64,000 nt of DNA from Branchiostoma floridae (Eukaryota > Chordata > Leptocardii > Amphioxiformes > Branchiostomatidae): positions 5,519,245 through 5,583,244 of the forward strand of contig NC_049989.1 in assembly GCF_000003815.2 (NCBI RefSeq). The letters are read 5' to 3'. A model generated the notes under the pieces. That model was not told the DNA's origin. It saw nothing but the letters and a program-made list of their open reading frames with translations, and did no database searches. This document shows, in pieces, positions 1 to 64,000 of this stretch (within the stretch, counting starts at the first letter, position 1; each line of letters starts with the position of its first letter). A program made the position numbers and the translations under genes.

Positions 1-1274
1 TATGATAGATGTAAACATTTGTATTTTCTGTTCGTTAACATATACAAGACTTAGTACAATACTTAATTTGTATCATGATAACATTGTGTGAATATTGGAG
101 GAACCCAGCCTCTTAGAAATGTCTTTTGTTACAAGCTTACATCATATAGATAGGAAAACAAATAATTATGAAATATACACACCGTACAAAGACACAGTAC
201 ATATACATAATGAAATAAGAGAATATTTTTGAATTATGGAAGAGTTGTAGTCTACAGTTTGAGATCTAAATGTACAATATCTATATATATATTGCTGCAG
301 AATTTTGTTACTATTTTGTTTAACACTTAAATTAGATAAAGATTAAATTTGACTGTAATGTTTGTAAAATTTGAAAGAACAGGCTCATTGGTGATAGCCT
401 ACATGTACATGTATAAAAAGCTACCCATAAGGTGAAGAACAAGTAGCAAGGCACTTTGAATCATTAGGTAAACAAACACTGCCAATAGAAATGGTTCCTT
501 GGCAGGCTTTTGGGAGAAAAGAGATTAATCTCTATTATCTTCAATAGATATGCTATACATGTTACTACTGGCCACCAGAGTGTCATGGTTTCACTTGTCA
601 TGCAATGCTCCTTCCATTACTGACGGAACGATATAAAAAAAACTGTATATACTCTAAAGTAATTCACTATAGATCTGTCTGCCAATATAGTCTATTATCT
701 ATTTTTTTCTACCATGGATGAAATCTTCAATATTCAATAACAATGTGACAAGCGAGACTGGGATTCTGACGAGCTTGTCCTTATAAAATGAGGGGAAGAC
801 ATGTTTGAAAAAAAGCTTGACATTAAAATAAAAAAGAAGTACTCAACAGATCAACAGAGTTACGTTCTGTAGTATTTCATTCCATGGCACTGTTTAAAAT
901 CACAGATCTTAAAATGGACCTGGCATTAAGTCTAACAATGATGTGAACCTTCTCATTTGAGTCAAACATTGTGCCAAGAAATGTGTGGAAGGCCCCTGGA
1001 CCCTGCCAGGGGTATTTCACAAATTGTGTATTTCTAAATTAAAAATATTAATAAACATACTGTGGCTTGGTATGATGACTTGATGAGCTAAATATGATTG
1101 TTACTTAGGCTCAAGCATTATGTGGCTTTCTAGAAATGTTAATTACATAATTTGATGTCTTAGTTCTAACAGACTACATATTCAGCCTGTTCCAAAAGCA
1201 TCTGTTGGGTGAAAACCTTTAATTTTTAAGTTGCTGTCTCTCACAACAGAGTTCTGCATTTCCCTTGACTGTTG
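1..1274. other. Downstream flank of the scaffold gene, AT-rich
   Basis: No convincing ORF. It contains one copy (about 81-300) of a segment duplicated in an intron at 3821-4255, which lacks the 201-bp MITE present in the other copy. Confidence 0.6.
81..300 (+). repeat. Segmental duplicate, empty-site copy
   Basis: Near-identical to 3821-4255 from the AACCCAGCCTCTTAGAAAT region through GTAGTCTACAGTTTGAGATC, apart from an insertion in the other copy between positions equivalent to 198 and 199. Same orientation, about 3.7 kb apart. Confidence 0.85.
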
Positions 1275-1305
1275 TCAACAGAACTCTTCATTTCCTGAGA
1301 AGTCC
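1275..1305 (-). CDS. Possible alternative terminal exon of the scaffold gene
   Basis: A pyrimidine-rich acceptor (TTCCTTCTGCAG) is followed by ten in-phase codons, DFSGNEEFC and a stop, if exon 29 ends at 1789. This would replace the 46-residue low-complexity tail. It is a prediction from splice signals only. Confidence 0.3.
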
Positions 1306-1649
1306 CTGCAGAAGGAACAGAAAAGTTATGATGAATTTCTACATTCATAAAAGAAAGTGTCTCGCATGAAATAAGATTGGAAAAAAAGGTTTGAAAAAAA
1401 TATTGAAATCACTTATCTACAAATCACAAAACCTTGTAGAGATAAGTTGTTCCTTGGGAAGGACTCCGAAGGAGTGTTGAAATGGAACAAGCACAGTAAA
1501 AAAGATTCAAATTCAAAATTAGTTTTATTTCTGGCCTAGCACTGAAACTACAGTAGATACACATAATGTTATATGTAATTAATTGTCCTAGTGTACAAAG
1601 AATATAGTTATTGATTGTTCCATTTGTATTGTTCTTGTTAGCAGGGACA

Positions 1650-1925
1650 TTACATAGCCACAGGCTGGTTGAATAGTCCTGCCTGTGCTGTTACAACCTG
1701 AGTTCTGTATCTGTATCTGTATCTATGATGATAGCCGGTATAACCACCCTTCGGCATAACACACCAGAACCGACAGATAACTACTGACCCTGCCTCCATG
1801 TCATCCCCCATGTACTGCAGCAGCTGTGGAGCCTGTTCTATCACCACATTCAGCAGCTGGTCCAGATAAGCCTTCTGCTCCGAACTCTCGCGGACATTCT
1901 CCTTCAGGGCGGCCAGGATGGTGTC
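1650..1925 (-). CDS. Scaffold last exon: Rab11-FIP RBD-like helix and C-terminus
   Basis: Encodes residues 1342-1432 if read to the TAA. The segment KAYLDQLLNVVIEQAPQLLQ matches the Rab11-FIP Rab-binding pattern Y-[IL]-D-x-L-L-x-x-[VI]-[IM]-E-x-x-P-x-[IL]-L, follows a coiled coil and lies near the C-terminus, as in FIP1-5. After the helix the reading continues through a Tyr-Arg repeat (RYRYRYR) made by a TATCTG microsatellite, so the tail may be intron read-through. A GTCAGT donor at 1788 could instead splice to a short exon at 1305-1275 ending EEFC. A minus-strand AATAAA lies at 1525-1530. Confidence 0.68.
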   Translation of the reverse strand, partial: DTILAALKENVRESSEQKAYLDQLLNVVIEQAPQLLQYMGDDMEAGSVVICRFWCVMPKGGYTGYHHRYRYRYRTQVVTAQAGLFNQPVAM

Positions 1926-4900
1926 CTGGACAACAAATTTAGGAGATGTACTGACAGGTTAACTTCTAAAGTGTGTTAGACAAGAAAGAATAAAATGACA
2001 AGAGTGTAATATTGTAAAAAGATGAGAACAAAATATTTTTCCTGTAAAATATGTCATTTCAACTAAAAGTGGTTCTTCTATGTTTTGTAAATTTGTGACT
2101 TTATCAACAGGTGCTTCTTTCCCCGTTTTTCTCAATATGCCTAATTCCCTGCTTGTATAGGTCATGCTGCTGACCTTTTTAAACTTTCTATTTCAAAGTT
2201 TGTGTTAACAGATGTACACTCACTGTACCTTGTTAGAATCTTTTAGAGTCTCCCAAATTGGTGGCTCATCCCCTTTTCTTCTGTGGCCTGTAAAAGAAGT
2301 AAAACTGTCATTAGAAAAAAAACAACCTTGTCTGATGTTTCAAGACTGAAATCACATGCCAACTGATTACTAACAGAATAAGCCCCTATCTATAATTCTT
2401 TTTTCAACTGATTGAAACTCAACATCTTCTGTGAGACCAATACGTTTATGAAGGTTAGACATCAAGTAAGATACTCCAAAAAGCAGTAACTCAAGCAACT
2501 GGATATGATTTTTGAAACAGTTAGATGTGTCACTGATGAAAGATATCTGAAACATCTGCCAGTGACCATTTCCAAAAAAATCATTTGCTTTTGCTTGAGT
2601 AACTGCATTTTGGCATATATGAACCTTTCTTTGTTTTTCTCCTAAGACCTGGCCTTCTTTCCTCTTCATCTTCCTCCTCCAGCATCTGTATCTCCTCTAG
2701 AGCATCATCTCTCTCCTTCTGCAGGGCCAACATTGTTGCTTCCTGTTGGGGGCCAAGGATACAATAAGATAAATGTTGTTCTTGATTCTTTTAAATTTAA
2801 TATCCAGAATACATAATGCATGTAGGTAGGTTGATTGCTGTGTGTAGAGAAAAGGTTTAGGACTGTCCATCTTTTTATCTGTGTTAAAATTAGAGCATAA
2901 CTGGTAACTTGGTAGAAATGCCTACACATACAGTTGTACCTAAACAACTTCACAGCTCTAAATTCTACATCCAAAAAAGAACAATGAATGTATTATCATT
3001 TCAAAACTACAAGATCCAATAATATCACCCCAGAACCAAAGTTTTGAATATTTTCACTTCATTTTTACATCGAAGAGTGAAATTTATCATCAGAATTGTA
3101 GATGTACACAGAATCTGCTACAGAAACAGACAGAAGACTGACCCTTGCCCTGAGCTCCCCCTCCAGCTTAGTGACATGGTTCTCCTGCTGGGCCAGCTCT
3201 CTCTTCAGCCTCTTCACTTCCTGTAACTGTCAGAACAACAAAGTTTACAATCACAGGGGAAAGCTGCTCAACAAAAGGCAATAAACAACAATAAGTTTTA
3301 ACAAACACATGGGAAAGCTACAACTATAAGAGCATCAAAGTTTACAATCACAAGGCAATAAACAACAATAAATGTATTTCTACAATACCCCAGTCTAGAA
3401 TAATGAGTGTTTCAATTTAAAAACTGAAATCTACAAGATAATGCTGCCCATTTCTTGTACCAAATTTTAGTTTCTTAAACAAATAACACTATAAGCCATA
3501 TATCTACATTGTAGTGGAATATATGTTACTTTCTATACATATATATATATATATAACAACAAACTGCAAGTTGTCAAAAGTACAGGGTATCAAAATGCCA
3601 TCACATCTACCTACAAAATTTCCCTATGACAAGAGTAAGGCATACAAACAAAAGCCCACCTGATCATGCATGTGGTCCAGTCCATTAGTGACAGGGGTGG
3701 GGGCAGGTGTGGGGAGGGGGATCTCCTTGTGCTGTAACTCCTCGATCTTGTCACGTAGGTCCTTCCACGTCCTCTCAGACACCTCCAGCTACAAATGTTG
3801 GTGAAGATAAAATATCATCAAACATTGTGTGAAGAAACATATCTATTGGAGGAACCCAGCCTCTTAGAAATATCTTTTGTTACAAGCTTGCATCATATAG
3901 ATAGGAAAACAAATAATTATGAAATATACACACCGTACAAAGACACAATACTGTAATTCCTGATTTTTTCGCTGTACTTTTATGTTCACGGTTTTCACTA
4001 TGACGACTATAACGTGAACTTATCATTACAGATAACAAATAATTCACAGCCTTTTTTTAAGCGCATATGCTGCCATCGTGAACATTTAGTTCAGAGTTTA
4101 ATTTTCTTAGACCGTGAAAGTTTGGTACCGAGAAGACAAAGTGAATTACAGTACATATACATAATGAAATAAGAGAATTTTTTGAATTATGGAAGAGTTG
4201 TAGTCTACAGTTTGAGATCTAAAAGTACAATATCTATATACAGTATATATTGCTGCAAAACCTACATATCAATTTGTTACTGGAGACATTTTTTAAAAGC
4301 TGTTATTGAAACACTTAGCAAAACACGATTGACTTATTAGTTATGAAACACATGTGTGCTTGATTCTTAACAAACTTGTTGTCCTGATTACAACCAAAAG
4401 TTGTTGGATAATACACTTTCAAGATGCTATTTACCCTCTACTCTACTCTGTTGATGAAATTTCAACTACAAAGAAAGCAAATGCATAATGTTAACCTTCA
4501 CATGGTCTAGCCTAACAAACTTCTGCTCTGTTCAGTCTTACATAAACACCTTATATCTATGGTTACTAGTCTCTTCAGCTCTGTCAAGCCAGTTGTGACA
4601 TTATATAATTGAACACCACAAGGTGTCTGCTGCTTTACCAGTAACCATTGTGTTGGCTGTCTGGTCGAGGTCATTGACCTCATTTGTTTGAAGAAGAAGA
4701 AGAAGAAACAGAGCAGAAACAATATGTTTCCTGTCCGTGAAGGTAAACATAGTTGCCTTCACTTCAGTCTGTGAATGACGTACCTTTTTTCTCAGAGTTT
4801 CAGCTGTTTCCTCTGAGGTCTGCTTTTCCAACAAAACCTCTTGCTCTCTGTCCTTCAACCTGTAACAGCCAGTACAGATGTTATACTCAGGATGAAGAGG

Positions 4901-7900
4901 TCTAATAGTTAAACAAATCAGCTTTATATGATTAGCGGAGATGTTGCCAATAATTAACAATAATCCGCAAAACAATTGACCACTTATTCTGCAAATGAGA
5001 AAAGGCAATACTTACAGATTTTATTTGCATGGCAAAAGAGAAACAAGACAATCTGATAATAATATTAGTCTGTATCATTCAAGCTGTCAGGGATGATTTG
5101 GTCTTCTCCACCGACCAGCGGAAGAGCTGCTTAGAAGCTTGACTTAGCCAGACAAGAGATAATATTGACAAAATCTTACACCCCTGCAACTGTGGTTGAA
5201 ACTTTGTAGTGAGACCTACCTTTCTACTTCCTGTCTCATCCTGGAGTTCTCCTCCTGTTGCTCCTGTAATTCTGCCATCACCATGGTGATATCATCCTTC
5301 AGGCGAGACAGCTCCCCCTCAACCTGAACCAATAAGAAAAAAAAATTCATCAGACCTTTCTTCTTGAATGTGTTTGTGTACGTTGCACAAAAGTATGAGT
5401 CAAATAGCATGAGTGGTTCTGTGGTTCATATCCTGCTGCTGCCCTAAAAGACTATATTTGAATTGTGGCTATGGCTACCTGATTAATGAATACATCATTA
5501 GCTTGACAGTTCTTTGTTAATTACTGCCTATTTCTGCAGTAACTGTTGTATGGAGCTAGCCTTGGTGCTGAACTCTTGGTTCATCTAGTTTACAGTCGTC
5601 AGGACGGGATGTTAAGCCATGATACACTGTTCATTGTCCTCAAAACTGCTAATACAACTGTTACTGTAACTCATAAAAGTTAGTAAGCATGCAAATTAGT
5701 TTAAACAGTGTTAGCCAATGATTCCAGTTGGCCATCAATGGCACATCTCAAGGTTTCCTGTCCCTTACCCTGTCCAGCTCCTCCTGTTTGTTGTCCTGTG
5801 GTACTTTCCTGAGTACGACGACCTCCGCAGGTTGTTTGGTACCCAGCAGAGACCCCAGCATGGACTGATCCACGCTCCTGATGTCTTCACCATTGATCTC
5901 AAGCAACCTGCACAAACACAACACATACACAAAGGCTTCAAAATGACACCTCAGAGATGACGGTATTATACCGGTTTCGACTTTATTCATCTTTCTCAAG
6001 AATCAATGGCCGACAGGCTGAATAAAGGTTCAGAAACTTGAACTATGTGGCTCCAGATGTCTCACTGAGGGATGACTGGGTGCGATAGATGTTGGTTAGC
6101 TGAGGGATGAGTCAACTCTACTATATACTACATACGCAAATGCTTCTTCCATTGAAATGGCATGGCCCATCATTCACTATCATTCAAGCATATAACAATG
6201 ATTTTATTGGAAATTTAGGCCTGTCGAGCTAATTGCAAGCGAACAAAATCAAATACTAAGTTATAAATGAACTAAGTAATCTAAATTCTAACATACTAAA
6301 ACTAAGTGATTGAATGTACACTCATCCAAACATACAATCACTAGGCCTAGATCACTAAAAGAAGCTAAGGTATTGGACAGAACTACTGAGAAAGAAATAA
6401 AGGAGGCAATCAAAATTTGTTCACACTAAATTTGTATTTGGTTACCATGCTAACCAAGAGGAAGAACTTGACGAAGTATATGTAAGAAAGTCAACTAACC
6501 TGTCTCCTTCCATTAACCCACAATCTTTCCCTACGGACAGGACTTTCAGCATCTTGTTCTTGTCTGGAGAAGCTGTGAAGCCATAACCACCTGGACCAGG
6601 GGTCAGGGTCAGGGTCAGGATGGCCGTGGTTATGTCAGGGGAGACCAGAGGATACAGGGACACTTTTTCTTCTGACTTTTGCTGAAGATGAGAAAAAGTC
6701 ACATGGAAACAAAAAAGGTAAGAGATATGTAGTATATAGAGTGACTGCAGCAGTAGAGAGAGACTGCAGCAATAGAGATGTTTTGCTAAAAGAGTTATCC
6801 TTTAAATAATTGTAAATATATTGTAATGAAACCACAGTAAAGTGTACCTGGAAGCCAGTGTAGACAAGTACACATACAAGCTTTGAAAAACTCTTTATTT
6901 CCTCTGTGCATCAAAAGTAACAAATTTCTAGATGAAGAGAATACAATTCCCATAGCCCTGTCCATCTCCGTGGGTGGGGCTACAACATACAGGGCTGGTC
7001 TATCCCTCCAAGAACCTACATTTTTCTGTAATTCCAGTTTTGCCTCCTCCACCTCCTCCAGTAGGTCTGCCTGTCTCTGCTGCAAACTCAGCAGAGTCGT
7101 CTCCTCCATGGCAAGTTTGTACTCCAGCTCTGCATGCTGGATACTCGCATCTATGGTGCTGTGGGAACAACAACATAACTGTGAAAATCATTCCTTGTTC
7201 TTAAACATATGTCTACAGGTACCTGAGTAATATGTTATTAGCCTATTCCACAGATGGTAAAACAGATTAACAGACACTGACACTGTCAAGATATACCATT
7301 TACAACTACCTTGTTCCTACGTACTGTAACATCTACTTAGAATTATATAAAAAAAGCCAGTGATTTCTTATCATTTCTGCAGTAACTGTTGTATGGAGCT
7401 ATCCTTGGTGCTGAACTCTTGGTTAAGCTGGTTTACAGTGTTTGTGTCCCTGTCTGTGTGCCATTCTCTGCCGGGGCCTTGCTTTTCCTTGCCTTTTCTT
7501 TGCATATAAATGTAGATATAACTGTCACTGCTAGGCTTTGCCAATGTTGTAACTGCTGGATGAAGCCATCCTTGGAGCTGAACATTTTGAACATGTGCCT
7601 CTGGTATGTACCTTGTCTTCTTAATTTCAAACAAACAAAACATTAAAATTACCTGTTACTGCTAGGCTCAAGCCTGGCCCATACCTGCTGTAGCTGTTAA
7701 ACAGACCTGTCCTTGGTGCTGATTTCTTGAAAAAGTGTTTCCACCATGTCTATGAACCACACAGTCTACACCTTGCCTTAGTTTTGAACAATGAAATATA
7801 GATCTTTCCTGATACTGCTAGGTTCCTGTTGTGGTTGTTGGGTTATGCTGTCCTTGGTGCTGATCTTGACTAGCCTAGTCATTCTATCAGTAAACCACAC

Positions 7901-10900
7901 AGTCTGTGCCTTGCTTAAGTTTTGAACAATGAAATATAGATCTTACCTTTTACCGCTATTTTCGTGTTGTGGTTGTTGGGTTGTAGACTCATTGATCTTA
8001 ACTAGTCTAAGCCTCCATCTCTGAACAACACACATTCTGTGCCTTGCTTTACTTTCAAACAGTGGGATATCAATCTTACGTGTTACTGCTAGGCTCCAGC
8101 CTGGCCTGTTCCTGCTGTAGTTGCTGGATGGCACTCTCCTTGGTGCTGATCTCCTGGCTGATCTGGTCCAGCTGAGCCTGTAGTGACTCCAGCACTTCAG
8201 CATAGTTACCTGGGCAGACAGGGAGATGACCTACCATTTCAGTTTATCCTAAGATCATCCTGGCACATTTGCATATGTTTACAATGTTTGGTTGATTTTT
8301 CATTTCCCTTGCATCAATACCAGTTGACAATATAAACTACTATTTTTTTTTCATTCTCCTGTCAATTCGACTGATGAGCAGGCAGACAGGCATTTACTGG
8401 TGGGTTCAGCAACCTGTTTGCCTGACCAGCACACGACTTTTTATGTTGAAGGTCTACTATATGTTAATGATAATATTAAATGTACTAACAATTCATAACT
8501 GGAACATCACAATTGAGAACTATGATTTGTCTTCAAAGTATGGCCTATGAATGATACATGTACCTGGAATTCAGTTTTCAGTTCAGTTTATTAGCTCATT
8601 AAAATTTACCATCAAAGTCACAATAGAGGGGGAGACAAACCAGGTGACTGCTCATTTCTACATGTTATCTCCCCAAGAATGTAAAGTTTAATGTAGATAA
8701 GACAAAGTAAGTTACAATAGTAGATACACAATGTTCTTCCAGTATACCTTGTATCTTTGCCTCTGTAGTGCTGTGTCTTCTGTGTCTGTCTGCTTCTAAC
8801 TTCTGCACTAAGTTGGCCTCCTGTTGTCTGTAGCCATCCTGTAGTTCTGACAGGGTCTTTTGTAGACTGGCACACTGCAATGACACAACACTGGGCATTT
8901 AAAGACCTCAACTATGTCCAGCAAAGTAAAGAAGCAAATGCCAATGACTTGAGCATGTTTAAGAGTAGTATCTGATACCCAATCAACAACTAGTTGGGCA
9001 GGCTTGGCTGTACGTATTCCAGATCAACAACACAGTACCAAAAACAAGCTTGACAACCTCTGACCTGTCTGTCTCTCTCCTGAAGTTGTTCACTGGTATT
9101 TTGTAAGGTGGTGATGGTGACTTCCTTCTTCTCAAGCTGCTCCTTAAGTTCAGCTACCTGTCTTTGAAGGTCAGCTAGGGTCACAGCCTGCTTATCGACC
9201 TCTGACCCCGGGGGCGTGGTCAGAGCCTGCTCTATACTGGCCATCTGTGGGTGAATCAACAAGTGGTGTAACCATGAGATTTTTTTCTACTATGCTTTGA
9301 GCAAGGTCAACCAATATTTTCCACATATGACATGGGACAAATTCTGCAGTATTTCAAGTTAGAGGGGCAAAACTACCACTAAAGATGGTCTACCTATACT
9401 ATTATAGTATAATACCAGGGTGCCAGGCTAGCCTCTTTTTGGGGCAACGACCCTGGAAAATACTTCTCCAGCTAATTGAACTTTAGTAGTGTGTATGTCA
9501 TTTAAATTTTTGTCAAAACTAGAAAACTTGTCTAAAAGCCTACCTCTGCCTCCACCTTGTTGAGTTTCTCCATGTCCACTGCCTTGGAGTCCGACCCTGA
9601 GGATGTGATGCTTCCCTGGATCACACACACAGACACAGGGAAAGTCAACATCAGCTTAACAATCCAGTCTTACTCACTCAACCAAAAATGAAACAATCGA
9701 ATGATTTTCCCCTGGGATTTGAGGTACATGTATGTTACATACAGTATGAGAAGTGACAGAGAGCATTTTTGTGTTCATCGGTATTTTGATTAAGCTGATA
9801 TATATCAGGGATTGCTGGGGGTTACTGCTATACACATGTCCTTTATGGTTTGAATTCTAATAGAATAATATATCTGACTCACTGCTGATGTGTTGGAATA
9901 CGTTGATGTCTGAGAGAGTAGAGAAGAGTTCCTTCTGATGACACTGAAAATATAAGGAAATTTCACACACTCATGAGTCTGAGATGAGTTATTTTATATC
10001 AATAAACATCCATCCAAATAACATCATATATCTACATAACAGTTATCACATAAAGATTAAAAACAGATGGTTGGAACTGACTGGTCATTATAGATCCTGA
10101 AGAAAGTGACAGTGGTAGTTATATCTCCAAGCAGATCCTATGGTAGCATAAGATAGTATCAAAAGCTGGCAGAGGAGTGAAGCCAGCCTAGGAGTGTGTT
10201 TGGCTACCAGAGATCTGCCATCACAGAAACAGGGTGGAGCATTTCTATTCAACAATGGTGTTGCTGCCCCTCCCCTGTGGCCATATTAACAGCTACATGG
10301 ATATCCGTGGTGCTAATAATTTTTATGACCAAAATATATCTTTATTGGGACAAGTTCATAGACACCCATACAAGCAGTAGAGGCCCACCTAGCTATGGGC
10401 CCATCCATCTGCTCCTCCCTGCTCTCCTTGTCACACACAACAAAACAGGTGCAGCTGATCTGTCCCAGACAGTCACTCTCCTCCAACTCACGGATCCCTG
10501 ATGCAGAAACAACATCAGAGGGGGAAGCAACCTACAAATCTGACTCCTTTTCAATAATAGAAGGTTTATGTGCAAGTTCATGTTCAAAAGCTAATGGCAA
10601 GTACATGAAAGATACACAGGAGACATAGACGTGACAATGGACAGTGATAACCATTATTATAACCAGAAATTACTCAAATCTCAATGTTTGCTATATTCAG
10701 ACAAAATGAGTTTGGCATCTTTTTCCATGATTTGTGGGTTTTGTGATTTTTAGAGGAAAGTGGCTTTCTGTTAATCTGTGAACATGGGAAAGTTAGAATT
10801 AATGTTACAAGAATCCATTTCTGATAGATTTATGGCGGATGAGTAAATGTTTTACAAATAAACTGATTTGAAGCTGATTATGATTTGTTACCTCCTTCTT

Positions 10901-13900
10901 TGTCTATTTCCATCATACAGAACAAGTCCAGGTCCACGTTCTTCAGCCCAAACTTCCGTAACGTGAGCCGCATCACATCCAGGTATGCGGAATTCTGGGA
11001 TACCTTGAAGCTCTTCCCACGAGACTTGTGGCCAGTAATTCTGCAGATAACCTGCCAAATAAGGAATAAGGATGCTGGGTTACAAGATGTGATGTACGTG
11101 ATAACTTAATAAAGGTAGTTTAGTAATTTTTTAGTAATTTTGAATTTGTTTAAAAATTAGCTTGATTTCGAAGTTTTTTGTATTTTCTGTTCTGTTCTTT
11201 TTATAGGATTATTGTTGTGACGAGTTTCTGTAATTAATGACTTTGAATTGTTATTGCTTAACTTATGTTGAGTTAAACACAGTCATGTATGTTTGATTAG
11301 TTACGTTTTATAATATATTATGTTTACGATTATTGTTATGTTTATGTTGATTGATTTGGGCTCCCTTGAAAATCAGTTTTTCAAAACTGTAGGGACTACC
11401 CTAAAAGATTAATGAATAAATGAAAGTAATCATATAATGTCACATATAGATGTAGGGAGGCACAACAACAGAACATAATGTGCATGTGAAAGCCCCAGGC
11501 AATCAAAATAGCTGGTGAATAATCAGTGGCAAAGTCAACTGTCAACAACAACTGGATACTATTTAACCAATGACCAGCCTGGTACCTAAGTTGCAATGTG
11601 TTATCAAGTTGAGGAGCTGTTGTTTGTACTTACAACATGACATCTATTGGATGTTTAGTCAATGTTGCATCAAAATTTTGTCTGTTGCAAACAATATCTT
11701 TTCTCACACAACAGTTTGAAAACAATAGAAGGGATATCAATTCCCTACATCTGCAAACGCAACCTTAAATGATACATTCTGCTTAAGAGTTGATGCAGGC
11801 TACGATGCCTTACCTTGATGGATTGTCCAGAGTCCCATCTCCGTAGCTCGAAGCGGTGACTGGTGAAGCTGGGCCAAGCCCTCTGCACTGCTATTGGCCA
11901 CTCTGTCCTGACTAGCCTGCGCTCACGACCTGCACACGGTAGTTCAAACCAACAGTTATCAAGAAAGCAAAAATTTGCATTATCTTATTTGTAATAGTGA
12001 ATGCTTGACCATGTCAATTGAGTTCCAAATTCTATTTGCATCCTTATGAGTAAATCACATTACCCATCGGAAAAGAAATTCTATCAGGAAAACAGACTTT
12101 GTGATTTGAATTTTGTTATCTTTCCCTTTAAGAAAGGAAGAGTGCATCTTAACAAAAAAAACAACTAATTTTTCCTGATCGCCTCATCTATTTCTTATTC
12201 ATTCATTCATCTTTTTATCTATTTAGTTTTACCACATTTTCACCATCTCAAGATGTCAACCCCGAGACTAGACTGTAAGGTTTGAACCACTCACACCAGG
12301 AAGGACCCCTACTCTTTTCGACAAGTGGTAGGTTCTTTAACGTGCTCGAGGTGTGGCTCTTTGATAAAAAGAGAAAGGTAGGTGTTGATTCTGTCACCTT
12401 CTGTCCCAGACTGCATGGCCACCTGCATGATACAGTAGAGTCTGGGGTCCTCTGCCAGGTCCAGGGACTCCATACACTGCTGTACCAGCTCAGCTGCTGT
12501 GGTGCCCTCCAGCACCTGGTACGTACTGCAGTAGAAGGTGCCTGGAAACAAAGGGCAGACAAACTCTGACTGGATAGTAGTTACAGGCTACTATTTTCTA
12601 TAGCATGTACATATTTCTATTGATCATGTCACATCAACTACTGTAAATGCAGAAACTTTCGCAGTGGTTTAATGTTCGCAGTGGCCACTTCACCACAAAC
12701 TTAAAACCACCATGAGCATTTTTCCATGACAGTAAGAGACTACAGTGCATGGTGTTACCGTGAACTTAAAACCACAGCGAAAAGTTCTTTTTCTCGCTAC
12801 CGCAAAATTAAATCCCCGCGAACTTAAATACATTTACAGTATTTTCTATAGCATGTACATGAAACATTTCTACTGATCATGTCACATCACATAATTGTTT
12901 GAGGATAGATTTTAGGACTTGTATCATATAATGTCTTACCAGGCTCCAAGACGTCGTTCCAGACCTGCACAGAGTTGCCGTCTGGTCTGCCATCTCTCTT
13001 GCTGAACAGGGACTTGGGAGACACTGCTTCCTTCAGTCTGGAGAGCCTAATATTACACAAATCATGAAAATTAACACCCAAACAGATAATGCGTCATATG
13101 AAAACATGCATGTAGTTATAGCTTCTTCCTGAACTCTTGACAAAATGAGACAGTCATGTGCATGACATTGTATATTAGATGCTCACACACTAGTAGAGCG
13201 ATAAATCTTAGGGACGTCCAGAAGTCAATCACAAAAATGGGGTTACAAAATGAAAAAAAGTGAACAACAGCAGGATCAAAAGCATAAAAAAGGAACTTTG
13301 TACAACTATACTCACATTGCCAGCATTCTGGTATGAAAAATACACCTGGAATTTTTTTACGATGTCCAACACCTGGCTTGTTCTTTAATTACCGATAGTC
13401 TAAAAATCCTTAACTCTTGCCTGAGGTTTGCTACCACACTATAGAACTCCGATTTTGTCATGAATAACCGTTGGTGTGACTTTCTTGATGCATTCCAGGA
13501 GAAAGCCAACCACCTGTTACCAACAAACTTGGAACGAACCACTCGCAGAACTTCATGGGGGGCATTTCAATAGAACTTACTCAAACTTTATGACAACTTC
13601 AAACTTCTAGAATGTAAGCAAGTAAAATCAAATAACTGCTTAATCAGGTAATTAATTCAGACAGATTGAATCATATTTCCCAAACTACTTACGAAGTAAC
13701 TGGTTTACTACTAGATAGTACATGTAGAAGGCCTGGTAGCTTGTAGAGGGACAATAATCAAACTGTGACCAATTCATGTTTCACACCCACACCGACACTT
13801 TACATCTGTAGCGAGCAACTGATCAAGTAGCAACTTCCTGTTTCTATATTTGGGTATGACATTATACAACTGTTGGACAAGAAATACATGCAAATGTACC

Positions 13901-16900
13901 CTCATGGAACAGAAGCAGGGTAGTTTCAATGAAACATTAATATTAACCTAGTACATTTTTTACACAGAAACATGACAGAAGATGATCTCCTATAATGGAC
14001 AGAAAAGGTGCTAAAGATAGCCAGGATGGAACATTTTTCAATTAATCTACATAAAAGGACATTTTCTACCAGGAAGAAAATTTTAGGAACAAAGGTTAGT
14101 TCTACTGACTTGCTCCCAATAATTGATATCGAATGATGATGTATGTGTCTGAGTACATGTTATAGTTTTTTACTTAGTCATTTCTTATTCACATACTTAG
14201 TCATTCTTGATTCAAGAGTGGTAAGATACATCAGTATACCCACCCTTTCTTCATCTTGTTGGGTGTACCAGGACTGTTATTACTAGCTCGTGTGGGGTGG
14301 GGGGGCAGCTCTATCCCATAGGCATTACTGGATGTTCTCCTCAGAGCCTGCATAGCAGCTGCTAGCTTGTCTCGATCATAGGTGTTGTCAAGGTGGTCTA
14401 AAATTGTTAATGCATCAATAATTGAAATTTTGCATGAAACATTTACTTTAGTAGAGCATTAGCTAAACAGCACATGCATTTATGTAATAATTTTCACATG
14501 AATTATGTGATATGAGAAGAATAAGAAATAGTTGAAGAAAAAAAGGTGCCAGTTTTCCAGGATAGTTATTTGAGGCAAAGTCTAGTCTAGGGTTGGCAGG
14601 TTTTTCTAGGGTAGGTAGGGAAACAGAAACACAACATTTTTTCCCCTAGGGCTACACGAACTTTATTTGTTGTTTCTCGGATTTCCCAACCCTATTTTTC
14701 CGATTTAAAAAAAACAAAACTTTTCAAATTGATGGCCACACCTTGCAATTGTGTTGACAAAATTTCACTGCCTCTCCTTTTTCAAATTAACTAAGGACCT
14801 CAAATTCCAGTAGCTGGACGGTACATTTTTCTTCAAACTTTGGACTTTGCTACCAGGGACCCCCTAAATGTTGAAAGCTTGGATTTTCCTGCCCGATCTC
14901 TCTCACCCCAGACTTTTTGAAAAGTTTTTTTTTTTTAATTTTTTTTCGAGAAACAACAAATAAAATTAGTGTGGCCTAGACCTAACAGTACAAAACTGGT
15001 GTGATACATCTGAACAGACTACCAATATGTGAAACAAACAGACTACATATGATGATCACCTATTGCACTTGGGTCGACATCAGCTGCCTCTGGGTGGAGC
15101 AGGTCGTACACGTGGGACAGGATCCGCTCACGGTCCTCAGGGTCATGGATTGTCATGGAGTCTGCAGGGGGAGGTACAAAAGGAAATAATACATTCAGAT
15201 AAAAAGGATGAGTGGAATACATACTAATAGATGTTGTTTTGATTTGTAGGCACTGAAAGTCAAGTTGTACACTGCAAAGCCAGTGACGCATTATTTAATA
15301 TTGTCCAATTATCATGGGGAGAAAATCACTTGGAGGTTTAAATCATGAAATGCAACCAATATAATTCTGACATTCTGAAATTTCAAATTTGTCTTGAAGG
15401 CTTTAGAGATAACAAGCACCTTTCAACTGGCATCAAATGATCAAGAGGCCAGGGTAAGTGGAAATGAGGTTGAATGGGGTTAAGGGTTTGATTCCTGGCA
15501 TTCTTGCTTGACATTGTGCCCTTTACAAAACTTTCGTCACTCCACCCAGCTGTAAAAAGGGGAGGTAAAAGGTGGTATAGAAGGAGAAGTTTGGACTCCT
15601 CTTTCCAATACCATACCCTTAAGACACAATGTACAGTCACTGTGGATAATAATCCACTGACCCTATGGTCTCAAGAAAACAATGGGACTAAGTATACCTT
15701 AACCTTTTATAGAATTAGATGTTGCCTTACCAAGTAGTTGTGGGTCCAGCTGAAGAAGCTGCTGTCCTGTGATGTGTTTGGCTGTAAACAAAACAACAAT
15801 TCATACATATGCATACTATCACCTGTCAATGTTCACAGTAATCCTTCAAGGATACAATTCTCTGTTGGAAATTAACCTTGATACCAATAGTAAATGTACA
15901 TTTAATGTGCCAACGCAGATCACTTATCATAATAAGTATGATGCATGTAAACATACACTGCTGATGACATTAAAAATATTTGGAGGGCAAAACAACGGTT
16001 TTACCTTGTGACTCCTGCATGTCCATACGTGTTGGTTCAAATATTTCTGACTACTTTTTGGTGAATTGTATGTAACTGCCCATTACCCAGTCTTTAGGTA
16101 ATAAAATTCTGAGATACATAAAATTATTGATGACTTTTAATCATTTATGAGCACTACAATAAAACCCATTCACTTTGGAGATGTTTAACCTAATCTGTTA
16201 GGACACTCATTTCTTAGCTTCAATGATCACAGTAGGCACAGAAAAAGTTAGGAAATTTTAACCCTCTGATTAAGTTTTCTACAGGAAACAATGGACACAC
16301 ATGTTGTTTACATCTTTCTTATGCAACTTGGTGACGATTTTACGAACTTCACGCTTGTTGACAGTACAATAATTGTTGCGGATGATAATAGTATTGGACA
16401 TCCAATAGACATGTGAAGGCGTCCACTGCAAGAAAAGGGTGTCAAGGAACAGTTCTTAACCTTAGTAGAGAAGTACAGTCAAACCTGGTCTACCGACCAC
16501 CTCTGCATAACAATCCACTGTCCACTACGACTGCTTTTCGGCGGTCCCTTGAATTTTCCCATAGATACAAGCATTAAGACCCATCTACAAATTTCTAACT
16601 GATAAGAGAACAGCTGCTACAGTCATGCTGGTGTTGCTGAAAGATTTATCACTACTGAATCATTTTGTATATTGATTTATTTCTTAGTTAAGTGTACTGT
16701 CTGTTTTATGGCCAATTCTTCCTGTATCATTTATCAAGATATGAAAATTTAACTACCTTTATTTCCCGAAATTGCTACTGGGATACATGAAATCGATCTG
16801 TTGTTTAACAGACCTCTTGCTCTGTTGCAACTGTTGGCAACTCATACCATAAAAAGGTGAACATTTATTAATATGTTACCCAGGAACTTGAAAATCAAAT

Positions 16901-19900
16901 AACATCAACCTTACAGTAAGGTTACGGTAGTGTTTTGGTGATGGGGCTAGGTAGGAGGCTAGGGAGATTAGATGTATAGCCATCTTTATTACCTTTTAAG
17001 CATTTATTACCTTATGGATAATTCATATATCTACCTTTGACAGTTAAGAATTATAGCCCTGTGCTTACCTTACCTTAGACCTCCTGCAACACTGTTGCAT
17101 TGGTCAACTCGGTGAGCGTACTTTCTCCATTCTAAGGGTGTGGTTTTGAGCAGCTATAATAAATGCCATGCTTTCCATGTTGTGCACCACTTGTTATTGT
17201 ACAGTCTGTCAACACGCTTATTGGCATTTAACAAGAAGCCCAATAGGATGTTTGTTTCTATTTTTTTTGGTAATCTTATCTGTAACCAAAGTTGGTTAAT
17301 ATACATTCTTTTGGCTTCATATATAGAGTAAATAAAAGGGACAGTTGCTCACCCCTGAAGACGTGAATGAACTTGTCCAGCCCAGTAGACTGCAGCCATC
17401 CACAGACGTCACCTTCGCCCCAGTCTGTAGGGTCCTTCTGTCTCCACATGGTGCTCACTTCAGCATCAACCTAGTCACAACAATTCACAGCAATGGAACA
17501 AACATCTAGGCTGTAACATGTACAGTTGGTCCACTCTATGTAGTCTGCAGCGTAAAAAGGGCTACAAATGATACATTTGGGGATTTCCTCCTTTCTTTTG
17601 AACATCTCCTTTGACTTCCATTTTTATCTTTCTGTAACACTTTCAAATTTCGTAAGTCAAATGCTATCAGTGATGATTTAGACATAGAGTGGAGGTGGAT
17701 TTAAGTCCACCCACCTACATGTACACTGTATCCTGTTCATCTTTCTTTGGGAAGTCCTTCTGTAAAAACTTGAAGTTGTCTTCAAAGGTCTTTGAAAAGT
17801 ATATACCTAAACTGCTTTCAAGAAACACCAACTGCTTAAAAGTGGACTGAAATATTCTTTGAACTCGAAAAATCCTAATGTGTTTCAAATCTTTGGACCT
17901 GTCCAAGTAAGAATGGCATTAAGAGTACGGATCTGAGCTCTTTTAGTATTAGCTTATTACATAAACGTACAGTAACTGATACTTAAATGCTATCAAATGC
18001 TTTCCCTCAATTTATAGATCAAAGGGTAAATCAAACATCACTAAGTATTAACGTCATTTTTCCGGCAGCAGTAACATTTAGATGGCTTATTGTATAAATG
18101 TACAGTAATTGAAAAAGAATACGGGTAATGTCATATTATTCCTGTTCTTATAGTTCAAAGGCTAGCCAAGCATCCATTAGTGTACAGGTGTCAATTTGTA
18201 TTCGATTACATAATGTAATAAAGAGACAGTACTTTCTGCTGTTAACTGTGACATTTAGGAAGGGGTTTGAGGCTTTATGTGAGTTTGTTACACACACAAA
18301 TGTACAGTAAGTCAATACAGCATTAAAGCTTTTGAAGGTGTGCTTTCTGGTAAACACCTTGAAGGGTAAGCCACATGTAATAAACCCTAGGATTTTTACC
18401 TGTGTCCTGGTTTCCTCTGATAGGAGTAACATGAGAATGGGGCTCTCTATCGTATCCATTGTAATGTTCAAGAAAATGGATGTTGAACCCTTCTGACTTT
18501 TACTGACTCGTGTCCTTAATCTCTCAGACCAACTCAGCTCAACGCCCTGGTCAACTCAGCTTAACACTCTTACTCTAACCCTAATTGCAACCCTAACCCT
18601 GGTCAAGATGACCAGGGTGCTGGGCTGAGTTCAAAAGGTTCAAATCATCCTGATCCCCAAGAAACTGATACTCCTTTGAATTTAGAGACTGTACAGTTAT
18701 ATTGTTCTTTCTTCCAAACATGTGTCACTAAAAGTGATTAGTGATAAACATCAATGATAGAATTCTCCAACGGTTGTTAGACAACTTACATCTTTGCCAT
18801 TTTGCTGTAACAGTTGTGGTTCCACAATGGCAGTGCTGGGTTCACGAGGGGGGTGGGACAAGCCTAGGGTGGACACGCAGCATGCAACATCATCATGCAT
18901 TACAGCACAACACAATACAACAAAACACATCAAACAAATAAAGACAAATAAACATCAAAATAAAAACATTGCAGGTGCAGTTAAACGTGAAACTAGGGTG
19001 ATGCTGATTTTTAGAAAGTATTTTACAGTCTAGCATTTAACTTTCATCTTATTTTCAGTCATAAGCCACTGATGATATAATGTCTAAGTGGTCACATGTA
19101 TATGCTGAGCAAACACTTTTTCAGTTGTCTATGAAGGCTGGCTGAGTGAGATATGACAAAAGATATTGAAAATTGATTTTTGTTGGGTATAACACAGAAA
19201 ATTTGCATCACCCCTGTTGAAGTTGAATTTTTACTAAAAAATAAAGTAAATCTGGAGAACAAAATTCTTGAACAAAAAGGAAAGTAAACGTCTGTGCAAG
19301 ACAACCATGCATTATAGCAGTCTACATGCAAAATGATTTTTATAAACTCCAAACACATATCAGTACAGGTAATTTCTGTGGTACCTGATTTCAATAGTGA
19401 CTGTGGCTGGCTGTCATTCAGCAGAACATCTGATCCTTCCACTTTGGAAGCAGAGATGTCAGTTTTGTTTTGAGACTCAGTTTTCTGCTGCTCCTGTGAG
19501 AAAGAAATAACAATCACAAAGCTGACAACAGATGTATGATTATAGCCAAATACAGACACATTGGCCTTATTACCCCTCCAAACAGCAGGGAACTCACAAA
19601 GTCATGCAACAATGAGATGATTTGTTATGTAGAGAGAGCATTTTATAAAGCAGGGCTACACGTACAGATGGGTTTGGTACACAAGCAGCGATTGGTCTTT
19701 GAAAGCAGGTGCTGTCAAGTACGCACAAAGTAACCTTCTCAATTTCAAATACTCAGATCCGGGACTTAAGTCAGATATGAAAATCACACCATTAGCCTTG
19801 GTAAGGTGGATCAGCACGCTAGATGGAAGTATTGCATAACACACTGGAATAAAGGACTACGGTTCAAAGACAACTAGACTGTACCATACATAACACTGGT

Positions 19901-22900
19901 GATACTTCGGAAATGGATTATTTTTCCAAACAATCGCGGTGTCCCTTACGAAAAAAACAAGGGACATCTGTCCGAGAGCTTTTACACCATTAAATTCAAC
20001 ACTGCACAATACTTGGAGTGTGAATGTAGTCTTCAAAGCACATGAAAGAATATTTTTAAAACGAAGAAGCTTTGGTTTCAGGGAACTTCTTTCATTTTAA
20101 TATAAACCTTTTTTCAGCTTACATTCGTTCAAGCAGACATTTGAGGTATTGCATATCTAAACTTTGACAAAATATTTGGTTTGCTCTCAGATTTTGAATT
20201 CTGCAAACCCCAAGTACAGCCTCCAAGCAGCTACTACAAAAGCTGCGCCATTTCGCCCCATTGAAAAGTAATCCACTTTCTCAGGGAGATTTGCGCAAAC
20301 ATAACGTGAAAGCTGGCACTCTAAGCCAGCAGGGCTCTGTTTACTCGTGGCCTTTACTTAGCCGTAAGCAGCAATAATACAGACCTGTGCAGTTCTGTAT
20401 CTGTTACACAGTACAAGATAGGGTTACCATCCGACCTTTTTGTTATGATCTTGGAACGCAGAAAGTGTTGAAATTTATATTCACATCCATTTCTTATACT
20501 AAATGGAAGAACAAGGATATATCAGGTACAGTTGTAGGATTAGTGTTGTAGCTGAGCAATATATAATATTTGATGTTAAACTTACAATTGAGTGTAGCAG
20601 GACTTTGGATTTATGAGTGACACTGACAATATGCTCCATACATTGACCCATTTCCTTTAAGAAATAAATTCACCTTGACATATCTAGAATATTAACTGAA
20701 ATGGTCAATATGGACCATTAAGGTCAAAGGACAACTAAGTGTTACCTGCGTCCTGTCTGGCCTGTTCCTCTCAGCTTCTAGAAGTCGTAGAAAATGTTGT
20801 CTCTGGCCACCATTTTCGATCTCAAGATCAACTGTAGGTGGAGAATATTGCAAGAGGTATTAAGCTGGCATACCCCGAACTTACAATATGATGAAAAAAG
20901 AATCTTAGGAGTTTCAAAGAATCCTTCAGAGTAATCAAAAATTAACAATATCAGATGAGTATACTCACTTTATTCATTATGCTGAAAGCTAAAAATGTGA
21001 CAATAGTGTCACATCATTTGAATGACTTCTACCTGCTCCTGTGCATGCAGCTTTGTTTACTGTTTCCTCCTGCTGTCAAAATTAGCTGGGTTAACTCCTA
21101 CAATGTGCTAAAAGTAACCTGGCACCAGGGGTTTCTAAGAGAATGTTTATTGGATAAACAGAGATTAACACTAATCCTCAGTAATTATCCTTCCAATTAT
21201 CATTTTTGCACAGGTCTCAGAACCAAGTCATGCATACTGTAAGTAACCCTACTGGGTGTGAGTGAAAAGCATGTTGTATAGTTGTAGTACTATTATGGCT
21301 GTATACCATCCGTGTTCATAGTTTGATACCTCCTGCCAACCCTTCTTCTTTCCCTCAGGATCATGAAATCCTCCTTGTTCAGTTATTGTGTTAAGGAAAA
21401 AACACTATTACTGTAACAAAGCCATTATGTTACACATGCTCACTTTGCATAACATTTAAGTAAATCAGAATCTTTTGAATGGAAAATAAAGGGATTAACC
21501 CTCTCTATGCCGACTCAAACCTCACAAGCAATACAAATGTTGTACCAAAAAGCTACCTCAGCAAGGATGAGGTTAAATCTGACTTACTGAGGTCCTGTTC
21601 TGTGATCTGTATCAGATATTCCCCCTCGATGCAGCCCTCAAAGATTTCCACGAAGCCCTGCTGGTCAGTAGCCTGCAGCCATTCTACTATGTCCTCGTTT
21701 GTCCAGTTTTGTACAGGATTCTGTTGCCAGCCGGGCAATATTACAGCTGCTTCTGACGAATCCTGTCAAAAAATCACATGTAAATATTATGTATCATAAT
21801 GTACTGACTTTAAGACCACACCTGCCAGATACATGTAGATAGGAAGATCATACACTGAAAACTCACCATGTCACTACCAATGTACCATACACTGTGAAGC
21901 TAGTGTCCTCAAGGATATGGGTACAAAGAAGAGACCTTGCATATCCTAGGTCACTGGCCAGGCTTTAATGAAATAATGATAGGCGACACCTGGTAGCACC
22001 CTACTATTAACCCAGAGTAGTGCTCATTCACCTGCACTAATGTGTACTTTTATCTGTCAGCAAAAACAATGGAGTTAACTACTGTGTAATTATGTGTCCT
22101 CTAGCTAAATGCTGCTTGGGTACTGACTATACAGTAAGTAACTACCAGCATGTTAGCATACATTATCAACTATTACTTAGTGCTTTCTTGGACTTTCTGA
22201 AGGTCTTGAAACAAGTAAATTCATCTCTGGCTCACTCTCTGTGTTTTCTCAATATTAATTTACACAATATTTTTGTACATCTTTTTAATTGATATTGCAC
22301 CTTTCTTCCTTTTTGCCTTCTCTGGTACTTTGTAGTGCACCTTTTTTTCACTTTTAGACCAAAGGTGCAGTACTAATGAGACATACAAAAACAAGACATG
22401 AAACACTGTGACTGAACTTCATGTAGATCCTACATCTGCTTGGAGATTAAGTGAAGTCGTAATTCATTGTGTCTGTTGTCAATGGTTTGAGAATGTCAGC
22501 AATGTTTTCTACATCCTTAATATCCGGACATACAAGCACAGCTCTGATGATTCCAAAACACACATAATCACCCAGAAAAACAGATCAATGGTTGGAGATA
22601 TCTGAGTATGTAACTGATCAATATCTGCAGAATGTACAGTCACAATGCAGGGCTCTAAATACTACATGCATATGCAGGTTAGTGCAGGTAAAACTGGAGC
22701 TGTGCAGGTATTTCTACCTGCACCTACAACTGCAACCTGCACTGGTCCATGTACTGGGTTTATACATAAATACCCTATGATGTAGGTGTATGTGAATTGT
22801 TATCAGCTGCATTGACTGTTAACGCCTATTATAATAAAAGAAAACAAAGCAATGGTTCCTCAACAATTTTAGTATGATCCATATACTTCTAAATTCAGAG

Positions 22901-24210
22901 TGGTGCAGGTAAAATTTGTCTGGTGTAGGTAATTTTCAATGTTACCTGCACCAATGCAGGTATGCAGAAAAAAGTATTTTGAGCCCTGCAATGGTATGGT
23001 CTAAAGGTTAGCAACCCTGCTTCTAGATTACAAGGTTCGGGTTCAAATATAGGCCTTTCCTTTATGTGTTTTGAACTGATTTGTACACTACAAGATATGC
23101 ATTACAATCCTTATTATGTTGACCATCAGTCCTATATTTAGAAGTATTTAGAAATATGCCAGAGTTTTGTGGCTACTAGCAAGTCCAAATGTCTAAGTTA
23201 GACAACCTTGGCCAAACCAACAAATTGAATGAAAAAAAAAATCTTTGAACTGCACACAAAATACTTACCTCAATTTCTATGTGAATTCTAGGGGTACTCG
23301 TGTCATGGTCTGCTCTTGCATTATCACTGCTGGAAGACGTTGAATCATCTCTTGCACCGCTAGTTTCCTTCTGAGAACTCGCAAGTCTCGGTATCATACT
23401 TCTGTTTGCTGTGGCTGGAGAAGTTGGTGAGGCTTGTCGTCCCGGGGAATCATTATCTGCCGCCTGCATTCCTGGCTCTGGTAATGAAATAGGCTGGAAC
23501 TTCTTCCTATGATAGGACGACCCACTGGCCGTGGTTAAAGGGCCCTGTGAGGGGCCTTTCGTGGCTTGTCCAGGTTTGATCAAACTCAGGTCCTTTCTGG
23601 GAGACAGAGTTGGAAGAGAGTAGGCAGTTAGGAGTGAGGATGGCTTTTGTCCTGTCATGGCTCGTTGTGACGGTAAAACAAACATGGAGTTTGGAGACTG
23701 CCTCTGTTTTGCGAGAACGCTTGGGGATACAGAGGGACTTAACCGTGGGCTGGCATCGCCCCCCTCCTCTGACTGGTATGGTCCATCAGCAGCATCAGTA
23801 TGGCTTGGAGGTAGGTCTGTTCCACTTTTCTCAGGGGAGGAGGGATTAGTGTCATCAGGAAGGGGTGAGGTTGGAACAGGAGGAGGGGGTACATCAGGAG
23901 GAGGAGGAAGATCATCTAAGTCAGAGTTGTAAACATCACTCCCTGGCACCGAGTCTTTTCTTTCTGTAGTTCTTGGGCTCCCTCGTCTTGGGGGAGGCAG
24001 CGGTGCCTTCTTCTTTTTGAGAATAGATTTTGGGCTTTGACTAGCAATGACTGGTATATTGCTAGGAGTTCTGCCTTGCTGAGAGTTCCCTCCAAACTTG
24101 CTTGGTGGTGGGGGCTTGCTGATGGGGGTGTTTGCCCCCCTGGGTGGGGGTGGGGCTGCATTCCGCTTGGGACTGGGAGCTCTTTTCTTAAACCCTGGCC
24201 ACTTGGACAT
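1650..24210 (-). CDS. Multidomain scaffold: SAM-SAM-RA-RA-coiled coil-PDZ-coiled coil-FIP-RBD-like (29 exons)
   Basis: Exons read on the minus strand: 24210-23269, 21762-21588, 20831-20746, 19493-19385, 18863-18790, 17470-17353, 15781-15731, 15161-15060, 14397-14244, 13046-12940, 12541-12398, 11929-11814, 11051-10892, 10497-10389, 9943-9883, 9615-9544, 9244-9065, 8874-8748, 8209-8080, 7158-7020, 6681-6500, 5907-5769, 5323-5220, 4859-4784, 3788-3660, 3226-3143, 2742-2649, 2287-2229, 1925-1650. All junctions are AG/GT and all phases agree, giving 4299 nt and 1432 residues. The start is the first Met after an in-frame TGA. SAM domains mediate oligomerisation, RA domains bind Ras/Rap-type GTPases, PDZ domains bind C-terminal peptides and the FIP motif binds Rab11. 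A cytosolic, membrane-recruited adaptor is inferred. I do not recognise a named family with this order. The last exon's 3' boundary is the least certain part. Confidence 0.85.
2229..5323 (-). CDS. Scaffold exons 23-28: second coiled coil
   Basis: Exons 5323-5220, 4859-4784, 3788-3660, 3226-3143, 2742-2649 and 2287-2229 encode residues 1160-1341. Heptads include VEGELSRLKDDITMVMAELQ, EEQENSRMRQEVE-like repeats, LKDREQEVLLEKQTSEETAE, VSERTWKDLRDKIEELQHKE, VKRLKRELAQQENHVTKLEG and LQKERDDALEEIQMLEEEDE. A Pro-rich break (IPLPTPAPTPV) interrupts it. The exon 27 donor is GTCTTA, a weak site fixed by phase. The coil leads into the C-terminal Rab-binding-like helix as in Rab11-FIPs. Confidence 0.75.
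3535..3556. repeat. (AT)n microsatellite
   Basis: About ten AT dinucleotides in the intron between scaffold exons 25 and 26. Confidence 0.9.
3821..4255 (+). repeat. Segmental duplicate carrying a MITE insertion
   Basis: Second copy of the segment at 81-300, inside the intron between scaffold exons 24 and 25. It is interrupted by the element at 3951-4151. Confidence 0.85.
3951..4151. mobile_element. MITE with CTGTAATTC ends and TA target duplication
   Basis: 201 bp, beginning CTGTAATTC and ending GAATTACAG, flanked by TA on both sides. The paralogous empty site at 81-300 reads through with a single TA. TA duplication and short inverted ends are those of Tc1/mariner-type non-autonomous elements. 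There is no coding capacity. Confidence 0.85.
5530..5605 (-). pseudogene. Displaced copy of the decayed exon 19 repeat
   Basis: The stretch TTTCTGCAGTAACTGTTGTA through CTTGGTGCTGAACTCTTGGTT matches the repeat unit at 7375-7440 almost base for base but lies in the intron between exons 22 and 23, about 1.8 kb away. Confidence 0.75.
5769..6681 (-). CDS. Scaffold exons 21-22: PDZ domain
   Basis: Exons 6681-6500 and 5907-5769 encode residues 1053-1159. The carboxylate-binding loop is GGYGF, preceded by TLTLTPGPG and followed by MLKVLSVGKDCGLMEGDRLL, EINGEDIRSVDQSMLGSLL and PAEVVVLRK, which supply strands B-F and the ligand-facing helix in the canonical order. The intron falls inside the conserved GDRLLEING segment. 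It should bind short C-terminal peptides, with the class not deducible by eye. Confidence 0.9.
7020..9943 (-). CDS. Scaffold exons 15-20: first coiled coil
   Basis: Exons 9943-9883, 9615-9544, 9244-9065, 8874-8748, 8209-8080 and 7158-7020 encode roughly residues 816-1052. After a short Ser-rich lead the sequence is heptad-rich with few helix breakers: LADLQRQVAELKEQLEKKEV, TLQNTSEQLQERDRQ, SLQKTLSELQDGYRQQ, EVLESLQAQLDQISQEISTK and LLSLQQRQADLLEEVEEAKL. Dimerisation is the expected role. Exon 19 (8209-8080) is the source of several degenerate copies in the next intron. Confidence 0.82.
7375..8020 (-). pseudogene. Tandem decayed copies of scaffold exon 19
   Basis: Five degenerate copies of the exon at 8080-8209 and its flanking intron lie head to tail in the adjacent intron. 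The shared core TCCTTGGTGCTGA (plus strand) or its variants is near 7402, 7571, 7709, 7851 and 7988, against 8138 in the true exon, a spacing of about 137-169 bp. Readable pieces include NQEFSTKDSSIQQLLQ and SSKDGFIQQLQ against QEISTKESAIQQLQQ in the exon. The copy near 7700 has an in-frame TAA. They also share intron sequence such as TGAAATATAGATCTT. Confidence 0.75.
10119..10195 (+). repeat. Solo arm of the 38-kb foldback element
   Basis: CTCCAAGCAGATCCTATGGT through AGATAGTATCAAAAGCTGGC matches the left arm of the palindromic element at 37983-38146 with few differences. It is intronic in the scaffold gene. Confidence 0.75.
10389..11051 (-). CDS. Scaffold exons 13-14: second RA domain
   Basis: Exons 11051-10892 and 10497-10389 encode residues 727-815. 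VICRITGHKSRGKSFKVSQN is a basic strand pair, AYLDVMRLTLRKFGL the central helix, and DLFCMMEIDKEGGIRELEES the ending typical of RA domains (family pattern yxLxEv...ereL.d.e). The basic patch around the first two strands is where Ras-family effectors contact the GTPase switch. A remnant of the same fold in tandem suggests an afadin-like double-RA module. Confidence 0.78.
11814..12541 (-). CDS. Scaffold exons 11-12: first Ras-association (RA) domain
   Basis: Exons 12541-12398 and 11929-11814 encode residues 640-726. Together with the end of exon 10 they give a ubiquitin-like RA fold: GTFYCSTYQVLEGTTAAELV (strand, then the helix that follows the Thr-Thr-Ala motif), DPRLYCIMQVAMQ, and then a run ending in ERRLVRTEWPIAVQRAWP and SHRFELRRWD. 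The PIAVQRAW...RFEL ending matches the afadin/RASIP-type RA consensus (PLxVQxxW...RFxL). The bound GTPase cannot be predicted. Confidence 0.82.
12641..12839. mobile_element. MITE with CTGTAAATG ends
   Basis: 199 bp, CTGTAAATG...CATTTACAG, flanked by TA on each side. The interior repeats CGAACTTAAAACCAC-like blocks. Same family as 52476-52645. It is intronic in the scaffold gene. Confidence 0.8.
12940..14397 (-). CDS. Scaffold exons 9-10: SAM-RA linker and start of RA1
   Basis: Exons 14397-14244 and 13046-12940 encode residues 553-639. The first is a Ser/Pro-rich linker (TRASNNSPGTPNKMKKG). The second adds a basic stretch (SPKSLFSKRDGRPDG) and then NSVQVWNDVLEPG, which is the first beta strand of an RA domain and aligns by eye with the opening strand of afadin and RADIL RA domains. 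The donor of exon 9 must be the second of two overlapping GT choices to keep phase 2. Confidence 0.75.
14646..14979. mobile_element. Foldback element, about 330 bp
   Basis: Ends are inverted copies: ACTTTATTTGTTGTTTCTCG on the left and CGAGAAACAACAAATAAAAT on the right. Complementarity continues inward through A-rich/T-rich blocks around AACTTTTCAAA and TTTGAAAAGTT. Confidence 0.7.
15060..17470 (-). CDS. Scaffold exons 6-8: second SAM domain
   Basis: Exons 17470-17353, 15781-15731 and 15161-15060 encode residues 463-552. DPTDWGEGDVCGWLQSTGL begins the domain, KFIHVFRAKHITGQQLLQLD is the mid-loop helix pair and DRERILSHVYDLLHPE the C-terminal helix. The first SAM is cut by one intron and this one by two at different positions, so they are not a simple recent tandem duplication. 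Confidence 0.82.
18531..18632. repeat. Small inverted repeat with telomere-like loop
   Basis: AACTCAGCTCAACGCCCTGG pairs with CCAGGGTGCTGGGCTGAGTT. Between them lie several CCCTAA-type units (CTAACCCTAATTGCAACCCT). Confidence 0.65.
18790..19493 (-). CDS. Scaffold exons 4-5: linker between the SAM domains
   Basis: Exons 19493-19385 and 18863-18790 encode residues 402-462, polar and low in complexity (EQQKTESQNKTDIS, then GLSHPPREPSTAIVEPQLLQ). No domain is visible. The exons are supported by frame continuity (phase 0 in, phase 1 between, phase 0 out) and clean acceptors, but the composition alone would not identify them as coding. Either could be alternatively spliced without breaking a domain, because together they are a multiple of three. 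Confidence 0.65.
20746..21762 (-). CDS. Scaffold exons 2-3: first SAM domain
   Basis: Exons 21762-21588 and 20831-20746 encode residues 315-401. The fold signature runs from NWTNEDIVEWLQATDQ through GFVEIFEGCIEGEYLIQITE to QHFLRLLEAERNRP, which gives the five-helix SAM pattern with W at the start, the hydrophobic EWL helix and the C-terminal long helix. The intron splits the domain after QDLS, a common place in SAM genes. A role in self-association or heterotypic SAM contacts is inferred from the family. Confidence 0.85.
22648..22988. mobile_element. hAT-like non-autonomous element
   Basis: 341 bp bounded by CAGGGCTCTAAATA and TATTTTGAGCCCTG, a CAGGG-type inverted end as in hAT elements. The interior is rich in GCAGGT and ACCTGC in both orientations. 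The flanks share only CAATG, so an 8-bp target duplication is not evident. It is intronic in the scaffold gene. Confidence 0.65.
22993..23058 (+). repeat. tRNA-like sequence, probably a SINE head
   Basis: GGTCTAAAGGTTAGCA resembles a polymerase III A box and GGTTCGGGTTCAAAT a B box, with about 30 bp between. The acceptor stem does not pair convincingly, so a tRNA pseudogene or SINE head is more likely than a functional tRNA. Confidence 0.45.
23269..24210 (-). CDS. Scaffold exon 1: proline-rich, disordered N-terminus
   Basis: This 942-nt exon encodes residues 1-314. It opens MSKWPGFKKRAPSPKRN and is dominated by proline clusters (AAPPPPRG, SKPPPPSK, APLPPPRR, DLPPPPDVPPPPVP), which are typical SH3 or EVH1 ligand sequence, and by Ser/Thr-rich basic segments that could be phosphorylated. 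No folded domain is visible. The donor follows IHIEIE at GTAAGT. The GC-rich composition produces several overlapping out-of-frame ORFs, which I treat as shadows. Confidence 0.8.
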
Positions 24211-24308
24211 GGCTGAGTGTCTGTTGATTCATTGTGAAACAAACAAACAAAAATGGGAAGACTTTATGATGAGTTCTGGAAGACTTAATGTGAGGGTGGG
24301 CATCCCCT

Positions 24309-26632
24309 TCAGACCATGGTCATCAGTTGCTCCTGCAGAAAAAACGACATTATCAGCTAGTGACAATAACGGTATATCTCTTATAACGTTATATATAACA
24401 CTGAAAAGAAAAGAGTTCCAATATTGCAGTAAGTCAAAAAATATATCAACATCAACATAGTTATGCAAATGGTTTATTTCAGTGGCTTTTGCATTGGAAA
24501 GGCAATTAACAGCTTTTTTCATAGCTAATCTCTTGCTGCCAGTCATATGATACTTACATATACACTATTGTGCAAATAGGTTTGCTTGTCAAAAGTATAA
24601 ACTAACTCAATCTAGCCCTGAAGAGGGTGCACTTTTGCCAAATAACACCCGTAACAGTCACCAATGCTGTATCTATATAATATTAATAACACCACAGAAT
24701 GTTTTTGGTTCACACAATTTTAAGATTGTTTATTTTTCACACAGTTCATGGAGGTCCCAAATACAACAAAGGGGAAAGGAGAGAGAGAAGAAACTTAATT
24801 GCCTTACAAAAAGGCAGGTTCATGCCTTCGGAGTGGTTACAAAGAAAACATTAAAAAAGAAACAGTTGTATTACTCTTTGGTGGTCCTACACAAACGGGC
24901 TTATTTTAGTTGGAAACAGGTTTACATTTGCCTTTTATGTTGACAAATTCCTGACAACAATGGAGCGTCTTAATCGCCATTAGCGGCCACGGCGAAAGGT
25001 TTCACGTTCCAAAACAACCACCAAAAGTCAAGGCTATTCCTACAGTGACTGTGTGCACTATCAAACGTTATATAACACGCCTTCCTGCGGCTTATTCCAG
25101 CTCCACCCATGTTTACAAACATCTTTAAACTAAGGGGACACCTTACAAGACTTTGATCAGGCACCGTTATATATGCAAATAAGCCAAAACTTTTCCCTAG
25201 AAGTTGGATAGGTTTCCCGGCCACCTGTTACACCGTTCCATCCATTTCGGACTGAAACGCCAGCTCGAGCCCTCTCAACAAGGTCTGGATAGTACACCTA
25301 CCTCCTTTGGCTGTACGACGAGCCTGAAGATTTCGTCAGGACGGTAGAATGGGGCGACATTCCTGTACATAGCGCCCGACAGCAGGTGACTTACCTGGCC
25401 TGATGTGTTGAACGTATTTACACACCACATCCGGGTCACCAGGTCATTGGGATATCCCATCCTATGAAAGGGGGACGATCTTTTTACCTGCATGAAAAAT
25501 GAAGTTCTGAACCTCTGGCTTTTGCATCTTTTGTTCTGGACATTCTATGGGTCTTGATATTTTGGCGGCAAATAGCTTTTGATATTGAAGAAATTGTAGG
25601 TTTTGGCCCTCTAGCCGATTGCTCAGGGACTAAAGGGGCATTTCGTAAAGAATATTTTAAGAAGAATAACTCAACAAAGGAACAACGAATATTAATAACA
25701 TCCAGTATGGAGGTGGTTTTTCGTGGCAGTTGAATCATTAATAGATACTAATTATGTAATAAGTATAATTTGCATGTTTTATGTGAAGGTGCAATAATTC
25801 CATATTGCTTATAAATGGTGCGGATTGCCCACATGTGACGGGTGTAAGTTAGTACATCGCGATGCATAAATTATGCAAATGTTCAAGTCATTTTCATAAT
25901 TTATGATAGAATGTATACATTGAATTTTGCTTAACGAAAAGACTTCTATATTTGCATAAAAAATGAGACAAGATGAAACAATAAATGTACAAAAGCTCCA
26001 AATATTTCATGGAGGTATGAGGTCTTCGAACTCTTCTTTCTCCTTTTTTCAATGATAACATGATTGTGTGTATCTTTGGTATGGATTATTCATTCGTATT
26101 ACACTTTGTATCAAGTAGTACTCTCCTAGGTCTTTTCCACGTTCTAATGCTGATTTTTCTTCCGGAACATTTAGTTAGAAAATAAAACAAAGGCTTTCTT
26201 TCTGTGCTAAATATCGACAAGGCCATGCAAAGGACTAGGAAAAATAATAAGAAGTACTTAATGAAGTATCATTCCTGTACCATCATGGGCATGATCATAA
26301 CTCTATGGCGTGATTATGGTTTTATTGTTTGGGCTAGGTTGCAGTACCGGCATTGTCTGCACCATGGGGTTGCTACGACAATACTTCATGTCACGTCAAA
26401 ACATCAAGATTTTGTTGTCGATTAGAAAGGAAATTTCTCGCCTCAGGTTCTGTAACATATTAACAAATTTATTGCAGCTCTCTCCATGCGACTGCTCCTT
26501 CCAAAGAATGATTACTACAATATAAAATCTTACATCTGTAAACATCACCTATAAGATTAAGAACATATAGACATACACACACACAGACACATGTGCACAA
26601 TTAGTACAAATGCGACACGCGCTGACATATGT

Positions 26633-26678
<46 letters not shown>

Positions 26679-26684
26679 GCGCGC

Positions 26685-26718
<34 letters not shown>

Positions 26719-29700
26719 GCACACACACATTCATTGAACAGTGAGTGAAATATATTTGAACATGGAAGTTTATTCGTCAATCAACCAGTCAATCAATCAG
26801 CCAGCCAGACAACATTTTGTTGATTCTCTTGGACATATAAAAAAAAACATTTCCAAGCACATTCATGTAACGTTATAGGCCTAGGCTTTGTATGAAAACA
26901 TATAACGCATATAACATGATATACCCTGTTCAGCAGAGATACGTCATATCAACCTGATATAAACGTCATGGTTGTTTTGTTGTCAGTATTATTAGTTTGG
27001 GACAATCGATGATTAAATATACACGAATAACGAGTTACTTATTTCTGTTTGCAAGTATGATGGCAAGTTGGTAACTATTGGAGGAAGCACGTAACATAAC
27101 GTACTTCATTATAAGACAGCATCTTAAGTACAAAATTAATGTAGTTGATAACTAAAATCCATTTTCAGCGACGTTTAAAAAACGTATGACATATTTTTTT
27201 GCTCAGCAAAACCCAGCTATTCTATCACTTCCGTGACGGATAACAGTTATCGACATATCCAGAAAACAAGACATTTAAGATACAGATATAACGTTAGCCT
27301 TCTGTCCGACGTACATGTATAGTAGGTGTTGTCCCTTTGTTTTATCTCTCAGCTACAGTCTGAAGACCAGAGGAGAAACAACACCTTCTCACACCAGTCT
27401 CGCGTTAAGGTTGGAGTAAACCCATCCTGTGGCATATCTTGAAAATAATTTTATTCCATCAGAAGTGGTGTTTCTTTAGGTCTATTTTGATTATCTTTGG
27501 TGTTTTTCACCCCAATGACACAATTTGACCCATAAATTGAAGAGAAAATTGTTGTTTTTCACCCCCCTGGAAACTGGGGCATTATTGAGAACAGCCTGCT
27601 CCGCCCCTTGGGGGCAGCCCAGCTGTCCCATGGCGCGAAAACAAGAGGCGACTGGACCAATCAGGCTACGTTATGTGGATGACGACAGACCCACAGAGGA
27701 TCTTCACAGCTATCTCAAGAAAGAAGAGGAATTCCCTGATTATTACCTTTGCCAGAATGGCTAAGGTTATGTTTTGGGCTTGTGAGTCTGTGTGTCTGTG
27801 TGTGTGTCTGTCTGTTAACAGCATAACTCAAGAAGTCTTGGATGGATCCCGATAATATTTGGTAGGTGGGTAGGGGTCGGGAAAACGAAGGTCAAGTTCG
27901 ATAATGGGCCCCCTAGCGGCTTGCTAAGGTACTGCAGCAGAACATCAATTTTTGATATCTCGTGTTCTGGACATGCTGTGATCATAATTTTTGAGCGGTA
28001 GATAGCCCTCGAGGCAGAGAGTAAGTGCTGTGAGTTTGGGCCCCCTAGCGGCTTTTATGGAACTGCAGGCGCCGGTTTCCTTTCAAACTTTGGACGAGAA
28101 TAACTCTGCAACGTGTTGACGGATCGTTATGATTTTTGGTATGTAGATAGAATGAGTGATGACTTACATAATTGTATACTTATTATGCAAATCAACAGCT
28201 AATTTGCATAATTAATGAGGAAAATGTATAAATCCACTGCATTCCATGATAGGACTTTAAAACTTGTCACATATGTAGCTGGGAAGGAGAGAAATGTCGA
28301 TAGATATCAATTATGCAAATGATGGCCTCATTTGCATAATTATTGAGAAAATATAAAAATGTTGACGGATCATCATGTTTTTTGGTATGTAGGTAGCGTA
28401 AGTGAAGGCCTACATAATGAGATACCAATTATGCAAATCAACAGCTAATTTGCATAATTAATGAGGATATTTATAACTTCACTACATTCCATGATAGGAC
28501 TTTAAAACTTGTCACATATGTAGCTGAGAAAGAGAGAAATGTCAATACATATTTTTCATGCAAATGATGATCTCATTTGCATAATTAATGAGAAAATGTG
28601 AACGTGTTGACGGATCGTCATGATTTTTGGCATGTAGATAGCCTAAGTGAAGACTTATATAATGTGATAATTATTATGCAAGTTAACAGCTAAGTTGCAT
28701 AATTGATTAGGAAAAGTTCATAAATCCACTGCATTCCATTATAGTCCTTTCATCAAAGTTGTCACATATGTAACTGAGAAAGAGGGAAAACAGTAAGAGG
28801 TGTATCTAAAGACTTTGAAAGAGAAAAAGTCAAGAATGGATCAAAGGATCATCATGATTTTTGGTATGCTGATAGCTTAAGTAATGATTGATACAATTTG
28901 ATATCAATTAATTGTAACTTGGGATCTAATTTGCATAATCAATGCCAAAATTTTATAAACCAACTCCAAGCATATAATTATAAAGAAAATGAAATGAGTA
29001 ACGCATCTGTCTACAGACATCATTCTACATAACAAACCTGGTTTATTTGGCAAAGGTATGTGTTCGTGGAACTCTAGTTTGTATATAAAATAAATATATT
29101 CATTCATTCAATAAAACAAACTGTTCTGGTGTGAAGAAAAGTTTCATTCAGTAACATTCATTTTTATTTTAAATTTAATAAATTTAGTGCCCGTGCAAAC
29201 TCCGATCTAGCGTCAACTGCAATGGCTTTATTTCTTCATTCTTGGATAGCAACGTAACCAACGGCTTGACTGCACTGATATGTGAACAAGTATGACAAAA
29301 GACCAGTAACGGTAGCGTTCATTTTTATTGTAATAGATTCAATGTTTTCAATCTTCACTGTAAGTTGTAACCAAAGATAAAAGTTCCTTGCTGTAACGGC
29401 TTTCTTTCTTGGATGTCCATTACATAGTAACGTAACATTTCGGACCGACGACACGGCAAATATCTTTACACATCGAGTAGTTGAAGAATAACTTCCGACA
29501 AACATTACAACATGCAGATTGTCGATATTTTGTAGATACCATGTTGAACTTACGTAAAATATGTAACCGTCTGGGCAAACATACAAAAGCTTTAGTGCTC
29601 CGACCCTTGACTACGACGAAAAATTACTCAACAATTTGCTGAATTATTCCATACCACATTCGGCCATCTCCTTTCTCGGGGCTATCTATCCCAATCAAGC

Positions 29701-31153
29701 CGCGCAGAAGCTAGCTGTTTTCGTCCCGACAACGGTGGAAATCGTGGGCGCACATGTGTATAATTTTTTCTCGGATCATGTGGCGGCATGGCATAACAAA
29801 GGGACGTGAGGGTCCGGCATCAAAAACAAGTCCGTATCTCCAGAAAAAACGGATAGAGTGTCTCCAAAAGGCATCAGAATAATCCTAAAGACTTGTCCTA
29901 CAATACTTTGTAGGACATATCCCTGTATACGGCCGTTTTCCGGCCCAAACTTCGCCACAAAGCGCTCGGCGGGATTCGCCTCTCACCGAGTCCGCCATCT
30001 TGGCTTGCTGGCATGGCCGTGACGTCATCGCGTGTTGTTGTTTATTTCGGGCTGGCAGGTTTTGCGGAGTCACCCCCGGCTTGGATTTGCAAATCGCGCC
30101 ATTTCTATGGAATACTGCGTGCTCAAAGGTCAATGACCTCGCATTTTACCGGAAGTGAGCGGGGCCTATGGAATGCAGGCCAAAACCCGGCGATTTTGGC
30201 TCTTTTACGGCCCCTGAAGGGGAAATATGTTACAACTACGATAGATGAATGATTTTTGCGACGAACCCATGGTAAAACTAATCATAAAACAAGGGAAAAA
30301 GAGTCATTTTTGTGGAGTTAACCCTCAAAACTAAAGCTTCAAATTCAGCCGAAACGATGCGGTGCTATTTGAGTCCCCCAGGGCTGGGGGCATCGGGGGC
30401 AATAAAAATTCACCAAAAAAAATTCGTTAAAAATCAGTATTTGGAAATCTGATAAAAAACGAATTTGTATGGCTTGCCATCACTATTATGGACATATTAC
30501 AAGAGATTCCATTGACTTATCTCCAATCCCCAGCCTGTAGGTTCATTTTTTATGAAAATGGGCGTGGCCCCATAATACTTGATGACGTCATCATGACGTC
30601 ATAAAAATCTGCATAAATTATCGACTTGCTATAAGACACTTTATGACAAAAACTTAGAGTCCATACTTAACTGCAACATGTATTTTTTGAACACCCCAAA
30701 TGGTCACCACGTGAGCTTTGCTATGTGTTAGTCAGTCCATTTTCTGCCTCAAAGTTTGTGAAGAGCAGTTTTCTCAGGCACAAAGCACTGTGGGACAGCA
30801 CCTGTCGTCCTCCCAGGTCCGCACACAAAGCGGGTCACTCAGCACGGCCCAGCTGGGGTCCCAGCACCTGCGGACGGGACGAGATGGTCAGGTACACAGT
30901 ATTGTATTAGCTTGAAAGTTCATCTGTGTTGGTAGAAGTCATTCTTGAACTAGTTGAATTGTAATATCCAAAACAAAAATTGGACTTATGACCCACTGCT
31001 CACTGAGTCACATGTTCTATCTGCATCGACGTGACGTCACAGCAGCAGTGGATTGTTCATTTCTTGACAAAGACTAGAGTTGTTAAGTCGAAAATTTGGG
31101 TGAGTCCAATTTTTGTGTTGGTTTTTAAAATTCAACTAGTTTAAGAGTATTTA

Positions 31154-31195
<42 letters not shown>

Positions 31196-33884
31196 CAACA
31201 TAGATAGGCTTTACTCACACGTTTTCGTCTTGGAACCCATAGTTTAAATCAAAGTCTGTTCACCCGTAAACTTGTTGTTAGTCCAGCTTGTTCTTGTGGT
31301 TATCCATGTGAAAGTATCAGTCACTTCATGTTACACTGCCCTAACTACAATCATCAGAGATCTTCCCTCTTCGGCAATTTGAGAAGACTGGTAGGTTTTG
31401 ATATGGACAATCTATCCGACGACAATTTAGTACAATTGCTTTTAAATGGATCTTCTTTTCTGTCCTCTGCAGACAACTCCAAAATGTTAATGTTTGTGCA
31501 GACTTTCTTAATAGATACCAATCGCTTCAATAATGACTAAACATCATCCTACCAGTCTTAAGGGACTTAGTTAATCATCATATTCTCAGTTTATATCTTT
31601 GAATCTTCATTTGTTGTTTTTGCTTCAGTGCTTTGCCTACTTGTTATTTTGTTATCTTGTTTTGTTATCTTGTATTTATTTATCCATGTATTTGTATTCT
31701 TTTGCGGTGGCGGCATGAATATAAGTCACGACTTGAGTGTGCCGTCACCATGTCTTGTAAATATATGTTGCAATAATAAAAAAAAATAATAATAAAAAAA
31801 GATAGGCATGTTACCTTTATAATTGTCTCATTGCAAAGAAAGAGAGAAAATTATCAAGAAAGTAAGACACAGACAACTGGAAGGTTGATTAACTCCTGAT
31901 GAAGTCCGATACTTCTTTTCCACTGACCACGTCAAGACCCATCCACAAAATCAAGAGAACCCGTGCTTTGTTTCTCCATTTCATTTGCTTTGTTCACAAA
32001 CAGACACTTCGGAGTTTTTTTTTGGGGGGGGGGGTACGCGAGGTCAAAATCAGTGGCACCTTTGGGCTGTCTGCGCCCCACTTGCGTGACAAGATCCACC
32101 AAAAATATTCGCCCAACAATTTGACAAACGGCCGAGTGAAACTGAAGAATCCGCGAGGCGGCTGCCCATGAAGTGTGGACCTTGTTTGTCTCCCCTGTGA
32201 GAACATCACCCCGCGGACGACCTTCCTCCGTCTGGGGACCACACTGAACAAACACGCCCAACTTGGACTACTGGGTCGGACTTGGAGCGCTGACAACGCC
32301 ATAGCTTGATATGCCGACTCAGAAGTCAAATCACTACAGGGGAAACAGGCTAACTATTTCCATGTGCTTGTTCATGTAGCAGCGACGATTGTTCTCAGAC
32401 AACATTGGAAGCGCTCAGCAAGCAGGATTTACAAATCGGTTTGATGGAAAGCGGTTTAACGGATTGGCATGTGCAATCGCTTGTAACACCTGGTGAGCTC
32501 CGGATCCAGAGAAACAACTTACCGGAGTTGGAAAGAAAGACGTGCCGGGTACAGCTATCATAGCTGAGTCAATGTTTTAGATGTCACGATGAGATCACTA
32601 AGGTTTAAACAGTTACAGACTAATTAGGGGAGAGCAATGATGGCTAGAATTTTATTAGACACGCCACCAGAAAGAGGCTTTTTCCGCGTGTTTTATATTG
32701 CGACAGTCTAGGCCACCTACGCCTGAACCAAAAACAGTAACTGCGACGACTCACGGCCGTGTTCACACGGTGTAATCTTGATCGGTGGGACAAACACAGA
32801 CACGGGGGTGTATATATTGCGCATGATTGACAACTTTAATGGTGGGAATCTGACCGAAGGCTAGAATTTCCTGGCTCCCATCGCCCGACGCTCCCCCGAC
32901 AGTTGTGAGAGGTCGTCGTGCTTCAAGCGTTATTATATGACAGTTTACACCCCTTGGTGGCGAGGGGCCAGACTCAACAGTCTAGCGGCTGAAAAGCAAC
33001 TCGGGTGCGAACGATATATTGTGACTTTTTGTGAGGAAAAGGGGCCTACAAATTACTCAAGACAGCAACTTCGGTTTCAAAGCTAGTAAAAGGACCTACC
33101 GCATACAGCCCTGAGTACTTGAGTACTAGTAACTCACCTGGCAACAAATATCACACTTCGACAGCAGTGTGAGAAATACTCCCTTATCAAGTTTAAGGAA
33201 TGTGGCATCGCCCTAGAATTTTTGAGCCCAGTTTTCTGGGAATGAGGCTGGGGAGGACGTTGTCCCCAAACCGAGGTTGTTAGTGTCTGAGTTTGTCGTT
33301 ATCTGGCTTGGATTTCTGTATGGATAAAGTGGACTGAAAGATGGATGGGCTTAACGTTGTCTGATGGGACGATTTCGTTTAGATCAAGAATAAGATTATA
33401 AAACAACACCGATATCTACTGATACTCACTTTATGCCTTGGAAATGTATATTTCCTTTTGGATCCTCATAGCACTCATCTGAAAATAAAAGAACAACAGT
33501 AAATATATACTAGATTCCACTATCTGAATAATCGGGAAAAAGGGTATAAAACTCATAAATTCTAGTAAGGTAGCAAAGAATCGGGCTAAAGTCAAGTTTA
33601 CGGCCTAAGTATTCCTTTTCTCGTTTGATAGCCAGGCAAGTCATCGGCGAAGAATCGTAAAGTACCGTACAGTACAGTACAGTAGACATTAGTGTGTCTC
33701 CGTGAATCGCAAGGCCGTACCCACCCTCGTTAACTGTAGGCGCGTACTGGACTTCTCTGATCTTTTCCTCCTCTGTAGATACGCCATTCCCTGTCTTGTC
33801 GTCAGATTTGGCGGGAACAGGAGCGGAGAATGATGACATCACAACCACCAGGAGTAGGACGAGAACAACCCTTAAGGACGCCAT
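24309..33884 (-). CDS. Small secreted protein, tentative four-exon model
   Basis: Exon 1 (33884-33725) encodes MASLRVVLVLLLVVVMSSFS followed by APVPAK, a clear signal peptide, and then an acidic linker ending APTVNE. Exon 2 (33478-33430) adds DECYEDPKGNIHFQGIK in phase. Exon 3 (25461-25395; GYPNDLVTRMWCVNTFNTSG) and exon 4 (24332-24309; EQLMTMV, stop) also keep phase, giving 99 residues with two cysteines outside the signal peptide. Exons 1-2 are well supported. Exons 3-4 lie 8-9 kb away and rest on splice signals and phase. If exon 4 is real, the message runs into the leader of the scaffold gene. I do not recognise the family; a peptide hormone or small extracellular protein is possible. Confidence 0.45.
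24333..25394. other. Leader/intron region upstream of the scaffold start
   Basis: No long ORF. An acceptor (TTTTTTCTGCAG, minus strand) at 24333 marks the likely 5' end of the exon containing the scaffold Met; that exon carries several upstream ATGs. A minus-strand AATAAA is at about 24728. Confidence 0.4.
25500..25630 (+). repeat. Dispersed repeat related to the 27.8-28.1 kb block
   Basis: TTCTGGACATTCTATGG...GGCCCTCTAGCCG resembles TTCTGGACATGCTGTG...GGGCCCCCTAGCGGC at about 27963-28052, same orientation. Confidence 0.5.
26638..26732. repeat. (CA)n/(CG)n/(CGCA)n microsatellite
   Basis: Alternating purine-pyrimidine tract: GC repeats, about 16 CA repeats, CG repeats, then about 8 CGCA units. 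Such tracts can form Z-DNA. The Cys/Val/Arg reading on the minus strand is an artefact. Confidence 0.95.
27822..28121 (+). repeat. Divergent leading units of the 28-kb array
   Basis: TAACTCAAGAAGTCTTGGAT..ATTTGGTAGGTGGGTAGG is a diverged version of the start of the array units. The block contains two copies of GGGCCCCCTAGCGGCTT-like sequence about 130 bp apart. Confidence 0.6.
28122..28990. repeat. Tandem array of about 245-bp units with POU-octamer dyads
   Basis: Units start GGATCGTTATGATTTTTGGT, GGATCATCATG..., GGATCGTCATG... and GGATCATCATG... at 28122, 28368, 28613 and 28847. Each of the first units holds ATTATGCAAAT facing ATTTGCATAAT around the 9-bp CAACAGCTA, plus a second similar pair near GATGGCCTC. 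The last unit is decayed. Confidence 0.85.
29690..30060 (-). promoter_or_regulatory. CpG-rich promoter-like region with YY1-type and CRE motifs
   Basis: GC-rich with many CpGs in an AT-rich surrounding. The minus strand carries CCAAGATGGCGGAC, a YY1-like initiator often at start sites, followed by a perfect donor (ATGGCGGACTCG|GTGAGA), so it could be a first exon ending at 29987. A full CRE (TGACGTCA) is at 30020-30027. It is the best candidate promoter for the scaffold gene 5.8 kb downstream, but the splice link is not shown. Confidence 0.45.
30945..31143. mobile_element. Foldback element, about 200 bp
   Basis: Left arm AACTAGTTGAATTGTAATAT..AAAAATTGGACT and right arm AGTCCAATTTTTGTGTTGGT..AATTCAACTAGTT are inverted copies over about 40 bp. 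The loop contains a CRE. Confidence 0.75.
31150..31196. repeat. (GATT)n microsatellite
   Basis: About eleven GATT units directly 5' of the LINE fragment. Confidence 0.95.
31200..31800 (+). mobile_element. 5'-truncated non-LTR retrotransposon (LINE) tail
   Basis: A plus-strand reading gives CSCGYPCESISHFMLHCP followed by about 60 residues ending RFNND and a stop. This Cys-Cys-His-Cys knuckle is the usual C-terminus of LINE ORF2 downstream of the reverse transcriptase. A 3' untranslated part and an A-rich tail (AATAATAAAAAAA) end near 31800. Only the last part of the element remains, so it is immobile. Confidence 0.75.
31801..33429. other. Noncoding interval in the secreted-protein intron
   Basis: Contains a G10 run near 32023-32034 and several GC-rich stretches giving overlapping ORFs on both strands (31.9-32.3 kb) with no domain or coherent exon structure. 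I see no gene. Confidence 0.5.
33725..33884 (-). CDS. Signal-peptide exon of the secreted protein
   Basis: 53 codons, hydrophobic core LRVVLVLLLVVVMSSFS, probable cleavage after a small residue near SFSAP, then a charged segment KSDDKTGNGVSTEEEKIREV. The donor after VNE must be the GTGGGT that leaves phase 1, because the alternative GTACGG would create a stop in exon 2. Confidence 0.7.
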
Positions 33885-34180
33885 CTCTGTCTCTGAATTC
33901 GTCTCCAACGTCGATATAGTGGGTTTGTAGTCCACTTGTCAAGCCGCCAGCACGGATGCTACCAATAAAAATAGATTAAGGATAATATGTTAGAAATGAC
34001 GAGTCATGACGACGCAGGAAGTACAGGTACAGTTTCAGAAGCAAATGTAAAACACAGGCTATTTTTCTATGGAAAGAAAGACCCGAAAAGCACGTGCCAG
34101 TCCTCCATTCACACCTGCAGATTCCGTGCCAATCCTGTAGAGACAGGGGTCACAAGTTGACCCACATTGAGATCCGTATC

Positions 34181-34187
34181 TATATAA
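34181..34187 (-). promoter_or_regulatory. TATA-like box upstream of the secreted-protein gene
   Basis: Minus-strand CTTATATAGATAC lies about 300 bp upstream of the signal-peptide Met, in an otherwise unstructured stretch. The start site is not established. Confidence 0.35.
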
Positions 34188-34362
34188 GCTATCGGCTGCA
34201 CGTGATGTTCAAAGTAGTTCTCGTCTAGTCATAACATTCGGGATCTATTAAAAGCCGATTTGTTTCTGTCCCTTGTCAAGTAGAAATGGAACACATTGGT
34301 CGTAAAACACGAAGTCACCAAGGTTTTGTCCTGTACCGAAGCATATTTAGTGAAGACTCTGA

Positions 34363-34545
34363 GCATTTTTCCGTCTTTTTGCTCATAATACACTTTTGCT
34401 GGCCAATTCTTTCTGTACTGGGTCGCTTGACCATTGGCAAATGGGCTGTCTACGGGACCAATGGTCAAGCGACCAAGTACAGAAAGAAATGGCCTGCAAA
34501 AGTGTATAAATGCAAAAAATATGAGCAAGAAAAGATGGGGAAAAG
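34363..34545. repeat. Long imperfect hairpin
   Basis: Left arm ACACTTTTGCTGGCCAATTC..CTGTACTGGGTCGCTTGACCATTGG and right arm CCAATGGTCAAGCGACCAAG..GAAATGGCCTGCAAAAGTGT pair over about 50 bp with few mismatches. Weaker pairing extends to about 75 bp, with a loop of about 20 bp. It lies upstream of the secreted-protein gene. Confidence 0.85.
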
Positions 34546-34869
34546 CCCCGGAGAGCCTGCTATGGAAGCTAACATAATTTGTTCTCAGTATAATGCAACA
34601 TTGTGGTAAAATCAACACCGCCGCCATTTTCACATAATTGTATCTTAGGGGCTGGATATCAGCGCACATGGACCGCGACATAAAGCTGTCCCCGTTTCAC
34701 ATCGGTCGGAAAAGACTGGCCAATGAAAACAAGCACTGTAAAAAGCGGCACCATTCACTGCTACTCTGTTTATTTGTTTTTCTTCCTCCGCACATGTGTA
34801 GTGGAAGCACATATAAACTCCATTATAGAACATCCAGTTTGGACTGAGAACATGTAGAGATTGCATGTG

Positions 34870-37300
34870 CTATTGTGAATAGGTGGTTGTAAAAACGAAT
34901 GGACGGACGAATACATAAATGAACCCAGCACACTTCACCCGTGTATGGAGAGCTTTAGATATTTCATGTAGCCCCAAGCGTCAAACCTCTGCATGCACAT
35001 AAAAGAACCCAGCAACTTCATTATCGAGAAGAGCAAGGCTACAGCGCCCCGGTTTCCTTGCAAAACGCGAGCCGAAGCTACCTGCTGAAAAAGCACCATG
35101 CCTTACCCCAGTTGAGAGGTTGACTGTATGTTTTACCATTTGCTGTTGACTGTAACATCTGAGGTTTGAATGAAGACTACAGTGACCGGGCAACTGAACT
35201 AATGCCCCGGAAAAAAAAGAACTTGGATGTTTAAGCTGAAACTCTGTGCCCACCTCCATATGTGAACATTTTACAGTTTGTCCAGATGTAAAATATGAGT
35301 CTTGCATTCAAGTTGGGAAAATTTTCGTATTTGGGAAATATTTTATAATTGTATATGTGTACGTAGTTGAACATACGCCACTGCAAGCAACGGACTCGAC
35401 TAGTTCCCTGCTGTATCTATTGCACAGGGTTGTGTGGCTATGAAATAAAGGTGGGCGCCGTGCCCTATACATGTATACCATCTGGGACTTTATCAAACTA
35501 AACCACTACACCAGTTTGTGACTAAGGACATGTGTGCATCAGACATATTTCCCCCTTGTCAAAACATTGGCCTTTCAACACACCAATGTCTTAAATCTTT
35601 CTTGCTGTCGTCAAGTCACGTAACTGCCGTTTGGTGTCAGTAGATAAGGCGTGCAGCAGTCGGTTTTACTGTGGGCTCACGGATCCTCCCCTACAAAAAC
35701 ACACGGTGTTTGTTGATTTTTTGGGATCTATGTTGATGACCCAGATGTTCCGTTATGTACCTTGAACAGAAAAAGGCTAAAGGGGAGAAAAATCACTTCG
35801 GCAGGGCCGGTAGAAAAAAATGCCAGTAATTATAGTACAATTCTAGCTATTGTAGCACTGCCGAACTTTTATACCACATATTTTCATTGTGATTATCCTA
35901 AACATACATAGGATACTCTTCACGAGTAAAACTGCCCACGCCTAAAACCTTGTTTCTACAACTCTAGAGTGTGTTTGGCCGGTATTTATTACCCTGAGGC
36001 ATTGTGCGCGTAACGGTAGCATTTGTGTGTCTGTGCAAGGTTGCCGGGGAGTTGACTTGCTACATCCGGCACTTTGGAACGTCAAGTACAATGCTCCTTA
36101 AGTATACGATATAAATGTTGTTTGATTTAGTTTTAAGCGCGCAGGCAGCACGGACTCCATTTGATAAGCGACGGACCTATCGAAAGAAAGTGTATCCCTC
36201 CCATTTTTTCTGAAAAAAAAAGTCTGTCAATCCTAAGAGGTTAGATGTTTTACCTTGCATAAGAAAAACGCTTTCAGTAACCTAGCTACATCGTTCTTCA
36301 AGTCGAGAACCAGGGCCTGTACAGTATACAGACGCACTGTGGTGATAGAACATGGCTTCCAGAGACAGTTGTAAGTACTTACCTCTCAACAGACGACCCT
36401 TGTGTCATGGGAAGGAATTACAATAACTTATAGATAGAAGATCACACAAACTGAAATACCAGAACTCTCACCTGTGTCCGTCCGCGGCAGTCAAACTTGG
36501 CCGTGTGTCGTGGTTTGTGGGTCTCCTGTCGGCCGGCACACCTGTGTTTACCTTAGGCGCCGGCACACCTGTCTTACTTCAACCTCACGACTCCCGGAAT
36601 GTCTTCAATCTGGAGTAAAAACAGTAGACGTCTTGGTTAAAGATAAACGCCAACAGTAACCACACGCGGCACTGTATATAGAACAAACACTGTAGTGGGA
36701 CTGCCAGGGCCTGGGGACTGCAAAGTCTTGTCGTTTCGCGGGAAGGTGGTGTTCGACTTAGCTTGTCGTCCGGGCCACACGGGTAGAGTTTCCTACGAGG
36801 AAATACATGGCATTGAAGACCCCATACCAGAGATCTCTAGACGGCCTATTACTCAGCCGTGCCAGCATCGGCACCTCACAGAGATTATAAACAAAAAAAC
36901 AAGAAGGTCAAAGAAACACAAGGCGCGGTTGGCTAGTTTTGTGAAATTGTAGTTTTTAGCGACACCTATGTTTAACTGCATTGTATATTTTCCCTTGACC
37001 TTAAAGTAAGAGCACCCTTACAAATATAATGATCTGGTGTTATTCAGGTACTCAGGTAGTCAATGTCCAAAGGGGGGGGGGTACTCCTAATTAAGTATCA
37101 GTCAATCTTTCAGAAACGTCACCCATATTGAGTCTGAAGTAGCAGAACCGACGCCGCGCGCCCTTAATCGCGCGACGAGTGACAGGCACGAGAGATGACT
37201 CACTACTCTACTTCTCTAGGGCTGGTCTCAAAGGTTCTTACTCCGTTTTTAAGCGTGATTCTTGCAGAAACGCAATGTGTTAATAACGGTCCAGAACACA
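34870..37300. other. Noncoding interval
   Basis: Apart from the SINE piece I see no gene, only short shadow ORFs and GC-richer patches. Confidence 0.5.
35388..35505 (+). repeat. Partial SINE, 3' region
   Basis: GACTAGTTCCCTGCTG..GTTGTGTGGC..GGTGGGCGCCG matches the 3' half of the element at 44881-45160. Confidence 0.6.
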
Positions 37301-37308
37301 CGCAGACT

Positions 37309-37395
37309 TTAAAAAAAAAACTTGACCGGGATTAAAATCCGAGACCTTATGATCTAAAAATAAAGCCGAATTGTTAACCACTGCACGATGTGACA
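37309..37395 (-). repeat. tRNA-like SINE head
   Basis: Minus strand reads GTGCAGTGGTTAACAATTCG (A-box-like) and GGTCTCGGATTTTAATCCCG (B-box-like). The anticodon region is expanded (CTTTATTTTTAGATCATAA), so a functional tRNA is unlikely. Confidence 0.5.
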
Positions 37396-37982
37396 CCCGT
37401 GTGATGTGATAGAGTCCACTAAACCGTCTCAAAGATTTAAAATGATCAAAGCCTTGAACTGAATACTGTCATGATGAAAAAGGTTACGAGTGACGCAGCA
37501 CGATGGCACAGTGCCCTGTGGATTGTTCTGGACAGGTTGCATATAGGCCAAGTGTAGCGCGCCATTCGACACGGCATTCGGCGTGTGTCTGATGACAATG
37601 CTTTTCCACCACTTTTATCCAGCGTTCAAACAATTTGCTGACATTTCAAATCTTTTCAAAGAAAGAAAGAATGTAGTTTCGATTAATTTGGTGGTACTGT
37701 CTGTTTCGTAGCGCAAAAAAGCGCGGTAGCGCATTCCCCTTTACTCTGAAAAACAACAGACTAAATACTTCTTGACTATCTCCTGCAGCTAGATAGACGC
37801 TGCCAAGCCCTGATTAAAGGCACAAAGATATTTTCGTTCTACGTGTTCCTACATTGATAGTATTGTTTCGCACATTCTGCAGCTGAAGAATTATGGCACT
37901 GACAAGATTTTTCCTTGAGTATGTAGATATCGTCTCGCATGTTACCGTGAGAGTGAAGCCCAACCCCGATTAGACGAAGGAC

Positions 37983-38146
37983 CTAATCTCCAAGCAGATC
38001 CTACGGTAGCATAAGATAGTATCAAAAGCTGACAGAGGAGTGGAGCCGGCCTATGAATGCCCGTCTGACTCCCTTTGCCCGCCTATACTCCTTGGCCAGC
38101 TTTCATACTATCTTATACTACCGTAAGATCTACTTGGAGATTAGAA
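37983..38146. mobile_element. Palindromic foldback element
   Basis: CTAATCTCCAAGCAGATCCT..AAGATAGTAT on the left is the inverse of ATACTATCTT..GATCTACTTGGAGATTAG on the right, with arms of about 60 bp. A one-arm relative is at 10119-10195. Confidence 0.8.
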
Positions 38147-38499
38147 GGACCCGTCTCCCTCCAACTCCCGCCAGTGCATGCCCGAGTCGCGCCCGCCTGC
38201 AAGGATGGGAATTGAGAACGTGTCGTCTGCCAGAGATGTCAATCAAACGAAGAGCCTTCCGCGAAATACTGGCTGATTCTTAACATGACCGAGGAAGTGC
38301 CAACGCGGGGAGTATCTCTGTGAACGTAATGAAGGTCGACTCCATGAAATGGCGAACATGCCATTCCAAGATGGCCTAGGGTACGGAACATTCCAACGCA
38401 TACAACTCATACTGTGGTGTGGCAAGACATATAAAAACACAACGTCGTTAGTAAAGCGCTAGTTTGTTGTGTGAGTATCAAACACATAATACATGTACT

Positions 38500-41400
38500 A
38501 GATGTACTTTACATTATACATATGTAGTAAATTTACGAAGCACCCACTAAATGGAGACTTTTCTTAAAGATTCCAGAACAGCGGAGAGCCCGCCACCTAA
38601 GGTTCTATTGTTAATATCGTTTACGTGACTTTGTTGTGTCTCCAAAACATCAGCGTCTCCATAACTAAAAACAAGGCATGACAAAAGCCTCTCCGATCAT
38701 CGAAGTTCTCATGCCCAACCTGACGCGTGTGTCCGCCTTGCAAACATAACGGAGACTTTTCAAAGTTAGAGTGTTCGACATGCAAGTGTCACAAGACAAA
38801 ATAGTCGCTGAACGCTATACATACCCTTTCTTGAAAAGGAAAGCTTAACGAACGTCTTGCCAAGTCAGGACGGAAGAATATTCTTCTGCACAACCGGTCC
38901 TCAGTGGTTTAGAGCGTCTACTGCCACTTGAAGGCGTCGCTATTCCTTTAAGAAAGCTCCTCAGAAGAGTCTTCTAATGTGGCATGACAGAATGTTTCTG
39001 CCACGACCTCGGTTTTCCACAAGACCACGCACCCGCGGCCCGCCTTTCTAGCTGAGGCACGAACCGCTCACCGCTCGCTGCGCCTGTATCCCCAGGCCCT
39101 CTGTTCTGTCGCGCGGCGCGTTTTGGCAACAACCAGATACAAATGCAATGTGCGACACAGGTGAAGGCGGCGGGAGAATGCGCAGACGGTAATGTTACGG
39201 CTGTCATGGCGACGACTACCCCCCATGCAGCCCCATGACGTAGACTTGCCCACTGGGAGACTTGTGAAGATCTGACCCCTGTTGCACTTGTTACTCCTTT
39301 GACATTTTCAACGACGCAGGTAGAGGATATACCAATTAACTACTCGACGGGCCTAAAATGGACATCCTACCGAAATCGGGGACCGTCTCACGAGGGCAAT
39401 GTCCTCATCTGAATGATAATCACTCGTTAGAACTTGTTTCTCAAATGCGGTCTCACTGACTCGCCACGTCCTTGTGGCAAACATGATCTACATCGCTTTT
39501 CAATCAAACTTTAAACGGTTACTAATACTTGTAGATTGTTTCAGGCGTCATCTTATATGTAGAACCGTCGGACCCTTCCCACGATGCCCCGCTGTGACAG
39601 TATTTGGCATGACATCACAGGTCCCAATGTCAATGTCGTGGTAGTAGTAGACTGGTTTATTGTTTGATTGAAAACAATCGTAACAAAGTAAAAACAGCCT
39701 TGCAGCCTGAGGGGCTGAATTGTGCTGCTTGCTTGACAATCTTTTTGTACGTTGTTACACAGGCAAGATTACTAGTATACGATTGACAAATACAAAGTAC
39801 ACAACGAATACACAATGTCAAGAGCAGATCTAGAACAGTGTGTCACGAAGCGCAAAAACAACTCTGCGAACACGGACCTAGACTTCCTAAGAGCTACCCA
39901 TTTTTATGGAGGCATTTTTTCATGTCTTAAGCATGAGTTTCAATGGGATTATTGACGAAGATGAAGATGGGGGGGGGGGGGGGCGCGGGAGGTAACTAAG
40001 GAGATTAAACTTTTCCGTCTATCTGTGGATATAGCAGAGTTTCCTGACCATGACCCTAACCGTAACATAGAGGTGTCGGAACGTTGAGGTGTCCTCGTTA
40101 TTCGAAGAAGACAGTCGTTCTAACTAATTATGTCCGGATCTGTATATCTGCTTCAAACAGACGGATTTTTTTTCTTGTTAGAAATCTCTGCTTTTGTTAG
40201 GAAGTCTGGCTTCCCATACAAACTGAAGCCGGGGTGTGAACCGCCCAGGTGCCGGGCTTGAGTCGAACGTCTGGTTACCCTGGCAACGGGCGTCATATTT
40301 CAGACGACCTATCAACTTGACCTTTGATTAAAAAGAACACGTCGCGCCCGTAAAAATGTCGAGAAGGAAGAAGTGGGTCAAGGAGGGAAATAAATATTGG
40401 CGCCATGGAAAGTAGGTCAGCAACAGGTATCAAAGGAAAGACGCAATATAGGTGGGAAGGCTTTAGGTTATTTCATTCTGCGGATTTTTTCTGTCATTGT
40501 AAAAGCTTGTACATGTATAATACATTCACCTAGGCAACTTAAGACTGGGTTCCCTAGGTACACATTCGGTTAAGTTAAACAGTATCCTGTACGCGTAGAT
40601 ATGTTTTACTAAGCGACGAGGTAGGTCCATCTCGTTCACATTAGTACTGGAGTACCGCCATTGACATTCTCAGCCCCCGTGTATTGAATAACCTGCTATA
40701 CAGCTTACAGTCTCGTTATACGTACTAATGTCTCATGCACACACTCCCCTTTAACCCAATGTCAGAAACGTTTTGAAATCGAGCCATATTTTGTTTGGCT
40801 ATGTACAAGAACATGAACATGGCCTTCTAAGAGTCACTAGCGATCAAGCTGATAATATTTCAACAAGATCATTTATGGCAAGGGGAACTTTAACATAACG
40901 CGTTGTAATATATAATTATGTGATCATATATGTAAGAAGTGTAACGGTAGCAGTACACATGCGAGTGTTGCTGACGCAAATTGTTCAGTCTGACGCACTC
41001 AGTAAGGGATGAAGAATGGCAATTAGGCCAAATTGATTTGATTATATGAATGAAATCCACGAGCGCATCAATTCTCGTCCGTCTCGAAAAATAAATAAAA
41101 GATTTTCCACCATGATTTGAATCGTACAAAGCAGCTGCCAAAGGAGCAAATACATGCTGTAGATTAAAAGAAAAATATATCGGGAAACATACACTTTTGT
41201 CAAAGTCAATTCCAATGTCAAAGAAGAAGACTGTGAAAACAAGATAAAGAAGCTATTGTTTGGTATTCGATACACTGTGTTTGCCATTTGTTCAGCCTTC
41301 CAGACCAATAGAGTTAGATCTCATAATGACGCACGGTCGCATCAGTTTTGGGTATCCCAGAGACTGTCATCCATATTATCAAATCAAGATGGCCTTATAT

Positions 41401-42385
41401 GTTCAGCAGCCCTATCTACTACCCTTGCGGATAACCATCTACGCAAGTTTACATACATCATGTTCCTTCGGTCCCCGTATCAATGAATCTTCAGAGTCCA
41501 TCCATTCACAATACCAATACAGATCGCGTTATCAGTCGAGTCTGTGGCCTGGATATCAGACCCCAGCCCTATCTCATAAATATCTCTCATAGAGTCTGCT
41601 GCATCATAACATTTCGTTAAGGATGTTCTGTTCACACAAACAGAAACCGGCGCCTTTCTATAGCTGGGTGAATGAATGACTCAGTATAACGCCACCACTC
41701 ATCGTGCCAAGATTTCCGCAGTTCAAATTCAACACAGACAAACTCACACGTTATTTGACTCTACCGCAGTCACAGGGTTTCTACCCCGGACTGCACAACA
41801 GACCACCGTCAGACATGGGAATTTCTGTGCTCTTGAACCTCATCATTGACACCACATGTCGTGAGAGAAGCGGAACGCGTTCCCACCGGATGTTCACACG
41901 TGTTCACCACACATGGGATCCATAAGTCTTGACAGGATTAGACAATTTTCGTACCGCTACTCTGGCAGCACGCCCGGGCACCTGTCTGCCGAGACTTGGA
42001 GGTCCGTTACGGTGTCGATTGTTATCGTTCCAAGCGACATTAAAGCGACATAATACATGTACAGGACCGAAAAACAATATCTGGACTTCGCGACAACTGT
42101 TTGGCACTGTATATCATGCATGCCTTTACCCTAAAAATATGGTTACGATTTCTTATTTTGTGGCCATGCCAAGAAGTTGATACAAAAGGCAGCCTCGCCG
42201 TACTGTTTTTGAACTTGCGATGCTGTATTTGTTACCTGATATAGTGAAAGCAGTTCTGTTATTAGTGTTAAGATGTGATCGTTATGGTAGTGATAGGGTT
42301 ATTACTTATACTCATGCAGGTTTTTTATCCTGTACTATATAACTTTATATGATACCGGTAGGTAGGTGGGTGGGTTGGCATGCAA
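38500..42385. other. Noncoding interval with CpG-rich patch near 39.0-39.2 kb
   Basis: No supported gene. Contains a G run near 39970. A plus-strand ATG at 40356 opens MSRRKKWVKEGNKYWRHG and stops at a GTAGGT donor-like site, but no second exon was found. Confidence 0.45.
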
Positions 42386-42390
42386 CGATC

Positions 42391-42560
42391 ACATTTCCAA
42401 ACCGGGGCCCGGCCGGGATGTTTACACAAACGAAAAATTAACTTTTTTAATCAAGGAATATACAAAAATTATGCGAATGATTAATTTTCTTATTGTTTTC
42501 TTTTATATCATACTTTTTGTTCCTGAAAGCTACCCGGCCGGGACCCGGTTTGGAAATTTG
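42391..42560. mobile_element. GC-ended foldback element
   Basis: CATTTCCAAACCGGGGCCCG..CCGGG faces CCCGGCCGGGACCCGGTTTG..GAAAT. A third, solo arm (GTTCCCGAAAGCTACCCGGT..TTGGAAATG) follows at about 42742-42778. Confidence 0.75.
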
Positions 42561-42789
42561 ACCAAAGGATTGATAAGTGTGGCGAGGACACGACAGGGAG
42601 TGACTTGAAAGCATTTTTAACAACTGGCTGTACAACGTATCTCCATCGGGTGATTGTACCAAGGTAAAGATATACACAAACAATGCCCACGACTATTCTA
42701 TTTACGTCTTGTGTAGCTTGGTGTCTTTTATATAATACTTTTCGTTCCCGAAAGCTACCCGGTCGGAATTGGAAATGTGACGTAGGCTT

Positions 42790-44560
42790 TAACACCAAAT
42801 TTACCGAAATATTCACCTGAAAGAATGATGCAATATGTGTAATGGTAAACGCGACATTGTTTGATAGTCAGATATATCTTGGTTACACTGATTCCAGTGA
42901 AATATTATAATCAATTACAATTGAAGGGACAAGTGCCTTATTTGCTAAGTCTTGATGGAAAACAACGAAGGGAAAATATGAAAATATCTACTTTTATAGA
43001 CAAGATTATTACTCACCAAAAACGAACCTCCGTACCGTGGCCGGGAACTCGGGCCCAACGACCGACCTCAAACTGATGGCACCGGGAGGAATAGTCCATT
43101 CTACAGGTGCAGGGAGGGCAGTCCATCAGAATCGACTTTAGAAAGCTGAAGTGTTTATGAATCAAATTGTTGTTTGTAATTAGACAGTAGAGTAATTCAA
43201 CAGAAACTTTATATCTGATTAATCACATAAAATCCCCTTCAGATCTTTTCGTACAAAATGAATTTAAAGTCCCCATATGGTAGACGTTTGTATTAAACTG
43301 CAAGTACCCTTCTGGAGAATAAAATTTACCTCCTAGTCGACACTAAATGGTACGACCTGGACATGTTTCCCGCCAACCATAAATGCCTGAGATTCACGGC
43401 GAGCTCCCGCCAGAGTGGGTCAGGGGGTGGCGGGAACCGGAGGACCTTGTCTGTCTATATCATTTATAAAAGGGAACTGCGACAGTTTTGTAGCAGAAGG
43501 TCGATTTCTGTCACGCACGATCTTTCCTGGAGGATTGGCAGAGACAGACGCTAAACACTTTTCTGTACAACTAATCATGTGAACTGTAGTACCTATCTTG
43601 GGAAAGTGGCAGTGTCCCAAAATTCGCCATGTCTTTTCAATAAAACGCGCTCGAAGGTCATACATGTTGTGTTATGTAACGGATGCCGCGAGCGGGTAAA
43701 CATCTAACGATTCAACAGTACGTTCTGACTCAACCCCACGATACTTACAGGCATGGGACCAAACACCATGAACCAGAACTTTTGAAAAGTTAAAGAAAGT
43801 TCTGGCCAAAAAAAAGTTACAATTCACCATATCGTTTTCCTGTTTTGAAAAAAAAATGACAATATATAATTTGCAATCTCATCCAAACGCTGCAAAGTTA
43901 AGCATTTGTTGGTGAGGAATTCTCGTAAACGACATTCATGAAGTCCACATGCAGTTGTTGGTGTAAAGCGTAGTGTTTAGCCCACTGTGCAGTTACGGGA
44001 CTTGAATCAGACGTTTCATTAGTTTTTCCCGCCTCAGGCTTCATTCCTGAGATGTTTCTCATGCCAACATCACGATATCGCTCTAAGCAACAGTAAATTA
44101 CATACAGATTAGGAAAACATGTTCTGATTCCAGTCAACTTGGGTAGTACATGGATTGCCAAGGTCGAAACCACATTCCGATCTTACAGACTTGGCATCCT
44201 CAGGCGGTACGCGCCCCCAGGCGGAACATATAAAAACTGCACTACAGAAAATGACTGATTTTGTAAAAGGCTTTGACTACACAAAACGGTAACATATAGG
44301 GACCGACAAGCCGAAAATGATACTTCGCTCCCTAGGGAGAAGCAATTAGTAATGATAGTGTTACAGATGATGTTACACTTGATATATATACATTTGAGGA
44401 ACTCCATCTTTTCTTGTGCCTGGTTTCTGACAATGTTCTCTTCTACAGAAGTCACCATTCTTGAGTGTTTTATCTTTCATGCTACTAGATTAAACTATGA
44501 CTTACTAAAACTATTAGGATAATTAAAAAAGCTGTATTCCTACATATTCCTAAATAGATA
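42790..44560. other. Noncoding interval
   Basis: No exon, RNA gene or clear repeat that I can support. Confidence 0.45.
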
Positions 44561-44591
44561 TCTGTACACAAATGCACATGAAATACATGTT

Positions 44592-44597
44592 ACTTTA
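44592..44597 (-). terminator. Candidate poly(A) signal of RPC9/CRCP
   Basis: Minus-strand AATAAA about 570 bp beyond the stop codon, the first such hexamer noted downstream. Confidence 0.4.
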
Positions 44598-44880
44598 TTT
44601 GGAAAATGAATGATTTAAACAGACAAACTACTAGATGTCTTCATCTAAATAATCTTCAATTTCAGTTGATCAGACTCAAATTCTCATTGACCTTCCAAAT
44701 TCTATCATTACTGGTGATGATTCTAATAGGCTACAAATGGACCATTCCATTGAAAAAAAGTTTGACAGCGACGAGGGATCCGAGGTAGAAAATATATACA
44801 AGATGTTGCTCACCCCTGCCAACTTTTCAAGATGGAATAACCCTAAAAATAAAACATCTCTATCTATTTCTCCTATAACC

Positions 44881-45160
44881 GGTGCAATGGCTGAGTGGGT
44901 AGAGTGTTCGCCTTGCATTCGGTAGGTCATGAGTTAGATCAACGGCCGAGTCATACCAAAGACTTTTAAAATGACACATGCTGCTTTCTCTGCTTAGTAC
45001 TCAGCATTCGGGAAAGAGTATGAAAGTTAAACACATACCACATACTACCAGTGGACTAGCCCCCCTGCTGCAGTGATTGCACAAAGTTGTGTGGCCCATG
45101 GGCTACTAAAATGGAGATGGGCGCCACCCTATGCGCCATCAGGCGCGGGAAGGACTTTGA
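44881..45160 (+). mobile_element. tRNA-derived SINE
   Basis: A head with A box (TGGCTGAGTGGGTAGAG) and degenerate B box (GGTCATGAGTTAGATCAACG), followed by a body and a tail GATGGGCGCCACCCTATGCG shared with 35388-35505. It ends within about 7 bp of the RPC9 stop codon, in the opposite orientation to the gene, so it forms the start of that gene's 3' UTR. Confidence 0.65.
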
Positions 45161-45166
45161 CTTGAT

Positions 45167-47401
45167 CTATTCCTCCTCTTCCTCCATACGTTCTGTGCCC
45201 CCCTCCCCACCATCCTCCTCCTCCCCTCCCCCCTCCGGTGCATTTGGGTCGGGCAGTTTGTCAGCGACCAACTGCAACAGTTCGTCTATCTGTTCTTCTG
45301 TCAGCCGCTCTTCACTTTCTTCTATTATCTGGGGAATGGAAAGAGAATTGTGTTCAAATCTTCAACAGACCTTTTCTTTTAAATTTTTAGGTCTATGATG
45401 GGTCACTTTTGCATCATGACTCAAAGTTACTGTAATTGCGGAAACATTTGCAGGGACAGGGCAGGACTCTCTTCAGGGCAGGGAGAAAAGGAGCATTTTC
45501 TTTAGTTCATGGTTGAAACTGCAATGCAGTGTTTTACTGTAAAAGGAGAAAAGTTTACAGTAGTTTTCAGTTCACGGCAAATTTGTCACCATGATAAATG
45601 CAAACATTATACCAAGAAATATTCCCAGTTGAAAAACTATTCAATCTTAGAACTCAATGGGAGGATAATATAAGGAAGGAGAGAGCGGGTAGCTTTTTAA
45701 TGGAATAGCCTGAAATTCACCTATTTACTAGTACAAACATTGAACTCACCAACTGTATCTCTACTGCACTGGACGGTCTGTGATTCAGTAGCTGCAATTT
45801 CTCAGCCCTGTAAACAGATGGAGAGTCAAATCATTTCTTAGACTGCTGTTGGCTCCATTTATCTTATATAGTTGTTAAGTCTGGAATCTGGGTGGGATTG
45901 CGTCCCCGGGCGGAATCGCTGGGGATTACACCGGAGAGTGTCTGGCTCCCAGGGTGCCTCGCGCCACAGTCCGAACCTCGCAGGGGGTCCACTGCTCAAG
46001 CAACTCCTGTCTCGACCCACCCTCCTCTCCCTATCCCTGTCTCAGTTCTCTCTGCGGCATGAGTTCTCTTCTGGGGCCCATAAGAGTTTCCTTATTGGTC
46101 TTCCATTAAACTCTGAATCCGGCCAAACCAGACCCTGGTGTGGTGTGTTTTATTGGTATAATCTCTCATTCTTAGCCTGGATAACTGACTGTTTCTAGCT
46201 AATCTAGGGGTTACAGAGGATAAGCAGCTGGGATAAGTAGCTCAAGGGTAACTTATGTTATAGCCAAGGGATCAGTATTGCCTTGCCTGAGAGGCCTGGC
46301 ACCCAGGTTACATGAAACTTACTTGGTGAGATTGTAAGGACCCAGGGCCTCCATAAACTCTGCCACCATCTCTGGGTTCTGTAGTGTGCAGGGAGTGTTG
46401 GACAGGTACTTCAGGGTCTGGAACAGGAGAAAGCTTAAACTTTAAAGACCGTACGAAATAAAAATGGTACATTTTCGCACTAGATGCAAAAATAGCCATA
46501 TTTTTACGTAGAAATGCATGTTTACGCTATAGGTGAACATTAATCGTGATATTTGCACATTAATCGTGATATTTTGAATGTCCCGCCACTGAGGGGACAG
46601 CGCAATTCCCAGCCGCCTACAGACCGGAAGTGACGTAGGATTTGGAACGCGCACAGACATGTTTCTCTCACAACAATATGCTAGTACGCATGTAACTGTA
46701 CAAAACTGTTGTTTGCTGCCCTAAGAATTTGCTTGAGTGATACAAACTGAATATTATAATCAAAGCTATGAGAAATTTGTTGGGTACTTCCTGACCTCAT
46801 ATGTTATGGTTGCAAGGTTCTGCTGGGCACGGGACTTCTTCTTCTTTCCTTTAGACTCAATCTCTTTTAGTAGAGAGAAAACCTGCAAAACAGACATCCT
46901 TGTCTTAACGTCTCTGTCATACATTTCAGAAATTTGGTATCAAACGTTTAACATCATTTACTGAAAGATGAAAGATAACATTACAATCTATTTGCTGAAT
47001 GCCATATCACTGCAAGGAAACAATCAAAATACACTTGATGAATCATGAGAGTATTATTCATTTCACAAGTCTAGGAACATCTTTATTCAGATTAATCACA
47101 CTGTGGGTACCTACTGGCTGCAAATACCGATATTATTCTACTGGCTGCAAAATACACCCGTTAATATTATTATTATAATTATACAGATCGTATATTTGCG
47201 AGAGAGAATGGGAGGGGGGCACACAAATAACTGAAGAAAACGTGGCTTACCTCATAATTACTGAGCATGGCAGCTTGGTCATTCACTCTGAAAAGAGAAG
47301 AATAAGCTCATAAGAGTGTTCATTTAATTCAGGATACAGTGTTTTGCTGGCTAGCCTTCAATTTTATACGCCAAAGCTTCTGTCTGTACTCACACTTCCA
47401 T
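45167..47401 (-). CDS. CRCP: DNA-directed RNA polymerase III subunit RPC9 (CGRP receptor component)
   Basis: Six exons: 47401-47394, 47287-47251, 46882-46796, 46417-46323, 45807-45750, 45328-45167, together 447 nt and 148 residues, the same length as the human protein. The first exon carries only ATGGAAGT, giving MEVVNDQAAMLSNYE after splicing against human MEVKDANSALLSNYE. Further matches are AQQNLATITYETLKYLSNTP, LTKAEKLQLLNHRP, AVEIQL and EESEERLTEEQIDELL, ending in an acidic tail (EEEDGGEGGTERMEEEEE). RPC9 pairs with RPC8 in the Pol III stalk and acts in promoter opening; in vertebrates the same protein is described as a CGRP-receptor coupling factor. It is a complete, intact copy. Confidence 0.95.
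45430..45610. mobile_element. Partial CTGTAATTG-type MITE in RPC9 intron 5
   Basis: Starts TACTGTAATTGCGGAAACATTTGCAG and contains GTTCACGG..AAATTTGTCACC, resembling the 12641 and 52476 elements. The far end is not preserved. Confidence 0.4.
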
Positions 47402-49706
47402 CTTGCTCACTTCGACTCGCTCTCTCACTTCCGGGTCAAAAGCGACACCTTTTATTCAAGTAAATTACTGCAACAAAGGCCCACCTGTCGATGGGGACGA
47501 CTAGCGATCGTTGTAATAAATGCAGTGTTCCAGACGGCAGTGTCCCTGCAGTAATAGTTTTTGGCTGTTAGTCGGCGCTTTTAATCCACTAAGTGCTCGT
47601 GCACCAAATATTCTAATAAATCCCTTCACTGCTGAATATTCCTCACTGGAAGCGACCAGAGGAGCGAACCAGAGGTGGAATAGCATGAAATCCAGGCTAG
47701 GTGCATCTTCGGCCATGATCACAACAAATCATTTTGATGCTAAATGCAGAATCATGTTTTAAAGAGAATAAAGTAGAAAAGTTCTTGAATTGGATAGGGA
47801 GACTCCTTTTCAACCTCCTTGGATAATTATAACGTAACTCCTTAACGGATTATGTTTAGACTTTCGGCCAACTAACAACACCAACTTCAGGCAAATACTT
47901 TTTACACCATCAACTATGTAACATTACATCACTATAAACCACATTTACTGGACCACATTATGTACCGCAGGTAATAAAAAAACTTTATTGAAGTAGTCCA
48001 ACTATATGTCTTTAATTAACCATAATACAAGAGCCAAAACTAAATACAATTTTCATGTATACCCTAGTTCGTAAGTCAGCAACTGTTCTTCTTTTATTCC
48101 AGTCATCAAATTCACATTTTCAGTGTTTCATACCATAGACCACCAGCGTGTAAATACAATCTTGGGAAGAAATCACCAAAAATCTTTGTTTCTTGATACT
48201 GATACAGCCACTTTAATATAATAATTTTTGCTAACATTCTGTATACCAGGGCGAAACTACAAGTAACACATATAAAGTTGACAAAAACACTAAAATTAAG
48301 CCAACACTCCAGACTGACAAATAACTTAAAGAGTTTTTTTCATCGCTGAGAAGTTTGATTAAACAACTTGTACTGAAATGATTGCCTGGTTTAGAAACAT
48401 TTGGTCTACTTAGTGCATTGATTGATTTTGAAACCGAAGAAATATTGCAATGTTGTATCAGCCAAGTACCTCTGATTTTTTATCAAACTGGTCCTAGTTT
48501 TGCACAACTTTAAGTTTCTGATATGCCTTCTCCGTATTGTCGTATGTATCTGGATATGTAAGTACAATATTTGGTACATAGTGTATATAATAACATTTTT
48601 GGAGCATTATGATACAATGATGCAACATAACCTGACATTTAAAAACACCACACCACAACACAAAGTGATAATAACTATGATAGTCTTATAAAAATACATG
48701 ATTTCCTTGGAAGTCATTACAAAGTCTTTGATACCTAATATTTTGGATGTATTCAATTCCCTAGACAATTTCAGATGCTTTTGGGTAAAAGTGTATGGTC
48801 ACTCTGAATGTACTGAGGAAAGGGAAGTAAAAATAGCACACAAAACATGATGACACTTTGACAGCTCATTAAGTGCCGTACCTTTAGGCAGCTTAGCTTA
48901 TGGAAGAAGCTTTCATCCTTGGCTTATGATAGTGTTTTACAGTAGTCCCTCAGACTAGCCTGTTTGTATTGTTTTGAAGTCTGTTGTTTTGCCAAATTTG
49001 TTTTGTAAACTTTTAATAACTGATTCAGACAGTGGTAATCCATTTCAAATTCATTTTGTAAAACTCTACATTAAACATGTCCACATCACACTAAACAAAA
49101 GGACAGCATCATAATATAAATTATGATAAGAAGAAAATAATAGATCAAAGGAAAACCAAGCAAACATCTTCATAATGCATAAGTACATGTACCACTGCAT
49201 ACATCAGTACAGGTTATTAGTTACTATGAATGAAGGAATACCTTTTGGGGACAGTCCCTTAATATGATGGATCTAATTGATTTCCTCTTATACATGTACA
49301 TATGGAAAGTAGGATATCACTACAAGTGTTGGATTGCAAAGATACCTTTTAACAAATACAAGGAGTGTTTAGTATTTTCTATACTTATAATATTGATGAA
49401 AAAAATGGAGAGGTCCAGAAAGAAATAATGAATGGCAAAAGCTGGAGATTTAACTTTCTAAGAATGCTCCACCTCTGGAGTACAGCCGGTATGATGAATA
49501 CCTACATGTACTCATATATGTACAGGCTGGACAATGTGAAATGGCAAGGGTAGACAATTATAAGCAAGTGAAGGAATGTTTGTATATTTGTTAAGTGTGA
49601 GGGAATGCATATCTACTGTGTCCAAGGGAATGTTTGTACATTTGTTGAGTGGGAGGAAAAGTTTGTATAATATTTGTTAAGCATGAGGGAATGTTTGTCT
49701 ACATGT
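47402..49706. other. Intergenic region between RPC9 and the RAB gene
   Basis: Holds the RPC9 promoter side (GC-richer just upstream of 47401) and long AT-rich noncoding DNA. The minus ORF at 47501-47722 has no start context or splice partner; its sequence may be an old repeat. Confidence 0.5.
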
Positions 49707-49770
49707 ATTTATTAAGTGTGAAGGAATGTTCATTGTGTATTTTCATTTGTGAGGGAATATTGTTATATTT
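49560..49770. repeat. Degenerate tandem repeat downstream of the RAB gene
   Basis: Five or so irregular units around AAGTGTGAGGGAATGTTTGT with TATATTTGTTA spacers, 35-60 bp apart. Confidence 0.6.
49708..49713 (-). terminator. Candidate poly(A) signal of the RAB gene
   Basis: Minus-strand AATAAA about 107 bp past the stop codon. Confidence 0.45.
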
Positions 49771-49819
49771 TACTGTAACTATGACTACATAAATCTGTAT
49801 ATGTTTATGCCGCTCTGCG

Positions 49820-52800
49820 TCAGGTAGAACATTTCCCGCCACATCTGGACTTCTTGTGCTCCGGTAATTTTGTATTCCTGTCCACCTCTGAAAGTACAAA
49901 GGTCCCTGATTAGAAAAATACTTTCGAATTCAGCAACCACATTACACTTGCCAAATTATCGTAAAGAAACTGGACATTCATGGTGATCGTTATACATTGA
50001 AATTCTTACATTTTTCTTCCTTACCTGTCAATAATACTGGTTTACTTTTGTCACATTTGCAAAACTCCAAGAGCCATTCCAAATTTCAATTGACCCTCTT
50101 CCTTCAAATTTCAACACTGGCCTGTACTTGTGTGTGAAAAATAGTAAATACACTTTAACAAAGCTCTTTGTAAGGGTGTTTGTGCCGCGATAACGTTTGA
50201 TACAGGTGTTCCGGACAGTGTGATAACAAGCTGTATCACACAGGCTTCGAGGTTGTATCACATAGGCTTCCATCAAATAATTCAAACGTACCCTGCCCAT
50301 GCCAAGTGTGGCGCGTGCAAAAATTTGAATACCTGATTCGGATGTTGGAATATTTGCTGTTGGAACACTTTTTGTTCAAGGGCGCCAAATTTGTTCAACT
50401 TCTGGCGAATTTTGCATCAAAACATGGGTTATCTCAGGTAGGTATGACATAAATAAAATACAACACTTCGGCCGTTGGGCGATCCAACCCGCAGTCTGGC
50501 TGGTACCTCCGGTGATACGGAATACACCATGTTGTATTCTATTTGTTTATTCTTGATACTCACTGATGAGGTCGCTGGTGACTATCTGTTTGGAGGGGCT
50601 GGACACATCCACTTCCTTCAGCACAGCTTCATTAAAGGCAAGGCCAGCAACCCGGAAGAAGAAGTCTTTCACACCTTCACCTAGAAGAGATCACATTTAT
50701 GTTAAAAACAGGCTCATTATATACCTAAAAGTTCTGCTTTTTTATCAAAGGCACTCAACAATGGCCAATTCCATCATAAGGACTGAAACCTGGCTAGTTA
50801 CATGCAAGTCTAAGGTGAGTAACAATGGCTCTTGACATTCACTTACAAATTCAAGGTCAGTAACAATGGATGAACCACATATGATCCAACTTCTCTTTCT
50901 TTATGCATGTGACTGTTGTAATACTTCAGCCCCCATGAAATGATGGTTTGCTGCCTGCATGCCTACCTGTTTTAGAGGAAACACCCCAGAACTCAGCTCC
51001 CAATTCCTTCGCTGTTCTAACAGCATCCTCTTCTACTTTCTCATAGACGGCTTTGCTCTGAAAAATCAAGAACATTCACACATCGCCTTTTCAGGCAAAA
51101 CAGTCTCTCCGATCAAGATGTGTTAGAAACCCTTGTGAAAGAAACTTTTATGCACAAAATCAGTTGCTTGTATTTCATGTTTTCCTTTATTTTTCTGTGC
51201 TATTACTAACACATAAAGCACAAATACCTAACAATCCATGGAAATAACTTTAAAATATCAAAGATGAAAGAAAACAATGCTCTTACACAAAGGTCCTTCT
51301 TTGTTCCAACCAAGAAGATGAGAGGATGGTTCTCTGTGTTTTCCAACATGGCTGCCTCCAGCCAGCTCCTAGGGGGAGGCAGGAAATTTCATCATTCTAC
51401 AACATTCATAGTAATATAGTCACATTTGTAAGGATAGAATACTATTGTTTTTCATTCTGAAACTGCAGAGTATTATTTCCTAATCTTTGAACAATCAATA
51501 GACCACAATAATCTTTGACAGAATGCTTTCGCAATTTTCCAACTCACAAATTCATTCAATCGCTAATTGAGCATAAAATTAACCTTCATGCCATACACGA
51601 GATCAAAGATATTTTGGCCAGAAGGAAAATATAAAGGTGTCAAGAAATGACCTCATGAATCTAGCAAAGTTGCAAATTTAAAGAAAGGTTCTCTTCATGT
51701 TAACTTGTAATTTCATATCTGTTATAATGTATAATCAGAAATAGAACACTTACTGTGTGTGTTCTAGGGTCTTGATGTCCAACAGGTCAAAGGTAACGAT
51801 AATGACTGAATAGAAGGAGACAAAAGGACATGATTAAAACTTAAGTACCACGTTGCGACCTCTGAACCACAGACAACGCTTCTAAATAGTGAAAGTAATT
51901 GTCCTTCGCTTCAGGCAAAAATTGAATTTAACAGAAGACAGATTCAAAACACAGTCATAGTGTTTATATACTACCTATAGTAGAACCTTAAATCCACATC
52001 GTATTTCAGGTTACATAACACTTAATGCCACTCCACGATCCCTGAACCACAAGCAGCTCTTCTAAATGGTGAAAGTAATCATTCTTTTTTGTGCTCTAGA
52101 CACAGAAGTAACGAGGCTTGGTGACTGACTTTTAACAACAAAGCCTTTATTATCATGTGCCTACCATGAGCCCCTCTGTAGTAGGCTGCAGCTATACATT
52201 GGAACCTCTCTTGGCCTGCTGTATCCCATCTGTGGGTGGGAAACATAACTTCATCTTTTTATTGCCTGTCATCTTCAAATGAACAAAGAAATCTAGGAAA
52301 GAACATTCTTATTTCAAATTGTTACCTCTGTCAGCGTCACCAACTTTTGACAGCAAATATTCCATTTTGAAATTGAAAGAGAATCTACTAAGAATATTGG
52401 TATTGGTTGTTATATTCCATGACAAATTCCATCTGAGTGTTTTGTCTCTGTCAGCTGGGCTAGGCCTTTGTAATACTGTAAATGTTCGTGGTAGATTTAT
52501 GTTCGTGGCCACTTCACCGCGAACTTAAAACCACAGAACATTTTACCATTATAGTATGTGACTACAGTCTATGTCACTACTGCGAACTTAAAACCACCGT
52601 GTACACTCCATTTTCCCAATACCACGGACTTAAATGCATTTACAGTAGCCATAGGCTTGTTAGGTAGCCCCGGCTGTACATGCTGAACCAATAAATTCAT
52701 TAATCCATCCAGGAAATTCTTTTGCTGATTAATTTCTTTTCTTGAAAACACAAAATCTACCTGTAACATAAGGTACTAATTGTATATAGATCAATCACAG

Positions 52801-55800
52801 ATATGACATGCATAGACACAGGTTCGCTCACACTTGTAAGTTGAAGGGTGTGTTCAGGATGTCAAACCTCTCCACTTCAAAGTCCACCCCTATGGTAGCC
52901 TTGTAGTCACGGTCAAAGGTGTCCTTACAGAACCTACAGGGACAAAGAGTTGTTGACTATTTTCTCTGGGAGTTTGGTTATATGCGTACCATCAAGTCTC
53001 ATAATTCCACCAAATGCCATACCCAGCAATACTTCCACATGATAAAACATACATGACTTTAAAGTGATCTAAAGAGATGTACCATTGCTGCCTCAGTAAT
53101 CCTGGTACTTCTGATATCTAAATTGAAGATAATCTTGAGAAGGCCTCTATAACAATGTTTTCTTGATGTGGCGGTATTATGGCACCCGGTGGAATTATGA
53201 GAGTTGATGTTAAATTGATTCTGGACTGTAATAAGTACAGTTTGTAGTAAGGACTGAAGGTGAATATGTGGAAAATCTTTCTACTTGACAATATGTTGCA
53301 TTGTATAATTTCAAACAATTATCTAATAGGAAGAGTACTGATTGGACTGATTGGCTCACAACATACAGTAAGTTACATCACTGTTGCACATGTTCTTCTA
53401 TACCACAGTTTGATATATAAATGGAAAAAAAAACTCTCTTTAGAAATGTTTACCATGTTAATCACAAAACAACAGTCTCATTTACGCTTGACATTTACCT
53501 CTCAGAAGACAAATAATTACATGCCAGTGGCCTGACAATCTGATCACACACACAACAACCCAAGCATGTACAGAATGTTGGACCTGTGCCTGAGGTTGAT
53601 GGTTACCAGCACCCCAAAAATATTGGCTGTCATTCCCCTACTGTTTAGTAAACAACAGACGAGCATGCTGAGGAATAATTAACGATGCCCACCTGTTAAC
53701 GAGGCAGGTCTTCCCCACGGCCACATCACCAATCACAATGGCTTTACAGATCCTCAACCTGGAGGTGCAAAGAAGATCACGACAAATTCATTACAATAAA
53801 CATTTAGCAGAGGGTAGAATTCATACTGAAAATGATATTGTTGTATGTGATATATTATGCGATCGCTCAACTGGCTTGATAAAATGTATAAACCATATGT
53901 GAAGTCGAGCGATCACAACCTACTCATCAGCATTAACTAAAAATTCATCTGCCAAATAGCAATGTTATAGTCACCATTTTTCAGAATTATGAAAAAACTG
54001 TTTTATGATCCTAAAAGTACTTTCCTCTTGAAAAAGATCAAAATTACATTACATATTCTATGTGTAGGCTGTAAGGCAATCTTGGCTATCTGTTTTCAGT
54101 ATGACTGAACAGAAATCACTCAACAAGATATCTCGACAAAGGACACACCTTGTGAAAGTGAAAGAAAGTCAGAGGGGTGAAACTTACGAGGACGTGACAG
54201 CCTTCTGCGCTGAGCAGGCAGCTTTGACCTTGGGGTTGAAGTTGAAGGCCAGGTACGGGGTGGAATCTTGTCTGTAAGGCTGGAGATTCACATTGAGTAC
54301 TGACGTTGTACATGTCGTGGGAATGGTGAGCTATACATAACATCAACACTAATAATTCCTCCAGATGCTATGGTGCCGCCACATGAGAAAAAACACATGA
54401 ATTTGAAGTGATTTTAAGGGACAAATCGATGCAGCATCAGTAGTTCAGAGGCATATACACTTCAGATATTCAAAAATTCAAGACATCATGAGAAGGCCTC
54501 TATGACAATTTTCTTTTGATGTGGCCGTATTATGGCACCCTGTGGAATTATGAGAGGTGATGTAATATTAACAGAAGAAATGTTGTTGCAGTTGTAGTGT
54601 CCCCTTAAGGGTACCTCTGGGCATAAAGAACCTTGTATTCCAGTTCTAAAAAAGTTTAAGTAAAATATAGTTGTTGAGCTGGGGAACAAAACTGTCAAAT
54701 AACTTCTTCACCTTTCATGTTAGTTGGTAACTGTCAGAATTGACAGGTATGACAATTTGTCATTACACAAGAAGAACAAGTTGTCAGATTTGGAAGCTCC
54801 CATTTTTGGATAATTATATCTGAGGGCTACACATGCCCCATCTAAGTAAATTCCAAATAAAATGTCTTCTTATAATTGTAAAATCTGTCCAGCAAGCAAA
54901 AATTGTGTGTTTACGATCAAAACATCTTTAACAATTGTGTGTGGAGAGAAAATTGTTTCCTGTGCAACTAGACATTACAATAAATATCCAGACCACAGCT
55001 TGTGACTGACATTATTAATAACTGTAATTTGTGAGTCATTTTCTGGTCGGAAGAATTTCTTCTGAGAAGGGAGGTTACCTGGGTCAAGCCATAAACCAGA
55101 TTTAGGCAAAACTGAGCAAGACCAGCACCACTTTTGTTAACATTAATGTTTTACTGCATCCATAAGCCAAAGAGATCAATAAGGATTATCTACAACATGG
55201 GAGATAAGAAATGGTGCCTAAAGGATATTTGTAACATTATTACAGACTTCATAATTGTATAAGTAACAAAACAACTGAAAGGCCATCAGTTTTCTGACAT
55301 CTTACATAATCTTTCCGATTCACTTCACTTTAACACCGTACTTTCTTTCGAACATTAGCAAAATGAACAAATTTCATGACTTATAATTGTAATGGTTTGA
55401 TTCTTGAGATCTTGTCATTAAAATGCACAATATGTACATCAGGAATGACTAGATATTGCCATCAGTTAAAGAATATACAACAAAACAGGTGCAACAGTGT
55501 CGCTGATTACACATCAAGGACTACTTGTCAATTAGTTGTTGCAATAACCCTAATTGACTTGCAATTAGTTAAAGAGTTAGTATCACCAGCACCAAATGTG
55601 AGAACTGACTTTAGTAATGTTACATCATGGAAATGTCATGTTGGCAATGGTTATGTTTACTTGGAATGATGACAATAATTATGTTACTATTTAAATGATG
55701 CTGTATGCACTTTTCTCTAAAAAAAACCCTGTGATACTTTGTTTCTTAGCTACACTGTGAGAGACTAAACAATGGGACAGGCAGGTGTTGCATGAAGTGC

Positions 55801-58800
55801 TTTCTTGTTGCAGAGACGCTTTCATCCCCATTTTTTGATAATTACATCCTACAGGCATGTTTGACCCCATTACTAATAACCTCACTACAAAGCCTTTTCT
55901 TTTCCTACAGTTTTTAAGAATACCTTCTGTAAAAAAAGTCCCCTTTACAGTTGTTAACAGTCCACAGACTGCTGAAAATGTAGACATTTACGACAGGTTT
56001 TATGAGGAGGTTCTTACGACCTTACTAATTGTCGCAACAAACGGAACCAACAGGCTGGAAAGCAATCTAGGGCGATGATTGGCATTTTGGGCGGGGACAG
56101 AAAGAAGGGGAGGTGAAATGGACAGGTCAATAACCTAGATTCTTCAAGCAGTTGGGACATTTGTGATTCCATTCTTTTGTTCTTGTATCAAGATGAACAT
56201 GCAAAACATGGAATCCACAACAACAAAAAGGAAGGGAATCAGATTCTTCAGATTGTAAATGTATCTTAACACATCTATAACATTCTCAACTTGTAAATCA
56301 AATTTTGTACCTTTTGTTATGTAAAACAGTAACACTTCTAGGCCTCTGTGCGGTAAAAAAGCCCTACATTCTCTTTCAATAGGAATGCTAAAAATCACAG
56401 ACAACCTTACCCTGGGAAACCAAGCTCAAAGAAGCTTCGCAAAGAAGAGTTACCGATCCCCTGCCTAACGCGCGCCCGCAACTATACACCCGCCTCACTA
56501 CCAGCTGGCCCCAATTTTGCCGCCCCTGACTATAGTTGAGGCCAGCTGGATAATCGGGCGGGTGGGTGTTAGGCGTTCGTGTGTTCCGGGGGCGCGTGTG
56601 GCGGGGATCGGTAAACCTTGCGCGCGGCTCTAGGAGTCTGCATTTTCCCCGGGTAAGACAACCTACAACCAAATGTCTTTTAGGGTACTCTGGTGTTAAC
56701 CTGTCAATAAGAGTTAGTCTGGCTGAGTAGTTAGGATAATTACTGCCACCACCTGCCGCAAAAGAGCAAAAATCTGTGTAAGTCCACATACCACACTTCT
56801 CATGGTTCCTAGAACCTGGATGGGGAACGAGAGTTTAAAGTTTAGGTGTTGTGCAAGAGAAATGTGAAAGAGTATACAAGTGAGTCTGATTGTGCACAAG
56901 CAAATGAAATAAAACATTTAGTTCAAGGTGATCTTAAGGGTGTTAGAAAATGTAAAACCAAGGACATCTTCTATACAAAGTCCTTGGTAAAACTAAAATG
57001 CACAATGTGTTGAGTATCCCCTGTTCCAAAGAGGCTATTATTAAGTACTTTGTAACCTAAGAGGTACATGTAAATTATAAAGTACCAGTCTTTCTACAAA
57101 CTACTGAAAACTGGTGCTGTCTCCAGGACCCATCCCTCCATCCTGGGACAGAATGTTGCTTGTTCAGATGAACCTTGTCCATCCCAAATATCTAAACGTC
57201 AAATTCATGACAGGAAAATCAGGTAAGAATGTATTTTCTCTGAGCTTTAAAATGATAGATTTCATACGACATGGCCTTCCAACCAATGAGAAGGACGGGG
57301 GGAAAAATTAAGCTGCAGACAACCCTGGTGAAAACACCACACATCTGAACTATGCATGAACTATATTTCATCCATGAGGAAAAATATATAATTCTTCTGT
57401 CAAATTACTGAGCAGTCTTCTTAAACCACTGGTACAGTGAACAACAGTTGTTTACACTGGGGTGACCTGAGGGTCAGTGATGGCGACACCACTTGCAACA
57501 TATTAGAACCTATTCACTAAACCCAATTAGTCATTACTTCTACATGAACCCCAGTTTGTTCTGAAATGAACAACAACAGTCTGGATATCTTCATTTAAGA
57601 ACTATAACCATCCAGTTTGAAAGCAGATTAGTTTCTCATGATAATTGTGAGGTTTACAACAAGTTGATTTCCTTTATGAAACGTACAAATAACAGACTTT
57701 GCTAAATTAATTGTTAGTTCATCAGCAAGATGAATTTAAAATCAAATGGTGGAAGAAATTCACATCTTCCACTTGACGGAAGATAAGCAAGAACAGTTGA
57801 TACAGGTATGAGTTGAAGAAGCTCACAATAACACACATTTTGTGTAAAGTAAGTAAGGTGTGCTGCCCATGGACCATTACCTTAATCTGAATCTCAGGAC
57901 TTTCCTTCAAAGCAAACAAGACACAAATACTGTAATTGATCGGTGTTCTCATGCAAAAGGCATTTTGAGCACAGATTGTGGAAAAAAGATCCTTTTTCAA
58001 AATTATACTTGATATCAAAGAATACAAATCAAAGAAAACAGGATACTTTGATTTATTTGTGTCGTCATGCAAAAGTCATTTTGAGCACAGATTTAAAAAA
58101 AAGTTGTTTCATGTTCAAAACAGTAAGACTACTTGTCCTATCTGACTATTTAGGGGTAAAAACCACAATGCACAGAACAACAGATAGTACGTCAGTCGCC
58201 AATCTTTACTTCCAATCTAAGAACTTACAGACACGAACAAAGACTTAGTGTTGAAAGCTCTAAAATCCTCGGCTTCCAAACCCATAATGCAAGATTCCTT
58301 GTTGTCCGTGCCTTATTGTGTCCAGACTCTCCTGCCCATATCAGATCTTAGCCGGCTCTTGTTCGGAAAACAAACACGCATATTTGGCGCATTTTCCTGA
58401 CAGGAAGACTGGTATCTTGTTGTACCATCTATTCAAGGTATTTCCGAGAGTAGGCGTCTGTATCAAGGACACCTGGTGATAATTTACCTTCTATAGTAGA
58501 TGATCGTCTTCAGAAACATGTGAGCCTTTCATACTTTGTAAGACCTGAATTACCAAATTGGAGGAATGTGGTTTCCCCACAAAACACGCCTCACATGGTG
58601 ACACACCGTTCAGTGATGTTCTCCTTGAAATAACGGAAGTTTTTTTTACCACAAGATTCCTAACAATTCTGGCTATGCGATAAATTTGCCTCTTGGCCAT
58701 TTTAGGGACAGCAAAAACTTGAGTCTGTGTTTATACCTCCTTGGTTTATACTGTCCTAGTTTAGAGAAAATGCTAGTCCTAGTTAGAAAAAAAAACAGCA

Positions 58801-59250
58801 GGCAACATGCTAATGAAATTCTTTTATAAAAGTAATTGGGGATGGCTCTGTGTCAAAAAATTGTCTCATCTTTCTCAGATTAAAGGAAAATGCATTGTCG
58901 ATAAAGAAAAAGACAAAAAGTGACAGTTTTGCCAGCCCATGTATACTTCCTGTAAACCAGTGATGTGGATATGGTACTTAACTTTTTACAAACTTTTTCA
59001 TGACCAGCAAGGCAGACTGTTTTGATTTATGTGTAGATGGATTAAGAAGGAAGAAGGGCCAGCATTTTTTTCCCCCAAACAATGCAAATGTAGACTTATA
59101 GGTGACATAAATATTCATATCTATCACTTTTTAAGCACCCTTTTCCAGCTGTATACCTACCAGTGGATATGAGTTGATGACTCTATCCTTGCTGGCATGT
59201 CTGGCTATCACCTTGGCTCCTGCCGTCCTAGCAGATCGTGATGAAGACAT
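49820..59250 (-). CDS. RAB34/RAB36: Rab GTPase, RAB34/RAB36 family
   Basis: Ten exons: 59250-59161, 54279-54188, 53758-53693, 52933-52832, 52229-52165, 51805-51754, 51368-51287, 51057-50967, 50680-50564, 49887-49820; 825 nt, 274 residues, all phases consistent. Landmarks: KDRVINSYPLPY (family N-terminus), P-loop GDVAVGKT at 71-78, switch I KATIGVDFEVERF, WDTAGQERF at 118-126, TKKD at 178-181, SSKTG near 210, RVAGLAFNEAVL, and a C-terminus CGGKCST with two cysteines for prenylation. NRFCKDTFDRDYKATIGVDF is nearly the human RAB34/36 sequence. RAB34 acts at Golgi/lysosome positioning, macropinosomes and ciliary vesicle formation. One gene here probably represents the pre-duplication ancestor of both vertebrate genes. 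Confidence 0.95.
52476..52645. mobile_element. MITE with CTGTAAATG ends in RAB intron
   Basis: 170 bp, CTGTAAATG...CATTTACAG with TA flanks, containing GAACTTAAAACCAC twice. Same family as 12641-12839. Confidence 0.8.
52998..53201. mobile_element. Foldback element, copy 1, in RAB intron
   Basis: CTCATAATTCCACCAAATGC faces GGCACCCGGTGGAATTATGA. The interior resembles 54349-54554. Confidence 0.75.
54349..54554. mobile_element. Foldback element, copy 2, in the first RAB intron
   Basis: Shares GAGAAGGCCTCTATGACAAT and TATTATGGCACCC.GTGGAATTATGAGAG with copy 1 in the same orientation; the left end is more decayed (AATAATTCCTCCAGATGCTA). Confidence 0.7.
54600..59100. other. First RAB intron, mostly AT-rich noncoding
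   Basis: 4.9-kb intron. Besides the foldback elements it holds a local direct duplication around CATTTTGAGCACAGATT (57960 and 58077) and no exon I can support. Confidence 0.6.
56447..56617. mobile_element. GC-rich foldback element
   Basis: AGTTACCGATCCCCTGCCTA..ACGCGCGCCC pairs with GGGGCGCGTGTGGCGGGGAT..CGGTAAACC, and CCAGCTGGCCCCAA with GAGGCCAGCTGG in the centre. It is sharply more GC-rich than its surroundings. Confidence 0.75.
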
Positions 59251-59497
59251 CTCATGGCCGGGCCTACAAACCTCTGTCCTCAGAAGGTGCCAGCTCTTGT
59301 GCAGTGGGAATAGGGATGCGGGTGTACTTGTGCACTTGGAATGGGGGGTGAACTCTAAAGAAACAAGCTGTTGTGGTTGTTGCTGTTGTTGTTGTTGTTG
59401 CAGAAAGCTTCCAGGTAGGGTAGGAGAAGGGCACTTTGTGGAGTTTGGGTCAGGTTTGATTATGGGTTGTGTGGGAAGTCCCTGAGCTTGAATAAAT
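59251..59497 (-). other. In-frame upstream part of RAB exon 1 with polyglutamine
   Basis: The exon begins after an acceptor (CTCTTTTTCAG) and stays open in the RAB frame up to the chosen Met. It encodes IQAQGLPTQPIIKPDPN, a CAA/CAG tract giving QQQQQQQQPQQ, and a Ser/Thr/His-rich stretch. It is either 5' UTR or an N-terminal extension whose start lies in an unseen upstream exon; human RAB36 also has a long N-terminus. Confidence 0.5.
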
Positions 59498-59499
59498 CT

Positions 59500-61422
59500 G
59501 AAAAAGAGAGAAAAGTACCTTTTAATATGTGGTTGTTCGATTACAAGTTTTAAAACAATAGAGAATATTTTCTTCACACATTTTCCTTACTACTAACTCT
59601 CATAATCCTTTACAAGAAAAAGGAATGTGTTTAACTTCAAAGAGATTCTAGACAGGTACCATGTACGATTTTAAATCCTTGACCTTTCAAAGATTTACCT
59701 ATATTGCACAATACAAAAGTTTGAATGGTTGGATATTCTAAGTGAACAATCATTCTGAAATCCTTTTTTTACTTAGTAGAATTATTCAATAGAAACCATT
59801 GTACAAAGTCTTGTTAGAACAGTCATCACATTGTGGTAAAAGAATTTCCTGTGATCACGGAAACAAAGAGTCTTATCATATCCGGAGGAAGAGAAGACAA
59901 TCCAATCAATTAGGGTGTTCCTAATTGTCTTGTCAGCACGCTACTTGTCCCAAAGGGACAAGACAGGTATGCTGGAAGGAGTTATTCAACAGGTACTTCC
60001 TACCAGGGGATTTTTACAAATGGCACTTTCTTTGTGTACTAAACCCAGGGCCACTCCAGCTGTCCCATCATTGTGTGATTGAAAATTGTTTTCTCCGAAA
60101 AATACTTGACCTAGTCTGAAAATTGTGTTCTCCAAAAAATACTTTATCTAGTTCGAAAATTGTTTTCTCTGGAAAATACTTGACCTAGTCTGAAAATTGT
60201 GTTCTCCAAAAAATACTTTATCTAGTTCGAAAATTGTTTTCTCTGGAAAATACTTGACCTAGGCTGAAAATTGTTTTCTCTGAAAAATCTTTGACCTAGT
60301 TTGAAAACTGTTTTCTCCGAAAAATATTTCACCTAATCTGAAACTTGCTCTCTCAGAAAAATATTTCGCGTAGTCTGTCAAAAAATCTGAACTTCATGAC
60401 ACACAATTGATGAAAATGTATTTCCATAAGCTTAAGATTTATTTCCATACTTAAGCTTAAAATGATAGATGTGGCAACAAAAACTAGCAACATGGGCCTG
60501 TAAACAATGAGTGGGACTGAAAAAGATTAAAGCTGGAGACAGCCTGATATAACCTCAGGAATGGCAACAATGTCCAAACTCAGGAAGTCACCTACATTAG
60601 GGGAATTTTTTATGTTGTCAAAATGTGCCCTCAACAATTTAGGCCATAGGTGCACCTTGTTACAACGTACCAACATGAGTTATACCTTTATATTTCATAT
60701 TTTGCAATAATCTGCATATCTATCAAAACATAATCATCTGAGTCCAGGATCTGAGTTTATATAAATGCCAGAGCACTTGTGACAACCAAATTGACCTGAC
60801 ATAATCTGTCTGATCGAGTTGTAATTAATGGTATCTTCAAGATCTCATATTTAAGAGATACAGCATTCCATACTTACCTGTGGTTTAACATAAACATACA
60901 TGTAAACATTTCTATTTACATATGAATCTTATCTTAATCAAAGCCATTATGTTAATTTTTCCTTCCAGTGCTCCAGTCAGGCAACTGTTCCAGCGTAAAC
61001 TAGTTTAATCCAGAATGAATTCGTCCATAATTGTTTTGCTACTTCAAAAGGTTGGACATGTTGGCAGCTGTTTTCATGCATATTCATGTGTAAAAATTGA
61101 ACCAGGCAAGGCAGTGTACTGCTTGGGGGAAATGTCATTGATCAATTTAGCAGGGAAACGGCAAATCAACCAACAAAACAAAAACAGTGATAGTAGCAAA
61201 GATGTTACAAACTGGGTAAGTTATGGTAGCATTTATAGCAAATGAAGTGATATGCTTAGAGCTTTGACCTGTGGGCACTGATGCATGCATGTGCATGATA
61301 GATATCTTGCATTTTGCTTTAAGGAAAACGTGCTTCGCACAAAAGATTGTACGTACACAAAGATGTGACTGGTATACGACTTAGATGAATGAGAAGACTG
61401 CGCCAAACACCAAACTCCTTCC
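59500..61422. other. Interval between RAB exon 1 and the next gene
   Basis: Contains a 37-bp minisatellite and otherwise AT-rich noncoding DNA. The RAB leader exon and the 3' UTR of the next gene should both be here, but neither boundary is visible; a minus AATAAA is near 60437. Confidence 0.5.
60081..60376. repeat. 37-bp minisatellite, eight units
   Basis: Units begin GAAAATTGTTTTCTCCGAAA and end CTTGACCTAGTCT, at 60081 and every 37 bp. Units 2 and 4 are identical and units 3 and 5 differ by one base, showing a 74-bp dimer duplication. The last units are the most diverged. Confidence 0.9.
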
Positions 61423-62936
61423 TCAGAAGGACAGCTTCTTCTTGGAGAAGGCTGGAACCATCTTCCCCTCCGCTGGTGGCGTCTCAAAGTGTCCGTTTGT
61501 CTGGGACTGAAGCTTCCTGTACCTGCAAGAGGATTAACTTAAGGTTAAAACTTCATTACATTTTGGGTGATGACCTCCAAAGGTAGTTGACAGAAAACTT
61601 ACATACGATAGGTGTAGTCAGTACCACAGAAATTGGTAGCAACAACTTGTTGTTGTACCATCCATTACTAATTCATGTAACTTTGGTGTCATTACCTGAT
61701 TAGATGCTGAACACTATGGAAATTAACTTACAAAGGCAGTGTCTGAATACCTATGTATATATATAGTCTACAGATTTATGTGTCCAAAGATACAAATCTA
61801 AGACTCTTAACATGTGCTACTTAAGTTATAGTTGTACCAGCAGCAATACATAGCCTTGGGGCCTTTTCTCCTGGTGATTTTATGTTGTTGGAAAAGTCTC
61901 ATTCTTACACATTTATTACATATTAGCCTTTTACATATGATCTTCAAGCCTATCAAGTATCTGTTATCAATTATGTGCTTAGAAAATGGCAAAAGACCAT
62001 TTAATTTTGTGACCCTGAACAGACTACAAATACACAGGCTCTTTGTCCTGGATGAACCACTATAAGCCAGTTTCAAGGACATGCAGTTTCAATGGACCAT
62101 ATGATTGTAAGTACTTGTATATATGACTACATGTCAGTGTGGACCTTATGAGGTGATACTGAAGCTTTTTAGGAAGCTGTCTTAGACCCTTCAGGACAAG
62201 ACAGAGACATGTGATACTGAAAATTATAATATAAAACTTATTAAAAGTAGTGCTAGTGTTATGACACAAACTACAAATGAGCACATTGGAAATGAAAGGT
62301 TTTGATTTACTGCATTCAACTAAGAGTATAAAGCAGAAAAGATAAGTAAAAAAAGTTGCATCTTAACTATAAATGTTAGTAAATCACCTCTGTAAGTTGC
62401 AATATATCATGAAAAATCATGCTGCTGAAAATTAACTAGGGGTTGGAAAGAAATTGCCACAACATACTGGTGGCTGTTCACAAGACTTAAGACATGACCA
62501 CTTGAAAGTCTTATGTTATAAAACAGCAAACATACACCACATGTACAGTGCAAAATGTACTTAAGTCCAATGAACCAAAAGCTCAAATTACCAACCTCAA
62601 AATTGACACCACAAACAATGCATATGTAGCTTGCAGGCTACAAACATAATGGCCAAGACCCATAATGGCCGTCCTTAATGACAACTGCTGTACTACAAAT
62701 GGCGCGAAAGAATTTAACAAGGCGCAGAAACCCTGAGAAAGTGATTATGTAGATAGGGCGAGGAAAGATATTACGTCTCAGCGAGACACAGGCAAGGAGT
62801 ACAAGTCACAGTCTACCAACCTCTCGGCCACTTCTGTCGGAGTCGACTTGGTCGAGTCATGATGATGGCCGACGTGCGTTTTCGACTCGGGTGAAATCTC
62901 GATCACCAAAGTCCAGTTCTGTGGTGCCTTGATCAT
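61423..62936 (-). CDS. Small unrecognised protein, two exons
   Basis: Exons 62936-62821 and 61522-61423 join in phase to 71 codons: MIKAPQNWTLVIEISPESK, then a His/Ser/Thr segment (HVGHHHDSTKSTPTEVAERY), RKLQSQTNGHFETPPAEG and a basic end, PAFSKKKLSF. Both splice sites are good (GTTGGT donor, TCTTGCAG acceptor). The frame is open upstream of this Met and would add a hydrophobic stretch (ALSLLLSVQVLTVIMI), so the true start, and whether there is a membrane or signal segment, are open. The family is not recognised. The gene lies upstream of the RAB gene on the same strand. Confidence 0.5.
61523..62820. other. Intron of the small unrecognised gene
   Basis: AT-rich with short shadow ORFs only. 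Confidence 0.5.
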
Positions 62937-64000
62937 AATTACCGTCAACACTTGTACAGAAAGCAACAAACTCAGAGCATGTGTTCCACCCACTACACCG
63001 AGAACTGAGGTGATTGGATGCAGGTGCTGCACTGCCAGGTGTTAGGACCACAACTAATAGCAGGGGAGAGAACAGCTTATCCGGGCCTTAGCGTCTGTCC
63101 AAATGGCAGGCGTGCCTGCGTGCAGCATTCTTTCTACTGGGGTTTGGCTAATGCGGTTTACTGACAAAGAGGGTAAAAAGCTGCCTGAGGGGACCAAAGT
63201 GGGACGTCATCGGGTCTGGCATTGCTCCTCCTCGCCCGGCCCGCTTGCCCCCAGGGCACTGGTTTTGCGAGGATCCTCAGAAGTTCGCTGGAGTGTGACT
63301 GAGATCTCGTGACGTTCTTGTGACACGTGTCTTGGCAAGGCAACGGCCGAAACAAAAGGGTTACAGCAGGGGTACAGCAATGACAAAGGTGTGACACTGT
63401 GAAGAGTGTGCTAAATGGGACTCTCTAGGTCCTTGACATTCGACACTCATACTAGATCTATACCGGTCAGCTGTTTATATATCACAGCGCCAACTTCGTA
63501 GAAACTTCAAATTTTTCAACTGACAGTTTTCAACTTACCCTTACAGACGTTTATAACCTAATTTCCAATGGGTCTTCCCAGTGCACAACCTACAGGATTG
63601 TTTATTCGATCCATCCCTATTATACTTCAACACCTACGCGCATGAAACCCGTTGCAGTGTTGGAAACTTCTGCACAATATTTTTCACTCACCTGTCAGCT
63701 GGAGGCTACCCAAGTTACTTCCGGTTTGGTGTAAATCTCGTACAATACCGCGAGAACAAGGACGAGTGTTCTTGCCATCTCAACAAACGCACCTACCGAT
63801 CTTCAATTTTGCACGGCCAAAGTAAAAGACAAGACAGAGTAAATATGACAAAATTTAATCAAAAGAAATACTGGCATATTACAAAGCAAATACCTGAGCT
63901 TTTTTATAGATCTTTCTCTTTTATTTGCCCCAGAGTCTCTGAGAAGTAAAAATTGCGTTTGGAAGTTCTCCCTGACTTTTAGATAGGGAAACCCGTCCAC
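62937..64000. other. Upstream flank of the small gene
   Basis: GC-richer from about 63040 to 63320, compatible with a promoter or first exon, but no exon can be fixed. No other gene seen to the window end. Confidence 0.4.

Follow-up and report, generated by a model that had tools for sequence, protein, structure and literature searches.

In the amphioxus Branchiostoma floridae, a gene of 29 exons and 28 introns encodes a scaffold protein in which two SAM domains, two RA domains, a coiled coil, a PDZ domain and a second coiled coil are followed by a probable Rab11-FIP-like C-terminus. The gene was rebuilt from the sequence on the minus strand (24210..1650) of the window, that is, the whole 64,000-nucleotide stretch analysed here (C11:5519245-5583244 in a genome of 513 Mb and 431 contigs). 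Its exon chain is open and consistent in phase, and its SAM, RA and PDZ regions show similarity to known domains. We read the scaffold as a GTPase-to-endosome adaptor and as a candidate new combination of known parts, which may couple Ras-type signalling with the recycling of membranes. In full, this reading holds that the locus is a single gene whose multidomain product connects a Ras/Rap-type GTPase with Rab11 endosomes; it is given slightly less than an even chance. The domain order proposed in the preliminary description is solid for SAM-SAM-RA-RA and good for coiled coil-PDZ-coiled coil, and the FIP end is probable, with a score below the Pfam cut-off. Literature searches among open-licence papers listed no protein with the combination SAM-SAM-RA-RA-PDZ-FIP.

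The coding sequence forms one open frame of 4299 nt, from the ATG at 24210 to the TAA at 1652-1650, and specifies 1432 residues plus the stop codon. All 28 introns have GT-AG borders; 13 of them are in phase 0, ten in phase 1 and five in phase 2. Rebuilding recovered the same gene that had been described before, in which 29 exons join into a protein of this length without a phase error. Since the exon borders were chosen with the frame as a guide and not blind, an automatic exon chainer was also applied. This crude program derived its codon preferences from the longest open frames at nine loci elsewhere in the genome and its background from 26-64 kb of the window, which is also the stretch behind four of the five controls. 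When no minimum exon length was set, 25 of the 29 rebuilt exons were returned exactly in a chain of 44 exons, small false exons included, with a score of 249; the opposite strand scored 69, and four runs on both strands of two overlapping 23.4-kb stretches scored 57-128. With a 40-nt minimum exon and the stricter intron penalty, the chain had 22 exons, 19 of the 29 being exact, and scored 97.6 (five controls, 3.5-28.5); with the other penalty it had 26 exons, 21 of the 29 being exact, and scored 165.5 (controls, 14.8-59.2). Under both penalties exons 1-5, 27, 28 and 29 were missed or altered, and under the stricter one exons 6 and 7 as well. The proline-rich exon 1 and several short exons were not recovered by the chainer. 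The joins are further supported by domains that span exon junctions, namely SAM1 (exons 2-3), SAM2 (exons 6-8), RA1 (exons 10-12), RA2 (exons 12-14) and PDZ (exons 21-22).

At the 3′ end, the chainer in its 40-nt minimum runs broke exon 29 off at 1765 and placed an extra exon at 1305-1275; the run without a minimum exon length also gave an alternative end. The final ~38 residues, which run through a TATCTG repeat, lie past this possible donor and are uncertain for that reason. A polyadenylation-like AATAAA hexamer is located at 1524..1529 (minus), 121 nt past the stop codon. Rfam and tRNA scans of the whole window gave no matches. Beyond the 3′ end of the gene, window positions 71-302 repeat the intron 24 stretch 3813-4260 in two pieces of 89-93% identity, and the copy in intron 24 carries about 200 nt extra.

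The N-terminal half of the scaffold contains the domains that exceed their Pfam cut-offs. Exon 1 (23269..24210, minus) supplies the start codon and a proline-rich N-terminus of 314 residues with PPPP and KKKKAPLPPPR runs, which is probably disordered; no Pfam family has its best stretch in aa 1-314, and exon 1 has no NCBIfam match. SAM domain 1, at about aa 331-390 (exons 2-3, 20746..21762, minus), matches Pfam SAM_2 as a fragment with 38.6 bits against a cut-off of 20.5, and its nearest relatives in phmmer are SHANK2, SHANK3 and CNK2. After an inter-SAM linker without a Pfam match (exons 4-5, 18790..19493, minus), SAM domain 2 at about aa 479-538 (exons 6-8, 15060..17470, minus) reaches 42.9 bits with SAM_2 as a fragment, and neurabin-1 is its nearest relative (phmmer, E 3.8e-5). 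Exon 9 (14244..14397, minus) forms the linker from SAM 2 to RA 1 and has no convincing Pfam match. RA domain 1 at aa 628-720 (exons 10-12, 11814..13046, minus) scores 45.9 bits as a fragment against the Pfam RA cut-off of 21, and among the RA domains in PDB it matches afadin alone (1wxa, phmmer E 5.3e-4). RA domain 2 (exons 12-14, 10389..11929, minus) is matched by Pfam RA at aa 728-793, where the fragment scores 23.7 bits against the same cut-off of 21 over columns 8-73 of 93, a partial match; a PDB sequence search gave it no relative. The first strands of the two RA domains differ in net charge, RA2 being basic (+6 in 25 residues) and RA1 acidic (-2 in 24). Exon 13 had no relative in the prokaryote and viral collections, where none was expected. 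When the full chain was scanned, SAM_2 reached 68 bits over two stretches and RA 59.3 bits over two, both above cut-off.

Two coiled coils enclose the PDZ domain; they were called from a rough composition scan and not with a coiled-coil predictor. The linker and coiled coil 1 occupy exons 15-20 (7020..9943, minus; about aa 841-1062), where the best Pfam matches are coiled-coil families, all below cut-off. An NCBIfam search with coiled coil 1 listed 20 families, all far below their cut-offs. The PDZ domain, at about aa 1062-1150 (exons 21-22, 5769..6681, minus), has GYGF as its carboxylate loop. Against PDB, phmmer matched it to 13 sequences of five PDZ proteins at E <= 0.001 (best 1e-7), which are NHERF1 (nine sequences), NHERF2, InaD-like protein, MAGI-1 and MAGI-2. 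In Pfam the PDZ fragment scored 23.9 with PDZ_6 (cut-off 27) and 21.7 with PDZ (cut-off 23.2), with 27 residues matched; in the full chain the scores were 20.0 and 16.5, both below cut-off. Coiled coil 2 (exons 23-28, 2229..5323, minus; about aa 1163-1341) has weak matches to coiled-coil families. In this part of the gene, exon 19, which is itself open and encodes coiled coil, is accompanied by several partial, decayed copies of itself and its flank in intron 19 (window 7374-7958, minus) and by one further decayed copy in intron 22 (window 5526-5589, minus). These copies have 68-80% identity over 37-111 bases, none is open as a whole exon, and their appearance is that of an exon duplicated in tandem long ago.

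The C-terminus is encoded by exon 29, in which a FIP-like, putative Rab11-binding helix with YLDQLLNVVIEQAPQLL (1815..1925, minus) is followed by the C-terminal tail and stop codon (1650..1814, minus), whose end is uncertain given the possible donor at 1765. In FIPs, two Rabs are bound by a parallel coiled coil at the C-terminus, and the N-terminal domains vary (PMC7397465). Rab11a binding is blocked when the YID/YMD motif of the Rab-binding domain (RBD) carries point mutations (PMC3279423). In the scaffold tail the motif is YLD, a variant in which the middle residue is Leu and not Ile or Met. The core YLDQLLNVVIEQAPQLL aligns without gaps with FIP2 YIDNLLVRVMEETPSIL and five other FIPs. A 17-position pattern that includes Y-x-D and P-x-x-L is common to the tail and the six FIPs; drawn post hoc from all seven sequences, it was matched by none of 200,000 shuffled tails and, across all six frames of the window, by the tail alone.

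Profile searches, which the preliminary description had named as a test, placed the RA regions above cut-off and left the FIP region borderline. A 70-residue fragment scored 21.2 bits with Pfam RBD-FIP (E 2.7e-4, columns 1-39 of 41) against a cut-off of 23.3; a 101-residue fragment scored 19.9 bits, and the full chain 7.3 bits (E 5.8). When the RBD-FIP profile was run against all 513 Mb of the genome, five places appeared at E <= 10, and the scaffold tail was fourth with 20.3 bits (E 0.354). Strong FIP ends on C13, C19 and C5 took the first three places; the fifth place had 16.3 bits. The nearest PDB chains were FIP2 for the C19 end and FIP3 for the C13 end, the two ends together matching FIP2, FIP1 and FIP3, whereas the FIP-like end of the scaffold matched no FIP chain in PDB. 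In the C5 end (C5:13481581-13481688), YAD replaces YID. Smaller profiles made from FIP sequences gave the following values. When the 61-residue tail alone was compared with 20,000 of its own shuffles, two scored equal or better with a six-FIP profile and three with a five-sequence profile. With segments scored alone on the six-FIP profile, the tail had 10.3 against up to 9.5 for other coiled-coil segments. On the full chain the six-FIP profile gave the tail 4.1 bits, the same as the coiled-coil stretch aa 1174-1190, and this value was equalled or exceeded by 13 of 3000 shuffled tails and by one of 300 shuffled coiled-coil sequences. The FIP-type reading of the C-terminus is somewhat likelier to hold than to fail, and the Rab11-related part of the scaffold is only marginally supported.

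Known proteins share parts of this architecture. The comparison rests on a full-chain Pfam scan, which listed 11 families at E <= 10 and whose filters drop most weak matches. As far as Pfam tells, the contrast with afadin, ARAP and CNK drawn in the preliminary description is upheld, in that the other marker domains of these proteins were not found. Afadin/Canoe has two RA domains and then one PDZ domain, an order common to afadin and the scaffold. A study that includes amphioxus afadin among the sequences compared gives fly and human afadin/Canoe as RA-RA-FHA-DIL-PDZ with a disordered tail (PMC10399776). Neither FHA nor DIL was found by Pfam in the full chain of the scaffold, and the two SAM domains, the coiled coils and the FIP-like end are extra in it. 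By the Pfam scan, the scaffold is not afadin. RA exons resembling the RA chain of afadin are present on C9, another chromosome of the same genome; only the RA exons were examined there, and their naming as afadin-like is partly our assumption. An afadin-type linker, DGRPD before RA1, which we take to be present in human afadin, was also considered. This idea was dropped because none of GRPD, DGRP and DG[RK]PE occurs in three RA loci, those of the C9 afadin-like exons, the C15 kinase and C13.

The Rab11-FIPs have a C-terminal coiled coil that ends in a YxD-type Rab11-binding helix; the scaffold has a candidate for such an end, with an RBD score below cut-off. The proline-rich N-terminus of FIP3 (PMC3279423) also resembles that of the scaffold. 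The C2 domain of class I FIPs and the EF-hand of class II were not found in the scaffold by Pfam, and SAM, RA and PDZ stand in their place. CNK (connector enhancer of KSR) joins SAM and PDZ in one scaffold, as here, and the CNK2 SAM matches SAM1. CNK is made up of SAM, CRIC, PDZ and PH domains; CRIC and PH were not found by Pfam in the scaffold, which has the RA pair. ARAP carries SAM and RA in one chain, as the scaffold does, together with ArfGAP, RhoGAP and PH domains, none of which Pfam found in the scaffold. By the Pfam scan, the scaffold is neither an ARAP nor a CNK, and its N-terminus sets it apart from the FIPs of class I and class II. The SAM domains of neurabin-1 and Shank are nearest by sequence to those of the scaffold. 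Neurabin combines PDZ, coiled coil and SAM, and in neurabin and Shank the order of domains is different and an RA pair is not known.

We propose the following mechanism for the product of a presumed single transcript. A parallel dimer would be built by the two coiled coils together with the helix at the C-terminus; its end would bind Rab11-GTP and bring the scaffold to recycling endosomes. A GTP-loaded protein of the Ras/Rap family would be bound by the RA pair, above all by RA2, whose first strands are basic. The SAM pair may oligomerise or recruit SAM partners, the PDZ domain may hold the C-terminal tails of membrane cargo, and the proline-rich N-terminus may recruit SH3 or actin-regulating proteins; each of these partners, Rab11 included, is a predicted one. 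The Rab11 link is favoured because the FIP-like end is C-terminal after a coiled coil, covers nearly the full profile, ranks fourth of five in the genome and has Y-x-D. The adaptor reading as a whole is weakened because RA1 is acidic in its first strands, the profile match of RA2 is partial, and RBD-FIP stays below cut-off in every form of the query. Alternatively, a single gene may encode an afadin- or CNK-like scaffold of the junction or cortex that does not bind Rab11, the likeness of its coiled-coil end to FIPs being due to chance or a decayed remnant. The sub-threshold RBD-FIP scores, the genome-wide E of 0.354, the PDB search without a FIP chain and the near-equal scores of other coiled-coil segments on the small FIP profile all agree with this explanation, but it has to account for the ungapped 17-position agreement with six FIPs, albeit in a post hoc pattern, and for the C-terminal position and genome-scan rank of the FIP-like end. 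We lean against it, while holding it a serious possibility.

It is also conceivable that the locus holds two genes or two main transcripts, so that a SAM-SAM-RA-RA protein and a coiled coil-PDZ-coiled coil-FIP protein are produced from neighbouring units. An ATG opens exon 17 exactly at the splice acceptor, and intron 14 has an AATAAA at window 10346 (minus), 43 nt downstream of exon 14. The locus could therefore yield a short or split product; for example, a short isoform could possibly end after RA2 by using this AATAAA. On the other hand, introns 14-17 are short (445, 267, 299 and 190 nt), in phase and bordered by GT-AG, and the frame after exon 14 runs on beyond the AATAAA of intron 14. 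The gene strand has 15 AATAAA hexamers in 600-24300, and as 14 of them are intronic, a single one in intron 14 is not telling. A split into two units is regarded as very unlikely.

The adaptor reading, like the others, is compatible with an old origin of the gene. The scaffold might belong to an old animal gene family that is present in other invertebrates too, perhaps listed as uncharacterised there, and that vertebrates lost or split up. With its many introns and intact domains the gene looks long-established, and databases often hold unnamed proteins of such kind. We consider such a family a good possibility and lean only a little against it. Should the gene be old and missing from vertebrates through loss, it would show a wiring that they replaced. 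Regarding function, separate proteins are usually credited with the control of junctions by Rap/Ras and with the recycling of junction cargo by Rab11. In the most far-reaching version of the adaptor reading, which we think unlikely, the scaffold would be a single-chain coincidence detector of active Ras/Rap and Rab11, in which an afadin-like RA pair, two SAM domains and a PDZ domain are joined to a FIP-type end, and it would form a third class of FIP beside those with C2 and EF-hand. A single chain with both inputs would open their coupling to tests in which domains are deleted, and would give the FIPs a third kind.

The same genome was searched for a paralogue. When 72 SAM places and 14 RA places were compared by eye, one close pair was noticed, on C7, with about 25 kb between its members, and no other was as close; the order of this pair would presumably suit ARAP. 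A place with two RA domains on C15 was rejected as a paralogue, as its open frame resembles a diacylglycerol kinase with C1-like repeats, RA-RA and the start of a kinase domain. At this locus (L014 2490-4670, minus), a single open stretch of 726 residues contains the C1-like repeats and the two RA domains, together with what resembles the start of a diacylglycerol kinase domain. The genome scans caught SAM1 of the scaffold and missed its SAM2, RA and PDZ exons; domains split by introns thus escape them, and a paralogue may have done so too.

Two open frames were observed elsewhere in the window. On the plus strand, 31208-31540 contains a 110-residue open frame with a CSCGYPCESISHFMLHCP stretch, which presumably resembles the end of a non-LTR retrotransposon protein. 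On the minus strand, 33510-33938 contains an open frame with MASLRVVLVLLLVVVMSSFSAPVPAKS, which resembles the signal peptides of small secreted proteins.
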